NCBI GenBank assembly: GCA_023150845.1
Contig: JAKLKD010000068.1
Coordinates: forward strand, 1 to 52,460
DNA length: 52,460 bases
Reading direction: 5' to 3'
Source: Myxococcota bacterium
GTDB taxonomy: Bacteria; Myxococcota_A; UBA796; CAJQPC01
Below are positions 1 to 52,460 of this stretch, one piece after another. The notes under the pieces were generated by a model, which worked only from the letters and a program-made list of their open reading frames with translations, was not told where the DNA came from and did no database searches. The number at the start of each line of letters is the position of its first letter. Position 1 is the first letter of the stretch. The position numbers and the translations under genes were made by a program.

Positions 1-638
1 GCCGCCGTCCAGCAGGCCGAGGGCACCCGGTAGCGCAATGTGACCTGCGCCGGGCCGTCGCCCACGCCGCTCACCTGCAGGGTCAGCGCCCGGGAGGGCC
101 GCCAGCGCCGCCACCAGGCCTCGCTCGACGCCTCCCGGGCGGCCTGCTCCCGCACCTCGACCACCCGGACGGCGTCGCGCCGGGCGCGCTCCAGCTCGGC
201 GAGCCGGGCGTCGATGTCCACGAGGCGCGTGTCCACGGCGTCCTCGACGGCGCCCCACGACTGAAGCCCGGCGGCGGTGGGCGGCCCGCGGCGGTCGTTG
301 TTGCGGCGACCGCCGGGGACAAGCTCCGCGAAGGTGGCCCGGAGGGACTGGAGCGCGCTGGCCTCCTGGTCAAGCTGGGCCACGGCGCGTTTGGCCTCCA
401 GGAGCGCCCGGCGCTCGCTCGGCTCGTCGCCCCGGTCCTGGCCCAAGGTGTCGAGGCCGAGCTGGGTCGCGCTCACCACGGCGCCCTCGACGCTCGCCTC
501 GATGGCGCTCTCGTCGAGCTGCAGCGGCAGCCTGCGCGCCGTGGCCCGGCCTTGTGCGACGTTTAGGGTGCCGACGCGGGTCACCCAGGCCCCGTCAGGG
601 TGCACCGTCACGGCGGTGATCGGCAGCTCGTCCCGCAT
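1..638 (-). CDS. MuiA-type protein (DUF4140/DUF4139), C-terminus beyond the window
   Basis: Partial gene; 212 codons are visible and it runs off the left edge. The N-terminus reads ITAVTVHPDGAWVTR, the hallmark of the DUF4140 N-terminal domain of mucoidy-inhibitor MuiA-like proteins. A coiled-coil stretch rich in Glu, Arg and Ala follows (about residues 75-165), and the last visible residues (LRYRVPSACWTAA) match the start of the DUF4139 beta-domain, where related proteins read YRVPGASW. ATG at 638 has a good ribosome site (GGAGGT, 7 bases upstream). It is the last visible gene of a minus-strand operon that begins at 3900, 47 bases after the DUF4476 gene. The biochemical role of the family is not established. 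No signal peptide is visible at this start. Confidence 0.8.
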   Translation of the reverse strand, partial: MRDELPITAVTVHPDGAWVTRVGTLNVAQGRATARRLPLQLDESAIEASVEGAVVSATQLGLDTLGQDRGDEPSERRALLEAKRAVAQLDQEASALQSLRATFAELVPGGRRNNDRRGPPTAAGLQSWGAVEDAVDTRLVDIDARLAELERARRDAVRVVEVREQAAREASSEAWWRRWRPSRALTLQVSGVGDGPAQVTLRYRVPSACWTA

Positions 639-685
639 GTTGAGAACCTCCACGCGGGCCAAGTCTACACCGTCTTTGATCGGCC

Positions 686-1711
686 TCAGGGCTGGAACAT
701 CGCCATGACCTTCCGGCGGTCATCGCTGAACGAGAGGTGCTCGTTCAGGGTGTGGGCGTTCTGGGGGTCGATGATGTGGGGCCGGAGGATCTGCACGGCC
801 TCGACCTTGTCCGCGGAGAAGGAGATCTGGTCGATGAGCAGGCCGACCTGGGCGCAGGTGAAGTAGCCCGACGACGCGATCTTGAGGATGCCGAGCTGGT
901 CGTCGGAGAAGGGGGCGTCGTCTACGGCCTTGAGCAGGGCGTTGAAGGCCTGCTCGTCGATGGCCTGGGGCCCCGGCGGCGGGAGCACCGGCGGCGGCAC
1001 CACCGGCGCGGGGCCGACCGGCGGCGGCGTCGGGGTGAGCACCGGGGGGACCACGCCGGGGTTCATCGAGGTCGGCGCGCGCACGATGACGAGGCCGGGG
1101 CTCGACCGATCGTCCCGGGCGGGGCCGTCCCAGAAGCAGCGCAGGTCGAGGTCCACCAGCTCACACTGGGTGTGGATCCCGGCGCGCACGTCGACCTGCA
1201 CGGCGAAACCTACGGCGCCGGGGCCGTCCACGACGAGGTCCACGAGGCCCGGGCTGAGGCCCGTCGAGACGAAGTCGAGCTCGGCGCGGGACCAGGTCGC
1301 CTTCTGCTTGTTCATCAAGACCTTGGACTCAAGGGGCACGCCCTTGATCGCGAGGCTGCCGGTCGGGGCGTCGGCCTGCCCGGCGCCGCTCACCACCACG
1401 ACGCGGTCGTCCTTCGGCGCGTTGGCGGGGGCGTTGGCGAGGGGCCCCGCGCCGAGGAGCCGCAGCGCGCCCGCGTCGTAGATGAGCCGGGCCTCATGGG
1501 TCACGGGCACGTCGAGCTCAAGCTGGCCGATGCGGCTGCGGCCCGACCAGATCTCCACGAGGTGCACGCCCCCGGCGAGGTTGGTCTTCCGGACGACCCC
1601 CTCGCCGCTCGCCTCCACGCGCTGCCCGTCGATGAGCACCGCGCCGGGGGCGTTGAGGATGACCGAGATCTCCCCCGCGGCGGCGAGGGCGGGAAGAAGC
1701 GCGAGCAACAT
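686..1711 (-). CDS. secreted protein with C-terminal DUF4476 domain
   Basis: 341 residues. A short hydrophobic N-terminus (MLLALLPALAAAG) looks like a signal peptide, then come beta-rich PEGA-like segments (PGAVLIDGQRVEASGEG near 15-35, GSLAIKGVPLESKVLMNK near 130). A Pro-rich linker follows at about 230-255, and a helical C-terminus with repeated PFSDDQLGIL, SFSADKVEAV and SFSDDRRKVM segments is typical of DUF4476. Start: ATG 1711 has GGAG five bases upstream. An in-frame ATG at 1765 overlaps the stop of the preceding gene (ATGA) but lacks a ribosome site and would add 18 residues before the hydrophobic core. It is probably periplasmic. The function is unknown; the PEGA-like part suggests anchoring to the cell surface, which is inference. 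Confidence 0.75.
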   Translation of the reverse strand: MLLALLPALAAAGEISVILNAPGAVLIDGQRVEASGEGVVRKTNLAGGVHLVEIWSGRSRIGQLELDVPVTHEARLIYDAGALRLLGAGPLANAPANAPKDDRVVVVSGAGQADAPTGSLAIKGVPLESKVLMNKQKATWSRAELDFVSTGLSPGLVDLVVDGPGAVGFAVQVDVRAGIHTQCELVDLDLRCFWDGPARDDRSSPGLVIVRAPTSMNPGVVPPVLTPTPPPVGPAPVVPPPVLPPPGPQAIDEQAFNALLKAVDDAPFSDDQLGILKIASSGYFTCAQVGLLIDQISFSADKVEAVQILRPHIIDPQNAHTLNEHLSFSDDRRKVMAMFQP

Positions 1712-1761
1712 GGCGACTCCGTTGGGGACGAGGTGCCCAGGCGACGAGGCCTCCAGAGGGG

Positions 1762-2655
1762 TCATTCGACGTGTTTGTGCGGGCTTACCACAAACGACGC
1801 CGGGTGACATCCAGAGACGAGCCGTCGCGCGAGGCGCGCCGTCGCCTCCATGATGCGCTCTGCGACGGGGGGGCTGCACAGCCCGAGGCCGCAGCTCGCC
1901 GTGAGCCAGAGCTGAGGCCCTAGCTCGGCGATCCCCCAGCCCGAGCTGAGGAGCGCCGCGCGCAGCCGCGCCTCCATGCCCTCAACGGAGGGCGCACGAT
2001 CCGTCGGGGTGAGCCCCAGCGCGAGCACCCCGCCGCGGCGCAGGAGCCTCCCGATCGCCGGGTGGGCCAGGGCCACCTCCAGGCCGTGATCCGCGTCAAA
2101 GGAGTAGACGTCGAGCGGCAGCTCGTCGAGGAGCGTGAGGTCCATCGCCGAGCAGCAGTGCAGCCCGACGAGGGCGCCTTCAGCCCGGGCCGCCGAGAGC
2201 GCGCGGCGGAGCGCCGAGACGACGGCGGCTCGGGGCGGCGCCGAGGCCAGGCCGAGGCAAGGCTCGTCGAGCACGATCACCGCCTGGGCCCCGAGGGTGT
2301 GGATCGCCCGCGCCTGGGCCGCGGCCCGGGCGCCGACGGCGTCGGCGAGGTGAAGGAGCCCCCCGGCCTTGGGCGCGCAGATCCCCAAGGTGATGGGCCC
2401 AGCGAGCTGGGACTTGAGCGCCTGCGCCCGGGGGAAGGCCCCGGCGCGGGCGGCGGCGAGCAGGGCGGTGAGGCCCGGCGGCAGGGCAGGGCCCTCCAGG
2501 GCCTCGGCGATCATCCCCCGGCCCGGCCCGGCCTGGGGGAGCTGCGGGGCGAAGGGCAAGATCGGGCAGGAGCGGGCCACGCGGGCCAGCGCGAGATCCA
2601 GCCGGAGGTCGGGGAGGCTGCCGACGCCCGTGGCGCAGAGCGGCGGCAGCGCCAC
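1762..2655 (-). CDS. cobalamin-independent methionine synthase (MetE)-like protein
   Basis: 297 residues, the size of the C-terminal catalytic barrel of MetE alone and far shorter than full MetE (about 750). It starts CATGVGSLP, matches the family pattern GPITLGICAPKAG near 87-97 and VIVLDEPCL near 127-134, and keeps candidate zinc ligands as His166-x-Cys168 (GLHCCS) and Cys255 (TASCGLG). This fits the UROD/MetE-like superfamily, whose members use zinc to activate a thiol for methyl transfer. Stand-alone short versions are often methyl-transferases of uncertain acceptor, so methionine synthesis is not assured. The start is GTG at 2655, three bases after the stop of the upstream lipoprotein gene; there is no clear ribosome site, so translation is probably coupled. 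Confidence 0.75.
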   Translation of the reverse strand: MALPPLCATGVGSLPDLRLDLALARVARSCPILPFAPQLPQAGPGRGMIAEALEGPALPPGLTALLAAARAGAFPRAQALKSQLAGPITLGICAPKAGGLLHLADAVGARAAAQARAIHTLGAQAVIVLDEPCLGLASAPPRAAVVSALRRALSAARAEGALVGLHCCSAMDLTLLDELPLDVYSFDADHGLEVALAHPAIGRLLRRGGVLALGLTPTDRAPSVEGMEARLRAALLSSGWGIAELGPQLWLTASCGLGLCSPPVAERIMEATARLARRLVSGCHPASFVVSPHKHVE

Positions 2656-2658
2656 GGC

Positions 2659-3900
2659 TCAGCGCCAGGCGTCGGGCATCGCGGCGCGGCCCGCGTAGAT
2701 GAGCAAGGGGTCGATGGCGCCAGAGAAGTCGCCGAAGCGCTCGGTGTTCACCCCGAAGCCGTCCGAGGCGCCCTGGCAGCTCACGTAGCGGAGCCCCGTG
2801 AGGTTGCCCGCGTCGTCCTCCTCAAAGCCCATAAACACGACGGTGTGGCCGCTGCCGCTCGTGCGCCAGAACTGCACGAGGTCGCCGGGGCGCAGATCGT
2901 CGAGGGACTCCACCCGCGCGCCCAGGCCCCGGGCCGACAAGGCGACGTCGGGGCCCGGGCCGTCGAGCTCCCGCACATACCAGTCCACCCGCATCGACAT
3001 CAGCTCGGAGACGCTGAGGCCGTGGAGGTCGTCGTAGTTGAGGCCCTGCTCGGCGGCGATGCCCTGCCAGCTCTGCAGGTAGAGCTCCCAGGTGATGCCG
3101 GAGCAGTAGCAGGAGGAGAAGCCGCCGTCGTCGGCGACGCGGGTCTCTTGGTAGTAGAGGTCGCGGGTGGACCCCGACCAAGACGTGCCGCTGGGCCAGT
3201 AGTAGGTGTAGGTGCCGTCGGTAGGGTAGGTCTCGATGAGGTCGAGGATACGCTGGTTAAACGCCGACTCCGGGACGGCGGTCGGCGCTTTCAGGGTGAG
3301 GTCGAGGCTCGTCTCGGTCAGGGTCGCGCCCTCGGCGTCGAGGCCCCGGGCGCTGAGCGTCACCGCGCCGAGCTTGGCCGTGCGCAGGGTGGTCACGTCG
3401 CCGGGCGACACCACGGCCACGAGCTCCCCGTCGAGGCTCAGCTCGATCTCGGCCACACCTTCGCTCGCCGTCGGGACAACCTGCACGGGGCTGAACACCG
3501 CGGCGTCGTCGTAAGGTGTCGCGAAGGCGACGTACTCCTCATCCGCCTCGGCGAGCACCGTGACGCGTAGAGTGTCCTCGCTCACCGTGGCGCCGTCGAG
3601 GTCGAGGCCCTGAATCGTGACGCGGCGTCGGCCGGGGTCTGCGGTGACGAGCACCCGGCGATCGTCCGGGGAGAGCGGGCGCCCGACAGCCTCGCCGTCG
3701 ATGACGAGCTGCAGCTTGGCGACGTCGTCTCCGGCCTCCACCGACATCGAGAACGGGCTCGTGACCACGGCGCCGTCGGCGGGGTCGGTGATCCGCACGT
3801 CGACGGACTGGGCGAAGCCGTCGGCGTCGGGCAGGGGGCGGGTCTGCGGCGATGGCGCGCAGGCGGAGAGGAGGAGCGAGATCATCCAGGTGAAACGCAT
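2659..3900 (-). CDS. lipoprotein with NlpC/P60-like (CHAP-like) cysteine peptidase domain
   Basis: 413 residues. The N-terminus MRFTWMISLLLSAC carries a lipobox with Cys14, so a lipid-anchored envelope protein is expected. Two Ig-like beta-repeats follow (about 31-115 and 122-205, each with a DPADGAVV or FSPVQVVP type segment and an IDGE or LDGE turn). The C-terminal domain (about 215-410) has a candidate catalytic Cys264 or Cys266 (FSSCYCSGITWELY), a DLRPGDLVQFW segment and His352 (SGHTVVF), the order seen in NlpC/P60 and CHAP cell-wall hydrolases. The likely role is peptide cleavage in peptidoglycan outside the cytoplasm. ATG 3900 is preceded by a -10-like TATGGT at 3911-3906 with no Shine-Dalgarno, suggesting a leaderless message. 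It is first of a four-gene operon and divergent from the CDF transporter. Confidence 0.75.
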   Translation of the reverse strand: MRFTWMISLLLSACAPSPQTRPLPDADGFAQSVDVRITDPADGAVVTSPFSMSVEAGDDVAKLQLVIDGEAVGRPLSPDDRRVLVTADPGRRRVTIQGLDLDGATVSEDTLRVTVLAEADEEYVAFATPYDDAAVFSPVQVVPTASEGVAEIELSLDGELVAVVSPGDVTTLRTAKLGAVTLSARGLDAEGATLTETSLDLTLKAPTAVPESAFNQRILDLIETYPTDGTYTYYWPSGTSWSGSTRDLYYQETRVADDGGFSSCYCSGITWELYLQSWQGIAAEQGLNYDDLHGLSVSELMSMRVDWYVRELDGPGPDVALSARGLGARVESLDDLRPGDLVQFWRTSGSGHTVVFMGFEEDDAGNLTGLRYVSCQGASDGFGVNTERFGDFSGAIDPLLIYAGRAAMPDAWR

Positions 3901-3955
3901 ACAACACCATAACGCGCCGCGCGCGGGGCTCGCCCGGTGATATCCTTCGCGCACC
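3901..3955. promoter_or_regulatory. divergent promoter region with two near-leaderless -10 elements
   Basis: Only 55 bases separate the starts of two divergent genes. On the minus strand TATGGT (3911-3906) lies five bases before the ATG at 3900. On the plus strand TATCCT (3941-3946) lies nine bases before the ATG at 3956. Neither gene has a Shine-Dalgarno. At normal -10 to start spacing, transcription would begin at or within about three bases of each start codon. No convincing -35 is visible. Confidence 0.5.
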
Positions 3956-4864
3956 ATGGCCTCTGACACCTCCCACATCCTCCAGTCTCTGCGCGCCAAC
4001 CTGCTCATCGCGGCCTCCAAGGGGGTCGCGGCGTTCTTCACGGGCTCCGGCGCCATGCTCGCCGAGACGATCCACAGCGCCGCGGACTGCGCGAACCAGC
4101 TCTTGTTGCTGCTCGGCGTGAACCGCGCCGCCCAGCCGCCGGACGCCTCGCACCCCTTGGGCTACGGGCGATCCTTGTACTTCTGGTCGTTCATGGTGGC
4201 GATGCTGCTGTTCACCGGCGGCGGCGTGTTCTCGATCTACGAAGGCATCCACAAGATGACCCACCCGGAGCCCGTCGAGAACGTGCTCATCGGCGTCGGC
4301 ACCTTGGGCTTCGCGCTGATCATCGAGGGCTGGGCGACATACTCCAACATCAAGACCCTGAACGAGCGCCGCGGGGCGGTGCCCTTCATGCAGTACCTCC
4401 GGCAGACGAAGGACTCCGACCTCATCGTGGTCTTCGGCGAGAACGCCGCGGCCACCTTGGGCCTCGCCTTGGCGCTCCTCGCCTTGGGCCTCGCCGAGCT
4501 GACCGGCGACCCCCACTGGGACGGCGCGGGCTCCTTGGCCGTGGGCCTCGTGCTCGTCGGCGTGGCGGTGTTTTTGGCCGTGGAGGTCAAGTCTTTGCTG
4601 GTCGGGGAGAGCGCAGATCCGGCGATTGAGGCCGACATCCGCGCGCTGCTCAAAGAGGAGGCGTCCGTTGTCGGCGTCGGCAGCCTGCTCACCGTGCAGC
4701 AGGGCCCCGGCGAGGTGCTCGTCGCGATGAAGCTGCGCTTCTCCCCGGAGCTCAGCGCCAAGGCCGTCGCGGCGACCATCAACAGCCTGGAGACGCGTGT
4801 GCGCGCTCGCCAGCCCTCGGTGCGCTGGTGCTTCGTCGAGCCGGGCGAAGGGGACGAAGACTGA
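3956..4864 (+). CDS. cation diffusion facilitator (CDF/SLC30A9-like) transporter
   Basis: 302 residues with about six membrane segments. Family signatures are GSGAMLAETIHSAADCANQ (about 30-48, with metal-site His40 and Asp44 in TM2), DASHPLGYGR (63-72), FGENAAATLGL (160-170, TM5) and HWDGAGSLAVGLVL (187-200, TM6), followed by a cytoplasmic domain from about 215. These proteins exchange protons for divalent metals such as Zn, Mn or Co across the inner membrane. TM5 of SLC30A9-like members usually reads E-D-x-A-A; here it is E162-N163, so the acidic pair is incomplete and the substrate cannot be assigned. It stands alone, with its own promoter (see 3901-3955). Confidence 0.9.
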   Translation: MASDTSHILQSLRANLLIAASKGVAAFFTGSGAMLAETIHSAADCANQLLLLLGVNRAAQPPDASHPLGYGRSLYFWSFMVAMLLFTGGGVFSIYEGIHKMTHPEPVENVLIGVGTLGFALIIEGWATYSNIKTLNERRGAVPFMQYLRQTKDSDLIVVFGENAAATLGLALALLALGLAELTGDPHWDGAGSLAVGLVLVGVAVFLAVEVKSLLVGESADPAIEADIRALLKEEASVVGVGSLLTVQQGPGEVLVAMKLRFSPELSAKAVAATINSLETRVRARQPSVRWCFVEPGEGDED

Positions 4865-4914
4865 GCCGCGGCGCGTAGATGTCCCGCGCCTGACGAGCGA
4901 GGCGCGCTTTGGGA

Positions 4915-4920
4915 TATGCT
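4915..4920 (+). promoter_or_regulatory. -10-like TATGCT placing the transcript start on the FHA-wHTH start codon
   Basis: TATGCT ends six bases before the ATG at 4927, the usual distance from a -10 to the first transcribed base. There is no Shine-Dalgarno, so the message is probably leaderless. No clear -35 is seen. Confidence 0.45.
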
Positions 4921-4926
4921 CTGGGG

Positions 4927-5871
4927 ATGCCGAGCTCGCCTGAGCCCGCCGCGCCGCGCGGCGCCCCAAACCCCCCGGCCCTCACCCCGCACGTGCGGTT
5001 CGTCTTGCCCGACGGCCGCGCGGTAGACGTGCCGCCGGGGGGCATTCTTGGGCGTATGCCCTCGGCGACCCTGCGCCTCGACGACCCCCGCGTCTCCGAG
5101 GCCCACGCGCTCCTGAGCCTCCGGGGACGGGGGTTTCGGCTGCTCGCGCTCCGGGGGCTCCTGCAGGTCGGGAAGGCGCCGACCACCGAGGTCGCCCTCG
5201 TCGTGGGCCAGGTGGTGCGCCTCGCGCCGGATCTCGCGCTCACCGTCGAGGCCATCGCGCTCCCCGAGGAGCTCCTCGCCGTCGCTCTGCCCGGCCAGGC
5301 GCCCCAAGAGCTCTCAAGCCCGGTCTACTCCTTGCTCGCCGACGGCGCCTTGGTCGGGCGTTACGAGCCCGACGCCAGCGCCCACCTCTGGTCGACCTCG
5401 GAGGGCTGGATGGTGCGCGCCGCCGGGGCCGAGCCGACGCCGCTCCAGGTCGGCACGCTGAGCCTCGGCCCGCACACCCTCACCGTGAGCGGCATCCCCC
5501 TCGCGGCGGCCGCGGTGAACCCGACCTTGTTCTCCGGGCGCTTCTTCGCCCCGGTGCGCATCATCACAAACTTCGACATCGCCCGGATTGAGGTGGAGGG
5601 CCGGGAGCTCTGCTCGATCTCCGGGCACGCCGGGCGCATCCTCTGTGAGCTCGCCGCGGTGCGGGGTCCGGTGAACTGGGAGGTGGTCGCGAAGGAGATC
5701 TGGGACGGCGACGACCGGCAGACCTTACGGCAGAGCTGGGATCGGGCCTTGGGCACCCTGCGCGGCAAGCTGCGCCTGCCCGAGCTGCGCCCGGACCTCG
5801 TGCGCGCCGACGGCCACGGCCACATCGAGCTCTTCTTGCAGACGGGTGACGAGATCGAGGATCGGGGCTGA
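4927..5871 (+). CDS. FHA domain protein with C-terminal winged-helix DNA-binding-like domain
   Basis: 314 residues. Residues about 22-112 form an FHA domain: GILGR (39-43) and the phosphopeptide-binding signature VSEAH (56-60), although the usual late Asn-Gly is not obvious. A central beta-rich region (about 132-195) may be a second, degenerate FHA-like fold. Residues about 218-306 (IEVEGREL, then ILCELAAVRGPVNWEVVAKE, then a TLRGKL helix and a GHGHIEL hairpin) resemble an OmpR/PhoB winged helix. An FHA reader joined to a DNA-binding domain would let Ser/Thr phosphorylation control transcription. The kinase gene directly downstream starts one base after this stop, so the two are co-transcribed and plausibly partners. 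It has no signal peptide and should be cytoplasmic. Confidence 0.75.
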   Translation: MPSSPEPAAPRGAPNPPALTPHVRFVLPDGRAVDVPPGGILGRMPSATLRLDDPRVSEAHALLSLRGRGFRLLALRGLLQVGKAPTTEVALVVGQVVRLAPDLALTVEAIALPEELLAVALPGQAPQELSSPVYSLLADGALVGRYEPDASAHLWSTSEGWMVRAAGAEPTPLQVGTLSLGPHTLTVSGIPLAAAAVNPTLFSGRFFAPVRIITNFDIARIEVEGRELCSISGHAGRILCELAAVRGPVNWEVVAKEIWDGDDRQTLRQSWDRALGTLRGKLRLPELRPDLVRADGHGHIELFLQTGDEIEDRG

Positions 5872-5872
5872 G

Positions 5873-8656
5873 ATGATCGAGCGCCTCCTCGGCCCGCTCG
5901 GCCAGCTCGCCGCGCAGTACGGTCTCTCGCCCGAGGTCCAAGACGACCTCATCCAGCTCTTCTTGAGCCTCCAGGGCCAGACCATCGGCCTCGTCGGGGC
6001 CTCCGTAGACGCTGAGGCGACGGCGTCGGAGCCCGGCGAGGCGGGGCGTGGCGCCGCTGAGGCGATCCCGTCCCGTCCCGAGGGCGGCATCGGGCGGCGT
6101 GAGGGCGCGGACAGCACCCAGTCCTGGGTGCACACCGCTGTCGAAGACACGGAGACCGCCGTCGCCCACCGCCGCCGGGAGAACCCCGAGCGTTACGAGG
6201 ACCAGGGGCTCATCGGCCAAGGCGGCATGGGGGAGGTGCGCCGGGCCCTGGACCGCGCCCTGAACCGCCGCGTCGCGATCAAGGCCATGCGCGGCGAGCT
6301 GATGCAGAACCCGACGCTCCTGCGCCGCTTCACCGACGAGGCCCAGGTCGTCGCCCAGCTCCAGCACCCCGGCGTCGTCCCCGTACACGAGCTCGGCTGG
6401 CTGCCCGACGGCCGCCCCTACTTCACGATGCCCGAGGTCCGCGGCCGCACCTTGAGCCATGTGCTGCGGGAGTACCGCGCCTTGGCGGGCCAGGACGGGC
6501 GTAAGGCCGAGCTGAGCCTGCGCCGCCTCATCGACATGTTCCACGCCGTCTGCGAGACCGTCGCCTACGCCCACTCCCGGGGTGTGGTCCACCGCGATCT
6601 CAAGCCCGACAACATCATGATCGGGGGCTTCGGCCAGGTGCTCGTCATGGACTGGGGGCTGGCGAAGGTCGTGAGCCCGGTGCCCGGCGAGCCCGACGAC
6701 TCCCACGGCGCCCACCTCGACCTTGGCATCGCCATCGACGGCGACGCCGTGGAGGAGGCGCCCGTCGGCTTCGCGGAGGACGAGGAGCACCGCCCGGGCA
6801 CCCAGTTCGGCGCCGTCGTCGGCACCCCGAGCTTCATGCCCCTGGAGCAGGCCCAGGGCTGGCTGCACCTCATCTCCCCGGCGACGGACGTCTACTCCTT
6901 GGGGGCGATCCTCCACCAGATCCTCACCGGAGAGCCCCCCTACAAGGGCGACGACGGGCGGAAGGTCATCCGCGCCGTGCGCGCCGGGCCCCCGGACCTC
7001 TCCCGCCTCGGCGACGCCGCCGTGCCCCAAGAGCTCGCCGCCATCGCCCAGCGCGCCTTGTCGCGTCACGCCCAAGACCGCTACCAGCACGCCGGGGAGC
7101 TCGCCGAGCAGGTGCTCGCCTGGCTCGATGGCGCCCGCAAACGAGAGCGCGCCCTGGAGCTCATCGCCGAGGCCCAGAGCTGCTGGCCGGCCATCGAGGA
7201 GCGCCGCGCCCGGGCCGCGGAGCTTCGACAAGAGGCCGAGGCCCTGCGGGAGCGTGTGCCGCCGAGCGCTGGCTCTGAAGAGAAGCGCCCGCTCTGGGAC
7301 CGCGAGGACGAGGCCGCCCGCCTCGCCCGCGAGGCCGACGCCTTGGAGGTGGAGCTGATTCACCTCGCCTACGCGGCCCTGAGCGAGGCCCCGGAGCTGC
7401 CCGAGGCCCACGACCTCCTCGCCGAGCACTACCGGGCCCGGCACGCCGAGGCCGAGGCGCGCCGCGATCGGGTGAGCGCGAACCTCTGGGAGCTGCGCCT
7501 GCGCCGCCACGATCGGGGCCAGCACCGGGCCTGGCTCCAGGGCCACGGCTCGGTGTTCTTACGCACGGAGCCCTCCGGGGTGGAGGTGGTGCTCCGGCGT
7601 TATGTCGAGCGGGACCGCCGCCTCATCGCCGAGGATCCCCGCGCCTTGGGGCGCACCCCGGTGAGCGGCCTGGAGCTGCCCATGGGCAGCTACCTCTTCA
7701 CCCTGAGCGCCCCCGATCGTTGCCCCGTGCAGGTGCCCGTCGCCCTGCGCCGCCTGGAGCGCTGGGACGGCGTGCCGCCTTGGGCCGTGGACGCCCTGCC
7801 GCTGCGCCTGCCCCCCGCCGGGGTGCTCGCGGACGACGACGCCTTCGTCTCCCCGGGCTGGTTTCTCAGCGGCGGTGACCCCGACTCCCCGAGCTCCTTG
7901 CCCGCCCGCCGCCTCTGGGCCGACGGCTTCGTGATCAAGCGGTTCCCGGTCACCAACCGCGAGTACCTCGACTACCTCAACGAGCTCGTGCTCGACGGCC
8001 ACGCCGACGAGGCCGAGCGCGCCGTCCCCCGGGAGCGCGGCAGCCCCGGCGAGCCCATCTACGGCCGCGGCCCCGACGGCCGTTACCGCCTCAAGCCCGA
8101 CAAAGACGGCGACATCTGGCACCTGGAGTGGCCGGTCTGTATGGTGAGCTGGACCCAGGCCCGGCGTTACGCGGCCTGGCGCGCCGCGCGTGAGGCCTTG
8201 CCCTGGCGCCTGCCGACAGAGCTGGAGTGGGAGAAGGCCGCCCGTGGGGTCGATGGCCGCTTCTTCCCTTGGGGCGACCACCTCGACCCGAGCTTCTGCT
8301 GCATGCTCCGCAGCCACCTCGGGCGGCCCTTGCCCGCGCTCGTGAGCGACTTCCCCTTGGACGAGAGCCCCTACGGGGTGCGTGGCCTCGCCGGGAACAT
8401 GCGCGACTGGTGCCTCGATCTCGTCAGCGTCGAGGGCCAGGCGCTCCACGAGCCCGTGCTCGACGAGCACGTCGAGATCCCGACGATCCCCGACACCCTC
8501 CCCGAGGGCGTCTATGCCGTCACCCGCGGCGGGTCGTGGATGGCGACGGAGCGCAACACCCGCTCGGCGGCGCGCAGCACCATCCGCCTGGGGGCGATCG
8601 CCGACTCCATCGGCTTCCGCCTCGCGCGCTCCTACCGGCCTCCGGGCCGTGTCTGA
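5873..8656 (+). CDS. PknB-type Ser/Thr protein kinase with C-terminal FGE-sulfatase-like domain
   Basis: 927 residues. An N-terminal region (1-105) precedes a kinase domain at about 108-418: GQGGMGEV loop (115-122), Lys137 (VAIK), HRDLKPDN (240-247), D-W-G at 260-262 in place of DFG (common in this bacterial group), and a TDVYSLG helix. A charged helical region (420-570) follows, then a PEGA-like segment near 570-640, and at about 660-920 a formylglycine-generating-enzyme-type domain (VTNREYLDYL, LPTELEWEKAARG, GLAGNMRDW, TRGGSW, IGFRLARS). The FGE catalytic Cys region reads TRSAARS, with Ser where active enzymes have Cys, so a binding rather than oxidising role is likely. ATG 5873 follows the FHA gene stop (5869-5871) by one base. 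No transmembrane segment is obvious. Confidence 0.9.
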   Translation: MIERLLGPLGQLAAQYGLSPEVQDDLIQLFLSLQGQTIGLVGASVDAEATASEPGEAGRGAAEAIPSRPEGGIGRREGADSTQSWVHTAVEDTETAVAHRRRENPERYEDQGLIGQGGMGEVRRALDRALNRRVAIKAMRGELMQNPTLLRRFTDEAQVVAQLQHPGVVPVHELGWLPDGRPYFTMPEVRGRTLSHVLREYRALAGQDGRKAELSLRRLIDMFHAVCETVAYAHSRGVVHRDLKPDNIMIGGFGQVLVMDWGLAKVVSPVPGEPDDSHGAHLDLGIAIDGDAVEEAPVGFAEDEEHRPGTQFGAVVGTPSFMPLEQAQGWLHLISPATDVYSLGAILHQILTGEPPYKGDDGRKVIRAVRAGPPDLSRLGDAAVPQELAAIAQRALSRHAQDRYQHAGELAEQVLAWLDGARKRERALELIAEAQSCWPAIEERRARAAELRQEAEALRERVPPSAGSEEKRPLWDREDEAARLAREADALEVELIHLAYAALSEAPELPEAHDLLAEHYRARHAEAEARRDRVSANLWELRLRRHDRGQHRAWLQGHGSVFLRTEPSGVEVVLRRYVERDRRLIAEDPRALGRTPVSGLELPMGSYLFTLSAPDRCPVQVPVALRRLERWDGVPPWAVDALPLRLPPAGVLADDDAFVSPGWFLSGGDPDSPSSLPARRLWADGFVIKRFPVTNREYLDYLNELVLDGHADEAERAVPRERGSPGEPIYGRGPDGRYRLKPDKDGDIWHLEWPVCMVSWTQARRYAAWRAAREALPWRLPTELEWEKAARGVDGRFFPWGDHLDPSFCCMLRSHLGRPLPALVSDFPLDESPYGVRGLAGNMRDWCLDLVSVEGQALHEPVLDEHVEIPTIPDTLPEGVYAVTRGGSWMATERNTRSAARSTIRLGAIADSIGFRLARSYRPPGRV

Positions 8657-8723
8657 TCGCCGTCTGATGCACAGACCGGGCGGCTCGCGCTATTCATGGG
8701 TGAGTCCAACAACCGGAGTGTTT

Positions 8724-8885
8724 ATGCCCGCGACCACGCCTGTCCTCGACCTCGACCCGACCGTGAAGCCCCCCGAGGGCCCGCAGCTCGCCGGGGACAG
8801 CCAGGACCACAACCCGGACTTCACGCCCCCCAAGCCCGTGAACGGCACGTCTCGCGAGACGAACAGCACGGCGCCCACGCGCTGA
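8724..8885 (+). CDS. small proline-rich protein, 53 residues
   Basis: Not recognised. The product is hydrophilic and disordered-looking (MPATTPVLDLDPTVK at the start; Pro-, Asp- and Thr-rich throughout; ends NSTAPTR). The ATG is preceded by CGGAG five bases upstream, and a -10-like TATTCA at 8691-8696 suggests its own short transcript, although read-through from the kinase gene 67 bases upstream is also possible. It converges with the FHA gene ending at 8900. A minus-strand frame over the same bases lacks any start signal. It could be a phosphorylation substrate or an entirely spurious frame; no function is proposed. Confidence 0.45.
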   Translation: MPATTPVLDLDPTVKPPEGPQLAGDSQDHNPDFTPPKPVNGTSRETNSTAPTR

Positions 8886-8899
8886 GCGGGCCCCGAGGC

Positions 8900-9205
8900 T
8901 CAGGCCGTCGGCGGCCCGGCGTCGACGAGCTGGTAGCTGATCTCGACGTGGCCAAAAGAGAGCTGATCGCCCTCTTTGAGCGCCACCCAGGTCTGCGGCG
9001 GCACGGGGCGTTTGTTGACGACCGTGCCGTTTGAGCTCTGAAGGTCCATGACGAACCAGTGGCCCTCGTGGAACTGGATCAGGGCGTGGCTCGACGAGAC
9101 CTCTTGGTAGAGCAGGCGGAGATCGGCCTCAGGCCCCCGGCCGACGCTGTGCTGGGGCTTGAGGGAGATCTGCAGGCGTGAGCCGTTGGCGACGAGCTTA
9201 CCCAT
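8900..9205 (-). CDS. single-domain FHA protein
   Basis: 101 residues, almost entirely one FHA domain with the canonical binding residues: SVGRGPEADLRL, VSSSHALIQF and QSSNGTVVNKRPV, then EGDQLSFGHVEISYQL. FHA domains bind phosphothreonine peptides, so this is a likely reader or adaptor for the Ser/Thr kinases of the cell. ATG 9205 has GGAGG eight bases upstream. It is the last gene of the minus-strand operon that starts at 15846, 62 bases after the M48-like gene. It converges on the small gene ending at 8885. No membrane segment is seen. Confidence 0.85.
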   Translation of the reverse strand: MGKLVANGSRLQISLKPQHSVGRGPEADLRLLYQEVSSSHALIQFHEGHWFVMDLQSSNGTVVNKRPVPPQTWVALKEGDQLSFGHVEISYQLVDAGPPTA

Positions 9206-9267
9206 GGTCGGTCCTCCGAGGCGGGGTGTAATCTGCCCCGTTCTTCGGGCGCTGGGAAGGGGGGGGA

Positions 9268-11739
9268 TCAGCCAGAGTCTGGCGCGACGGCGCCGCGGGC
9301 CTGGGCGTACTCCTCGCTCAGCCAGAAGCTCACCAAAGCGGCGACCCGCACGGCGAGATCCTGGTGCAGCACGGCGCCTCCGGGGCCTCGGCGAGACAAG
9401 GCCCGGCCGATGCCGTGGCGCTCGATCACGGAGAGCTCGGTCTTGAGCTCGGGATCGGTGAGCAGCATCGCGCGCAGCGCCGCGTGCAGCTCGCCGCAGA
9501 CGATGAGCCCGGCGCGGTCGGCGGTGAGCTGCATGACGCGGTGGGCGGCGACGAGCTCCGAGCGGCGCACGGACACGCTGCCGCCGCGGCCGATGTGTAG
9601 GCTGCTCGGCTCGGTGGTGAGCGCTGGGGCGGGCGTCGGGCTCAGCCACCGGCTGGCGTCGGTGACGAGCTGGGAGATCACGACGGCGTTTTTGCTCAAC
9701 GGATCGAGGCGCTTGAGGGTCTCCACCGAGAACATCGAGCTCGTGGCCTTGAGCACCCGGGGGTCGCCGAGCAGCTTTCCGACCCCGGCGCCGCCTAAGG
9801 TGAAGGCGCTCGCCGTGGTCGAGAGCGCCGTGCGCAGCTTGTCCAAGGCGCCGTCCCAGACCTCGGCGCTCGTGACGCGGGTGTGCTTGAAGCGCAGGTG
9901 CGCCAGCTCCGCGCCCAAGGCGAAGCGCAGCTCCGCCGGGCTCAGGTAGACCTCGGACTCGTCGTTGAGGTGCTGGCCGCCGACGAGCACGAAGGGCTGG
10001 GCGGCCTCAAAGGCGTGGACCCCCTCGCCGAGCTCCCCGTGGCTGAGGTAGATCTCCAGGCCCGGCATACCCAGGGCCATGGTGACGTCGGCGAGGGCCT
10101 CCAAGAGCGGGCCGTGTCGTTTGGCCGAGGGGCGCTCGCAGTACTTGCGCAGAGCGGCCTGGTCCGGCGCCGCCTGCTTCGCCAGCCAGCCCTGGAGCCA
10201 GCCCAAGGCGCCACCTTGGCGGGCGAGGGGGTGCTGCACCGTCGAGAGGATCAGGGCGTCGGGCATGCCATGAAGCGGCGGCGATGGCGGCGCGACGACG
10301 TGGGTGAAGCTCTCCAGCGCGGACCGCGCCGCCCGGGCCCGGTGGGCGATGGGGGCGTCGGGGAGCTGGAGCAGCTCGTCGAGGCGCTGGGGCACGAGGG
10401 GCTGGAGCCGCGCGAGCTGGGTGAGGATCACCAGGGCCCGGTCGGGGTTGTCAGTTTCTGCCAACGCGAGCAGCTCCAGGAGCCGCGCCCGGTGGCGCTG
10501 CCCGGCCTCGCCGGTCGTGAGGTCGGCGTCCTCCGGGGGCAAGAGGTCGAGGAGGCCCTCGTCGGGGAGGCGCTGCAGCGAGGTGGTGATGAGCGCCCGG
10601 GCGCTCTCCCGTTGCCCGGCGAGGAGCAGGTGCTCGGCGAGCTCGATGTCGGCCCTGGCCTGGGCGCCGGGGCTCGTGTCTTGCTCGACGCGCAGGCGCC
10701 AGGCGAGGCGGTGGGTCGGCAGGAGCCACTCCGCCGCGGCGGGCTCGGCCTCAACGGCCCCGGCGATGAGGCGCAGCAGGCGATCGACGGGGATCCCCCA
10801 GCGGTCGAGCAAGAGCGCGAAGGCCTCGGCGCCCAGGCCCGCGCGATGCACCGCCAGGGTGAGCGTCGGGTGGGTCTCGCCTCGGGCCAAGGCCGAGAGC
10901 AGGCGGTGGAGCGCGTTTCCCCGGGACTCCAGGGCCGTGAGCAGGCGGATCGCCGCGGCGGGGTGGGCGCCGAGGTTGAGCCGGGCGACCTCGATGACAC
11001 GCTCGTCCGGCGGCAGCCCCGTGAGCGGCGCGAGCTCCTCGTAGCGCCGGGCCGTCGCCGACGTGACGCTGAGCTGGTGCCCGCCGAGGCTCAGGCGGTC
11101 GGCCCGGGCCAGGGCGCTGTGGTGGCTCATGGGCTCGTTGGGCAAGGTGGCGTACCAGACGTCACCCACGGGGCCGATGGCCACGAGCATCGCCCGGGTG
11201 GAGGTCAGCACGAAGCGCACCGCGGCCTTCGTGGCCGCCGAGATGCTCGACTCGACGAGCTGCTCATCGCCGGTCTCTAAGGCCGCGAGGAGCGCCTCGT
11301 CGGGGGCCAGCGCCCCGGAGAGCCAGCGGGTGAGGGGATCGTCGGCCTCCAGCTCGATGAAGCGCCCGTCGAGATCGAGGGGGCGGCGGTCGTGGGGCGT
11401 GTTGTGGGCGAGGCGGCCCAAGGCCAGGGCCCGTCGCGCCTCGCCGCTCTCCCGGAGGGGCACGCCGTAGGTCCGCCCGTCCACGGTGAGGCGGTCGCCG
11501 AAGAGGCGCTGCTCGTAGCGCAGCGTGGGGTTGCGGCCCAAGGGGTAGACGACGCCGTCCTCGGGGCCCCGCACGATGGCGAAGTAGACGCCGTGCTCGG
11601 TCTGGGCCAAGGCCGGGGGCACGTCCGCGCCACCGGCCAAGGGCGCCTCGCCGTCGAGGGGGATCACCCGGGCCGGGGCCGGCAGGCCCTCACGCTGCAG
11701 GATGAGGCTCACCCGCTCGACGAGCGCGGCCCGGCTCAC
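9268..11739 (-). CDS. large protein with degenerate M48 metallopeptidase-like C-terminal domain
   Basis: 823 residues. The N-terminal 540 are not recognised: beta-rich at 40-230, then helical repeats rich in Leu, Ala and Arg (about 240-480) that could form a solenoid. From about 545 the order of elements follows peptidase family M48: LGMPGLEIYLS, PFVLVGGQHLN (where M48 has a strand before the active helix), then ALGAELAHLRFKHTR (608-621) and QLTADRAGLIVCGE (737-750). The zinc signature HExxH reads A610-E-L-A-H614 and the third ligand Glu reads Gln737, so two of three metal ligands are missing. A pseudo-peptidase scaffold is inferred. Its ATG overlaps the stop of the stomatin gene (11736-11739), implying coupled translation and a shared role. 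Confidence 0.65.
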   Translation of the reverse strand: MSRAALVERVSLILQREGLPAPARVIPLDGEAPLAGGADVPPALAQTEHGVYFAIVRGPEDGVVYPLGRNPTLRYEQRLFGDRLTVDGRTYGVPLRESGEARRALALGRLAHNTPHDRRPLDLDGRFIELEADDPLTRWLSGALAPDEALLAALETGDEQLVESSISAATKAAVRFVLTSTRAMLVAIGPVGDVWYATLPNEPMSHHSALARADRLSLGGHQLSVTSATARRYEELAPLTGLPPDERVIEVARLNLGAHPAAAIRLLTALESRGNALHRLLSALARGETHPTLTLAVHRAGLGAEAFALLLDRWGIPVDRLLRLIAGAVEAEPAAAEWLLPTHRLAWRLRVEQDTSPGAQARADIELAEHLLLAGQRESARALITTSLQRLPDEGLLDLLPPEDADLTTGEAGQRHRARLLELLALAETDNPDRALVILTQLARLQPLVPQRLDELLQLPDAPIAHRARAARSALESFTHVVAPPSPPLHGMPDALILSTVQHPLARQGGALGWLQGWLAKQAAPDQAALRKYCERPSAKRHGPLLEALADVTMALGMPGLEIYLSHGELGEGVHAFEAAQPFVLVGGQHLNDESEVYLSPAELRFALGAELAHLRFKHTRVTSAEVWDGALDKLRTALSTTASAFTLGGAGVGKLLGDPRVLKATSSMFSVETLKRLDPLSKNAVVISQLVTDASRWLSPTPAPALTTEPSSLHIGRGGSVSVRRSELVAAHRVMQLTADRAGLIVCGELHAALRAMLLTDPELKTELSVIERHGIGRALSRRGPGGAVLHQDLAVRVAALVSFWLSEEYAQARGAVAPDSG

Positions 11740-12656
11740 TTCTTGTCGCCCTTGATCGCGGCGATCGCCTCCATGACCTCGACGGGCACGGCGAGGATCA
11801 CGGTGTTGGACGGCGAGGAGCCGAGGCCGTCGAGGGTCTGGAGCGTGCGGAGCTGCATCGCGCCGGGGCTCGTCGCCATGGTCGTCGCGGCGGCGGCGAG
11901 GTTGAGCGCGGCGTCGCGGTCGCCCTCGGCTTTGGTGATCGTCGCGCGCTTCTCACGCTCGGCGCTCGCCTGCCGAGACATCATCCGCTTGAGGTCTTCA
12001 GGCATGTTGATGTCGAGGAGGCGGATCGAGTCGACGTGAATGCCCCACGAGGTCGAGTGCTGCTCGACCATCTGCTCGATGCTCGCCTGAATCTGGTCAC
12101 GCTCGGAGAGCAGCTCGTCCAAGGACATCCCGCCGATGACGTCGCGGAGGCTCGCCTGGGCGTACTGGGAGATCGCGAAGCGGTAGTCCTGCACCGTCGT
12201 GACCGCCTTCTCGGGGTCGTTGACCCGGAAGAACAGCACGCCGTCCACCTGCACGGGCACGTTGTCCTTGGTGATCACCTGCTGGTGCGGGATGTCCAAG
12301 GTGAGCGTGCGGGTGTCCACGAAACGAACGGTGTCCACCACGGGGAAGATGTACATCACGCCGGGGCCGTCGATCTTGTGCAGGCGCCCCAGACGCAGGA
12401 CCACGCCGCGCTCCCACTGGGCGGCGACGCGGAAGATGCGGCTCGCCCAGAGCGCGATGAGGAAACCAACGGCGCCGACGATCGGCACGGCCAAGGGGCC
12501 GCCGATGATCAGGCCGAGCCCGCAGGACAGGCCGAACAAGCCGAAGAAGACCACGAGCCGCAGGCCGCCGCCCAAGGAGATGTGCTCTTGCTGCCGCTTT
12601 GCGTATTGCTTCGCGAGGACCTGGGTGACCTCGGAGAGATCAGGCTGCTGAGACAT
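11736..12656 (-). CDS. stomatin/prohibitin-like (SPFH/Band 7) membrane protein, slipin type
   Basis: 306 residues. A long hydrophobic hairpin at about 31-75 anchors the protein. It is followed by the Band 7 domain (WERGVVLRLGRLHKIDGPG, IPHQQVITKDNVPVQVDGV, then VRFVDTRTL-type strands) and the slipin-type continuation LRDVIGGMSLDELLSERDQI, with a Glu/Arg-rich coiled coil near 215-250. Such proteins oligomerise at the inner membrane and organise or restrain membrane proteases. They are commonly next to an NfeD partner; here the neighbour is instead the M48-like protein, overlapping by four bases. Translation starts at ATG 12656, 39 bases after pepP. Confidence 0.9.
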   Translation of the reverse strand: MSQQPDLSEVTQVLAKQYAKRQQEHISLGGGLRLVVFFGLFGLSCGLGLIIGGPLAVPIVGAVGFLIALWASRIFRVAAQWERGVVLRLGRLHKIDGPGVMYIFPVVDTVRFVDTRTLTLDIPHQQVITKDNVPVQVDGVLFFRVNDPEKAVTTVQDYRFAISQYAQASLRDVIGGMSLDELLSERDQIQASIEQMVEQHSTSWGIHVDSIRLLDINMPEDLKRMMSRQASAEREKRATITKAEGDRDAALNLAAAATTMATSPGAMQLRTLQTLDGLGSSPSNTVILAVPVEVMEAIAAIKGDKK

Positions 12657-12695
12657 CGTGGCGCTCCTTGGCGACGGGGGATGGGTTCGTGGGGC

Positions 12696-14108
12696 TCAGA
12701 GGCTCAGGCGCTCCAGCGCGCTCGGGCCCTGGCCGATGAGCGCCTCAACGGCGTCGATGGACTTCGGCGTCTCGTGGGTGAGCACCTCGGGGTCGCCCGC
12801 GGTGCAGACCACGTCGTCCTCGATGCGGATGCCGCCGAAGCCGATCCAAGACTCGGCGCGGTCCCAGTCCACCTGGTCCTGGAAGCGGGCGCGGAGCACG
12901 GGATCGTGGAGGATCGCCGGGACGACGTAGAAGCCGGGCTCGATGGTGACGAGGTGGCCGGGGGCGAGGTCGAGGTCGAGCCGCAGGTACGCCGTGCCGA
13001 ACTCCTTGGAGCGCACACGCCCCGGGGCGTAGGCCGGGCGGTCGCCGTAGGTCTCCAGGTCGTGAACGTCGAGGCCGAGCAGGTGGCCGACGCCGTGGGG
13101 GAAGAACAGGGCGTGGGCGTGGGTGGCCAGGGCCGCCTCGACGCCGCCGCGCAGGAGCCCCTCGTCACACAAGAACTGGGCCAGGACCGCCGCCGAGCGC
13201 ATGTGCACGTCCCGGTAACGCACCCCGGGGCGGACTAGGTCGATGGAGGCCCGCTGGGCGTCGAGCACGGCCCCATACGCCGCGCGCTGACGGCCGGAGT
13301 AGCGGCCGTTCACGGGCCAGGTGCGCGTGATGTCGACGGTGTAGCCCGCGTCCCCTTCACCGCCGCCGTCGAGCAACAAGAGCTGCCCGTCCTCCAAGGC
13401 GTTCGTGTAGTCGGGGTTGTGGAGGATCTCGCCGCGCACGGTGATGATCGAGTGGTAGCCCGTGGTGAGCCCGTGGAGCGCCAAGGCGCCGTGGAACAGC
13501 GCGCCGATGTGGGCCTCGTGGCCGCCGGGGCGGGTGGCGGCCATGGCGAGCCGGAAGGCCTTGGCGGTGATCCCCGCGACCCGGCGCAGCTCGACGAGCT
13601 CGGCCTCGGTCTTGTGGGAGCGCATGTCGATGACGGCGCTCACCAGGCGGTCGTCGCCGTGGTCTACGCCGAAGCGCAGAGGCAGGCCGGTGAGCCGGGC
13701 GCCGAGGCGGTTCTGCTCCTCGTCGGGCACGGCCAAGGTGGGCAGGCCGAGGCCCGCGACGGCGCCCTCCAGCTCACTCACGTCGCGGAGCGTGTCGACG
13801 GCGAAGCGGGCGCGCAGGGCCTCGGGGCCGTCTACGACGCCGTGCCACAAGGCGTCGTCCTCGGCGGGCAGGGGCGAGAACAGGGTGCAGCGGCCGTCGG
13901 CGTCGATGAGCGCCGCGGCGTTCGGCATGGCGCAGCCCGTGAAGTACAAGAAGTTGGAGTCTTGGCGGAACTCCACGCTGTACTTGGGCAGGTTGCGGGC
14001 GCGGAGGCCGTTGCCCAAGAGCAGGACCGGGCGGCCCATTCGTCGGGCTAGCTCGACGCGGCGGGCGGCGAAGACCTCAGCGGGGAGGGGCAGGGGGCGC
14101 TGGCTCAT
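12696..14108 (-). CDS. pepP: Xaa-Pro aminopeptidase (M24B, PepP type)
   Basis: 470 residues, usual length for AMP_N plus the pita-bread peptidase domain. The N-domain (about 8-140) includes RQDSNFLYFTG. All five metal ligands of family M24 are visible: Asp247 (LLLLDGGG), Asp259 (YTVDITRTW), His338 (FFPHGVGHLLG), Glu390 (TIEPGFY) and Glu430 (IRIEDDVV). The enzyme removes an N-terminal residue ahead of proline using two Mn ions. No signal peptide is seen, so it is cytoplasmic. Its ATG overlaps the stop of the upstream secreted-protein gene (14105-14108), so translation is probably coupled. Confidence 0.93.
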   Translation of the reverse strand: MSQRPLPLPAEVFAARRVELARRMGRPVLLLGNGLRARNLPKYSVEFRQDSNFLYFTGCAMPNAAALIDADGRCTLFSPLPAEDDALWHGVVDGPEALRARFAVDTLRDVSELEGAVAGLGLPTLAVPDEEQNRLGARLTGLPLRFGVDHGDDRLVSAVIDMRSHKTEAELVELRRVAGITAKAFRLAMAATRPGGHEAHIGALFHGALALHGLTTGYHSIITVRGEILHNPDYTNALEDGQLLLLDGGGEGDAGYTVDITRTWPVNGRYSGRQRAAYGAVLDAQRASIDLVRPGVRYRDVHMRSAAVLAQFLCDEGLLRGGVEAALATHAHALFFPHGVGHLLGLDVHDLETYGDRPAYAPGRVRSKEFGTAYLRLDLDLAPGHLVTIEPGFYVVPAILHDPVLRARFQDQVDWDRAESWIGFGGIRIEDDVVCTAGDPEVLTHETPKSIDAVEALIGQGPSALERLSL

Positions 14109-14680
14109 CTCAACTCCCAGGTCAGCTCACCTTGTCCGAGCGCCCCGCTCACGACCATCGTGAGCTTCGAGGGCGCGCCCTGGCGGGCGAAGCGGGCGTC
14201 GTAGACGCGGCTCCAGCGGTTGAGCTGCGGATAGAGGAGGATCTGGAGGTCGCTGCGCTCACGGCTCGACTCCAAAGAGATCGGCGTGAGGGGCTGGCCG
14301 TCGGCGAGGAGCTGGAGGGTCCAGGTGGCGCCGGGCACCACGTCGAAGTCGTCCGCGCGGCTCGGCGGAGGGACATACGCGGCGAAGACGACCTGCCACT
14401 CGGCGGCCTCCCCGGCGGGGGCCCAAGGGGAGGGGGTCTGGAGCAGGTCGAGGAGGGTGCTCTGGGCGCGGACGTAGTCGTCGGTGTGTAGGGTCGCCCG
14501 CAGGATGAGCCGGGTCTCTAGGCGATCGTAGAGGCGCAGCTCCTCGGTGGCCTCGCGCCAGGCGCGGGACTGCTCGTCCAAGGCGTCGCGGGTCTCGGGG
14601 GCGTAGGCCGCGCCGGTGAGGCCGAGCGTGAGCAGGGCGGCGGCCAGCGCGCGGCGAAGAGGCGCGTTGCGAGAGGTCAT
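14105..14680 (-). CDS. secreted protein of unknown function
   Basis: 191 residues. The N-terminus (MTSRNAPLRRALAAALLTLG, then LTGAAYA) is a classic signal peptide. The mature part starts with a charged helix (ALDEQSRAWREATEEL) and is otherwise beta-rich, ending ALGQGELTWELR. Not recognised. Start choice: ATG 14680 has GAGGTG about nine bases upstream; a GTG at 14692 would add four residues and has no ribosome site. It lies between a DctP-like binding protein (23 bases upstream) and pepP (4-base overlap), so it probably acts in the periplasm as part of the same operon. Confidence 0.7.
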   Translation of the reverse strand: MTSRNAPLRRALAAALLTLGLTGAAYAPETRDALDEQSRAWREATEELRLYDRLETRLILRATLHTDDYVRAQSTLLDLLQTPSPWAPAGEAAEWQVVFAAYVPPPSRADDFDVVPGATWTLQLLADGQPLTPISLESSRERSDLQILLYPQLNRWSRVYDARFARQGAPSKLTMVVSGALGQGELTWELR

Positions 14681-14703
14681 AGGTCGTGTCACCTCAGACC
14701 CCG

Positions 14704-17455
<2,752 letters not shown>

Positions 17456-17468
17456 GCGCCGCGGCGGC

Positions 17469-18122
17469 TCAGCCGAACTGGCCCAGGGGCTCGCGCACGG
17501 CGAAGGGCGCCTCGGTGACCGCGGCGACGCTCTCCACCGTCTCACCCACGGCGAGGTCGATGAGCGTGAGGCCGGTCTCGCGGCTCACCTCAAACACGGC
17601 GCGGTCGGTGATGATGAGGTTCACCACGCCGACTCCGGTGAGGGGCAGGTCACACTGGCGGAGGATCTTCGCCTGGCCCTTCGCGGTGTGCTCCATCGTG
17701 ACGACGACGCGGCGCGCCCCGGCGACGAGGTCCATCGCCCCGCCCATGCCTTTGACCATCTTGCCGGGGATCATCCAGTTGGCGAGATCGCCGAACTGGC
17801 TCACCTGCATGGCGCCGAGGATGGTGAGGTCGATGTGGCCGCCGCGCACCATGCCGAAGGACTCGGCGGAGGAGAAGAAGCTCGCGCCGGGCAGGGTGGT
17901 GACCGTCTCTTTCCCGGCGTTGATGAGGTCGGGATCCACCTCGGCCTCGGTCGGGTAGGGGCCCATGCCCAAGAGCCCGTTCTCCGAGTGGAGCACGATC
18001 TCCACCCCGGCGGGGATCTGGTTGGCCACCAAGGTCGGGATGCCGATGCCCAGGTTGACCGTGTAGCCGTCGCGCAGCTCTTGGGCCGCGCGGCGGACGA
18101 GGCCGTCTCGATCCGTCGCCAT
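17469..18122 (-). CDS. scoB: 3-oxoacid CoA-transferase, beta subunit
   Basis: 217 residues, usual size. The catalytic glutamate is in LHSENGLLG (Glu47), preceded by [17 protein letters not shown] and followed by [19 protein letters not shown] and the [14 protein letters not shown] segment. The enzyme moves CoA from succinyl-CoA to acetoacetate or a similar 3-oxoacid, activating ketone bodies for thiolysis. It starts directly at the stop of the alpha-subunit gene with no gap, and the two form one heteromer. It converges with guaB, and the short GC-rich palindrome between them may separate the transcripts. Confidence 0.95.
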
Positions 18123-18818
18123 CTAAGCCTCCCGGGTGACGCGGCGCTCGATGCGCTTGACGTAGCTCTGGCCGACCACGACCCGCTGCACGTACACGCC
18201 GGGGGTGTGCACGAGGTCGGGGTCGAGCTCGCCGGGCTCCACGAGCTCCTCGACCTCGGCGATGGTGATCCGACCGGCGGTCGCCATCACGGGGTTGAAG
18301 TTCCGCGCCGTGGCCCGGTAGATGAGGTTTCCGTGGCGGTCGCCTTTCCAGGCCTTCACCAAGGAGAAGTCGGCGGTGAGCGCGCGCTCCAGGACGTAGC
18401 GCCGCCCGTCGATCTCCCGCACCTCTTTGCCTTCAGCGACCAAGGTGCCCACACCCGTCGGCGTGAAGAAGGCGGGGATGCCCGCGCCGCCCGCGCGGAC
18501 ACGCTCGGCGAGGGTGCCTTGGGGGCAGAGCTCAACCTCCAAGCTGCCGTCCAAGAACTGGCGCTCGAAGGTCTTGTTCTCCCCGACATAGGAGCTGATC
18601 ATCTTGCGGATCTGGCGCGTCCGCAGGAGCAGGCCCAGGCCGAAGTCGTCCACGCCAGCGTTGTTGGACACGACGGTGAGACCCGACGTGCCCTGCGCCA
18701 CGAGGGCGGCGATGAGGTTCTCAGGGATCCCGCAGAGGCCGAATCCGCCCGCCATGAGCGTCGCGCCGTTGGGGATGTCCGCGACCGCCTCAGCGGCGGA
18801 GCCGTAGACCTTGTTCAC
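18123..18818 (-). CDS. scoA: 3-oxoacid CoA-transferase, alpha subunit
   Basis: 231 residues. Family motifs: [17 protein letters not shown] (the glycine-rich CoA loop, about 20-36), [45 protein letters not shown] and FFTPTGVGT. It works with the beta subunit encoded immediately downstream. ATG 18818 is preceded by GGAGG about six bases upstream. The pair sits between guaB and the solitary rplC, with no other fatty-acid or ketone-body gene nearby. Confidence 0.95.
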
Positions 18819-18842
18819 CTGGACCTCCTCGTCTGAGCGGCC

Positions 18843-18860
18843 GAGCCCCCGAGGGGGCTC
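18843..18860 (-). terminator. hairpin downstream of rplC
   Basis: A perfect 8-base stem, GAGCCCCC (18843-18850) and GGGGGCTC (18853-18860), with only two bases between the arms, lies 24 bases after the rplC stop and 25 bases before scoA. There is no U-tract, so it is a terminator candidate by position and strength only; it could also stabilise the rplC 3' end. Confidence 0.45.
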
Positions 18861-18883
18861 AGCCCGGGGGGATCCTCAGCGGA

Positions 18884-19528
18884 TCACCACTTCTTGAGCG
18901 TAGCACGCACGGTGACGTAGCCGTTCGTGGCGCCGGGCACCGCGCCGCGGATGTAGAGCAGGTTGCCCTCGGCGTCGACCTTGGCGAGGCGCAGGTTCTG
19001 CGCGGTCACCTGGGCGTTGCCCATCTGGCCGGGCATCTTGCGGCCCTTGGCGACGTGGCCAGGGGTGAGGCGCGTGCCGATCGAGCCACCGTGACGGAAG
19101 AACTCGTGGGTACCGTGGCTGGAGATGAAGCCCTTGAAGTTGTGCTTCTTCATGACGCCCTGGAAGCCCTTGCCCTTGGAGACGCCGGTGACGTCGAGGC
19201 GAGCGCCCGCCTGGAAGATCTCCGCGGCGGTGAGCACCTGGCCGACGGTGTACTTGCTGGCGTCGGCGACGCGCAGCTCTTGCACGTGCTTCTTGGGGGT
19301 GGTCTCGGCCTTCTTGAAGTGGCCGGCCTCGGGCTTGTTGATCCGGTGGGCCTTCTGCTCCAGGAAGCCGAGCTGGATGGCCTCGTAGCCGTCCTTGCCG
19401 CTCGCGCGCTTGACCTGGAGGACGACGCAGGGACCGGCCTCGACGATGGTGACGGGGACGATGTTGTCGCCGTCGAAGATCTGGGTCATGCCGACCTTAC
19501 GGCCGATGATGCCAGGGTTCGTGTTCAT
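18884..19528 (-). CDS. rplC: 50S ribosomal protein L3
   Basis: 214 residues, normal length. Recognised from GIIGRKVGMTQIFDGDNIVP, the central loop GKGFQGVMKKHNFKGF, HGTHEFFRHGGSIG and TPGHVAKGRKMPGQMGN, all signatures of bacterial L3, which nucleates 23S rRNA folding and reaches the peptidyl-transferase centre. ATG 19528 has GAGG five bases upstream. Unusually, none of its normal neighbours (rpsJ, rplD, rplW, rplB) is here: it lies between scoA and a divergent membrane-protein gene. The key motifs look intact and no decay is seen. It may be a relocated single copy or a second copy; the window cannot tell. Confidence 0.96.
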   Translation of the reverse strand: MNTNPGIIGRKVGMTQIFDGDNIVPVTIVEAGPCVVLQVKRASGKDGYEAIQLGFLEQKAHRINKPEAGHFKKAETTPKKHVQELRVADASKYTVGQVLTAAEIFQAGARLDVTGVSKGKGFQGVMKKHNFKGFISSHGTHEFFRHGGSIGTRLTPGHVAKGRKMPGQMGNAQVTAQNLRLAKVDAEGNLLYIRGAVPGATNGYVTVRATLKKW

Positions 19529-19670
19529 AGTGGCCTCGCATTGGAAGGCGCGGATCAGCGCGTCTTCTTACGGGAGAGTGTGAAGTGTGCAGGGCAGAGC
19601 GCCAAGCCGGGCAGAAGTAGCGCGGTGGCGCCGCCATGGCAAGCGCCGGTGTCGGTGACGCGGCTTCGGT

Positions 19671-19676
19671 TATCCT
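19671..19676 (+). promoter_or_regulatory. -10-like TATCCT placing the transcript start on the GTG start codon
   Basis: TATCCT ends six bases before GTG 19683 and no Shine-Dalgarno is present, so a leaderless transcript is likely. A matching -35 is not evident. Confidence 0.45.
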
Positions 19677-19682
19677 GACGCG

Positions 19683-21509
19683 GTGCGCCCAAACCCCGTG
19701 AGCCCCGCCTGGATCCCCTGGATCGTCGTGACGATCCTCTGGGCCGTTGTGCTCGGCCCGAGCCTGCCCGGCTGGGGGGAGCGCTTCGTGGGCCTGGAGT
19801 ACATCGACGGGTATGGCACCCAGTGGTTTTACCACTTCGCGCCGCGCCTGCTCACCGAGGGCCTGCGCGGGGAGCCCGCCACCCTGTTCTTCTACCCCTG
19901 GGGCAAAGACGTGCTGGGCCACACCGGGCTCAGCGTGCTCGACGCCTTGGTCGCCTGGCCGCTGCGGGCGCTGTTGGGGCCCACCTGGGGCTACAACGCC
20001 TTCGTGGCGCTCCTGATGGCCACAAACGGCCTCGCCGCGGCGGCGGTCGGGACGCGGCTCACCGGGGATCGCCTCGCCGGGGCCATGGCCGGGGCCCTGA
20101 TGAGCGTGTCGCCCTGGGCGCTCTTGGAGCTGACCGAGGGGCGGCCGACCCAGGTGATGCTGGCCCCGGCGCTGTGGGTGATCTTTGAGGCCCTGGCGCC
20201 GCTGGAGGATCGCCGGGCGCCCTTGCGGCTCGGCCTCGCCTGGGCGCTCAGCGGGCTCATCTACTGGTTCAACGGAATCTTTCTGGGCTTCGCGCTCTTG
20301 GGGATCGCCCTCGCCCGTGGCCTCGGTGAGCGTCCCGAGGCGCGGCGGGCCTTGGCGGCGCGGGGGGGCGTGGCCGCGGCGGTCGCCTTGGGGCTGGTGA
20401 GCCCGGTCCTCGTCATGATGGCGCGGCGGGCCAGCGCCGGGGACGTGCCGGGGCTCCTCGACCTGGAGGGCTGGAGCCTGCTGAGCGCCCGGCTGTTCAC
20501 CGTCGAGGGCATGCCCGTCGGCCTGTTCACCTACCAGCCCCTGCGCTGGGGCACAGCATTCTTGTTCCCCGGCGACGGCGGCGTCGTCTCATCGGCCCAG
20601 GTCAGCCCGGTCACCGCGCTCGGCCTCGTCGCGCTCCTCGCCGTCTTGGCCCGGCCCGGGCTCCGCGGGGTGCTCCTGGCCTTGGCCCTGCCGAGCCTCG
20701 TCCTGAGCGTCGGCCCGGTGCTCCTCGTCGGGGACCTCGGCCTGCCAAACCCCCTGTACAACGCCCTCGTGATGGCCTTGCCGCCGCTCCGCCGCCTCTG
20801 GTTCCCCGAGCGGGCGCTGTTCTTGTTTGTGCTGGCCCAGGCCGTCGCTGTTGGGGCGCTCTGGGCCCGGCTCCAGGCCCCCAACGCGCGCATCGGCGGC
20901 GCGGTGGCCATCGTGGTGATCTGGGCGGCGGAGCTCCTGGCCGGAGGGCACGCGCCCCTGCCGAGCTGGGACGCCCGACCCCCAGCGGCCTACGCCTGCC
21001 TCGCCGAGGGGCCACCGGGCGCCGTCATCGACCTGCCCGAGCGCTGGAGCGCCGCGCACCTCTACTACCAGACCGTCCACGGGCGGCCCATCTTCGGCGG
21101 GATGCTGGAGGGCAACGAACGTTTTTCGCCGCCTGAGCTGACCGCGCTGCGGGCGAAGAACGGCCTGTGGCGGGCCCTGGAGTCCGCCACCCGCCCGGGG
21201 CCGCCGGGCCGAGGGGCCCTAAAGGTCAGCGCTCAAGACAAGGCGGCTTTAGGGGACCTGGGCTACCGCTACGTCGTGCTGCGCCTCGACGCGCTGCCGG
21301 AGCGTGGGTCGGCGAGCGTCACGCGGCGCCTCGCGGAGCTTCTGGGGCCGCCGGTCTACGAGGACGCCCGGGCCGTGATCTTCGCGCCCTGGGGAGGGGA
21401 GGCGCCCTGCGCGACGCCGCGCCCCGAGCGCCGCCGCCGAGGCCGCCCCGACGTCGCCCCTGACGAGCGCGCTGGGGCCAAGCGGCCGGTTCAGCTCGTC
21501 TTCGACTGA
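19683..21509 (+). CDS. polytopic membrane protein, GT-C/PMT-like, unassigned
   Basis: 608 residues with roughly ten to twelve hydrophobic segments over residues 10-430, then a soluble C-terminal part of about 180 residues. The first periplasmic loop is Asp-, Tyr- and Trp-rich (VGLEYIDGYGTQWFYHF, then LFFYPWGKDVLGHTG), as in GT-C fold glycosyltransferases that use lipid-linked sugars, where acidic residues in this loop are catalytic. The fold assignment is inference and I do not recognise a specific family. The C-terminus is basic (ERRRRGRP) and overlaps the 3' end of the convergent gene by 19 bases. It has its own probable leaderless promoter at 19671 and is divergent from rplC. Confidence 0.7.
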   Translation: MRPNPVSPAWIPWIVVTILWAVVLGPSLPGWGERFVGLEYIDGYGTQWFYHFAPRLLTEGLRGEPATLFFYPWGKDVLGHTGLSVLDALVAWPLRALLGPTWGYNAFVALLMATNGLAAAAVGTRLTGDRLAGAMAGALMSVSPWALLELTEGRPTQVMLAPALWVIFEALAPLEDRRAPLRLGLAWALSGLIYWFNGIFLGFALLGIALARGLGERPEARRALAARGGVAAAVALGLVSPVLVMMARRASAGDVPGLLDLEGWSLLSARLFTVEGMPVGLFTYQPLRWGTAFLFPGDGGVVSSAQVSPVTALGLVALLAVLARPGLRGVLLALALPSLVLSVGPVLLVGDLGLPNPLYNALVMALPPLRRLWFPERALFLFVLAQAVAVGALWARLQAPNARIGGAVAIVVIWAAELLAGGHAPLPSWDARPPAAYACLAEGPPGAVIDLPERWSAAHLYYQTVHGRPIFGGMLEGNERFSPPELTALRAKNGLWRALESATRPGPPGRGALKVSAQDKAALGDLGYRYVVLRLDALPERGSASVTRRLAELLGPPVYEDARAVIFAPWGGEAPCATPRPERRRRGRPDVAPDERAGAKRPVQLVFD

Positions 21510-22603
21510 CTGGCCGAGGTCGGGGTTGAGCCGCGCAGGAGCCGGGACTCGACGATGCGGCGCTGGCGGTTCTTGTAGATGTGGTGGGCGTTCTCGCCCT
21601 CCTCGTTCGCCTCGGCGGTGGCCTTGTCGATCACCTGGAACTCGACCATGACGTAGACCACTGAGCCCAGCATCAGGTGGGTCTCCGGCGGCATGCTAGC
21701 CACGACGTCGTCCACACGCACGGGGAAGTCCACGATGAAGTTGATCATCCGGTAGGACTGGCCCGAGAAGGGGTTGGCCCCGGTGGGCTCGGCGGCGCGG
21801 GCGGCGAGGCGCTGCATCCGGGGCGCGATGCGGGCGTAGTGGGGGTCCTCACGGAGCAGGCGGCGCATCACGATGAGGTTGTTGTGGCTCGCCTCGGGGA
21901 TAACGTAGTTGAATGGGAATAAAGAATGCGTGAAGTGCGCGATGACCGGCAGCACCTCGTCCTGATGCCCCACGACGACGCGGAAACGCAGCTTGTCGAA
22001 GATCGTCGCCGCCAAGGTGTCCCGTTTGGTGAGCAGCTTGGAGATGACCGAGGTGCGCGTCTTGCGGGAGCCGTAGAAGGCCAAGAGCGGGTAACCCTCG
22101 GCGCGCAGGCGGTCGGCGTACTGGATGATCACCCGCTCGGCGCGGTCGAAGAGCTCGGCCTCGGAGATCGCCAGGCGGTGCTTGAGGTCCGAGGCGTCCA
22201 TGTGGTTGATGGTGTGCATGATCTTGAGGAGCATGCAGGCCAAGGACTGCGTGCGGCGGAAGCGCCCGGTCCAGGTGGACGCGGCGATGAACACGTCGCG
22301 CACGTCTTTGGGATCCCGCAGCTCCTTGGGGAAGCGGATGTCGTGGTGCTCCTCCAGGTAGTTGATCGCCTGGTTGAACAAGAAGCGGAGGCGCTCGACG
22401 TCGGCGGGATCGTCGGGGTCGAGGTGCTGGAGCCGCAGGTGCGCGTCCACCTCCTCGACGGTGTTGAGGTTCAGCTTGTGCCAGTCCACGACGGACTGCC
22501 CCTGCAGGATGAGCCGAACGGCCTCCAGATCGTGGAGGCTGAGCGAGCTGGGGCTGAAGTTCGCCGCGAAGGAGGTGTCTACCTTCAGGATGTCGGAGGC
22601 CAT
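21491..22603 (-). CDS. divergent RelA/SpoT-like nucleotidyltransferase-fold protein (possibly TIGR04552 family)
   Basis: 370 residues from ATG 22603 (AGG seven bases upstream); ATG 22633 would add ten. From about 155 the order of (p)ppGpp synthetase motifs can be followed: YGSRKTRTSVISKLLTK (177-193) matches the GRxKxxxSixrKmxxK loop; IFDKLRFRVVV (201-211) keeps the Mg-binding Asp203; QSYRMINFIVD (282-292) keeps the Tyr284 of GYQSLH but has Asn for His; VEFQVID (320-326) keeps the catalytic-site Glu321; ENAHHIYK (337-344) matches the AAHWxYK end. The N-terminal 150 residues are helical, with no HD hydrolase, TGS or ACT domain. I believe this is the conserved myxobacterial TIGR04552 group but cannot confirm it. 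Its 3' end overlaps the convergent membrane-protein gene. Confidence 0.7.
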   Translation of the reverse strand: MASDILKVDTSFAANFSPSSLSLHDLEAVRLILQGQSVVDWHKLNLNTVEEVDAHLRLQHLDPDDPADVERLRFLFNQAINYLEEHHDIRFPKELRDPKDVRDVFIAASTWTGRFRRTQSLACMLLKIMHTINHMDASDLKHRLAISEAELFDRAERVIIQYADRLRAEGYPLLAFYGSRKTRTSVISKLLTKRDTLAATIFDKLRFRVVVGHQDEVLPVIAHFTHSLFPFNYVIPEASHNNLIVMRRLLREDPHYARIAPRMQRLAARAAEPTGANPFSGQSYRMINFIVDFPVRVDDVVASMPPETHLMLGSVVYVMVEFQVIDKATAEANEEGENAHHIYKNRQRRIVESRLLRGSTPTSASQSKTS

Positions 22604-22700
22604 GGGGCGCCTGGGCAGTTCGGGAGTCGCCATCCTATCTCGCCCGCGGCCCGCGCGGCTTTTGGCGACGACGCGCCCGCGCGGTGTTAGGGGGCTCGCC

Positions 22701-23480
22701 ATGTCGTCCCAGCGCGCCTCGCTCCTCGCCCTCCTCGGCCGTGCCCTCGGTCGGACCTTCTCTAACCTCGGCGTCTTGTTGCCTTGGGCCATGGTGCTCG
22801 GCGGCGTCGGCCACGTCGTGATGTACATCGCGGCGCTGAAGCTCGCGCCGGAGCTCGCCCAGGGCGCGACGCCGCAGTTCATCGCCTCGGAGATCATCAA
22901 GCTCGTCGTGAGCCTGCTCTTTGGCGTGCTGCTCGTGCCCGTGGTCGACGCGGTCACGATCTACGTCTGGCGTGAGGCGGACAAGGGGCGCTCGCCCACG
23001 CTCTACGCGGCGACAAACTGGGGGCTCTTGCGCTACGCGCGCATGTTTAAGCCCCACATGTACTCGTACTTGGCCATCGTGGTCGGTATGCAGGTCGTGA
23101 TCCCCGGCGTGCTCTACGGGCTCCAGTACGCCTTCGTAGACGCCATCGCCGCCACGGACGACAACGCCCAGGCCCCCCTGGCCCGCTCGCAGAAGCTCAC
23201 CCAGGGTCGCCGCTCCCGCATCGCCCGGGCTTGGCTGCCCTATGCGTTGTGGTATCCGGCGTACTACTTCTACTTCGGGTTTAAGGCCGAGGGCCTCGGC
23301 TGGTGGGCCGTGTTCATCTTCGGCGTCGTGGACGTGCTCCTGCTCATGGCGATGGAGATGGTGATGTTCGCCCTCTACGAGGAGCGCATCGCCGAGGCCC
23401 GCGCCGCCCTGGAGCGCCAGCAGGCCAAAGAGGCCGCCCAAGGCGCGGCGACGACGGGCACGCCGGAGACGACCTCCTGA
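22701..23480 (+). CDS. membrane protein of unknown function
   Basis: 259 residues with five likely membrane segments (about 23-47, 63-90, 120-143, 178-195 and 200-226) and a charged, Ala/Glu-rich cytoplasmic tail from 227. Between segments 3 and 4 a basic stretch (SQKLTQGRRSRIARAW) suggests a cytoplasmic loop. I do not recognise the family. ATG 22701 has AGGGGG about six bases upstream. It is divergent from the RelA/SpoT-like gene, and its stop lies 26 bases before the likely start of mfd, so the two are probably co-transcribed. Confidence 0.65.
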   Translation: MSSQRASLLALLGRALGRTFSNLGVLLPWAMVLGGVGHVVMYIAALKLAPELAQGATPQFIASEIIKLVVSLLFGVLLVPVVDAVTIYVWREADKGRSPTLYAATNWGLLRYARMFKPHMYSYLAIVVGMQVVIPGVLYGLQYAFVDAIAATDDNAQAPLARSQKLTQGRRSRIARAWLPYALWYPAYYFYFGFKAEGLGWWAVFIFGVVDVLLLMAMEMVMFALYEERIAEARAALERQQAKEAAQGAATTGTPETTS

Positions 23481-23506
23481 AGCGCGCCCCCGCCGTCGCC
23501 CCCTTC

Positions 23507-26500
23507 GTGGAGGATCTCTCGCGGCACCTCGCGGGCGTGACGGCGCTCGCGGGGCTGCCCGGCGGCGCCTTGGCGTTCGCGGTCTCCCGCATCGCCGACC
23601 GCCCGACCTGGCTCATCGTGCCCAGCGCTGAGGAGGCCGAGCGCCTGCACGCGGAGCTGGGGTTCTACCTCGGCGCCCGGCGGGTGCGCCTCTTCCCCGC
23701 CGACGACGTGCGGCCTTACGACGGGCTCTCCCCGCACCCCGAGCTGCCCCGGGCGCGCATCAGCGCGCTCTATGCCCTCGATCAAGGCCAACGGGTCGTC
23801 GTCGTCGCCCCGGCCGCGGCGCTCGTGAGCCTCGCGCTCCCCGCGGACGTGCTGCGTGGGGGCCCGGAGCTCGCCGCGGGCCTGCGCCTCGGCCCGAAGG
23901 CGCTCACCACCCGGCTCGCGGAGCTGGGGTACCTCGCCGTGAGCAAGGTGGAGGACCCCGGCACCTTCGCCGCCCGGGGTGAGGTCGTGGACCTCTGGCC
24001 CGTCGGCCTCGACGAGCCCATCCGCGTCGAGCACTTCGACGACGAGATCGAGTCCGTGCGGCGCGTCGGCGACCGCCAGCGCGCGGCGATCACGAGCCTG
24101 CGGGTGCTCCCGGCCCGGGAGGAGGTGCTCGGCCCGGCGGCCCTGGAGCGCGCTGCACGGGTGCTTCGTGAGCTCGTCGGGGACCGCCCCGAGGGCGCGG
24201 CGCGGCGCCGAGAGGTGCTGGAGGACCTCAAGTCCGGCATCCGTTTCTCGGGCGTCGATGACTACCTCCCCGCCTTGGCAGAGCTGCGCCCGCCGCTCTC
24301 CGCGGGCCACGGCGCGCGGCGGGTCGTGCTCGACCCGGAGGCCTGCGCCGTCGCCGTCGAGCGCGCCTTGGAGCAGCGTCGGAGCCGGTTTGAGGCCGCG
24401 AGCGACCGCCCCCTCGTGCCGCCGAGCCTCCGCTGCGCCTCGGGCCCCGCGCTCATTCAGGAGCTGCACGCCGGGCTGCCGGTGCTGCCCCTCGTGATGG
24501 ACGGCGCCTTGGACCTCGGCGCCCGGGACAACCAGAGCCTACGCCCTGAGGGCGGAGCCCTCGACAAGACCGTCGCGCGCCTCAAGGACTGGCTCAAGAA
24601 GGGCTGGCGCGTGGGCCTCGTCGTCTACGGCAGCGGCCGCGCCGAGCGGGTGAAGGAGCTCCTGCGCCCCCACGAGCTCACGCCGAAGGAGCTCCGGGCC
24701 GAGGAGGGGCGGGCCAACCACGACCCTACCCGCTGGCCCCCGGGCGTGCTCGTCTTGCTCCAAGGGGATCTCCCGCGGGGCTTTCACGACCCCCAGGCGC
24801 GCCTCGCGGTCATCGCCGGGGACGAGCTCCTCGGCGAGAAGGTGCGTGTGCGCCGGGGCGCGGCGGGGGAGAAGGCCCTCAAGGACGCCGCGGTCACGAG
24901 CTTCGCCCAGCTCAAGGAGGGTGACCTCGTCGTGCACACCCGGCACGGCGTCGGCGCCTACCGCGGCCTGCGCCGGGTCGATCTCGGCCACGGCCCCGAA
25001 GACATGGTGCAGATCGAGTACCGCGACCGGGATCTGCTCTACCTCCCGGCCTACCGCCTCGACCAGATCTCCCGCTACTCCGCCGTCGGCGGCGCCAACG
25101 AGGCCCCGCCCCGCCTCGATCGCCTCGGCGGCGACACCTGGGCCCTGCGTAAGTCCAAGGTCAAAGACGAGGTGCTCAAGCTCGCCCACGAGCTCATCGA
25201 GCTGCAGGCCCGGCGCCAGGTGAGCCCCGGCCACGCCTACATCGGGCGCGGCGCCCGGCTCACCCAGTTTGAGGAGGGCTTCCCCTTCACCGAGACGCCA
25301 GACCAGGCCGCCGCCATCGACGCCGTGCTGGAGGACCTCTCCCGCCCCGAGGCCATGGACCGCCTCATCGTCGGCGACGTCGGCTTCGGCAAGACCGAGG
25401 TGGCCATCCGGGCGGCGTTCCGTGTGGCCGAGGAGGGGCACCAGGTCGTGCTCCTCTGCCCGACGACGGTGCTCGCGTACCAGCACGCGGCGACGCTCCG
25501 GGAGCGCTTCAAGCCCTTCGGGCATGAGGTCGCTTTGCTCTCCCGTTTTGACTCCGGGGCCGAGACCCGCGCCATCCAGCGCAAGCTCGCCGACGGCAGC
25601 CTCGCCGTCGTCGTCGGGACCACCCGGCTCCTCGGGCGAAGCTTACGTTGTAAGCGCCTCGGGCTCGTGATCGTAGACGAGGAGCACCGCTTCGGGGTGA
25701 AGCAGAAGGAGCAGCTCAAACGAATGCGGGAGGAGGTGCATTACCTCGCGATGAGCGCCACGCCGATCCCCCGGAGCCTCAGCATGGCGCTCTCGGGCCT
25801 GCGGGCGATCTCGGTGATCAACACCCCGCCCCAGGATCGCCTCTCCATTCACACTGCGTTGGTGACCCGCGGGTGGAGGTCGCCCACGGCCAGCTCGACG
25901 ATGATGAGCTGGAGGAGCGCCTCGTGCGCTTCGTGGAGCGAAAGGTGGACGTGCTCGTCTGCACGACCATCGTCGAGTCCGGCCTCGACATGCCCAACGT
26001 GAACACCATCCTCGTGCACGACGCCGAACGTTACGGCCTCAGCCAGCTCTACCAGCTCCGAGGGCGTGTGGGGCGCAGCCACCGCCGGGGCTACTGCACG
26101 CTGATGACCCAGCCCGAGCGAAAGCTCACCCGAGAGGCCACCCAGCGCCTCTCCGTGCTGCAGGAGCACACGGCGCTGGGCTCGGGCTTTGCCATCGCCG
26201 CCGCCGACCTGGAGCTTCGCGGCGCGGGCAACCTCCTCGGCGAGCGCCAGCACGGGCAGATCCGCGCCGTGGGCTTTGAGACCTACGTCTCGCTCCTGGA
26301 GGACGCCATGGCGGAGGCCCGGGGCCAGGCCGAGCGGGAGCGCCTCGACCCCGAGGTCGATCTGCGCGTCACCGGCCTCATCCCCGAGGCCTGGGTGCGC
26401 GACACCGACGAGCGCCTCGCGCTCTACCGCCGCCTCTCCTCGGCCCGCACCCCCGAGGCCATCCGCCGCGTCGTCGATGAGGCCGAGGCCGACCACGGCG

Positions 26501-26820
26501 AGGCGCCTCTGGAGGTGCTCCAGCTCAGCCGCACCCTGGAGGTGCGCTGCCGCTGCCGGAAGCTCGGCATCGCCCGCCTCGCCGTGCTCCAGGTGCGCGC
26601 CACGATGGACCTCGTCGAGCCCCCGGCGGAGCTGGAGGCCCGGCTCAAGGCCCTCTGCCAGTCCCAGCCCAACCGCTTCAAGTACGTCGAGCGCCGGTTC
26701 GAGGCGCGCTTCACCCCGGAGGAGGGCCAGCAGCCCTACCTCTTCGTGCACTGGGTCCTGGGGCTCATCGAGGCCCGGCCCGCGGTCAGCGCCTCCGCCG
26801 GAGCAGCAGCCCGAGGCTGA
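23507..26820 (+). pseudogene. mfd: transcription-repair coupling factor, broken by internal deletion and frameshift
   Basis: The 5' part carries the UvrB-like N-domain, the RNA-polymerase-interaction domain (GDLVVHTRHGVGAYRGL, near 24920-24970), Walker A GDVGFGKTEV (near 25375-25400), DEEHRFGV (near 25676) and SATPIPRSLSMALSG. After DRLSIHTALVTR (near 25870) the frame leaves the family sequence. In another frame it resumes with VEVAHGQLDDDELEERL, TTIVESGLDMPN and QLRGRVGRSHRRG and continues through the C-terminal TRCF domain to 26820. Compared with E. coli Mfd, about 41 residues between these points are absent, including the conserved GGQVYYLYNDVE strand of the translocase domain. About 120 bases, not a multiple of three, are missing. 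Start: GTG 23507; the frame is open upstream to a CTG at 23477. Confidence 0.85.
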
Positions 26821-27418
26821 GGCCCAGCCCGGCGAGGCCCGCGGCGAGGTCCCCCTCGTTGGTGGCGCAGGAGCCACACCCGCTCGACTGCCTCGGCGGC
26901 GGCGCCGTCGGGGCCTCGGCCATGGCGTCCGCGGCGCTGGGGGGCCCCTCAGGCGCGGCGAGGGCAGGGGGGTTGTCGAGGATCTGGATGTTCTTCTTGT
27001 CGAGATCGCTGAGCCGCCCGTCGGTGTAGTTCGGGTTGGGCTTGTACCAGGGGAGCTGCTCAAAGACCATCGTGTGGTCCGGGGAGGGCGAGGGCCGCCC
27101 CCGAAACGCGCGCACGCCGTCCCCGACGAGGCGCCGCTCATCGGGGAGGTAGGCCCGAGACTCCTCGGCGGGGATCTCCGCGTCGAGGCGGTGCAGGCGC
27201 CAGACCGCCAGGGCCCGGCTCACCCGGCCCGGCTGGGTCACGGCGGGGTCGGCGAGGCGAGCGATGAGCGCCGCCCCGGCCTCGTCGTTCTTCGCGAGGC
27301 ACTCATACGCCGCGCGGGTGGCCTCGGCCTCCAGCGTGGTGATGGTCTCGGCGACGGTCGGCGGGCAGTCTTGGGCGAAGCTGAGGGCGGCGGCCCAGAT
27401 GAGGATCGCCGGGCTCAC
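26786..27418 (-). CDS. exported protein with MYXO-CTERM-type C-terminal sorting signal
   Basis: 210 residues. N-terminal signal peptide MSPAILIWAAALSFAQ, then a helical region with two Cys (CPPTVAETITTL; YECLAKNDEAG), then a Pro-rich stretch. The C-terminus has the order Cys motif (SSGCGSCATNEG), hydrophobic helix (LAAGLAGLGLSLGLLL) and RRRR, which matches the MYXO-CTERM signal used by myxobacteria to sort proteins to the cell surface. The middle is not recognised. Its ATG overlaps the stop of glpK (27415-27418), so the two are co-translated. The 3' end overlaps the end of the mfd frame by 35 bases. Confidence 0.75.
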   Translation of the reverse strand: MSPAILIWAAALSFAQDCPPTVAETITTLEAEATRAAYECLAKNDEAGAALIARLADPAVTQPGRVSRALAVWRLHRLDAEIPAEESRAYLPDERRLVGDGVRAFRGRPSPSPDHTMVFEQLPWYKPNPNYTDGRLSDLDKKNIQILDNPPALAAPEGPPSAADAMAEAPTAPPPRQSSGCGSCATNEGDLAAGLAGLGLSLGLLLRRRR

Positions 27419-28896
27419 GCGCGCTCCACGGCGGCCTTCCAGCGGGCGCGCAGGGCGTGGAGCTCGTCCTTGTTCGCCTTGGCGGTGAAGACGCGGTCCT
27501 CGCGCCAGGCGGCGCTGACCTCCGCTGGGCTCGACCAGATGCCCGCGGCGATGCCCGCCAAGAACGCCGAGCCCAAGGCCGTCGTCTCAAGCTGGGCCGG
27601 GCGCACGCAGCGCACGCCCAGCACGTCGGCCTGGAGCTGCATGAGCAGATCGTTCTTCGCCGCGCCGCCGTCGACACGGAGCTCGGTTAGGGGCCCGCCG
27701 AGGTCCATCGACATCGCCTGGAGGATGTCGCCGATCTGCAGCGCGACGCCGTCGAGCACGGCCCGGGCGATGTGGGCGCGGGTGGTGCCCCCGGTGATGC
27801 CCGAGAGCAGGCCCCGGGCGCCAGGGCGCCAGTGCGGCGCGCCGAGGCCGGCCAGGGCGGGCACGAAGGTCACGCCGTCGCTGTGGGGCACGCTCGCGGC
27901 GAGGGCCTCGATCTCGCTCGCGCTCTTGATGATGCCGAGCCCGTCGCGGAGCCACTGCACCGCCGCCCCCGCGATGAACGCCGAGCCCTCCAAGGCGTAG
28001 CTGTGCTGGCCGCCGACCTTCCAGGCCACCGTCGTGAGCATCCCGTTGTCGGAGTAGACCTTCTCCGAGCCGGTGTTCAAGAGCACGAAGGCGCCGGTGC
28101 CGTAGGTGCACTTCGCCATGCCTTGGGTGAAGCAGGCCTGCCCAAAGAGCGCGCCCTGCTGGTCGCCGATGAGCCCGCAGACCGGGATGCCGTCGGGCAA
28201 GAAGCCCACCCCGCGGGTGCGGCCGTAGACCTCCGACGACTGCCCGATCCGCGGCAGGCAGGCCCGCGGCACGTTGAGCAGCTCCAGCAGCTCATCGGAC
28301 CAGTCCAAGGTGTCGAGGTCCATGAACAGGGTGCGGCTGGCGTTGGAGGGGTCGGTGACGTGCTCGCCGCAGAGCCGCCAGGTGAGGTAGGAGTCGATGG
28401 TGCCGAACAGCGCGTCCCCGCGGCTGGCCGCGGCCCGTGCGCCGGGCACGTTGTCGAGGAGCCAGGCCGCCTTGGTGCCCGAGAAGTAGGGGTCAAGCAC
28501 GAGGCCCGTGCGCCGCTTCACGAGGCTCTCTTTGCCGGCGTCCTTGAGCGCCTGGCACCGATCCGCCGTGCGCCGGTCCTGCCAGACGAGGGCCCGGTGT
28601 AGGGCGCGGCCCGTGGCGCGGTCCCAGAACAGGCTCGTCTCCCGCTGGTTGGTGATGCCGATCGCCGCGATCTGCCCGACCTTGACCCCGGCGCGGGCGA
28701 CGGCGCCCTCAACGGCCTGGCCCACGGACGCCCAGATCTCCTCGGGGTCGTGCTCGACGTGCCCGGGCTGGGGGTAGTGGTTGGGGAACTCGACGTTGTG
28801 CGTGGCCAGCACACGGAGGCGCGGGTCGAGCAGGAGCGCGGTGCTGCCGGTGGTGCCCTGGTCGATGGCGAGCACCAAGGGGGTCGAGGTGGACAT
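27415..28896 (-). CDS. glpK: glycerol kinase
   Basis: 493 residues, usual length. FGGY-family motifs: LAIDQGTTGSTALLLD (9-24), AIGITNQRETSLFWD, GTIDSYLTWRL, GLIGDQQGALFGQACF, TYGTGAFVLLNTG and the C-terminal ELRVDGGAAKNDLLMQLQAD. It phosphorylates glycerol to sn-glycerol 3-phosphate with ATP in the cytoplasm. ATG 28896 has GAGG about nine bases upstream. No glpF or glpD is nearby; the only partner is the MYXO-CTERM protein that overlaps its stop. Regulation is not visible from the upstream sequence. Confidence 0.97.
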   Translation of the reverse strand: MSTSTPLVLAIDQGTTGSTALLLDPRLRVLATHNVEFPNHYPQPGHVEHDPEEIWASVGQAVEGAVARAGVKVGQIAAIGITNQRETSLFWDRATGRALHRALVWQDRRTADRCQALKDAGKESLVKRRTGLVLDPYFSGTKAAWLLDNVPGARAAASRGDALFGTIDSYLTWRLCGEHVTDPSNASRTLFMDLDTLDWSDELLELLNVPRACLPRIGQSSEVYGRTRGVGFLPDGIPVCGLIGDQQGALFGQACFTQGMAKCTYGTGAFVLLNTGSEKVYSDNGMLTTVAWKVGGQHSYALEGSAFIAGAAVQWLRDGLGIIKSASEIEALAASVPHSDGVTFVPALAGLGAPHWRPGARGLLSGITGGTTRAHIARAVLDGVALQIGDILQAMSMDLGGPLTELRVDGGAAKNDLLMQLQADVLGVRCVRPAQLETTALGSAFLAGIAAGIWSSPAEVSAAWREDRVFTAKANKDELHALRARWKAAVERA

Positions 28897-29001
28897 TCGG
28901 GGGCCTCAGCGGGTCGGTGGAGGGGACGCTGCGCGCGCGCGGGACGAAGACTCTACACCATTTCGTGCCCCGGCTCCGCGTCCGCGCTCTCGCGCACGAC
29001 G

Positions 29002-29280
29002 TCAAGGCAGGTAGATCGCCTCTAGCTCGTCGCAGCTCACGGCGCTGAGCTCGTCCACAAGCTCTTGGCAGGCCGCCAAGGCCGCCTGCTGCTCCCGGCT
29101 CTCCAGAGACGGAGAGCTGAGCCCCCAGTCGTTCTGGCAGTTCTCCCGGAAGTCTTGGCGTGACGACGCGCCGAGGTCCTCCCAAGAGGCGGACCAGTCG
29201 TCGAGGCACTCCGCGAGGCGTGCCGTGGTGGACGCGCAGGCTTGCTCACATGCGTCGGAGCAGCCCTGGCTCAACACCAG
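29002..29280 (-). CDS. small Cys-rich secreted protein or lipoprotein
   Basis: 92 residues from GTG 29280 (TTG 29277 is equally possible). The mature-looking part is rich in spaced cysteines (GCSDACEQACASTTARL, AECLDDW, ENCQNDW, AACQELVDEL, VSCDELEAIYLP), a pattern common in short deltaproteobacterial lipoproteins. In the same frame upstream of the conventional starts lies a hydrophobic run, LATSFLLFFSLVLSQGC, which would complete a signal peptide if translation began at CTG 29313, inside the 3' end of the tRNA gene. There is no clear Shine-Dalgarno at any start. It is probably transcribed with the tRNA. Function unknown. Confidence 0.5.
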   Translation of the reverse strand: MVLSQGCSDACEQACASTTARLAECLDDWSASWEDLGASSRQDFRENCQNDWGLSSPSLESREQQAALAACQELVDELSAVSCDELEAIYLP

Positions 29281-29303
29281 CGAAAAGAAGAGGAGGAAAG
29301 AGG

Positions 29304-29376
29304 TGGCCAGAGACGGAGTTGAACCGCCGACTCGTGGATTTTCAGTCCACTGCTCTACCGACTGAGCTACCTGGCC
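29304..29376 (-). tRNA. tRNA-Phe (GAA)
   Basis: 73 bases folding as a complete cloverleaf: acceptor arm GGCCAGG paired with TCTGGCC (one G-U) and discriminator A, D-arm with GCTCAGTCGGTAGAGC, anticodon stem GTGGA/TCCAC around loop CTGAAAA with anticodon GAA, and T-arm GGCGGTTCAACTCCGTC. The 3' CCA is not encoded (the sequence after the discriminator is CCT), so it must be added by the CCA enzyme. Confidence 0.97.
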
Positions 29377-29403
29377 TTGATCTCGAATTTCCTCTCTGCG
29401 CCT

Positions 29404-29432
29404 CTCTTAACAAGTTCTGACTGGGCTGGCAA
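29404..29432 (-). promoter_or_regulatory. candidate tRNA-Phe promoter
   Basis: TTGCCA (29432-29427) and TAAGAG (29409-29404) are 17 bases apart on the minus strand, and the tRNA 5' end lies 27 bases beyond the -10, leaving a short precursor leader. The -35 matches well and the -10 is weak. Confidence 0.4.
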
Positions 29433-29553
29433 GCTCAACGAGGTGGCTACCAGGAGCCGAGCCTCATGAGCGCCATCCGCGTGCGCGTCTGCTCGGAGGG
29501 GCGCCGTGTATGTAGCCTGGGCCCCTCTGGCTGTCAACGTCAGGCCCTCAACC

Positions 29554-30939
29554 TCACTCGTAGACCACGTCCTTCATCTCGATCCCCAGCCGGGCGATCC
29601 GGTAGTTGAGGTTCGATCGGGAGATGCCGACGGCCCGGGCGGCCTGGGCCTGCACACCCTTCGCGGCCTTGAGGGCCTCGATGAGCACCCGGCGCTCGTA
29701 CTCCATGAGCGCGGCCTGGAGCGTCATGCCCTCGGGGAGGATCTCGTTCTTGGGCTCCTTGCCTTGGGGCGCCTCAGGCAGCTTCACCCCGGTGAGCGTC
29801 TCCCCCCGGCTGAGGATCACCGCGCGCTCCAGGACGTGCTTGAGCTCCCGCACGTTGCCCGGCCAGTGGTAGTTGATGAGGCGCTGCATCACCGCGACGG
29901 GCACCTGCAGGAGCGGGCGGCCGTTGTCTTTGCAGAAGCGGCGGACGAAGTGGTCCACAAGAAGCGGGATGTCGTCGCGGCGCTCCTGCAGCGGCGGGAC
30001 GGAGATCGTGAACACGTTCAGCCGGTAGTAGAGGTCCTCGCGGAAGCGCCCGGCGGCGACCTCGGCGCGCAGATCGCGGTTGGTCGCCACGAGCACGCGC
30101 ACGCTGACGTTCACCGTCTCGCTGCCGCCCACCCTCACGATCTCCCCGGACTCCAGGGCCCGCAGGAGCTTCACCTGGGTCGTGGGCGTGATCTCGCCGA
30201 TCTCGTCCAAGAACAGGGTGCCGCCGTCGGCCTGCTCAAACTTGCCCCGGTGCTGGCGCACGGCCCCGGTGAACGAGCCCTTCTCGTGGCCGAACAGCTC
30301 ACTCTCCAGGAGGTTCTCGGGCAAGGCCGCGCAGTTCACCCGCACGAAGGCGCCGTTTCGGCGGCTGGAGCGGTAGTGTAAGGCGTGGGCGATGAGCTCT
30401 TTCCCCGTGCCCGTGGGCCCCTGGATGAGCACCAAGGCCGTGGTGTCGGCGACGGTCTCGATGAGCTCGTACACCTCCAGCATCGCCGGGGTCGTGCCGA
30501 TGATGCTCTCGAAACCGTACTTCTCTTGCACCTCTTGGCGGAGCTGGATGAGCTCGGCGAGGAGCGCCTTCTCCTTGAGGGCGCGCTCGACGATGAGCAC
30601 GAGCTCGTCCTTTGAGACGGGCTTGATGATGTAGTCGTCGGCGCCGGACTTCATGGCGAAGACCGCGTCCTGCACAGATCCGTAGCCGGTCATCACGATG
30701 ACCCGCACCTCGGGGCAGCCCGCCCGCAGGGCCGCGAGCAGGTCCATGCCGGAGCGGCCCGGCATGGCGACGTCGGTGAGCACGAGGTCCACCGGGCGCT
30801 CGGCGATGAGCTTGAGCGCGCCCTCGGCGTCCTCGGCCACGCTCACGTCCCAGCCCTGCTTGGAGAGGTTCACCCGAATCGCCGTGCGCACCGCCCGGTC
30901 ATCATCCACCACGAGAATGCGCGGCGTGGGCGTGTTCAT
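29554..30939 (-). CDS. NtrC-family sigma54-dependent response regulator
   Basis: 461 residues in three domains. The receiver (about 6-120) has the acidic pocket VVDDD, phospho-acceptor Asp56 (LVLTDVAMPG), TGYGS and IIKPVS. The AAA+ domain (about 140-380) has Walker A GPTGTGKE, GSFTGA (the sigma54-contacting loop, usually GAFTGA), GGTLFLDEIGE and VATNRDLRAEV. The C-terminal Fis-type helix-turn-helix reads QAARAVGISRSNLNYRIARLGI. It would activate sigma54 promoters when phosphorylated; no sensor kinase gene is in the window. ATG 30939 lies four bases after the sppA stop, with GTGAG just upstream, so it is in the sppA operon. Its target genes are unknown. Confidence 0.93.
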   Translation of the reverse strand: MNTPTPRILVVDDDRAVRTAIRVNLSKQGWDVSVAEDAEGALKLIAERPVDLVLTDVAMPGRSGMDLLAALRAGCPEVRVIVMTGYGSVQDAVFAMKSGADDYIIKPVSKDELVLIVERALKEKALLAELIQLRQEVQEKYGFESIIGTTPAMLEVYELIETVADTTALVLIQGPTGTGKELIAHALHYRSSRRNGAFVRVNCAALPENLLESELFGHEKGSFTGAVRQHRGKFEQADGGTLFLDEIGEITPTTQVKLLRALESGEIVRVGGSETVNVSVRVLVATNRDLRAEVAAGRFREDLYYRLNVFTISVPPLQERRDDIPLLVDHFVRRFCKDNGRPLLQVPVAVMQRLINYHWPGNVRELKHVLERAVILSRGETLTGVKLPEAPQGKEPKNEILPEGMTLQAALMEYERRVLIEALKAAKGVQAQAARAVGISRSNLNYRIARLGIEMKDVVYE

Positions 30940-30943
30940 CGGC

Positions 30944-33343
30944 TCACTTGACCTCAATCTGGTAGGGCATCAGCGCGAAGATGTGCTCATCCACGAGGGG
31001 CGCGTAGGGCGCCCAGGCGCGCAGAGGCTCGGGCAGGGGCGGGACAGGGCCGACCGCCCAGGCGCGCACACCCTCCATCACCGGCTCGCCCCAGGCGCCT
31101 TCGCGGCCCTTGAGGGTCACCAAGGTCACGTCGTCCTCGGCGTCGAGACCGGCCTCCAGCTTGGCCCGGGCGATGGCGTCCTGGAGCCCGCCGAGCTCGT
31201 CCACGAGCCCGACCTCCTTCGCGTCAACGCCAGACCACACCCGGCCCCGGGCCACGGCGTCCACCTCCTCCATCGTCATGCCGCGGCCTTCAGAGACCCG
31301 CGACTTAAACTGGCGGTAGGTCTCCTCGATGAGGCGGTCCATGGCGGCGTACTCGATGGGGTCCATGGGCCGGGAGAGCGAGTACATCCCGGCGTTGCGG
31401 CCGCGCTGGTAGACCTCGCTGCCGATGCCGACCTTGCCCATAAGCTCGCCGAACGAGAACTTCCCGCCGTACACGCCGATGGAGCCGGTGATCGTCGCGG
31501 GCTCGGCGTAGATCGCGTCGGCGCCCGCGGCGACGTAGTAGCCGCCCGAGGCCGCGACCCCACCGAAGGACGCGATGACGGGCTTGCCCTCCTCTTGCAC
31601 CATCTCGACCGCCCGCCAGATCTCGTCGCTGGCGAAGGCCGAGCCGCCGGGGGAGTCCACACGAAGCACGACGGCCTTCACCGAGCTCGTCTCCGCGGCG
31701 TGAATGAGCGCCCGCACGATGGTGGCCGAGCCCGCGTTGCCGCCGCCGCCGAGGAGCCCCGGCGCGGCGCTCTCACCGCTGGTGATCGGCCCGTCGATGT
31801 AGATGATCGCGACCTCTTTGGCCGCCACCCAGCCCGAGGTGTCGGTCAAGGAGCGGTACTCGTCGTCGAGCTCGTAGTTCTTGGGCAGCACGCCCTCAAG
31901 CTCCTCCTCGACCTGGTCGGGGTAGAGCAGGCCGTCCACGAGGCCCAGCTTGAGCGCCTCGGCGGCGGTGTAGGGGCCGCCGTCGATGAGCTCCCGGACG
32001 TGGGCGTCGGTCATGCCGCGACCCTTCACGACGCTGTCCACGAGGGAGGCGTAGAGGTCGTCCATCAGGGCGTTCATCTGCTTGCGGGCGGGCTCGCTGG
32101 CCTCGGTGTTTGTCCACTGCTCCGGCGCTGACTTAAACTCGGCGCGTTTGGCGTACTGGGCGTCGACCCCGACGAGGTCCAAGGAGCCCTGGAGGTAGTT
32201 CGTCTCGATGCTGAGCCCGATGAGGTCCACCTCTCCGGCGGGGTGCAGGTACACCTTGTCGCAGGAGGCGGCCAAGGCGTAGCCGCTGTTCGACGCGGCG
32301 CCGTCGATGTAGGCGACGACGGGCTTGCCTTCGGCGCGGATCGCGGCGATGGCCGCCTGGAGCTCCTGCACCTGGGCGAAGGAGAAGGGGACGGAGTCCA
32401 GGGTGATGACGAGGCCCTCGACGGCGGGATCCGTCGCCGCCACCCGCATGCGCTCCAGGAGCCCGAGGTAGCTCTCTTGGCTCGGCCCGAACAGCCCGGC
32501 CTGGGACTGGTACGCGAAGGGCTGGTTGAGCCGGATGAGCGGGACGGACTCCCCGGCGCCGAAGAGGTTGGCGTCCAGGGGCCCGCTGACGACGTAGCCG
32601 GTCACCGCCTGGGCGTTGTCGGAGATCCAGGCGCCGCCGCCCAGGCCGCCGAAGTACACCTCAAGGCCGCCGGAGAAGGCGTAATACGAGAAGTCGGGGT
32701 CGGTGTCGGCCCGGGCGCGCAGCACGAGGCCGTTCACCGGGCTCGACCGGACGATCGCCGAGAAGGTCTGGTCGGGCGCCTTGGAGAGATCGGCCTGCTC
32801 GGAGAGGCCGTAGTCGAGGGAGAGCTCAAGCTTCTCGTCCCAGGGGCGCAGGGTGGCGCTCGCGCCGTAGCCCGCGGTGATGCCCCGGGTGGGCGCCGGG
32901 GAGCCGATGTTCCGGGCGACGGCGCCGAAGCCGAGCCAAGAGAGCGGGCGCCAGCCCAGCCCGAGGTCCCAGGCCGTGAAGTTGCCGCCCGTGCTCGGCA
33001 GGTGCCAGGCCAAGGTGGCGCCGAGGCGCAGGTTCTGGGGCAAACGCACGGAGAACGCCGAGTTCAGGCCCCACCAGGGGTTGCCCGTCTCGTCCGCGTG
33101 GAAGGTGAGCCCGAGCCCGGTGCCCCCGGCGGTCGTGGCCAGGGCGATCGAGGAGTCGAGGGTCGTGAGCTGCTGCCGGGCCCAGAAGCCGATCGCCGCG
33201 TCGGGATCAAAACCAAGGTTCGCCGGGTTGACCCAGAGCGCCGCCGCGCCGTCTTCGGCGGACACCGCGCCGCCCGGCGCCTCAAGGCGACCCTCTTGGG
33301 CGAAGACGAGGGGGGTCAACCCGAAGAAGAGCACGCTCAGCAT
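30944..33343 (-). CDS. sppA: SppA (S49) signal-peptide peptidase with N-terminal beta-barrel-like domain
   Basis: 799 residues. From about 260 the protein follows long-form SppA: YIDGAASNSGYALAASCDK, the catalytic Lys404 in EFKSAPEQW, then AIIYIDGPI, LRVDSPGGSAFASDE and catalytic Ser599 in GGVAASGGYYVA, ITGSIGVYGGKFS. The Ser-Lys dyad is complete. Residues about 20-255 are unlike SppA: GAAALWVNPANLGF followed by alternating strands rich in Trp, Tyr and Gly (GLGLTFHADETGN; WDLGLGWRPLSWLGFG), as in FadL/PorV-like outer-membrane barrels. Signal peptide MLSVLFFGLTPLVFA. Start: ATG 33343 with GGGAG five bases upstream; ATG 33388 would give a more basic signal-peptide start but has no ribosome site. 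It probably acts in the periplasm or outer membrane, possibly on quality control. Confidence 0.88.
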   Translation of the reverse strand: MLSVLFFGLTPLVFAQEGRLEAPGGAVSAEDGAAALWVNPANLGFDPDAAIGFWARQQLTTLDSSIALATTAGGTGLGLTFHADETGNPWWGLNSAFSVRLPQNLRLGATLAWHLPSTGGNFTAWDLGLGWRPLSWLGFGAVARNIGSPAPTRGITAGYGASATLRPWDEKLELSLDYGLSEQADLSKAPDQTFSAIVRSSPVNGLVLRARADTDPDFSYYAFSGGLEVYFGGLGGGAWISDNAQAVTGYVVSGPLDANLFGAGESVPLIRLNQPFAYQSQAGLFGPSQESYLGLLERMRVAATDPAVEGLVITLDSVPFSFAQVQELQAAIAAIRAEGKPVVAYIDGAASNSGYALAASCDKVYLHPAGEVDLIGLSIETNYLQGSLDLVGVDAQYAKRAEFKSAPEQWTNTEASEPARKQMNALMDDLYASLVDSVVKGRGMTDAHVRELIDGGPYTAAEALKLGLVDGLLYPDQVEEELEGVLPKNYELDDEYRSLTDTSGWVAAKEVAIIYIDGPITSGESAAPGLLGGGGNAGSATIVRALIHAAETSSVKAVVLRVDSPGGSAFASDEIWRAVEMVQEEGKPVIASFGGVAASGGYYVAAGADAIYAEPATITGSIGVYGGKFSFGELMGKVGIGSEVYQRGRNAGMYSLSRPMDPIEYAAMDRLIEETYRQFKSRVSEGRGMTMEEVDAVARGRVWSGVDAKEVGLVDELGGLQDAIARAKLEAGLDAEDDVTLVTLKGREGAWGEPVMEGVRAWAVGPVPPLPEPLRAWAPYAPLVDEHIFALMPYQIEVK

Positions 33344-33634
33344 GGACACTCCCGTGCGCCCGCCACGCGACGGGCTCCGCTTCTTCATGCCACACTGCGG
33401 GGAGGGTCGCAAAGCGTGGCGGAACAAAGTGGCCAGACCCTTGGAAATGCAAGACTTATGGCTCGGCAAAGTCGAGGATCAAAGATCCAAAGTGTTGTCC
33501 TGATGAACGAATCTCAACTTCATGGTATGGTGGATTCGCTGGACCGCCTCCAGGGCGACACGCCAGCACGCTCTCGCGCGCCCGCTGAATCTCCACCTTC
33601 CGACGGCCCCGACCCGGCCGGGGAGGACGCTGCA
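33344..33634. other. divergent intergenic region between sppA and dacB
   Basis: About 290 bases with a relatively A+T-rich core (33420-33535). A minus-strand candidate promoter is TTGATC (33481-33476) and CATAAG (33459-33454), 16 bases apart. A short inverted repeat GGATC-AAA-GATCC spans 33476-33488. No gene is supported here. Confidence 0.4.
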
Positions 33635-35209
33635 ATGTCCCACGCGCCGCTCACGATCGCCTCTACATCCTCCGCGCTCCGCTCGCTCCGTTGGGCCCTG
33701 CCCTTTGGCGCGTTGGGCCTCGCCTTGGGCCTGGGGCTCTCCATCGGCCAAGGCGCCGTCGCCCAAGATCAGGCGGCCCCTGTCGCCGTGGCCGCCCCGC
33801 CGCCGTCGCTGGAGGCGATGCTCAAGCCGATCACTGAAGATCGCCTCTTCACCGACGCCGCCGTCGGTGTGCAGGTCGTGGACGTCGCGTCGGGTCAAGA
33901 GGTCTTCTCCTGGAAGGCCGACGACAAGCTCATGCCGGCCTCGACGATGAAGGTGCTCACCTCCTCCGTCGCGCTGCGGGAGCTCGGGCCGTCGTTCCGC
34001 TACAAGACGGCGCTCCTCACCGACGCCAAGGCGGAGCTCGACAGCAAGGGCGTGCTCGGCGGCAACCTCTACGTGAAGGGCACCGGCGACCCCACCCTCG
34101 TCATCGAGAAGCTCTGGAAGCTCGTCTACGACCTCAAGATGGAGGGCGTGACCGAGGTGAGCGGCGACGTCATCTTCGACGACACCTACATGGACAAGGA
34201 GCGCCTCATCCCCGGCTGGGACAAGAAGTCCGACCTTGAGGACGGCCCCACCTACTTCTCGACCCTCGGCGCGTTGTCGCTCAACTACAACGCCGCCGCC
34301 CTCGTCGTCGGCCCCGGCCCTGAGGTCGGCGGCGCCGCCCGGGCCCAGCTTGAGGTGCCCTCGGCGGCGATCGTCGAGGTCGAGAACAAGCTCACGACCA
34401 CGGCCAAAGGCTCGCGGCGCAACATCCGCATGGAGCGTGAGGTCGAGGGCCGCACGATGAAGCTCACGCTCACCGGCACCGTGCCCCTCGGCGGCGAGTC
34501 GGAGCGTTTTTACCGCGTCGTGCCCGACCCCTCGGCCTACTTCGTCGCCTGCTTCGCGGAGCTGCTCAAGGCCCACGGCATCAAAGTGAAGGGCCAGTGG
34601 CGTGAGGCCGAGACGCCGGACAAGGTCCGCGAGCTGGCGAGCCTCCGCTCCGCGCCGCTCTCCGTGATCCTCATGGACGTCAACAAGAACTCCAACAACT
34701 TCTTTGCAGAGCAGGTGCTCAAGACCGTCGGCGCGGAGGTCAAAGGCGCCCCTGGCACCACCGCGAAGGGCCTTGAGGTCATCGCCGACTACCTCAAGGA
34801 GCTCGGCGTGGCGTCGGGCGAGTACACGGCCGTGAACGGCTCTGGGCTCTCCCGCGGCACCAAGTTCACCGCGGCCCAGCTCAACGCCGTGCTCGTCGAC
34901 ATGGCGATGAACGAGGACGTCACCCACGAGTTCCGCTCGTCTCTGGCCATCGGCGGGCGCGACGGCACCCTGTGGTCTCGGTTCCGCGACTCCGACGAGG
35001 TGGATCGTGTTCGCGCCAAGACGGGAACCCTCGACGGCGTGCATTGTCTCGCGGGGTATGCGTTGGGTCAGGACGGACGCCTCTATGCCTTCACCTTCTT
35101 CGTCAACGACCTGCCGTACAGCATCTCGCGCGCGCGGAAGGTCCAAGATCAGCTCGTGTCGGCGCTCTTCACCGCAGGCGCGGACGTCGTGGCTGAGCAG
35201 GCGCCCTGA
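33635..35209 (+). CDS. dacB: D-alanyl-D-alanine carboxypeptidase/endopeptidase (PBP4 type, S13)
   Basis: 524 residues. Signal peptide or anchor at about 15-43 (LRWALPFGALGLALGLG), then the S13 peptidase: SxxK motif Ser103-T-M-Lys106 (LMPASTMKVLTS), YVKGTGDPTL, GDVIFDDTYMD, SxN motif Ser353-N-N (NKNSNNFFAEQVLK) and KTG at 462-464 (RAKTGTLDG). It trims peptide cross-links of peptidoglycan in the periplasm. ATG 33635 has GGAGG nine bases upstream; the frame is open far upstream but nothing there resembles the family. Its stop is 29 bases before the strong promoter of the machine operon, with which it may share envelope functions. Confidence 0.95.
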   Translation: MSHAPLTIASTSSALRSLRWALPFGALGLALGLGLSIGQGAVAQDQAAPVAVAAPPPSLEAMLKPITEDRLFTDAAVGVQVVDVASGQEVFSWKADDKLMPASTMKVLTSSVALRELGPSFRYKTALLTDAKAELDSKGVLGGNLYVKGTGDPTLVIEKLWKLVYDLKMEGVTEVSGDVIFDDTYMDKERLIPGWDKKSDLEDGPTYFSTLGALSLNYNAAALVVGPGPEVGGAARAQLEVPSAAIVEVENKLTTTAKGSRRNIRMEREVEGRTMKLTLTGTVPLGGESERFYRVVPDPSAYFVACFAELLKAHGIKVKGQWREAETPDKVRELASLRSAPLSVILMDVNKNSNNFFAEQVLKTVGAEVKGAPGTTAKGLEVIADYLKELGVASGEYTAVNGSGLSRGTKFTAAQLNAVLVDMAMNEDVTHEFRSSLAIGGRDGTLWSRFRDSDEVDRVRAKTGTLDGVHCLAGYALGQDGRLYAFTFFVNDLPYSISRARKVQDQLVSALFTAGADVVAEQAP

Positions 35210-35238
35210 GCCGCGCGGCGTAGTCCGGGGCCGGGTCG

Positions 35239-35268
35239 TTGACATGAACAGGGGGCGCCCGGTATACA
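35239..35268 (+). promoter_or_regulatory. strong sigma70-type promoter of the envelope-machine operon
   Basis: A perfect -35 TTGACA (35239-35244) and a -10 TATACA (35263-35268) are separated by 18 bases (17 if GTATAC is taken). Transcription would begin near 35275, giving an untranslated leader of about 80 bases before ATG 35357. This is the best promoter match in the window. Confidence 0.7.
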
Positions 35269-35356
35269 AGGGGTTGTGCGCGCGGCCAGGACTCGTGTGG
35301 AGCTGGTCGAGCTGTGCGCACCCTCGCCCTCCAATGGTGTGCCTGGAGCAGAACGG

Positions 35357-36013
35357 ATGAAGCGGTTGTTTAGCCTGGCCCTCGCTGTGGGCTGCTTCGT
35401 GACGCTCGCGCCGATTGGTCGCGCACAAGATGGCGGCGCCACCGAGACGCCTGCCGCCGACCCCACCCCAGCCGCGGGAGCCGCGGACACCGCGCGCTAC
35501 GACCCCCAGCTCGGGACCATGGAGGAGCGCGTCAACGGCCTCAAGGAGCAGGTGTTCCGCTCCAAGGCGACGCTGCAGCTCCTCAAGGAGATCATGCTCC
35601 AGGGCTCGACCGGCGGCGCGCGCAGCTCCGTCGTGCACGTCAACGAGCTTGGGCGCACCTACTCCATCGAGTCCGTCGCGTATTACCTCGATGGGCAGTC
35701 GATCTTCGCCAAGTTTGATCCCTCTGGCTCGCTGAACGACGCCAAGGAGATCTTGGTCTGGGACGGCGCCATCCCGCCGGGCCAGCATCAGCTCATGGTC
35801 ACGGTGGTGCTGCGCGGGCGGGGCTTCGGTGTCTTCAACTACATGGAAGACTACCGGCTCGACCGTGAGGCCACCTTCCCGTTCAACGCCCAGGAGGGTC
35901 AGGCCTCCAACCTTCGGGTGGTCGTGAACGAGAGCGCGCGTGGGTCCTATGTCGAGAAGCCCAAGCTCGACTTCCAGCTCCAGACCATCCAGCTTGACTC
36001 GGCGGACGAGTGA
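35357..36013 (+). CDS. periplasmic protein, first gene of the Glt-like operon
   Basis: 218 residues. Signal peptide MKRLFSLALAVGCFVTLAPI ending near GRAQ, a Pro/Ala-rich linker, a short coiled coil (MEERVNGLKEQVFRSKATLQ, about 60-80), then a beta domain (SIESVAYYLDGQSIFAKFD; AIPPGQHQLMVTVVLRGRGF) resembling PEGA-type folds. Not recognised by name. Similar genes next to TPR proteins in myxobacteria are, from memory, sometimes labelled dihydrolipoamide acetyltransferase, which the sequence does not support. ATG 35357 has GGAG nine bases upstream. It starts the operon driven from 35239 and is followed after 59 bases by a TPR gene, which suggests a role in the same envelope complex. Confidence 0.75.
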   Translation: MKRLFSLALAVGCFVTLAPIGRAQDGGATETPAADPTPAAGAADTARYDPQLGTMEERVNGLKEQVFRSKATLQLLKEIMLQGSTGGARSSVVHVNELGRTYSIESVAYYLDGQSIFAKFDPSGSLNDAKEILVWDGAIPPGQHQLMVTVVLRGRGFGVFNYMEDYRLDREATFPFNAQEGQASNLRVVVNESARGSYVEKPKLDFQLQTIQLDSADE

Positions 36014-36072
36014 AGCGAGAGGGGATTCGGATGAACCCCAAGTTCAAACAGGACTCCGTTGACGGGGGATGT

Positions 36073-38301
36073 ATGCGCGTCGTGGGTGTGCGAACGAGCG
36101 GACTTGGCGTGGTCTCGCGCCTCGCGCTCGTCGTCGGGCTTCTCACCGCGCCGGGGGTGGCGGCCGCTGAGGACGTCCAGTCCGCGCTCGCCGGGGTAGG
36201 GGAGGATCTCGCCGCCGCCGACAAGCGCATCAGCGAGATCAACGCCAACCTCACGAACCGCCGGGGGCTCATCGGCTCCTTTGAGGCCATCGCGCGCTAC
36301 GAGGACGCGGTCTATCGCTACCTCATGGGCGACTTCGACGGGGCCGCGAAGGAGTTCTTTACGCTCATCGAGTCGGGGGCCCTGGGCGACGACATCCGCC
36401 ACGCCGACTCCCAGTGGTACTTCGCCGAGTGCCTGTTTGAGCTCGGCAGCTACACCCTCGCTGAAGAGGGCTACAGCGTCATCGTGCGGTCCGGCGACCG
36501 CCACGCCCACTTCGCCTCTTCGGTGCGCCGCCTCTTGGAGCTCTACGGCATCACCGGCGACGCCAAGGCGTTCTACAACCTCTACAACGCCTACATCGTC
36601 TCCAACAAGGTCTCGGCGACGGACGAGGTGAAGTACACCCTCGCCAAGTCCTTCCGCCGCCAAGGCGCCGCGCTCTACGTCCAGGCGAACAACCTGCGCT
36701 GGCAGGGCCAGGTCTACGGCGCTGAGGCCATGCGGGATCAGGCCGAGCAGGCCTTCGCCCGGGCCAAGTCCCAGCTCACCCAGGTCGGCGCTGGGGGCAA
36801 CTTCTACGCCCGCGCTCGGTACTCCATCGGCGTCATTCTGCTGCAGCAGGGGGAGCTCGCCGCGGCCTACAAACGCGCCGAGGGCCAAGACGCCTCCGTC
36901 GCCGAGCTGCGCGCCGCCGCCTTTAGCGCGGCCATCGACGAGTTTAAGGTCGTCGCCGCCGTGCCCCAGACCTCGCCGGAGGACATCGAGGTCGTCGACC
37001 TCGCGAACCTCGCCATCGCTCGCCTCTACGACGAGCTCGGCCGCCACAACGAGGCCCTCGCCACCTACGCCCTCATCCAGCGCGCCTCAAAGTACTTCCC
37101 CGACGCCCTCTACGAGATGGTCTGGACGGCGATCAAGATCGAGGACTACGAGGCCGCCTTGGACTCGGCGGGCATCTTCCTCCTGGCCTACCCCGAGCAC
37201 CGCTACACGGCGCAGCTCAAGGTCATCCAGGGCAGCCTCCACATGAAGGAGAAGCAGTACAAGCAGGCCCTCGCCAGCTACGAGCGTGTCGTGGCCGAGT
37301 ACACGCCGCTCTACGACCGCGTCTCCAAGATCGCCGACGACAGCCTCGCGGCGAACGACTGGTTCAGCCGCCTCGCCGCCGCTCCGGATCCGGCCGCGTA
37401 CTTCAACGATGAGCTGCCGCTCTACGCCGTCGAGATGCTCGTCACCGACCCCGGCATGGCCAAGGCGCTGCGCATCTACCGCGAGGCCGAACGCCAGCGC
37501 GCGGACATCGCGGCCTCCGAGGCCCTCATCTCCGAGATCGAGGCGGCCTTGGCCGCGGGCGCGGGCGGCGCCGCCCAGGCCAGCGAACAAGAGCTCATCG
37601 GCGTGAGCCTCTCCCTGCAGCGCGCCCAAGGGGAGCTGCTCAGCGCGGAGGAGACCGTGCTCCAGGAGGTCGGCGACCCGGCGCTCCGCGAGAAGGTCGG
37701 CGCCATCACGCTCCGCCGTGAGCAGGCGCGCGCCGAGCTGACCTCCAGCCGGTCCGGCGGCGAGCTGAGCGCCAACCCCGCGCTCACCGCCGAGTACATC
37801 AAGCTCCGCGGCGAGCTCAAGGCCCTTCGGAGCGGGGTCACCGACCCCATCGCCAACGGCCAGCTCGCCGAGATCGACAAGCACTGGGCGACCTTGGGCG
37901 GCCTCGACAAGAAGGTCGCCGAGATCCAGGGCCGCCTCGGCGGCGTGCAGAGCGGCGAGCTGGCGACGATTCAGCGCCGCCTGGACCAAGAGAAGGCCGC
38001 CGTCGCCGCCTCCAAGGTCGCCGTAGACGCCACCTTGAGCGAGGCCGGCGCCCTGGCGGGCATGGTCACCCAAGAGGGCTTCCGCGAGCTTGAGGACCAG
38101 TTCGCGCTGTCGATCCTCAAGGCCGACCGCGGCATCGTCGATGTCTACTGGGTCGAGAAGGTGCGCGTGACCGACGAGCTCAAGGCGGTGAAGACCGACC
38201 GCAGCGCGATGGTCGCGAACCTGGAAGCGCAGTTCAGTGTCATTCGGCAGGGGCTACCGCCTGAGCCAACGCCAACGGCCGTCGAAGGGACGGAGGACTG
38301 A
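36073..38301 (+). CDS. periplasmic TPR and coiled-coil protein of the Glt-like machine
   Basis: 742 residues. Signal peptide (VVSRLALVVGLLTAPGVAAA, ending near residue 32). Helical repeats of TPR type occupy about 45-430 (YEDAVYRYLMGDFDGAAKEF; QWYFAECLFELGSYTLAEEG; QLKVIQGSLHMKEKQYKQAL). Then come long coiled coils at about 450-720, including ALISEIEAALAAG and TIQRRLDQEKAAVAASKVAV. The size and architecture resemble the TPR scaffold GltC of the myxobacterial gliding machine, although identity is not proven. Start: ATG 36073 has GGGGGA upstream and gives a proper signal peptide; ATG 36031 also has a ribosome site (GAGGGG) and would add 14 residues. It is separated from the next gene by one base. 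Confidence 0.8.
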   Translation: MRVVGVRTSGLGVVSRLALVVGLLTAPGVAAAEDVQSALAGVGEDLAAADKRISEINANLTNRRGLIGSFEAIARYEDAVYRYLMGDFDGAAKEFFTLIESGALGDDIRHADSQWYFAECLFELGSYTLAEEGYSVIVRSGDRHAHFASSVRRLLELYGITGDAKAFYNLYNAYIVSNKVSATDEVKYTLAKSFRRQGAALYVQANNLRWQGQVYGAEAMRDQAEQAFARAKSQLTQVGAGGNFYARARYSIGVILLQQGELAAAYKRAEGQDASVAELRAAAFSAAIDEFKVVAAVPQTSPEDIEVVDLANLAIARLYDELGRHNEALATYALIQRASKYFPDALYEMVWTAIKIEDYEAALDSAGIFLLAYPEHRYTAQLKVIQGSLHMKEKQYKQALASYERVVAEYTPLYDRVSKIADDSLAANDWFSRLAAAPDPAAYFNDELPLYAVEMLVTDPGMAKALRIYREAERQRADIAASEALISEIEAALAAGAGGAAQASEQELIGVSLSLQRAQGELLSAEETVLQEVGDPALREKVGAITLRREQARAELTSSRSGGELSANPALTAEYIKLRGELKALRSGVTDPIANGQLAEIDKHWATLGGLDKKVAEIQGRLGGVQSGELATIQRRLDQEKAAVAASKVAVDATLSEAGALAGMVTQEGFRELEDQFALSILKADRGIVDVYWVEKVRVTDELKAVKTDRSAMVANLEAQFSVIRQGLPPEPTPTAVEGTED

Positions 38302-38302
38302 G

Positions 38303-41300
38303 ATGAACCCGCTTCACCGCCTCACCCGCCGACTCACTCTGACCCTCGCCTTGGGCCTGCCCGCCGCGGCCAGCGCCCAGGACGTGCCGCTCATCAACCC
38401 TCCTCCGGGCGGCCGCAACGCCGAGCGTGTGACCGGCGTCACCACCGAGGAGATGGCGGCTTACGAGGACACCCTCAGCCGCTTCCGGGAGCGCTCCGCG
38501 GAGTTCTCCGGAGACGCCCGGGCCATCGTCGACCAGATCGAGCGCGAAGAGCGCGCCGAGCTCGACTTCGCCTATGGCCCCCTGCTGACCGACCTTGAGG
38601 TCGAGCAGCGCCGCCTGCGCGACGAGTCCATCCGCCGTTTTGAGGCCTTCCTCGTCCGTTACCCGAGCACCGAGTACTCGGCGACGGTCATGTTCCGCCT
38701 CGCCGACCTCTACTTCGACGTCGCGGGCGAAGACTACCTCCGCCAGATGGACGAGCGCACGGCCTTAGAAGACCGCCTCACCATGGAGCAGCGCTTCGAG
38801 CTGCCGCCGCCGCCTTCGGTGGACTACAGCCGCTCCATCGCGCTCTACCGCCGGATCCTCGCCGAGTACCCGAACTTCGAGTACACCGACGGCACCCTCT
38901 ACATGCTCGGCTACTGCTACGGCGAGACGAGCACCGACGTCGAGATGGACGCCGAGGAGCTCTCCAAGAGCTACTACGAGCAGCTCGTCGCCCGTTTCCC
39001 CGAGTCGCGCCTCGCCATCGACGGCAACTTCGCGCTGGGGATGTACCACTTCGACAACTACAACGTGAAGCAGGCCCTCGCCCACTTCCAGAAGGTCACC
39101 GAGCGCGCCGAGAAGGGCAACGCCCTCTACGACCGCGGCATGTACATGCTCGCGTGGTCGCAGTACCGCCTCTCTGACTACGAGGGCGCCTTCGACACGT
39201 TCACGCGCCTGCTCGACTTCTCGTTGGAGTACTACAAGGAGTCCGGCAAAGACTCCAACATGAAGCCCGACGCCTTGGAGTACCTCGCGATCTCCATGAT
39301 CGACGTCGCCAAGAACTCGGAGTCCTTCTCCGATCCCAACTGGCGGAAGTACTCCACGGACCCCTTGGTCTCCTCCGGACAGCTCCTCGCCTCGACGGGC
39401 TACGGGCTCAACCCCGCGGGCCCCATCCAGGTCTTTGACCTGTGGTTCAACAAGGTCGGTCGCCGCGAGTACGAGATCGAGGTCATCAAGACCTTGGCGG
39501 CGAAGCTGGAGGAGGCGTCCTACGCTGAAGACGCCATCGCCACCTACGAGTACATCCAGCAGAAGTGGCCGACGGACCCCGAGAACCCCGACTTCCAGTA
39601 CCGCATCTCCCAGCTCTACATCTCCGGCGTCGCCGTCCGGGATGACGCCGCCGCCGACGCGGCCCTCGCCAAGCTCGGCGAGATGTACAACGACGACAGC
39701 GCCTGGGCGGCGGCCAACCGCAACAACCCCGACGCCTTGGCGAAGGCCCAAGCCTACCAAGAGCAGTCGTTGTACTCGGTCGCCACGGGCTTACACGCCC
39801 GCGCCCAGCAGACCGGCAGCATCGCCGACTACTCCATGGCGGCCGACCGCTACCGCGAGTACCTCAACAAGTTCCCCTTCGCGAACCAGTACTACCAGAC
39901 CCAGTTCTACCTGGCCGAGGCGCTGTACTCCTCCGAGCGGTTTGAGGAGGCCATCGTCGAGTACGACGCGCTCCTCAAGGTGCCCGGCGAGGAGTGGACC
40001 GAGGCCGCCCAGGTCCGCATCTTCGTGAGCTGGTACAACCTGCTCAACCAGCGTTACGGCGACCTCCAGAAGCTCCCGCCAGACGCCGTCGTCGAGCGCA
40101 CTGAAGAGACGAAGACCGGCGAGCAGCGCAACGTGTACATGCTCTCCGATCTCCACAAGGAGTTCATCAAGTCCGCCGACTCGATGAAGGCCGCCTCGTT
40201 CAAGAACGAGACCTGGGAGACCGCCCGACAAGAGAACCTCTCGGTCTACTACTACCTCCCGGCGCAGATCTACATCGTGCACGGCCACCACGAGGAGGGC
40301 CGCAAGCGCATGGAGGAGGTCATCACCCTCTACCGGCGCACGAAAGAGGCCTCCTACGCCGCGAGCTACATCGTCGATAGCTACCTCGCTGAAGGGGACC
40401 TGGAGAACGTCGCCAAGTACTCGGCCTACTACCGCATGATGACCGACCTCGGCGCCAACGAGCGGGTCGACACTGCGGCCGTGAAAGATCGTTTCATTAC
40501 CCTCGAGGCCGAAGCGCAGTTCAAGATCGCCAACAAGCTCATCGCGGTTGATCCCCTTCAGGCCGCCAAGGCCTTCGAGGACTACCTCGTCCAGTACCCC
40601 AACGCCCCCGAGATCGCCCTCAAGTACGCGCTGTACAACGCCGCGAACCAGTACGAGATCGGCGGCAAGGCCGACCGGGCGAACGAGCTCTTTGAGCGGT
40701 TCATCAACAGCTACCCCAAGGACGAGCTCGCCCCGCCGCTCTACTTCCGAATCGCCACGAACTACGCCTCGGTCTTGGAGCTGAACAAGTCCGTCGAGTA
40801 CTACGAGCGCCTGTACAAGAACTTCCCCACGTCCCCCGACGCCCCGGCGGCGCTGTACATGGCGGGCTTCTTGCGCACGGGGCTTGGCGATCACAAGGGC
40901 GCGGCGCAGAACTTCATGACCTACGTCGAGAAGCTGCCGCCCCAGCCCGACGCTGAGGCCGTGTACTGGCTCGCGGGCCAGCAGTGGCAGCTCGTCGGCG
41001 ACAAGGAGGCGCTCAGCTTCTACCGCCGCTACCTCCAGCGTTTCCCGGACTCGAGCCCCGACCACGTCATGGAGGCCTACCACTTCATCGCGAAGTACTA
41101 CGAGCGCACCGGCGACAAACGCGCCGCCGAGCAGGCTTGGAAGGACATCACGACGAACTACGCGCGCCTCGCCGCCAAGGGCACCCTCGGTCCCAAGGCG
41201 CGAAACATCGGCGCCGAGGCCGCCTTCCGCGACATGCAGGCCGCCTACAACGCCTTCATCAAGGTCAACTACCCCAAGAAGGAAGAGGACCTGATCAAGT

Positions 41301-41809
41301 ACCTCCTGGAGGACAAGCCCAAGGAGTTCGCCGCCATCACCCAGATGGAGCTGGCGCTCATCACGACCTACCAGGACTTCGAGTACAGCTCCGCCGCCCT
41401 CTACATCTCCGGCGCCACCTTCATCGCCTGGGCGGACATGTTCTACAACGCCCCGGCCTCGCCGCAGATCGCCGCGGATGAGGATCTCCTCGCCGCGTAC
41501 CGTGAGGAGCTCGACAAGCTCGGCCGCCCGGCTGAAGAGAAGGGCATCTCGCGCCTCCAGGCGAACCTCCAGAAGTCCAAGGACGAGAAGCGCGCCTCGG
41601 TCTGGATCGACAAGTCGATCGCGATGCTGAACGACCGCGACCCGCTGAACTACCCCCTGGAGAAGGCCGAGGTTCGTGGGCAGAGCACGGCCTCCGTGCT
41701 CCCCACCTCTGGGCCCTTGGACATGCCGAAGCCTGAGCCCGCGCCCGCGCCGACGACGCCCGCGCCGGCGACGCCCGCGCCGACGACGCCCGCGCCGGGG
41801 ACGCCATGA
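38303..41809 (+). CDS. very large TPR protein (GltD/AgmU-like)
   Basis: 1168 residues. Signal peptide LTRRLTLTLALGLPAAASAQ (about 9-28). The whole body is helical repeat: FEAFLVRYPSTEYSATVMFR, SRLAIDGNFALGMYHFDNYN, YAEDAIATYEYIQQKWP, AFEDYLVQYPNAPEIALKYA, SVEYYERLYKNFPTSPDAPA and others, each an A-B helix pair with Tyr/Pro ends typical of TPR. The C-terminus is a low-complexity Pro/Ala/Thr tail encoded by a 15-base repeat. Length and organisation match GltD (AgmU) of Myxococcus xanthus, a periplasmic and outer-membrane-linked scaffold of the gliding complex; the assignment is by resemblance. ATG 38303 has GGAGG six bases upstream and follows the previous stop by one base. Confidence 0.82.
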   Translation: MNPLHRLTRRLTLTLALGLPAAASAQDVPLINPPPGGRNAERVTGVTTEEMAAYEDTLSRFRERSAEFSGDARAIVDQIEREERAELDFAYGPLLTDLEVEQRRLRDESIRRFEAFLVRYPSTEYSATVMFRLADLYFDVAGEDYLRQMDERTALEDRLTMEQRFELPPPPSVDYSRSIALYRRILAEYPNFEYTDGTLYMLGYCYGETSTDVEMDAEELSKSYYEQLVARFPESRLAIDGNFALGMYHFDNYNVKQALAHFQKVTERAEKGNALYDRGMYMLAWSQYRLSDYEGAFDTFTRLLDFSLEYYKESGKDSNMKPDALEYLAISMIDVAKNSESFSDPNWRKYSTDPLVSSGQLLASTGYGLNPAGPIQVFDLWFNKVGRREYEIEVIKTLAAKLEEASYAEDAIATYEYIQQKWPTDPENPDFQYRISQLYISGVAVRDDAAADAALAKLGEMYNDDSAWAAANRNNPDALAKAQAYQEQSLYSVATGLHARAQQTGSIADYSMAADRYREYLNKFPFANQYYQTQFYLAEALYSSERFEEAIVEYDALLKVPGEEWTEAAQVRIFVSWYNLLNQRYGDLQKLPPDAVVERTEETKTGEQRNVYMLSDLHKEFIKSADSMKAASFKNETWETARQENLSVYYYLPAQIYIVHGHHEEGRKRMEEVITLYRRTKEASYAASYIVDSYLAEGDLENVAKYSAYYRMMTDLGANERVDTAAVKDRFITLEAEAQFKIANKLIAVDPLQAAKAFEDYLVQYPNAPEIALKYALYNAANQYEIGGKADRANELFERFINSYPKDELAPPLYFRIATNYASVLELNKSVEYYERLYKNFPTSPDAPAALYMAGFLRTGLGDHKGAAQNFMTYVEKLPPQPDAEAVYWLAGQQWQLVGDKEALSFYRRYLQRFPDSSPDHVMEAYHFIAKYYERTGDKRAAEQAWKDITTNYARLAAKGTLGPKARNIGAEAAFRDMQAAYNAFIKVNYPKKEEDLIKYLLEDKPKEFAAITQMELALITTYQDFEYSSAALYISGATFIAWADMFYNAPASPQIAADEDLLAAYREELDKLGRPAEEKGISRLQANLQKSKDEKRASVWIDKSIAMLNDRDPLNYPLEKAEVRGQSTASVLPTSGPLDMPKPEPAPAPTTPAPATPAPTTPAPGTP
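41741..41806 (+). repeat. 15-base tandem repeat encoding TTPAP-type units
   Basis: About four copies of a 15-base unit built on ACGCCCGCGCCG encode the C-terminal TTPAPATPAPTTPAP of the large TPR protein. Copies differ at one or two bases, so the copy number may vary between strains or be mis-assembled. Confidence 0.8.
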
Positions 41810-41849
41810 TCCGCCTTCCGCGCCCTCTGCGCATCACGGAGGCTACTCG

Positions 41850-43274
41850 ATGAGCCTGATCCCGCTCCTCCTGCTCTCCCTCGCGTGTAAGAAGCCCGTT
41901 GACCCCGTCGCTGGTGGTGATCCCGCCGCGGCGGAGGTGCAGGCCGCCATCGACGCCGCCGCCCAAGGCCAGACCGGCACGACGCCGACGGCCGAGGCGC
42001 CCAAGGGCTCGGACACCCGATCGCAGATCGGCCAGGCCACGGCGCTGCTCACGACGAAGAAGCCTGAGGACGCCCGCGCCGCGGTCGATCGCCTCAAGGG
42101 CCTGCTCGTCAGCGAGCCGAACAACCCCTACATCCACTTCAACCTCGGCGTGGCTTACGAGGTGATGGGGGACCAGACCAGCGCCCGCGACGCCTACCTC
42201 GAGGCCGTGCGTATCCAGAAGGACTTCGGCCCGGCCTACCTCAACCTCGCGGCGATGGACATGCGCAGCGGCCAGTACGATCGCGCCGCGAGCCGTTACC
42301 GCCTGGGCATCTCCAACGATCCCGACAACATGGATCTCTGGGTCGGCCTCATCTCGGCGCTCCAGAAGCAGGGCAAGCTCACCGAGGCCGAGGCCGAGGC
42401 GAAGAAGGCGCTGCAGATCAACTCCAACGCGCTCAACGTCTACAACAACCTGGGCCTCGTCTACATCGAGCGCGGCCAGCTCGACCTGGCGAACTTCATC
42501 TACCAGAAGGCGCTCACGACGGTGCCTGGCGCCGACGCCAGCGCGAACATCCACTGCAACCTGGGCCGCATCTACCAGCTCCAGGGCAAGTCCGGCGACG
42601 CCAAGCAGGCGCTCACGAAGGCCTTGGAGCGTGATCCCAACCTCGTCCCCGCGCTGATGTACTTGACCGAGTACAACCTCGCGAACCGCAACTTCGTGGA
42701 CACCGTGCCGCTCATGGAGCGCGCCCGCGACCTCGATCCCGGCAACCCGAACATCTACATGAACCTCGGCGTCGCCTACCGCGGGACCGCCCGCTACGAC
42801 GAGGCCCGCGCCGCCTACGAGCAGGTCATCAAGCTCAAGCCTGAGGATCCCGATCCCCACCTCAACCTGGGCATCCTCTACGGCGACTACATGAAGAACT
42901 ACGACGCGGCCATCGCCGAGTACGAGCTCTACATCAAGATGGGCGGCTCCCAGTCCTCCGCGGTCCAGGTGTACATCGAGAACACCCGGAAGGAGCAGGA
43001 GAAGGTCAAGAAGATGGAGGAGCGCAAGAAGCGCGCCGAGGAGGACGCCAAGCGTCGCGAGGCCGCCAAGGCTGAGGAGGAGCGGAAGGCCCGTGAGGCC
43101 GCCGCTGCCGAGGCCGCCGCCGCCGCAGCCGCCGCGTTCGGCGGAGCGCAGCCTCCGGTCGATCCCGCGCCGCCCACACCCCCGCCCGACGGTGGTACAG
43201 CTCCTCCGGTGCCCGCGCCCGAAGGCACCACCCCGCCCGCGACCCCGCCCACCGACAACCCCTGGGGAGGCTGA
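41850..43274 (+). CDS. TPR lipoprotein (GltE/AglT-like)
   Basis: 474 residues. MSLIPLLLLSLAC is a lipoprotein signal with Cys13 (LSLAC), so the protein is lipid-anchored, most likely at the outer membrane. At least seven canonical TPRs follow at about 65-365 (NPYIHFNLGVAYEVMGDQTS; ALNVYNNLGLVYIERGQLDL; NPNIYMNLGVAYRGTARYDE; DPHLNLGILYGDYMKNYDAA). After them comes a charged coiled coil (about 385-425, Lys/Glu/Arg), an Ala-rich run and a Pro-rich tail. This is the arrangement of AglT/GltE, the TPR lipoprotein of the gliding machine, by resemblance. ATG 41850 has ACGGAGG about seven bases upstream. It is followed after three bases by a small secreted-protein gene. Confidence 0.83.
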   Translation: MSLIPLLLLSLACKKPVDPVAGGDPAAAEVQAAIDAAAQGQTGTTPTAEAPKGSDTRSQIGQATALLTTKKPEDARAAVDRLKGLLVSEPNNPYIHFNLGVAYEVMGDQTSARDAYLEAVRIQKDFGPAYLNLAAMDMRSGQYDRAASRYRLGISNDPDNMDLWVGLISALQKQGKLTEAEAEAKKALQINSNALNVYNNLGLVYIERGQLDLANFIYQKALTTVPGADASANIHCNLGRIYQLQGKSGDAKQALTKALERDPNLVPALMYLTEYNLANRNFVDTVPLMERARDLDPGNPNIYMNLGVAYRGTARYDEARAAYEQVIKLKPEDPDPHLNLGILYGDYMKNYDAAIAEYELYIKMGGSQSSAVQVYIENTRKEQEKVKKMEERKKRAEEDAKRREAAKAEEERKAREAAAAEAAAAAAAAFGGAQPPVDPAPPTPPPDGGTAPPVPAPEGTTPPATPPTDNPWGG

Positions 43275-43277
43275 CCC

Positions 43278-43517
43278 ATGCGCTCCGCTCTGATCGCCCT
43301 CTGCGCCGTGATCGCGCTCGCCGCGTTGGCGCCCCTCGCGCTCGCCCAAGGCCGCCGGATCACGATCACCGAAGACGACAAGATCGTCGGCGAGATCCAG
43401 CGCCCGGACGTGCCCATGATCATCCTGCGCTCGAACCTCAACCAAGACTACGATCTCGTCCTGCGCGAGAGCTTCTTGCCCAAGATCATCGAGTCGGTGG
43501 ATCAGCGCCCCTTCTGA
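43278..43517 (+). CDS. small exported protein, 79 residues, in the machine operon
   Basis: Signal peptide MRSALIALCAVIALAALAPL ending at ALAQ, then only about 55 mature residues: RRITITEDDKIVGEIQRPDV, a hydrophobic MIILRS, and LRESFLPKIIESVDQRPF. The short strand-turn-strand beginning ITITEDDKIVGEI looks like part of a beta-sheet that could pair with another protein. I do not recognise the family. It begins three bases after the TPR lipoprotein stop, with GGGAGG eight bases upstream, so it is tightly co-expressed with it. It is the last gene before a hairpin and a new promoter. A small stabilising or plug-like subunit is possible but is inference. Confidence 0.7.
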   Translation: MRSALIALCAVIALAALAPLALAQGRRITITEDDKIVGEIQRPDVPMIILRSNLNQDYDLVLRESFLPKIIESVDQRPF

Positions 43518-43535
43518 TCCTGCGGCGTCTTGACG

Positions 43536-43551
43536 GTTCGTTCACGAACCC
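43536..43551 (+). terminator. hairpin after the TPR gene block
   Basis: GGTTCGT (43536-43542) and ACGAACC (43545-43551) form a perfect 7-base stem with two bases between, 18 bases after the 79-residue gene. No U-tract follows, so this may be a weak terminator, a processing site or an operator-like palindrome. Confidence 0.4.
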
Positions 43552-43676
43552 CGAGAGACGCGCCAATGTCCCCCTCAACAGCGGCTGAACCGCGCATCGC
43601 TTTGAGATCTCAACGAATCGTCGGGACAAAACCCAACTGCTCAATGAGTCTGACAGCGACTTCACAAAGTTCAGTC

Positions 43677-43705
43677 GTGAAATGTTCTCTCGCTTGATGT
43701 AGATT
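43677..43705 (+). promoter_or_regulatory. candidate promoter of the stator genes
   Basis: GTGAAA (43677-43682) and TAGATT (43700-43705) are 17 bases apart, each with four of six consensus bases, in the most A+T-rich stretch of the 289-base gap (43518-43806). The leader to ATG 43807 would be about 95 bases. The gap holds no gene. Confidence 0.4.
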
Positions 43706-43806
43706 CCTCCGGTCTTGGAGAGCCTCAACCGAGGTGATCCTCGCGGTAGGCCAGCGGGCCTCGGGCCCCTCACCCTCGTCATCATCAACTTCACCTGGAG
43801 ACCAAC

Positions 43807-44472
43807 ATGGCCTTCTTTATCGACGCGATGCAGAAGGGCGGGCCCTTCATGTGGCCCATTCTCGCCTGCGCTATCTTCGGGGCCGCGATCAGCGCTGAGC
43901 GCATCTACTACATCTTCTTCCGCGCCGACATCAACGGCACCGCGTTCTTCGCCCAGATCCAGAAGCTGATCATGGCGAACAACATCGACCGCGCCATCAA
44001 GCTCTGCACCGCCGAGCCCAACCGCGCCCTCGCCCGCGTGCTCAAGGCTGGCCTCTCCCGCGCCAACCGCTCCGAGGGCGAGATTCAGGCCGCCGTCGAT
44101 GAGTCCGTGCTTGAGGTCTACCCGACCCTCTCCAAGCGCATGCCCTACCTCTCGATGATCGCCAACGTGGCCACGCTGACCGGCCTCCTCGGCACCATCC
44201 AGGGCCTCATCGCCGCCTTCGAGGCCGTGGCCCACGCCTCCGCCGAGACGAAGCAGACGCTCCTCGCGTCTGGTATCTCCGTCGCCATGTTCACCACTCT
44301 CGCCGGTCTGGTTGTCGCCATCCCCGTGCTGGTCGTCTCCTCGATCATCCAGGGCCGCATCACCAAGATCCAGGACGACGTGGACCAGTACGCGACCAAG
44401 ACGGTGAACCTGCTCACCGCTCGTCGCCGCGGCACCCTCGACAAGGAAGGCGGGGCTGAGGCTTCGGCCTGA
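43807..44472 (+). CDS. MotA/TolQ/ExbB-type proton-channel protein (AglR-like)
   Basis: 221 residues with three membrane segments at about 13-37, 115-143 and 155-180, as in the family. The conserved core is LSMIANVATLTGLLGTIQGL (115-134) followed by SGISVAMFTTLAGLVVAIPV (155-174), which line the proton path; the cytoplasmic loop (40-110) is typical. With ExbD-type partners it forms a proton-driven stator in the inner membrane. The two ExbD-like genes follow directly, then an FHA-like/TonB-C protein, the same set as aglR-aglQ-aglS with a Glt component in M. xanthus. ATG 43807 has CTGGAG six bases upstream. Confidence 0.92.
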   Translation: MAFFIDAMQKGGPFMWPILACAIFGAAISAERIYYIFFRADINGTAFFAQIQKLIMANNIDRAIKLCTAEPNRALARVLKAGLSRANRSEGEIQAAVDESVLEVYPTLSKRMPYLSMIANVATLTGLLGTIQGLIAAFEAVAHASAETKQTLLASGISVAMFTTLAGLVVAIPVLVVSSIIQGRITKIQDDVDQYATKTVNLLTARRRGTLDKEGGAEASA

Positions 44473-44559
44473 GCTGTCGCTGAGGTTCGTGGGGTGAGCG
44501 TCGAGAACTCTCCCGACGCTCGCCCCAACCTCTGACCTCTACTCCTCTGGAGCGCTGGA

Positions 44560-45102
44560 ATGGCTGGCAAACGTGCTCATGTCCAGGAAGAGCCGCTGAA
44601 CCTGGTTCCGATTATGAACCTGGTCTCGATTCTCATCCCCTTCCTGTTGATGGCGGCGCAGTTCGTGACCCTCGCGGTCATCGACTCCACTCTCCCCGCG
44701 ATCGGGCCGCCCCAGGAGGTCGAGACCCCTCCCGACAAGCCCCCGCTCATGCTCTCCGTGGCCGTCACCAACGAAGGCTTCACGGTGATGGGCGCTGACG
44801 CGGTGCTCAACCCCCAAGGTGCGCCGCCCTCGGCGGACGCTGGCCCGACCGTGCCGTGCCAGGAGCGCCCCTGTCAGACTCCCCAGTCCTACGACTACAA
44901 GGCGCTGACCGAGCTCCTCAACCAGATCAAGGATCAGTACCCCGACGACGAGACCGTCATCTTGGTGCCTGAGTCCCGGATCCCCTACGAGGTCATCGTC
45001 TTGCTCATGGACGCCACCCGTGAGGACGTGAACAAGAAGGACGACAAGGGCAAGTCCCGGTTGCTCTTCCCCAACGTGGTCATCGCCGGCGGCGCAGGCT
45101 GA
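44560..45102 (+). CDS. ExbD/TolR-like protein with Asn in place of the membrane Asp
   Basis: 180 residues. A single membrane segment (about 14-41, LNLVPIMNLVSILIPFLLMA) and a periplasmic domain (VAVTNEGFTVMG; LLNQIKDQYPDDETVILVPE; IPYEVIVLLMDATRE) fit ExbD/TolR. The family's protonatable Asp (ExbD Asp25, in INVTPFID) aligns with Asn20 here. This subunit therefore cannot carry protons in the usual way and may be structural, in a stator where the second ExbD-like protein keeps Asp. A Cys pair (PCQERPC, 106-112) in the periplasmic part could form a disulfide. It starts 87 bases after the TolQ-like gene with CTGGAG upstream and belongs to the same operon. Confidence 0.85.
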   Translation: MAGKRAHVQEEPLNLVPIMNLVSILIPFLLMAAQFVTLAVIDSTLPAIGPPQEVETPPDKPPLMLSVAVTNEGFTVMGADAVLNPQGAPPSADAGPTVPCQERPCQTPQSYDYKALTELLNQIKDQYPDDETVILVPESRIPYEVIVLLMDATREDVNKKDDKGKSRLLFPNVVIAGGAG

Positions 45103-45165
45103 TCGGATCTCCCTCTTCCTTCTCTCCACTCTTGCCCGGTCTACCTGGGCTTTCAGAGAGCGGTC

Positions 45166-45687
45166 ATGAAAAAGCCCCGTCGTGGAACAGTCAGCGATGA
45201 GCTGAACATCACCTCGATGATGGACATGTTCACCATCATCCTGGTCTTCCTCCTCAAGTCGTACTCCACCGAGGACATCTCCGTGGCGGCGTCGGGAGAT
45301 CTAGAGCTGCCGGTCTCGACCACCATGGTCAAGCCCAAGCTCGCCGTGAACGTCGTCGTCTCCAAGTCGAGCATCACCGTGGACGGCACGCCCGTCATGG
45401 CGCTCACGCGGAAGCCTGACGAGACCGGCAAAGAGTGGATCGCTGTGCCCGACGAAGAGAAGAAGGGCCAGATGATCACGCGCCTCTACGACCGCCTCCT
45501 GGAGAAGGCGGAGCAGGCCAAGCGCATCGCCGAGGCCACGGCCTCCGAGGAGCACGCCTTCAAGGGCGAGATCCTCATGCAGTGCGACAAGGAGCTCCCG
45601 TTCTCCGTCATCCGCGAGGTCATGTACACCGCGGGCCAGGCGCAGTTCTCGAACTTCCGGTTCGTCGTCTACTCGTCTACGAGCTGA
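45166..45687 (+). CDS. ExbD/TolR-like protein with conserved membrane Asp
   Basis: 173 residues. Basic N-terminus MKKPRRGTV, then one membrane segment at about 14-33 (LNITSMMDMFTIILVFLL) in which Asp20 occupies the proton-carrying position of ExbD/TolR. The periplasmic domain includes LAVNVVVSKSSITVDGTPV and a KGEILMQCDKELPFSVIREV segment matching the family's strand-helix end. It is probably the proton-conducting partner of the TolQ-like protein, with the Asn-type paralogue upstream as second subunit. The ATG at 45166 is only 63 bases after the previous gene, but a clear ribosome site is not evident. A strong terminator-like hairpin lies 28 bases after its stop. Confidence 0.9.
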   Translation: MKKPRRGTVSDELNITSMMDMFTIILVFLLKSYSTEDISVAASGDLELPVSTTMVKPKLAVNVVVSKSSITVDGTPVMALTRKPDETGKEWIAVPDEEKKGQMITRLYDRLLEKAEQAKRIAEATASEEHAFKGEILMQCDKELPFSVIREVMYTAGQAQFSNFRFVVYSSTS

Positions 45688-45714
45688 TTCAGGCCCCCCT
45701 GCTCGGGGAAGTTG

Positions 45715-45765
45715 AAGGGTGTTCACTCGCGTCGCTTGCGCCAGTGGGCACCCTTCGTTTATTCT
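45715..45765 (+). terminator. intrinsic-type terminator after the stator genes
   Basis: AAGGGTGTTCACT (45715-45727) pairs along its full 13 bases with AGTGGGCACCCTT (45743-45755), counting two G-U pairs, around a 15-base loop that can form a small inner stem. It is followed by a T-rich CGTTTATTCT. This is the best intrinsic terminator in the window. The 307-base gap (45688-45994) otherwise holds no supported gene; a second promoter for the next gene is likely within it. Confidence 0.7.
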
Positions 45766-45994
45766 GCGATCGTGCCCCCGCCTGCGAAGGTGGGAGCCGG
45801 AGCGTCAAGAATCTTCGCCCAGACTCTTCACTCTGATACACTCATCCTGTGGTAACACCCGCTTGAGATCTCCCGAGAACTTCACCTCCGATTCATTGTC
45901 CGGTCTTCGGGCAGACAGGCGGGTCGCCTGGGCCTCTTCGGGGTGTGAAGTTTTCCAGGAAGCTCGGGAACCAAGGTCTACAGGGAATTGATCC

Positions 45995-47335
45995 ATGGCG
46001 CAGCCTCAGCGACAGACGCAGGTCCAGATCAAGGTTCTTCGCATCGGCATCGTCCAGGACGGCAAGATCGTCAAGGAAGAGCTGATCAAGTCTGGAGATC
46101 CCGTCACCATCGGGGACTCCGACAAGAACACCTTTCAGCTCGCCACGCCCACCTTGGGCAAGCGATTCCAGCTCTTTGAGCCCCAGAAAGGCGGCACGTA
46201 CAACCTTGTCTTCACCGACGGCATGACCGGCCGCGTGTCGTACAAGGATGACGTGCTGGGCTTTGACCAGCTCAAGACCGCGAGTGAGGTCGTCAAGAAG
46301 TCGGACGGCTTCCACCTGCCGCTGAACGACAGCAACCGCGGCAAGATCATCGTCGACGGCCTCACGATCCTCTTCCAGTTCGTGCCGCCGCCGCCCGAGC
46401 CCTTGGGCGCGTCGATGGACTTCCGGCCGAAGTTCATCGAGGACGACGACCCCGTCTACTATGGCTTCCTCAGCGTGTTCTGGGCCCTGGGCATCGTCTT
46501 CGGCATCATCACGGTGAACGCGCCGCCCCGGCAGCCCTCCGTCGATGAGCTCCCCGAGCGCTTCACCCAGATCATCAGCACGCCTCCTTCGGAGGAGACC
46601 CCTCCGCCCCCTGAGCCTGTCGAGTCCGACGAGGGCGAGCAGGTGGTCAAGAAGGAGGAGGCGGAGTCCTCGGAGAAGGTCGCCAAGAAGCCGGAGAAGG
46701 ACGCCGCGGCGCGCCGTGAGCAGGCCCGTGAGCAGGTCATGCAGCAGTCCCGCCTGCTGATGGCGATCATCGGTACGCGCGGTGAGTCCGCCTCGGGCAG
46801 CCGCGTCGAGGATCTCCTCGGCGAGGGCGACTTCGCGGGTCAGGACCTCGACGCCGCCTTGGCGAACGTCTCCGGCGCTGAGGTCGCCTCGTCCACCTCC
46901 ATGGAGGCCCGCACGGGCACCGCGGGTGGCCGCCGTGACGCGGACATCGGCGACCTGCAGGGCGGAAAGGTCGGCGCTGTCGGCGTCGGCTCAGGCCCGG
47001 CCGTCCAGGTCAGCGGCAACATCGGCGTCGAGCAAGAGGACGCCTACCTTGAGTCCGGCGACGCCGCGGCCGTCAAGAAGGTCGTGAAGAAGCAGTCGGG
47101 CCAGGTGAAGTACTGCTACGAGTCCCAGCTCAAGTCCAACCCCACCCTCGCGGGTCGTGTGGAGATCACCTTCTTGGTGAAGGCGGGCCGCGTCACCAGC
47201 GCCAAGGCCGCCTCGAACAGCACCGGCAGCGACGCCTTGGCCCAGTGCATCGTCGGCAAGGTGAAGAGCTGGCGCTTCGGTGAGGACGTCGTCGGCGAGT
47301 TCACCTACCCGTTCTCGCTCACGCCCTCGAGCTGA
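45995..47335 (+). CDS. trans-envelope protein: FHA-like domain, membrane helix, TonB-like C-domain (GltG/AgmX-like)
   Basis: 446 residues. Cytoplasmic N-domain (about 8-130) has an FHA-like fold (VTIGDSDKNTFQL) but lacks the GR and S-x-x-H phosphopeptide residues. One membrane helix at about 154-174 (VYYGFLSVFWALGIVFGIIT), then a Pro/Glu/Lys-rich periplasmic stretch, a Gly-rich region, and a C-terminal TonB-like domain at about 352-443 with Cys374 and Cys418 (VKYCYESQLKSNP; ALAQCIVGKVKSWRFG), the AgmX/PglI-type C-terminus. It could bridge cytoplasm to outer membrane and transmit force from the stator, as proposed for GltG/GltJ in M. xanthus. ATG 45995 has AGGGA upstream. It is a single-gene unit after the terminator at 45715. 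Confidence 0.85.
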   Translation: MAQPQRQTQVQIKVLRIGIVQDGKIVKEELIKSGDPVTIGDSDKNTFQLATPTLGKRFQLFEPQKGGTYNLVFTDGMTGRVSYKDDVLGFDQLKTASEVVKKSDGFHLPLNDSNRGKIIVDGLTILFQFVPPPPEPLGASMDFRPKFIEDDDPVYYGFLSVFWALGIVFGIITVNAPPRQPSVDELPERFTQIISTPPSEETPPPPEPVESDEGEQVVKKEEAESSEKVAKKPEKDAAARREQAREQVMQQSRLLMAIIGTRGESASGSRVEDLLGEGDFAGQDLDAALANVSGAEVASSTSMEARTGTAGGRRDADIGDLQGGKVGAVGVGSGPAVQVSGNIGVEQEDAYLESGDAAAVKKVVKKQSGQVKYCYESQLKSNPTLAGRVEITFLVKAGRVTSAKAASNSTGSDALAQCIVGKVKSWRFGEDVVGEFTYPFSLTPSS

Positions 47336-47352
47336 TTCATCGTTCGTTCGCC

Positions 47353-47387
47353 GACCGGGCCGGGCGCTCACCACGTCCGGCCCGTCG
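47353..47387 (+). terminator. GC-rich hairpin after the GltG-like gene
   Basis: GGGCCGGGCG (47357-47366) pairs with CGTCCGGCCC (47374-47383) with one G-U, plus outer CGAC/GTCG pairs around a bulge, 18 bases after the stop. It is followed by TCGTGCGTTTGG rather than a clean U-tract. Probable terminator. Confidence 0.55.
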
Positions 47388-47886
47388 TGCGTTTGGGGGG
47401 GACGTCATGGGCCTGACGCTGTCGCTCTCCGCTCCTGCGGTCGCCCGCGCCACGGCCGCGCCGCGCTCGCGGATCCTCCTCGGAGCCAGAGATGCGAAGG
47501 AAAGGGATGTGAAAGATCCAAATTTTGAGGCAGGTCGCCGTCGCGTGCGTGCGGCGCCGCCAATCTTCGGTCACCCGGGCGCGGGTCGGCGGGCCTCGGC
47601 CGGTCGAGCGAGCGCCGGTCGGCGGGGCAGGGGGCTCCGGTCCGAGCTCGGCGTCGAGCGGTCGGGGAGATCCGCCGAGAGTTTGACGAAGACACTACAG
47701 ATCGTGGCGCGCGCGTCATCGAGTGGTCTCGCGTCGGCGCCTGCCGAGGATTCTTTCAGCCACGGCAAGGAGTTGCCCTCCTCACGATCGAGCGTGGCCC
47801 GCTCACGAGACCTTGATCTTTCCTTCAGATCCGGTGATCTGGAATGATCTGTGCGGTGTCTGAACAACATGAGAGGCGGCGTGCGG
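47388..47886. other. long non-coding gap, no gene supported
   Basis: About 500 bases without a convincing gene. The plus-strand open frame at 47407-47847 has no family resemblance, is Arg/Ser-rich like out-of-frame GC-rich sequence, and lacks a ribosome site. Visible features are a direct repeat GGTCGGCGGG at about 47585 and 47617, an A+T-rich patch near 47508-47530, and a hairpin CAGATC-CGGT-GATCTG at 47826-47841 within a cluster of four GATC sites (47815-47850). A small RNA or regulatory region is possible. Confidence 0.5.
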
Positions 47887-47916
47887 TTGACAGCCCCGCC
47901 CGTTCAACGGTAACGT
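47887..47916 (+). promoter_or_regulatory. promoter with perfect -35 before the 178-residue protein
   Basis: TTGACA (47887-47892) followed 18 bases later by TAACGT (47911-47916), a weak -10. Transcription would start near 47923, giving a leader of about 17 bases containing the ribosome site CAGGAG before ATG 47940. Confidence 0.55.
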
Positions 47917-47939
47917 CCTGCTGTCCTCAGGAGTGCGTC

Positions 47940-48476
47940 ATGACCATTCGGAACCTCTTCGTGCTCACCGTGGCGCTCGGGTTCAGCTCGCCCGCTGCGC
48001 TCGCCCAGGATCCGGCGAGCCAAGGCGAGGTCGTGAGCGGCTCCTCGACGTCTTCTTCGCAGAAGATCCAGTTCGGCCGCGACGCGATCACCGACATGAA
48101 GGCGACCGCTGAGTACGTCAACGGCCTGCTCGTCACCGCCCAGCCCGAGCAGGACGCGGTGAAGATTCAGTGCCTCAACAAGAAGCTCTCCGCCGTGCGC
48201 GCGCTGGTCCAGGTCAGCGAGTCTGCGTTGGCGAGCATGCAGGAGGCCCTCGCCGTCGGAGACGACGGGCGCGCCGACTACGAGTTCCGGAAGATCGGCG
48301 TCGCCAAGAACAAGGCGAACCAGTTCCGGGGCGAGGCGGACGCTTGTGTCGGCGAAGAGGGGAAGGCCGAGACCCAAGAGAGCGCCAAGTACGAGGGCGC
48401 TGAGCTCAGTGAGACCATCGCCGATGGGAACACGGGCATCGGGATCGACCCTCCTGGCGTCTCGCCCTTTGAGTGA
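47940..48476 (+). CDS. small periplasmic protein of unknown function
   Basis: 178 residues. Signal peptide MTIRNLFVLTVALGFSSPAA ending at LAQ. The mature part is mainly helical (RDAITDMKATAEYVNGLLVT; KKLSAVRALVQVSESALASM; EFRKIGVAKNKANQFRGEAD) with two Cys (IQCLNKK and DACVGEE) placed to form a disulfide, and a low-complexity Gly/Pro end. I do not recognise the family. ATG 47940 has AGGAG five to six bases upstream and a promoter at 47887. It is followed after 104 bases by an outer-membrane barrel gene, so it may act as a periplasmic partner of that protein. Confidence 0.75.
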   Translation: MTIRNLFVLTVALGFSSPAALAQDPASQGEVVSGSSTSSSQKIQFGRDAITDMKATAEYVNGLLVTAQPEQDAVKIQCLNKKLSAVRALVQVSESALASMQEALAVGDDGRADYEFRKIGVAKNKANQFRGEADACVGEEGKAETQESAKYEGAELSETIADGNTGIGIDPPGVSPFE

Positions 48477-48580
48477 GCGCGTTCTACAATCCGAGGACGC
48501 GCCGCCCACACGGGTCGCGCGAAAGACTTCTCGCGGCCCCGCCGCTCGCTGAGGTAGGCCAGACGTTGAGGCAAGAAGCG

Positions 48581-50035
48581 ATGACAAAGAACCTTCGGGG
48601 GAACGAGAGGGGCGCGTCCGCGGCTCGATCGTTCGGTGCGCTCTTCGCGACGTTGCTCCTCGCCGCGCCGGCCACGGCGGGTGGGCCCGGCAGCGGCGTC
48701 CGCTTCGCGGATCACGGCCTGATCACGCCCACCCTCGACGTTGGCACGCAGTTCCAGTCCAACCCGTTCCTCGTGGACGGCGGTGGCACCTCGGCGGACC
48801 GCCAGGTCGTGCGAGGCGTCAACCTCCTCGCCCGGCCCCAGATCAAGCTTGAGGTCACGAACGACCTCCTCGTCTTCGACCTCACCGCGAGCCTCGCCGC
48901 CCGGCAGTTCCTCAACAAGTCCGCCCGCAACCTCAGCCGCGCCACGGACTCCACCGCGCTGGCCAACTTAGAGCTGCTCCCCGACGCCGTCGTGGGCCTC
49001 AAGGTCGGCGAGGACTTCTACATCGACAACCGCCCGTCCGAGGCCCGCTTCGCCGGTCTTGAGGACAACACAGGGCGCCCCTTCGTCACCCAGGTGCACT
49101 CCGGCTCCGACGCCTGGCTGGCGGTTCACCCCGGCGGTGCCCTGAACATCGACGTCGGCGGCTTCTTCGACGTAGACGACTTCTCCACGAACCCGAACTC
49201 GACGCCGTCTCCGACAGACGACAACAACTCGGGCGTGCTGGGCGCCGACCTCAACAACCGCTGGCGTTACGGCCCTCAGCTCGACGTCAAGTGGGCGTTC
49301 TTCCCCAAGACCTCGCTCCTCGCCAGCGCGGAGTTTGAGCGGTTCAACTGGGAGAACAACCTCATCCAGACCACGGGCGGCACGGCCCTGGAGTTCTCTG
49401 ACGACTGGCTGGCGATGCCCGACGGCATCGGCTTCCGCGTGAACGCTGGCCTCTCCGGCCGCTTCACCAAGAAGATCGTGCTCAACACGACGGTCGGCTA
49501 CGGCCAGCTCCGCTACGACACCACCTCCGTCGAGGAGGAGGCCGCCGCGAAGGCCGCCGCTGGGGTCCAGGGCCTGGACAGCCTCGACGCCGCGAGCCAG
49601 GGCTGGGACGCCACGCTCTCCACCTTTGGTGAGGGCCTGCTCGTGACGAGTAAGCTCGCCTGGGCGCCGCGTAAGAACCAGACCTTCTCGCTCGGCTACG
49701 TCAAGGACTACCAGGACTCCTGGTTCACCAACTACGTCAGCTACCACTACGGCTTCTTGCGGTACGAGGGCAAGCTGAGCCGTCGCCTCACGGTGAACGG
49801 CAACTTCGGCTACCGCATGGAGAAGTACCGCGGCCACGTCACCCGGGATGACCAGGTGACGACGCTGATGGTCGGCGGCACCTACAGCCTCCAGAACTGG
49901 CTCGCCGTGTCCGTAGACACGGGCTGGAACCGCCGCGTGAGCTGCCCGGACGGCCTCTGCGCGAACGGCAACGCCGACTCCCGCCGCGAGTACGACAACG
50001 TGCCCGTGAACCTGCTGTTCACGTTCTCTTACTGA
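48581..50035 (+). CDS. outer-membrane beta-barrel protein
   Basis: 484 residues. Signal peptide (SFGALFATLLLAAPATA, ending near residue 32), then alternating amphipathic strands with many Tyr, Trp, Asn and Asp turns (LITPTLDVGTQFQSNPFLVD; KLEVTNDLLVFDLTASLAAR; WRYGPQLDVKWAFFPKTSLL; TVNGNFGYRMEKYRGHV), ending VPVNLLFTFSY with an aromatic last residue as recognised by the BAM machinery. The layout resembles the barrel family found beside exopolysaccharide or gliding loci. It could be the outer-membrane element of the machine encoded upstream, but that link rests on proximity only. ATG 48581 has GAGG about ten bases upstream. It converges on galE. Confidence 0.85.
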   Translation: MTKNLRGNERGASAARSFGALFATLLLAAPATAGGPGSGVRFADHGLITPTLDVGTQFQSNPFLVDGGGTSADRQVVRGVNLLARPQIKLEVTNDLLVFDLTASLAARQFLNKSARNLSRATDSTALANLELLPDAVVGLKVGEDFYIDNRPSEARFAGLEDNTGRPFVTQVHSGSDAWLAVHPGGALNIDVGGFFDVDDFSTNPNSTPSPTDDNNSGVLGADLNNRWRYGPQLDVKWAFFPKTSLLASAEFERFNWENNLIQTTGGTALEFSDDWLAMPDGIGFRVNAGLSGRFTKKIVLNTTVGYGQLRYDTTSVEEEAAAKAAAGVQGLDSLDAASQGWDATLSTFGEGLLVTSKLAWAPRKNQTFSLGYVKDYQDSWFTNYVSYHYGFLRYEGKLSRRLTVNGNFGYRMEKYRGHVTRDDQVTTLMVGGTYSLQNWLAVSVDTGWNRRVSCPDGLCANGNADSRREYDNVPVNLLFTFSY

Positions 50036-50039
50036 GCGG

Positions 50040-50070
50040 CGCGGCGGCGCTCCCGCCACGACCCGCCGCG
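50040..50070. terminator. bidirectional GC hairpin between the barrel gene and galE
   Basis: CGCGGCGG (50040-50047) and CCGCCGCG (50063-50070) form an 8-base stem with a 15-base loop in the 40-base gap between convergent genes. No U-tract on either strand; positional evidence only. Confidence 0.4.
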
Positions 50071-50075
50071 GGGGC

Positions 50076-51053
<978 letters not shown>

Positions 51054-51133
51054 TCACGTCTCCTTCGCGTGGGGGCGCACGCCCGATTCCGTCGCTTGTG
51101 TAGAGCCCCGTGTCAAGCGAACGGACCACCCTC

Positions 51134-51161
51134 TTGCGTGTATGATGTGATACCTTAGATT
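51134..51161 (+). promoter_or_regulatory. candidate ftsK promoter
   Basis: TTGCGT (51134-51139) and TAGATT (51156-51161), 16 bases apart, in an A+T-rich stretch about 57 bases before the start. An alternative -10, TATGAT (51141-51146), matches five of six bases but lacks a partner. The motif TGTCA recurs at 51111, 51161 and 51172. Confidence 0.4.
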
Positions 51162-51217
51162 GTCAGATGACGTGTCAAGAGCTTTGAGGTTGACCGTCCT
51201 CTGGACAGGAGCTGAGA

Positions 51218-52460
51218 GTGGCCCGCACCGCAAACGCCGTGGAGAAGACCTCCAGCGGTCGCAAGTCCAGCGCCGGGGAGAAGAAGCCTCGGGCGCGCGC
51301 CGCGAAGGCTGACACGCCGCCCAGCGCCGAGCCCAGCGCGGCGAGCCGCGCGGGTTTCACCCCCGAGAACCGCCGGTTCCTCCTGTATCTTGGCGGCTTG
51401 GCGGCCTGCGGGTTCACGACCTTGGCCTTGGCCTCGTACTCGCCCACGGACCCAGCCTTCTCCCGCCGCTCGTCGGTGGAGGAGATCGCCAACTGGTGTG
51501 GGCGCTCCGGCGCGGCCCTGGCGGACGTGCTGTACCAGCTCTTCGGGTACTCCTCCTGGTCGGTGCTGCTCGTCGGGCTCTGGCTCGGCCTGCGCTTCGC
51601 TCGACACCCCTCGGCCACCTTCACGAAGCTCCTCGCGGGCGGCCTGGCGAGCTGGTGGACCGCGGCGCTCCTCGCCCTGGTGACCTGGCCCCATGTCCGC
51701 CCCGGCTTCCCCATCGGCGGGGCCCTGGGCGCGGCGAGCGCGGAGTGGCTGCTCTTACACCTGGGCACCGTCGGGTCCTACGTCGCGGTGGTCTCGACCA
51801 TCGCCGCGGGCCTCACGGTGATGTTGGGCATTGACTGGGAGACCTTGGCCGGTCGCGGCGTGAGCGCCGTCGAGTCCAAGGCGCCCGTGGTCCGTGGTGG
51901 CCTCGCTCGGGCCGCTGGCGCGGCGGCGGGCGCGGCGGGCGCGGCGGTGGGCGGCGGCGTGGCCTTCGGCCAGCGCGCGCTGAGCTCCTTCTCGTTCCGG
52001 CGCGGCGAGGGCCCGACCCCCAACGAGGTCGGCTGGCCCTCCGATCTCACCGACGACGAGACGAGCGAAGAGGTCGAGCGCTCCGTGCCCGCCGCGCGGC
52101 CGAGCGCCCCTGAGCCGCGCATGAACCTCGCCGAGCCCCGGCTGACCTTGGCCTTTGGCGCCGCCCCCGCGGCGACGCCGACCGTCGAGCCTGCGCTCCC
52201 CGAGCAGGAGCCCGTCGAGCGCACGGAGTACGCCGTCCGGGAGCTGGTCGAGGTGGAGGTCACCGCGACCGTCGCCCCGCCCTCACGCCCGAGCCGGGCC
52301 GCCCCGCTGGAGGACGGCTGGGGCGCGATGCGCTGGCCCGACGGTGAGCCCACCCCCAAGCGCCCTGAGGCGCCAGCGCCGGTCGTGGCGCCGGTGATCG
52401 CCGCCGCTGCGCCCGTGGTGGTCGCCGCCGCGCCTGTCGTGGCGCCTGTCGTGGCCGCCG
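51218..52460 (+). CDS. ftsK: FtsK/SpoIIIE-type DNA translocase, N-terminal part (cut by window edge)
   Basis: 414 codons are visible. GTG 51218 has AGGAG six bases upstream. A basic N-terminus (about 1-45) precedes a four-helix membrane region: FLLYLGGLAACGFTTLALAS, the family signature SYSPTDPAFSRRSS, then CGRSGAALADVLYQLFGYSS and WSVLLVGLWLGLRFA, a third helix LLAGGLASWWTAALLALVTW and a fourth near GSYVAVVSTIAAGLTVMLG. After about 220 comes the disordered linker, rich in Ala, Pro and Glu, with APVV-type repeats at the window edge. The motor and gamma domains lie beyond 52460. FtsK pumps chromosome ends through the septum and supports dimer resolution. It is divergent from galE. Confidence 0.92.
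   Translation, partial: MARTANAVEKTSSGRKSSAGEKKPRARAAKADTPPSAEPSAASRAGFTPENRRFLLYLGGLAACGFTTLALASYSPTDPAFSRRSSVEEIANWCGRSGAALADVLYQLFGYSSWSVLLVGLWLGLRFARHPSATFTKLLAGGLASWWTAALLALVTWPHVRPGFPIGGALGAASAEWLLLHLGTVGSYVAVVSTIAAGLTVMLGIDWETLAGRGVSAVESKAPVVRGGLARAAGAAAGAAGAAVGGGVAFGQRALSSFSFRRGEGPTPNEVGWPSDLTDDETSEEVERSVPAARPSAPEPRMNLAEPRLTLAFGAAPAATPTVEPALPEQEPVERTEYAVRELVEVEVTATVAPPSRPSRAAPLEDGWGAMRWPDGEPTPKRPEAPAPVVAPVIAAAAPVVVAAAPVVAPVVAA

Follow-up and report, generated by a model that had tools for sequence, protein, structure and literature searches.

Gene content of the locus

By the window we mean the whole stretch of 52,460 nucleotides that was analysed. Eleven genes lie on its forward strand at 35357-50035, in the order p01, GltC, GltD, GltE, GltF, AglR-like, two ExbD-like, GltG, p10 and p11, and form the block of a predicted trans-envelope machine. 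The features of the block and its neighbours are:

33635-35209, forward: DacB-type D-Ala-D-Ala carboxypeptidase (PF02113, 3.5e-97); membership of the machine uncertain
35239-35268, forward: promoter-like TTGACA-18-TATACA, read by eye
35357-36013, forward: p01, exported protein, hallmark of G4-type clusters, equivalent of MXAN_1924 (conserved position)
36073-38301, forward: GltC homologue, TPR protein, 742 aa (NF033756, 7.2e-22, 78 bits, cut-off 450)
38303-41809, forward: GltD homologue, TPR protein, 1168 aa, G4 clade, MXAN_1922 orthologue (tree, orthology)
41850-43274, forward: GltE homologue, TPR lipoprotein, 474 aa (NF033758, 2.8e-32; LSLAC lipobox)
43278-43517, forward: GltF/CglF homologue, exported protein, 79 aa (NF033764, 1.7e-4; family alignment)
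43807-44472, forward: AglR/TolQ/ExbB-like motor protein (PF01618, MotA_ExbB, 1.8e-25, above cut-off)
44560-45102, forward: ExbD-like 1, AglQ position (PF02472, 1.7e-11, above cut-off)
45166-45687, forward: ExbD-like 2, AglS position (PF02472, 1.6e-10, above cut-off)
45995-47335, forward: GltG homologue, 446 aa (NF033760, 7.2e-39; NF033768, myxo_SS_tail, 5.6e-22, above cut-off)
47940-48476, forward: p10, exported helical protein with two conserved Cys, equivalent of MXAN_1917 (alignment; conserved position)
48581-50035, forward: p11, predicted outer-membrane beta-barrel of WzpB (MXAN_1916) type (model, PF10082, WzpB homology)
50076-51053, reverse: galE-like epimerase, convergent with p11, a neighbour and at most a putative member (same arrangement in loci L047, L051, L062 and L097)

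The first-pass annotation had given the correct sizes for the three TPR proteins (742, 1168 and 474 aa, the last a lipoprotein with LSLAC) and for the 79-aa exported protein, and the TolQ-like, two ExbD-like and 446-aa GltG-like proteins that it listed are all present by Pfam/NCBIfam matches; the genes stand as it listed them, but the unit extends beyond the 47335 at which its span stops, and runs to 50035 with p10 and p11. The strong promoter that it described can be read by eye at 35239, but a consensus promoter scan reports none at this position, because the scan accepts only T as the sixth base of the second hexamer. The larger intergenic gaps are those of 289 nt after GltF, 307 nt after ExbD-like 2 and 604 nt after GltG, the others being short, so several transcripts are possible. 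The GltG homologue consists of a degenerate FHA-like N terminus, a single membrane segment and a TonB-like tail; a canonical FHA domain is unsupported, since no Pfam FHA match was obtained and the alignment starts at residue 215 of the GltG profile.

A search of the unit's proteins against NCBIfam gave no name for p01, p10 or p11, and p01 had no family name from Pfam either. In the p01 model (pLDDT 77) a beta-sandwich comes after a long helix; the fold search returned weak beta-sandwich matches at most for it, and nothing meaningful was matched by p10 in a fold search against the PDB. The DacB-type gene is conserved just upstream of p01 in the loci examined from the window's order and in L188 (another family of the same class), and its product could open peptidoglycan for the machine. 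Further upstream, 30944-33469 on the reverse strand encodes 841 aa that by eye resemble a peptidase of SppA type carrying an additional exported region at its N terminus, and the gene for an NtrC-type response regulator (29554-30957) comes after it.

Relationship to the Glt-type clusters of M. xanthus

M. xanthus has four GltD-like genes, and a GltD tree of 32 rows gave a 100/100 split into two clades. One clade holds the window, every p01-bearing locus and the M. xanthus copy beside MglB-MglA, MXAN_1922, a listed gltD homologue of the G4 cluster (PMC3169522); the other holds the remaining M. xanthus copies together with this genome's own copies on contigs C141 and C96. Orthology with M. xanthus gltD rather than with MXAN_1922 failed on the same split. 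Because masA (MXAN_1927) adjoins the mgl operon (PMC3546991), with mglB-mglA as MXAN_1926-1925, counting places p01 at MXAN_1924, GltC at MXAN_1923 and GltD at MXAN_1922.

The profile scores point the same way. Against the GltG profile (cut-off 650 bits) the gliding GltG of M. eversor scored 1063 bits and its G4 GltG 172, the window GltG 134 and the GltG on contig C141 of this genome 382; GltC and GltE of the window reached 78 of 450 and 112 of 225 bits. All Glt equivalog scores of the unit fall below the curated cut-offs, so its Glt proteins are relatives rather than gliding orthologues. Judged from the tree split and the GltG scores, the window cluster is a G4-type machine, orthologous by sequence to the MXAN_1922 cluster, and a second Glt-type set, which lies outside the window in this genome and has higher gliding-profile scores, is nearer the gliding/spore-coat side. 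The first reading of the parts as Glt/Agl homologues is therefore confirmed by the NCBIfam and Pfam matches and by GltD orthology, but the reading as the Agl-Glt gliding complex fails, since GltD is of the G4 clade and a separate set is closer to the gliding profiles; the "ancestral or variant form" and the "polysaccharide transport" among its options survive.

A profile search of the unit named no GltA/B/H/I/J/K, AglZ or CglB, and the best GltJ candidate in the genome reached 57 of 450 bits with the tail domain only, so that none was above cut-off. An ordinary Tol-Pal or TonB-ExbBD system was rejected, as no TolA, TolB or Pal partner was found in the unit by profile search and the motor protein failed the TolQ equivalog test (60.6 of 221 bits). 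Elsewhere in this genome, a second protein near the window GltG (244 bits) is encoded at L071:10256-11527 (contig C154), without any other recognised Glt-type gene on the contig, and the C-terminal domain of AgmX/PglI is matched 15 times, with seven matches above cut-off, pointing to many TonB-like envelope couplers.

The outer-membrane end

The partners first left without a name turn out to be informative: p01 and p10 remain without a family name, and 48581-50035 (p11) can now be assigned to a WzpB-type porin. The p11 model has 18 long strands (mean pLDDT 81) and the protein matches PF10082 above cut-off (4.9e-9). A p11 HMM built from the window's order alone matched in M. xanthus the 421-aa barrel adjoining WzaB (84 bits, 3e-25), and left unmatched the barrels beside the other two OPX genes, which belong to other polysaccharide pathways. 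The fold search returned generic outer-membrane barrels at low TM-score, so the assignment relies on the number of strands, the Pfam match and homology with WzpB at the sequence level. On these grounds p11 is a WzpB homologue and a predicted outer-membrane barrel.

The gene next to p11 in relatives encodes an OPX protein by Pfam. Continuing the G4 numbering, the M. xanthus cluster ends at MXAN_1916-1915, so that it lies between mglBA and these two genes, which encode the porin WzpB and the OPX protein WzaB of the BPS pathway (PMC9603273, PMC9601211, PMC7310880). The wzaB mutant acts as BPS-minus, and the gene has been termed orphan-like (PMC7310880). In the window no OPX gene adjoins p11 and the galE-like gene stands there, as in L047, L051, L062 and L097. 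Two OPX genes are present in this genome, the WzaB-like one scoring 197 bits versus 135 for the other. The neighbours of this WzaB-like gene on contig C29 (G000:C29) encode a flippase of Wzx type, a protein of Wzy type and a sulfotransferase; no barrel resembling p11 was found at that locus.

Motor genes and the Asp28 column

The M1 motor of M. xanthus was recognised by the published AglR/AglQ lengths of 245/162 aa (PMC3169522) and by Asp28 in AglQ. By profile, M2 scored higher than M1 for each of the three subunits (AglR-like 245 versus 204 bits, ExbD-like 1 115 versus 39, ExbD-like 2 143 versus 83), which places the motor apparently nearer M2; the AglR tree gave no clear placement with M1 or M2. 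At the column of AglQ Asp28, ExbD-like 1 carries Asn20 in the alignment, and Asn or Ser occupies this column in 46/50 in-unit rows, some of which are the same genome reached through two collections. ExbD-like 2 retains Asp20, and Asp is found there in 52/52 rows, both M. xanthus motors included. A proton-binding Asp is thus not present in both ExbD-type subunits. Since D28N in AglQ abolishes proton conductance, motility and sporulation in M. xanthus (PMC3858216), motors of the window type would have to depend on the second subunit, or operate in another way.

Conservation across the phylum

Each of the 58 relatives searched, of which nearly all belong to the window's order, gave a GltD match; the matches are close in most of them, and in a few incomplete genomes only a distant paralogue is present. 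The eleven genes are collinear in nearly all loci with enough sequence. In a phylum sample p01 was found in 262/379 genomes, p11 in 223/379 and GltG in 258/379 (E<=1e-30), and the block is common to most sampled genomes of the phylum. That named Myxococcaceae have the orthologous cluster points to Myxococcota as this phylum. Such recurrence of the gene order across order and phylum rules out a chance assembly.

For the adjacency counts, loci of the order that came from the genome search were left out because they duplicate genomes of the first set. The p11 gene follows GltG in 69/73 loci (28/28 in the window's order and near kin, 20/22 in Myxococcaceae and relatives, 21/23 in other families), and an OPX gene follows p11 in 51/62 (16/26, 19/19 and 16/17, respectively). 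Motor genes lie within the Myxococcaceae cluster in 0/25 cases; in these loci, for example L121, mglBA stands directly upstream of p01 in place of DacB.

Several loci depart from this pattern. The Myxococcaceae loci (for example L121) carry a cyclic-nucleotide-binding-like protein between GltG and p10; L053 and L107 share a variant with inverted motor genes, a tandem GltG-like pair, no detected GltC and a first ExbD that keeps its Asp; L052 has AglR and no detected ExbD-like gene, and no motor gene was detected in L118. The records of L092, L104, L105, L118 and L152 are titled Klebsiella pneumoniae, Bifidobacterium breve or Comamonas sp., and their organism names look wrong, the cluster there adjoining myxobacterial-type genes.

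Proposed function and alternatives

We propose, with a probability of about 0.58, that the locus encodes a self-contained Agl-Glt/Nfs-family machine of the G4 branch arranged around a polysaccharide outlet, whose motor would export, release or place a BPS-like polymer. The machine would be a cousin of the myxobacterial gliding machine, and handling of secreted polysaccharide is more likely than movement because an outer-membrane sugar-polymer pore is encoded in the same block. From the gene content, orthology, conserved linkage and predicted barrel we infer its assembly, coupling and function as follows. Judged by their families, the AglR-like and the two ExbD-like proteins would form a proton-driven inner-membrane motor; GltG may link this motor to the periplasm, as its M. 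xanthus homologues GltG and NfsG contact AglR in two-hybrid assays; GltC, GltD, GltE, GltF, p01 and p10 would constitute a periplasmic relay; and the relay would act through a putative contact on the p11 porin, which would work with a WzaB-type OPX protein, whose gene adjoins p11 in most relatives and lies at another place in this genome. The motor may thereby drive export, release or surface placement of the polymer, by analogy with Agl-Nfs, which uses proton power to carry the Exo polymer of the spore coat across the spore (PMC3858216) and so provides a precedent for a polysaccharide job of a Glt-type machine.

Some observations speak against this polysaccharide role. Motility is normal after a polar disruption of MXAN_1922 and after MXAN_3004 is deleted (PMC3169522), whereas swarms that lack BPS are compromised (PMC7310880); the core may thus be dispensable for BPS export, or the insertion may not be polar. 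The window has no adjacent OPX gene, and its first ExbD lacks the Asp that is essential in AglQ. Further, as the Myxococcaceae locus is without motor genes, its motor would have to come from M1 or M2. We suggest only tentatively, at somewhat less than even odds, that G4, M2 and the "orphan-like" WzpB-WzaB pair would be one proton-powered polysaccharide machine, old in the phylum and with a single-Asp motor in most lineages, and that the machines for gliding and for the spore coat would be its specialised sisters.

The conserved DacB gene upstream in the order, and a single-copy, broad distribution that suggests a general role, would also fit an envelope-maintenance or cell-wall machine of Tol-Pal-like type, in which DacB opens peptidoglycan and p11 is merely a structural anchor; this is rather unlikely, since the OPX partner and the WzpB homology point to polysaccharide, mglBA stands in for DacB in Myxococcaceae, and the unit is without Tol-Pal partners. 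That the unit has a motor and every core Glt part, that the Myxococcaceae cluster follows mglBA, the motility polarity switch, and that this genome has MglA-like GTPases would agree with a gliding/focal-adhesion machine, with p11 as an outer-membrane anchor replacing GltA/B/H. We consider it unlikely and do not favour a gliding machine proper after the GltD tree and profile scores, which separate the G4 clade from the remaining Glt-type copies and give a second set the higher gliding scores; moreover, G4 and M2 mutants glide normally (PMC3169522), and GltJ is missing above cut-off from the genome. The generic barrels of the p11 fold search do not fix the cargo, which would allow secretion of protein or other non-polysaccharide material with p11 as outlet, but homology to WzpB and the co-encoded OPX, a polysaccharide-specific partner, make this very improbable. 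With the polymer outlet in the same unit, a motor for BPS-like polymer is favoured.

The clustered cores (2011) and all part families are known. In the open-access literature searched we found no report of the union of G4 core, motor and WzpB-WzaB or of the lost Asp, an absence that is not proof, and we found no later functional study of the G4 locus tags in the open-access literature searched. The proposal assigns a function that can be tested to the G4 and M2 clusters, which were labelled unknown in 2011, and offers a reason for the position of wzaB/wzpB about 1 Mb from the BPS cluster; it suggests that polysaccharide handling is perhaps an older Agl-Glt job than gliding, and the natural replacement at the AglQ D28N site is useful for testing two-subunit ion-driven motors.

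Comparison with known systems

The union of motor and Glt genes noted at first pass is correct, and core complexes encoded at a single locus had already been published for Geobacter, gammaproteobacteria and Fibrobacter (Luciano 2011, PMC3169522). These have gltC, gltD, gltE, gltG and aglRQS in one locus, as in the window, which adds GltF, p01, p10 and p11, and to which relatives often add WzaB. The "additional gene" of that study was rejected as p01, because it has no homologue in Myxococcales and p01 has one.

The Agl-Glt gliding machine of M. xanthus (G1, G2, M1) shares with the window homologous GltC, GltD, GltE, GltF and GltG and an AglRQS-type motor, whereas the window lies on the other branch of the GltD tree, has AglQ Asp28 replaced, and yielded no GltA/B/H/I/J/K in the unit. 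Agl-Nfs likewise combines a Glt-type core and a proton motor with a Wzx/Wzy-type polymer, its OPX protein and barrel being ExoA and ExoB, but its barrel is encoded apart from nfs, and the p11 profile has no match to non-WzpB barrels. In the Class 3 OPX/beta-barrel translocons (WzaB-WzpB, EpsY-EpsX, ExoA-ExoB), p11 would correspond to the WzpB-type barrel, with OPX adjacent in most relatives; no earlier description of such a translocon in a Glt-type motor unit was found in the open-access literature searched.

The closest counterpart is M. xanthus G4 (MXAN_1924-1915) with M2 (MXAN_3003-3005), which shares an orthologous GltD with the window. The order p01-C-D-E-F-G-p10-WzpB is the same in both. 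The M. xanthus locus contains no motor genes, follows mglBA, carries an additional cyclic-nucleotide-binding-like gene and ends with WzaB, whereas in the window the motor genes lie within the unit, DacB precedes it and WzaB is missing. In the split of outlet genes from polymer genes this genome resembles M. xanthus, the two being far apart in both.

Follow-up and report, generated by a model that had tools for sequence, protein, structure and literature searches.

The window, i.e. the whole 52,460-nucleotide stretch of Myxococcota DNA analysed here, encodes an asymmetric motor, predicted to be proton-driven and of the TonB/Tol/gliding type. It is a real, widespread and, within the literature searched, unreported variant of the AglRQS/ExbBD kind of motor. 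The proton-binding aspartate in the membrane helix, a feature of ExbD and TolR, is present in one of its two ExbD-like chains (D2) and absent from the other (D1). Both chains are encoded together with a single ExbB within a Glt-type operon, which has the following parts.

36010..38301, plus strand: GltC-like TPR protein, upstream (NCBIfam NF033756, E 8e-22, 77.7 bits, below the equivalog cut-off of 450)
38237..41809, plus strand: large TPR protein, putatively GltD from its position, with TPR and YbgF/BamD-like matches; no named GltD model was matched in the family-model search
41676..43274, plus strand: GltE-like TPR protein (NF033758 GltE, E 4e-32, below the cut-off; many TPR models); the listed start of the reading frame is probably upstream of the true start
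43807..44472, plus strand: ExbB/TolQ/AglR-like channel protein of 221 aa (PF01618, 89.6 bits)
44560..45102, plus strand: D1, ExbD-like protein of 180 aa starting with ATG; proton-site residue Asn20, also Pro27 (PF02472, 44.7 bits)
44617..44619, plus strand: AAC codon of Asn20 in D1, read directly
45166..45687, plus strand: D2, ExbD-like protein of 173 aa starting with ATG; proton-site residue Asp20, also Ser17 (PF02472, 41.6 bits)
45223..45225, plus strand: GAC codon of Asp20 in D2, read directly
45995..47335, plus strand: short GltG-like transducer of 446 aa with an AgmX/PglI (TonB-like) C-terminal domain (NF033768, above the cut-off); it also matches positions 215-647 of the GltG model NF033760 (E 7e-39, below the cut-off)
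47844..48476, plus strand: protein of 210 aa in the same operon (ORF call), with no family match in the family-model searches
48473..50035, plus strand: putative porin-like outer-membrane barrel of 520 aa (PF10082 BBP2_2, E 6e-9)

A gene for UDP-glucose 4-epimerase (GalE) is located just beyond the operon on the opposite strand (50076-51053).

The order within 43807-45687, one ExbB-like gene and then two different ExbD-like genes, is the AglRQS-type arrangement, and both D1 and D2 pass the Pfam ExbD (PF02472) cut-off of 25.4 bits. At residue 20 D1 has Asn (LNLVPIMN) and D2 has Asp (LNITSMMD); in both proteins this position aligns with Asp25 of E. coli K-12 ExbD. The first-pass annotation, which had placed these two residues at the position of the ExbD/TolR aspartate, was thus exact in both coordinates and alignment, and the residue itself bears out its claim that one chain is unable to bind a proton there. 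The AF2 models of D1 and D2 (pLDDT 85 for each) contain one membrane helix, residues 16-42 in D1, and a periplasmic alpha/beta domain. In Foldseek, D2 matched the periplasmic domains of ExbD and TolR with probabilities of 0.99-1.00; the ExbD match of D1 was weaker (8vgc, probability 0.95, E 0.05) and was not the top row. Only weak ExbD matches were obtained in the PDB sequence search.

D1 also possesses the periplasmic cysteine pair that had been pointed out earlier (PCQERPC, C100/C105). The pair is real and invariant across the 17 D1 sequences of alignment A1, but as a companion of Asn it was rejected as not specific: at least two periplasmic cysteines occur in 55 of 68 Asn-type and in 25 of 46 Asp-type D1 proteins.

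Among 58 genomes, nearly all from the window's order, 55 had a D1 homologue. At the 29 loci fetched besides the window, the D1 site was Asn in 27, Ser in 2 and Asp in none, and D2, detected at 27 of the 29, had Asp every time. Every D1 Asn is encoded by AAC or AAT, so that a single base change would give an Asp codon; yet Asp is absent from the D1 site of the 29 close loci. The pattern exceeds chance: as a base rate, three further Myxococcota genomes had Asp at all 30 of the ExbD loci that were read. A sequencing error or local variant was ruled out by the occurrence of Asn in a genome of the same genus (G001) and at 26 other loci from relatives. In the window's own genome Asp is present in 8 of 10 PF02472 matches, the exceptions being D1 and one protein with Ala; none of these matches forms an AglQ/AglS-like Asp/Asp pair. 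The Ala-site protein lies beside an Asp-bearing ExbD-like protein with its own ExbB (L050; contig C421, 1785-3070) and makes a second asymmetric pair, and contig C152 carries a solitary D1-like gene with a Gly site, beside which no D2 was seen (L049; 3701-4324).

A wider survey with a D2 profile gave matches in 191 of the 235 genomes of the window's phylum. From the best-scoring matches 110 places (L083-L192) were read, by which motors distant from the family are under-sampled. Tandem pairs were read at 108 of these, L100 and L144 being cut by contig or stretch ends. When earlier loci were included there were 148 tandem pairs, of which 123 were non-redundant. The D2 site was Asp in all 123 pairs; the D1 site was Asn in 68, Asp in 46, Ser in 5 and Ala in 4, i.e. 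other than Asp in 77. Asn-type D1 proteins were present in 18 families of the Myxococcota sample, as counted from a table in which the family of the window appears twice. Asn at the D1 site is neither an error nor a local variant, as the refuting case formulated in the first-pass annotation had it, and the Asn/Asp pairing that it proposed to check among orthologues is conserved far beyond the window's order. D1 relatives with Asp do exist, but judged by sequence they are a different motor class with other residues in D1, D2 and ExbB. The AglQ/AglS-like pairs (L064/L075, L066/L069 and L077) fall among the Asp/Asp pairs. In each of three genomes (G005, G040 and G046) a Ser/Asp motor coexists with an Asp/Asp motor, and both have their matching ExbB type. 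On one contig of G040 (C44) motors of these two kinds (L163 and L179) are about 11 kb apart.

The difference between the two classes extends over three proteins. Seven residues after the D1 site, Pro is found in 77/77 of the non-Asp class and 0/46 of the Asp class, and four residues after it Asn is found in 0/77 and 41/46, respectively; three residues before the D2 site, Ser is found in 76/77 and 1/46. From geometry the D1 site and positions +4 and +7 probably share one helix face. ExbB was readable beside 122 of the 123 pairs. According to the alignment, Val159 of the window's ExbB stands in the place of Glu176 of E. coli ExbB, and at this position Glu occurs in 0/76 of the non-Asp class compared to 43/46 of the Asp class; Pro173 (E. 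coli Pro190) is present in 76/76 and 2/46, respectively. Thr163 as well as Pro173 is present in the non-Asp class, and Thr130 and Thr164, which correspond to E. coli Thr148 and Thr181, are conserved in all rows of both classes. The features of E. coli ExbB are thus split, the Asn class having Pro190 without Glu176 and the Asp class Glu176, mostly without Pro190. Another 66 Asn-type GTDB loci, from partly overlapping species, were likewise without Glu at 159. The only exceptions to the ExbB rule were L122, L191 and L076. L122 (G019) has a D1 with Asp amid the Ser/Asn part of the trees, without the Pro and without the Ser of D2, and with Met at ExbB 159; it is possibly a reversion. The correlated residues map to few evolutionary transitions (at least three changes on the 57-row tree), and the counts are therefore not independent: they show coupling among the motor proteins, not 123 independent trials.

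D1 is under purifying selection, dN/dS being 0.04-0.20 in those 7 of 10 pairs whose dS was unsaturated, and a pseudogene was ruled out on these values. A shifted acid within the D1 helix was ruled out as well, as no Asp or Glu was found at positions -2 to +13 in any of the 77 non-Asp D1 proteins.

Outside the Myxococcota, a GTDB scan yielded 80 loci, including Agitococcus lubricus (Pseudomonadota), Lujinxingia vulgaris (Bradymonadales) and records labelled Sumerlaeota, UBP6 and Spirochaetales. The scan pattern demanded Met-Asn, so the D1 residue was preselected and only that of D2 is informative: D2 was detected at 68 of the 80 loci and had Asp in 68 of 68. At the other 12 (L216, L221, L223-L226, L228, L233, L238, L242, L268 and L272) neither D2 nor ExbB was detected beside an Asn-type D1-like gene, and these may be an orphan family. 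A second survey used a D2 profile, which is blind to D1, although, as the profile was built from Asn-type operons, Asp-type motors may be missed by it. In the phylum of L247, 25 of 28 genomes had matches, and in the order of Agitococcus 83 of 244. D1 was readable at 56 of the 61 loci read (55 distinct, L280 and L281 being one pair) and at the remaining five it was unread; among the 61 loci, L279 (Lujinxingia) is from the Bradymonadales, which some other taxonomies may place within Myxococcota. The site was Asn in 52 of the D1 reads, Ser in 4 and Asp in none, always with Pro at +7, and in all 55 distinct pairs an Asn- or Ser-type D1 accompanied a D2 with Asp. The order TPR - TPR - ExbB - D1 - D2 - GltG was found again by family search in L247 and L270, and in L265 from ORF order and a GltG match; it agrees with the "core complex" of PMC3169522. 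The GltG-like protein of L270 is above the Pfam TonB C-terminal cut-off, and an ORF sized like the 210-aa protein occupies the same place in L247 and L265. The asymmetric motor is present in the named strains Agitococcus lubricus DSM 5822 and Lujinxingia vulgaris TMQ2.

In a 57-row tree, from which the trait columns were excluded and which had an AglRQS-like Asp/Asp outgroup, the Asp clade of Glt-core motors is nested within the Asn class, on branches of 100/97 and 97/87. This position would fit a single loss of the second Asp, followed by its regain in the gliding-type clade, a history that is tentative in view of the root and the long branches. The D-to-N direction proposed earlier holds at the base, but within the family the gliding-type clade may have regained its Asp. 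One clade of all non-Asp rows (plus L122), set against the Asp-type rows with AglRQS, was marginally disfavoured (AU p 0.0355), a result that depends on the root.

The M. xanthus gliding and sporulation motor AglRQS similarly comprises one ExbB-like and two ExbD-like proteins with a GltG-type link (PMC3169522, PMC3858216, in the parts available), and the available text of PMC3858216 states that aglR, aglQ and aglS are each required for sporulation. However, AglQ and AglS are both described with the conserved Asp in the portions of PMC9389320 at hand, whereas D1 of the window has Asn. An aspartate in both ExbD-like chains, as AglRQS has it, was found neither in the window nor in the 77 of 123 pairs with a non-Asp D1. 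Since M. xanthus-type AglQ/AglS pairs carry two Asp, the window's motor belongs, by its residues, to a distinct class. That it is the Myxococcus AglRQS itself was not supported: the AglQ/AglS-like pairs are Asp/Asp, and the genome has its own full-length GltG relative on contig C141 (12557-14500, in L052), away from the window's contig. The gene set (putative gltC, D, E and G with aglRQS homologues) and its clustering resemble those of the Glt "Group B core complex", described for the non-Deltaproteobacteria and Geobacter in the available sections of PMC3169522, with Marinobacter, Teredinibacter and Saccharophagus named among the carriers of duplicated core-complex copies. Unlike in that complex, the window's GltG, GltE and GltC matches are all below the equivalog cut-offs of the core-complex models. 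Section 7 and the available passages of PMC3169522 contain no discussion of the Asp site. With the Ton motor of E. coli (ExbB-ExbD) the window's motor shares the ExbD family and site and the two ExbB threonines Thr148 and Thr181, but the E. coli motor has a single ExbD with Asp25 and Glu176 in ExbB, compared to two different ExbD chains in the window, of which one lacks the acid, and an ExbB with Val in place of Glu176. No paper reporting an asymmetric Asn/Asp motor was found in the literature search, which covered few subscription papers, and searches on Glu176, mixed MotB stators and ExbD without Asp gave nothing decisive.

We consider it rather probable that ExbB assembles with D1 and D2 into an ion-driven motor of the 5:2 type, with a D1/D2 heterodimer as its axle, one proton site and a TonB-like GltG output. 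A 5:2 rotary motor has five ExbB/MotA-like and two ExbD/MotB-like chains, and D1 and D2 would sit together in one ExbB pentamer as 5:1:1. D2 alone bears the proton-binding aspartate. D1 would contribute the other helix, in which the site is permanently neutral (Asn, or Ser/Ala in some relatives) and Pro27, on the same face, alters the helix. Since D1 has Asn, only the D2 site would be chargeable. The neutral Asn would resemble a permanently protonated site, as does the MotAB protonation mimic D22N, in which Asn replaces the proton-binding Asp (PMC9389320, in the part seen); the MotB change is engineered, however, and the window's Asn is natural and present in only one of two different chains. 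With protons passing via one site per axle, there would be at most 5 per turn instead of 10, and steps of 72 instead of 36 degrees, the single D2 site having to pass five half-channel pairs per turn. In the two-site turnstile, as described in the accessible portion of PMC9389320, one proton passes per 36 degrees and two Asp alternate. The force would exit via the TonB-like GltG and reach the Glt core complex at its TPR and outer-membrane components, an output suggested by the operon content and by the AglR-GltG two-hybrid contact in M. xanthus (available text of PMC3169522 and PMC3858216). The heterodimer motor is favoured by the Asp/non-Asp pairing, the coupling of three proteins, the selection on D1, the Glt-type operon, the need of AglRQS for all three genes and the sporulation defect of AglQ D28N. 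Against it, M. xanthus-like motors with two Asp share the gene order, which therefore does not demand one site; the transitions are few, and L122, L191 and L076 break the ExbB rule.

It is also conceivable, though unlikely, that D1 is outside the axle, with ExbB5 and a D2 homodimer as the motor and D1 as an accessory protein at the rim or on GltG, free to lose its Asp. The 12 GTDB loci with a D1-like gene but no D2 or ExbB found indicate that D1-like proteins can exist outside the motor operon, as does the lone Gly-site gene of the window's own genome. D1 nevertheless retains the ExbD membrane helix with the site nearly fixed as Asn, the near-site residues of ExbB and D2 change with D1, which would be unexpected for a rim protein, and AglRQS needs both ExbD-like genes (PMC3858216, in the part seen).

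Two further readings have D1 in a motor complex. We find it improbable that Asn20 and the altered ExbB residues form another ion or water path, giving two functional positions per axle. The ExbB of the class, without Glu at 159 and with Thr163 and Pro173, is consistent with such a path, but it has one carboxylate fewer, not one more, D1 has no acidic residue at -2 to +13, and the site is also occupied by Ser or Ala, or by Gly in a lone gene. Less probable still is that D1 homodimers form separate, inert ExbB5-D1 complexes which damp or store motors, the D2 homodimers being in the active ones. All that speaks for it is that D1 lacks the Asp and that both chains have one ExbB gene in common, and both the one-to-one tandem pairs (108 of 110 D2 places) and the Ser at D2 -3, which tracks the D1 class, suggest contact between D1 and D2. 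The earlier interpretation of one active and one structural chain is partly supported; "merely structural" may undersell D1, as the ExbB lining and D2 have changed with it.

The ten-fold symmetry of 5:2 motors is called "almost certain to be a universal feature" in a 2022 review (PMC9389320, available portion), and the asymmetric class would break it. According to the same portion, it is not known for any 5:2 motor whether the protonation swap proceeds via doubly protonated or doubly charged states, nor whether AglQ pairs with AglS or each of them with itself. The AglQ D28N mutant of M. xanthus did not sporulate, a change said to abolish proton conductance (PMC3858216, in the part available). 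An axle chain that is never chargeable at its site bears on the questions of symmetry, protonation states and hetero- or homodimers, and the lopsided pair, which recurs in numerous relatives and also in certain bacteria far removed from them, offers a natural experiment on the rotation of such motors. We tentatively suggest, as a possibility somewhat short of even, a large and ancient class of 5:2 motors in Myxococcota, Pseudomonadota and a Sumerlaeota/UBP6 lineage, with a heterodimeric Asp/neutral axle, a single proton site, five protons per turn and 72-degree steps. If this is true, the doubly charged state of the axle would be dispensable, and the gliding-type clade would have regained its second Asp together with the ExbB glutamate.
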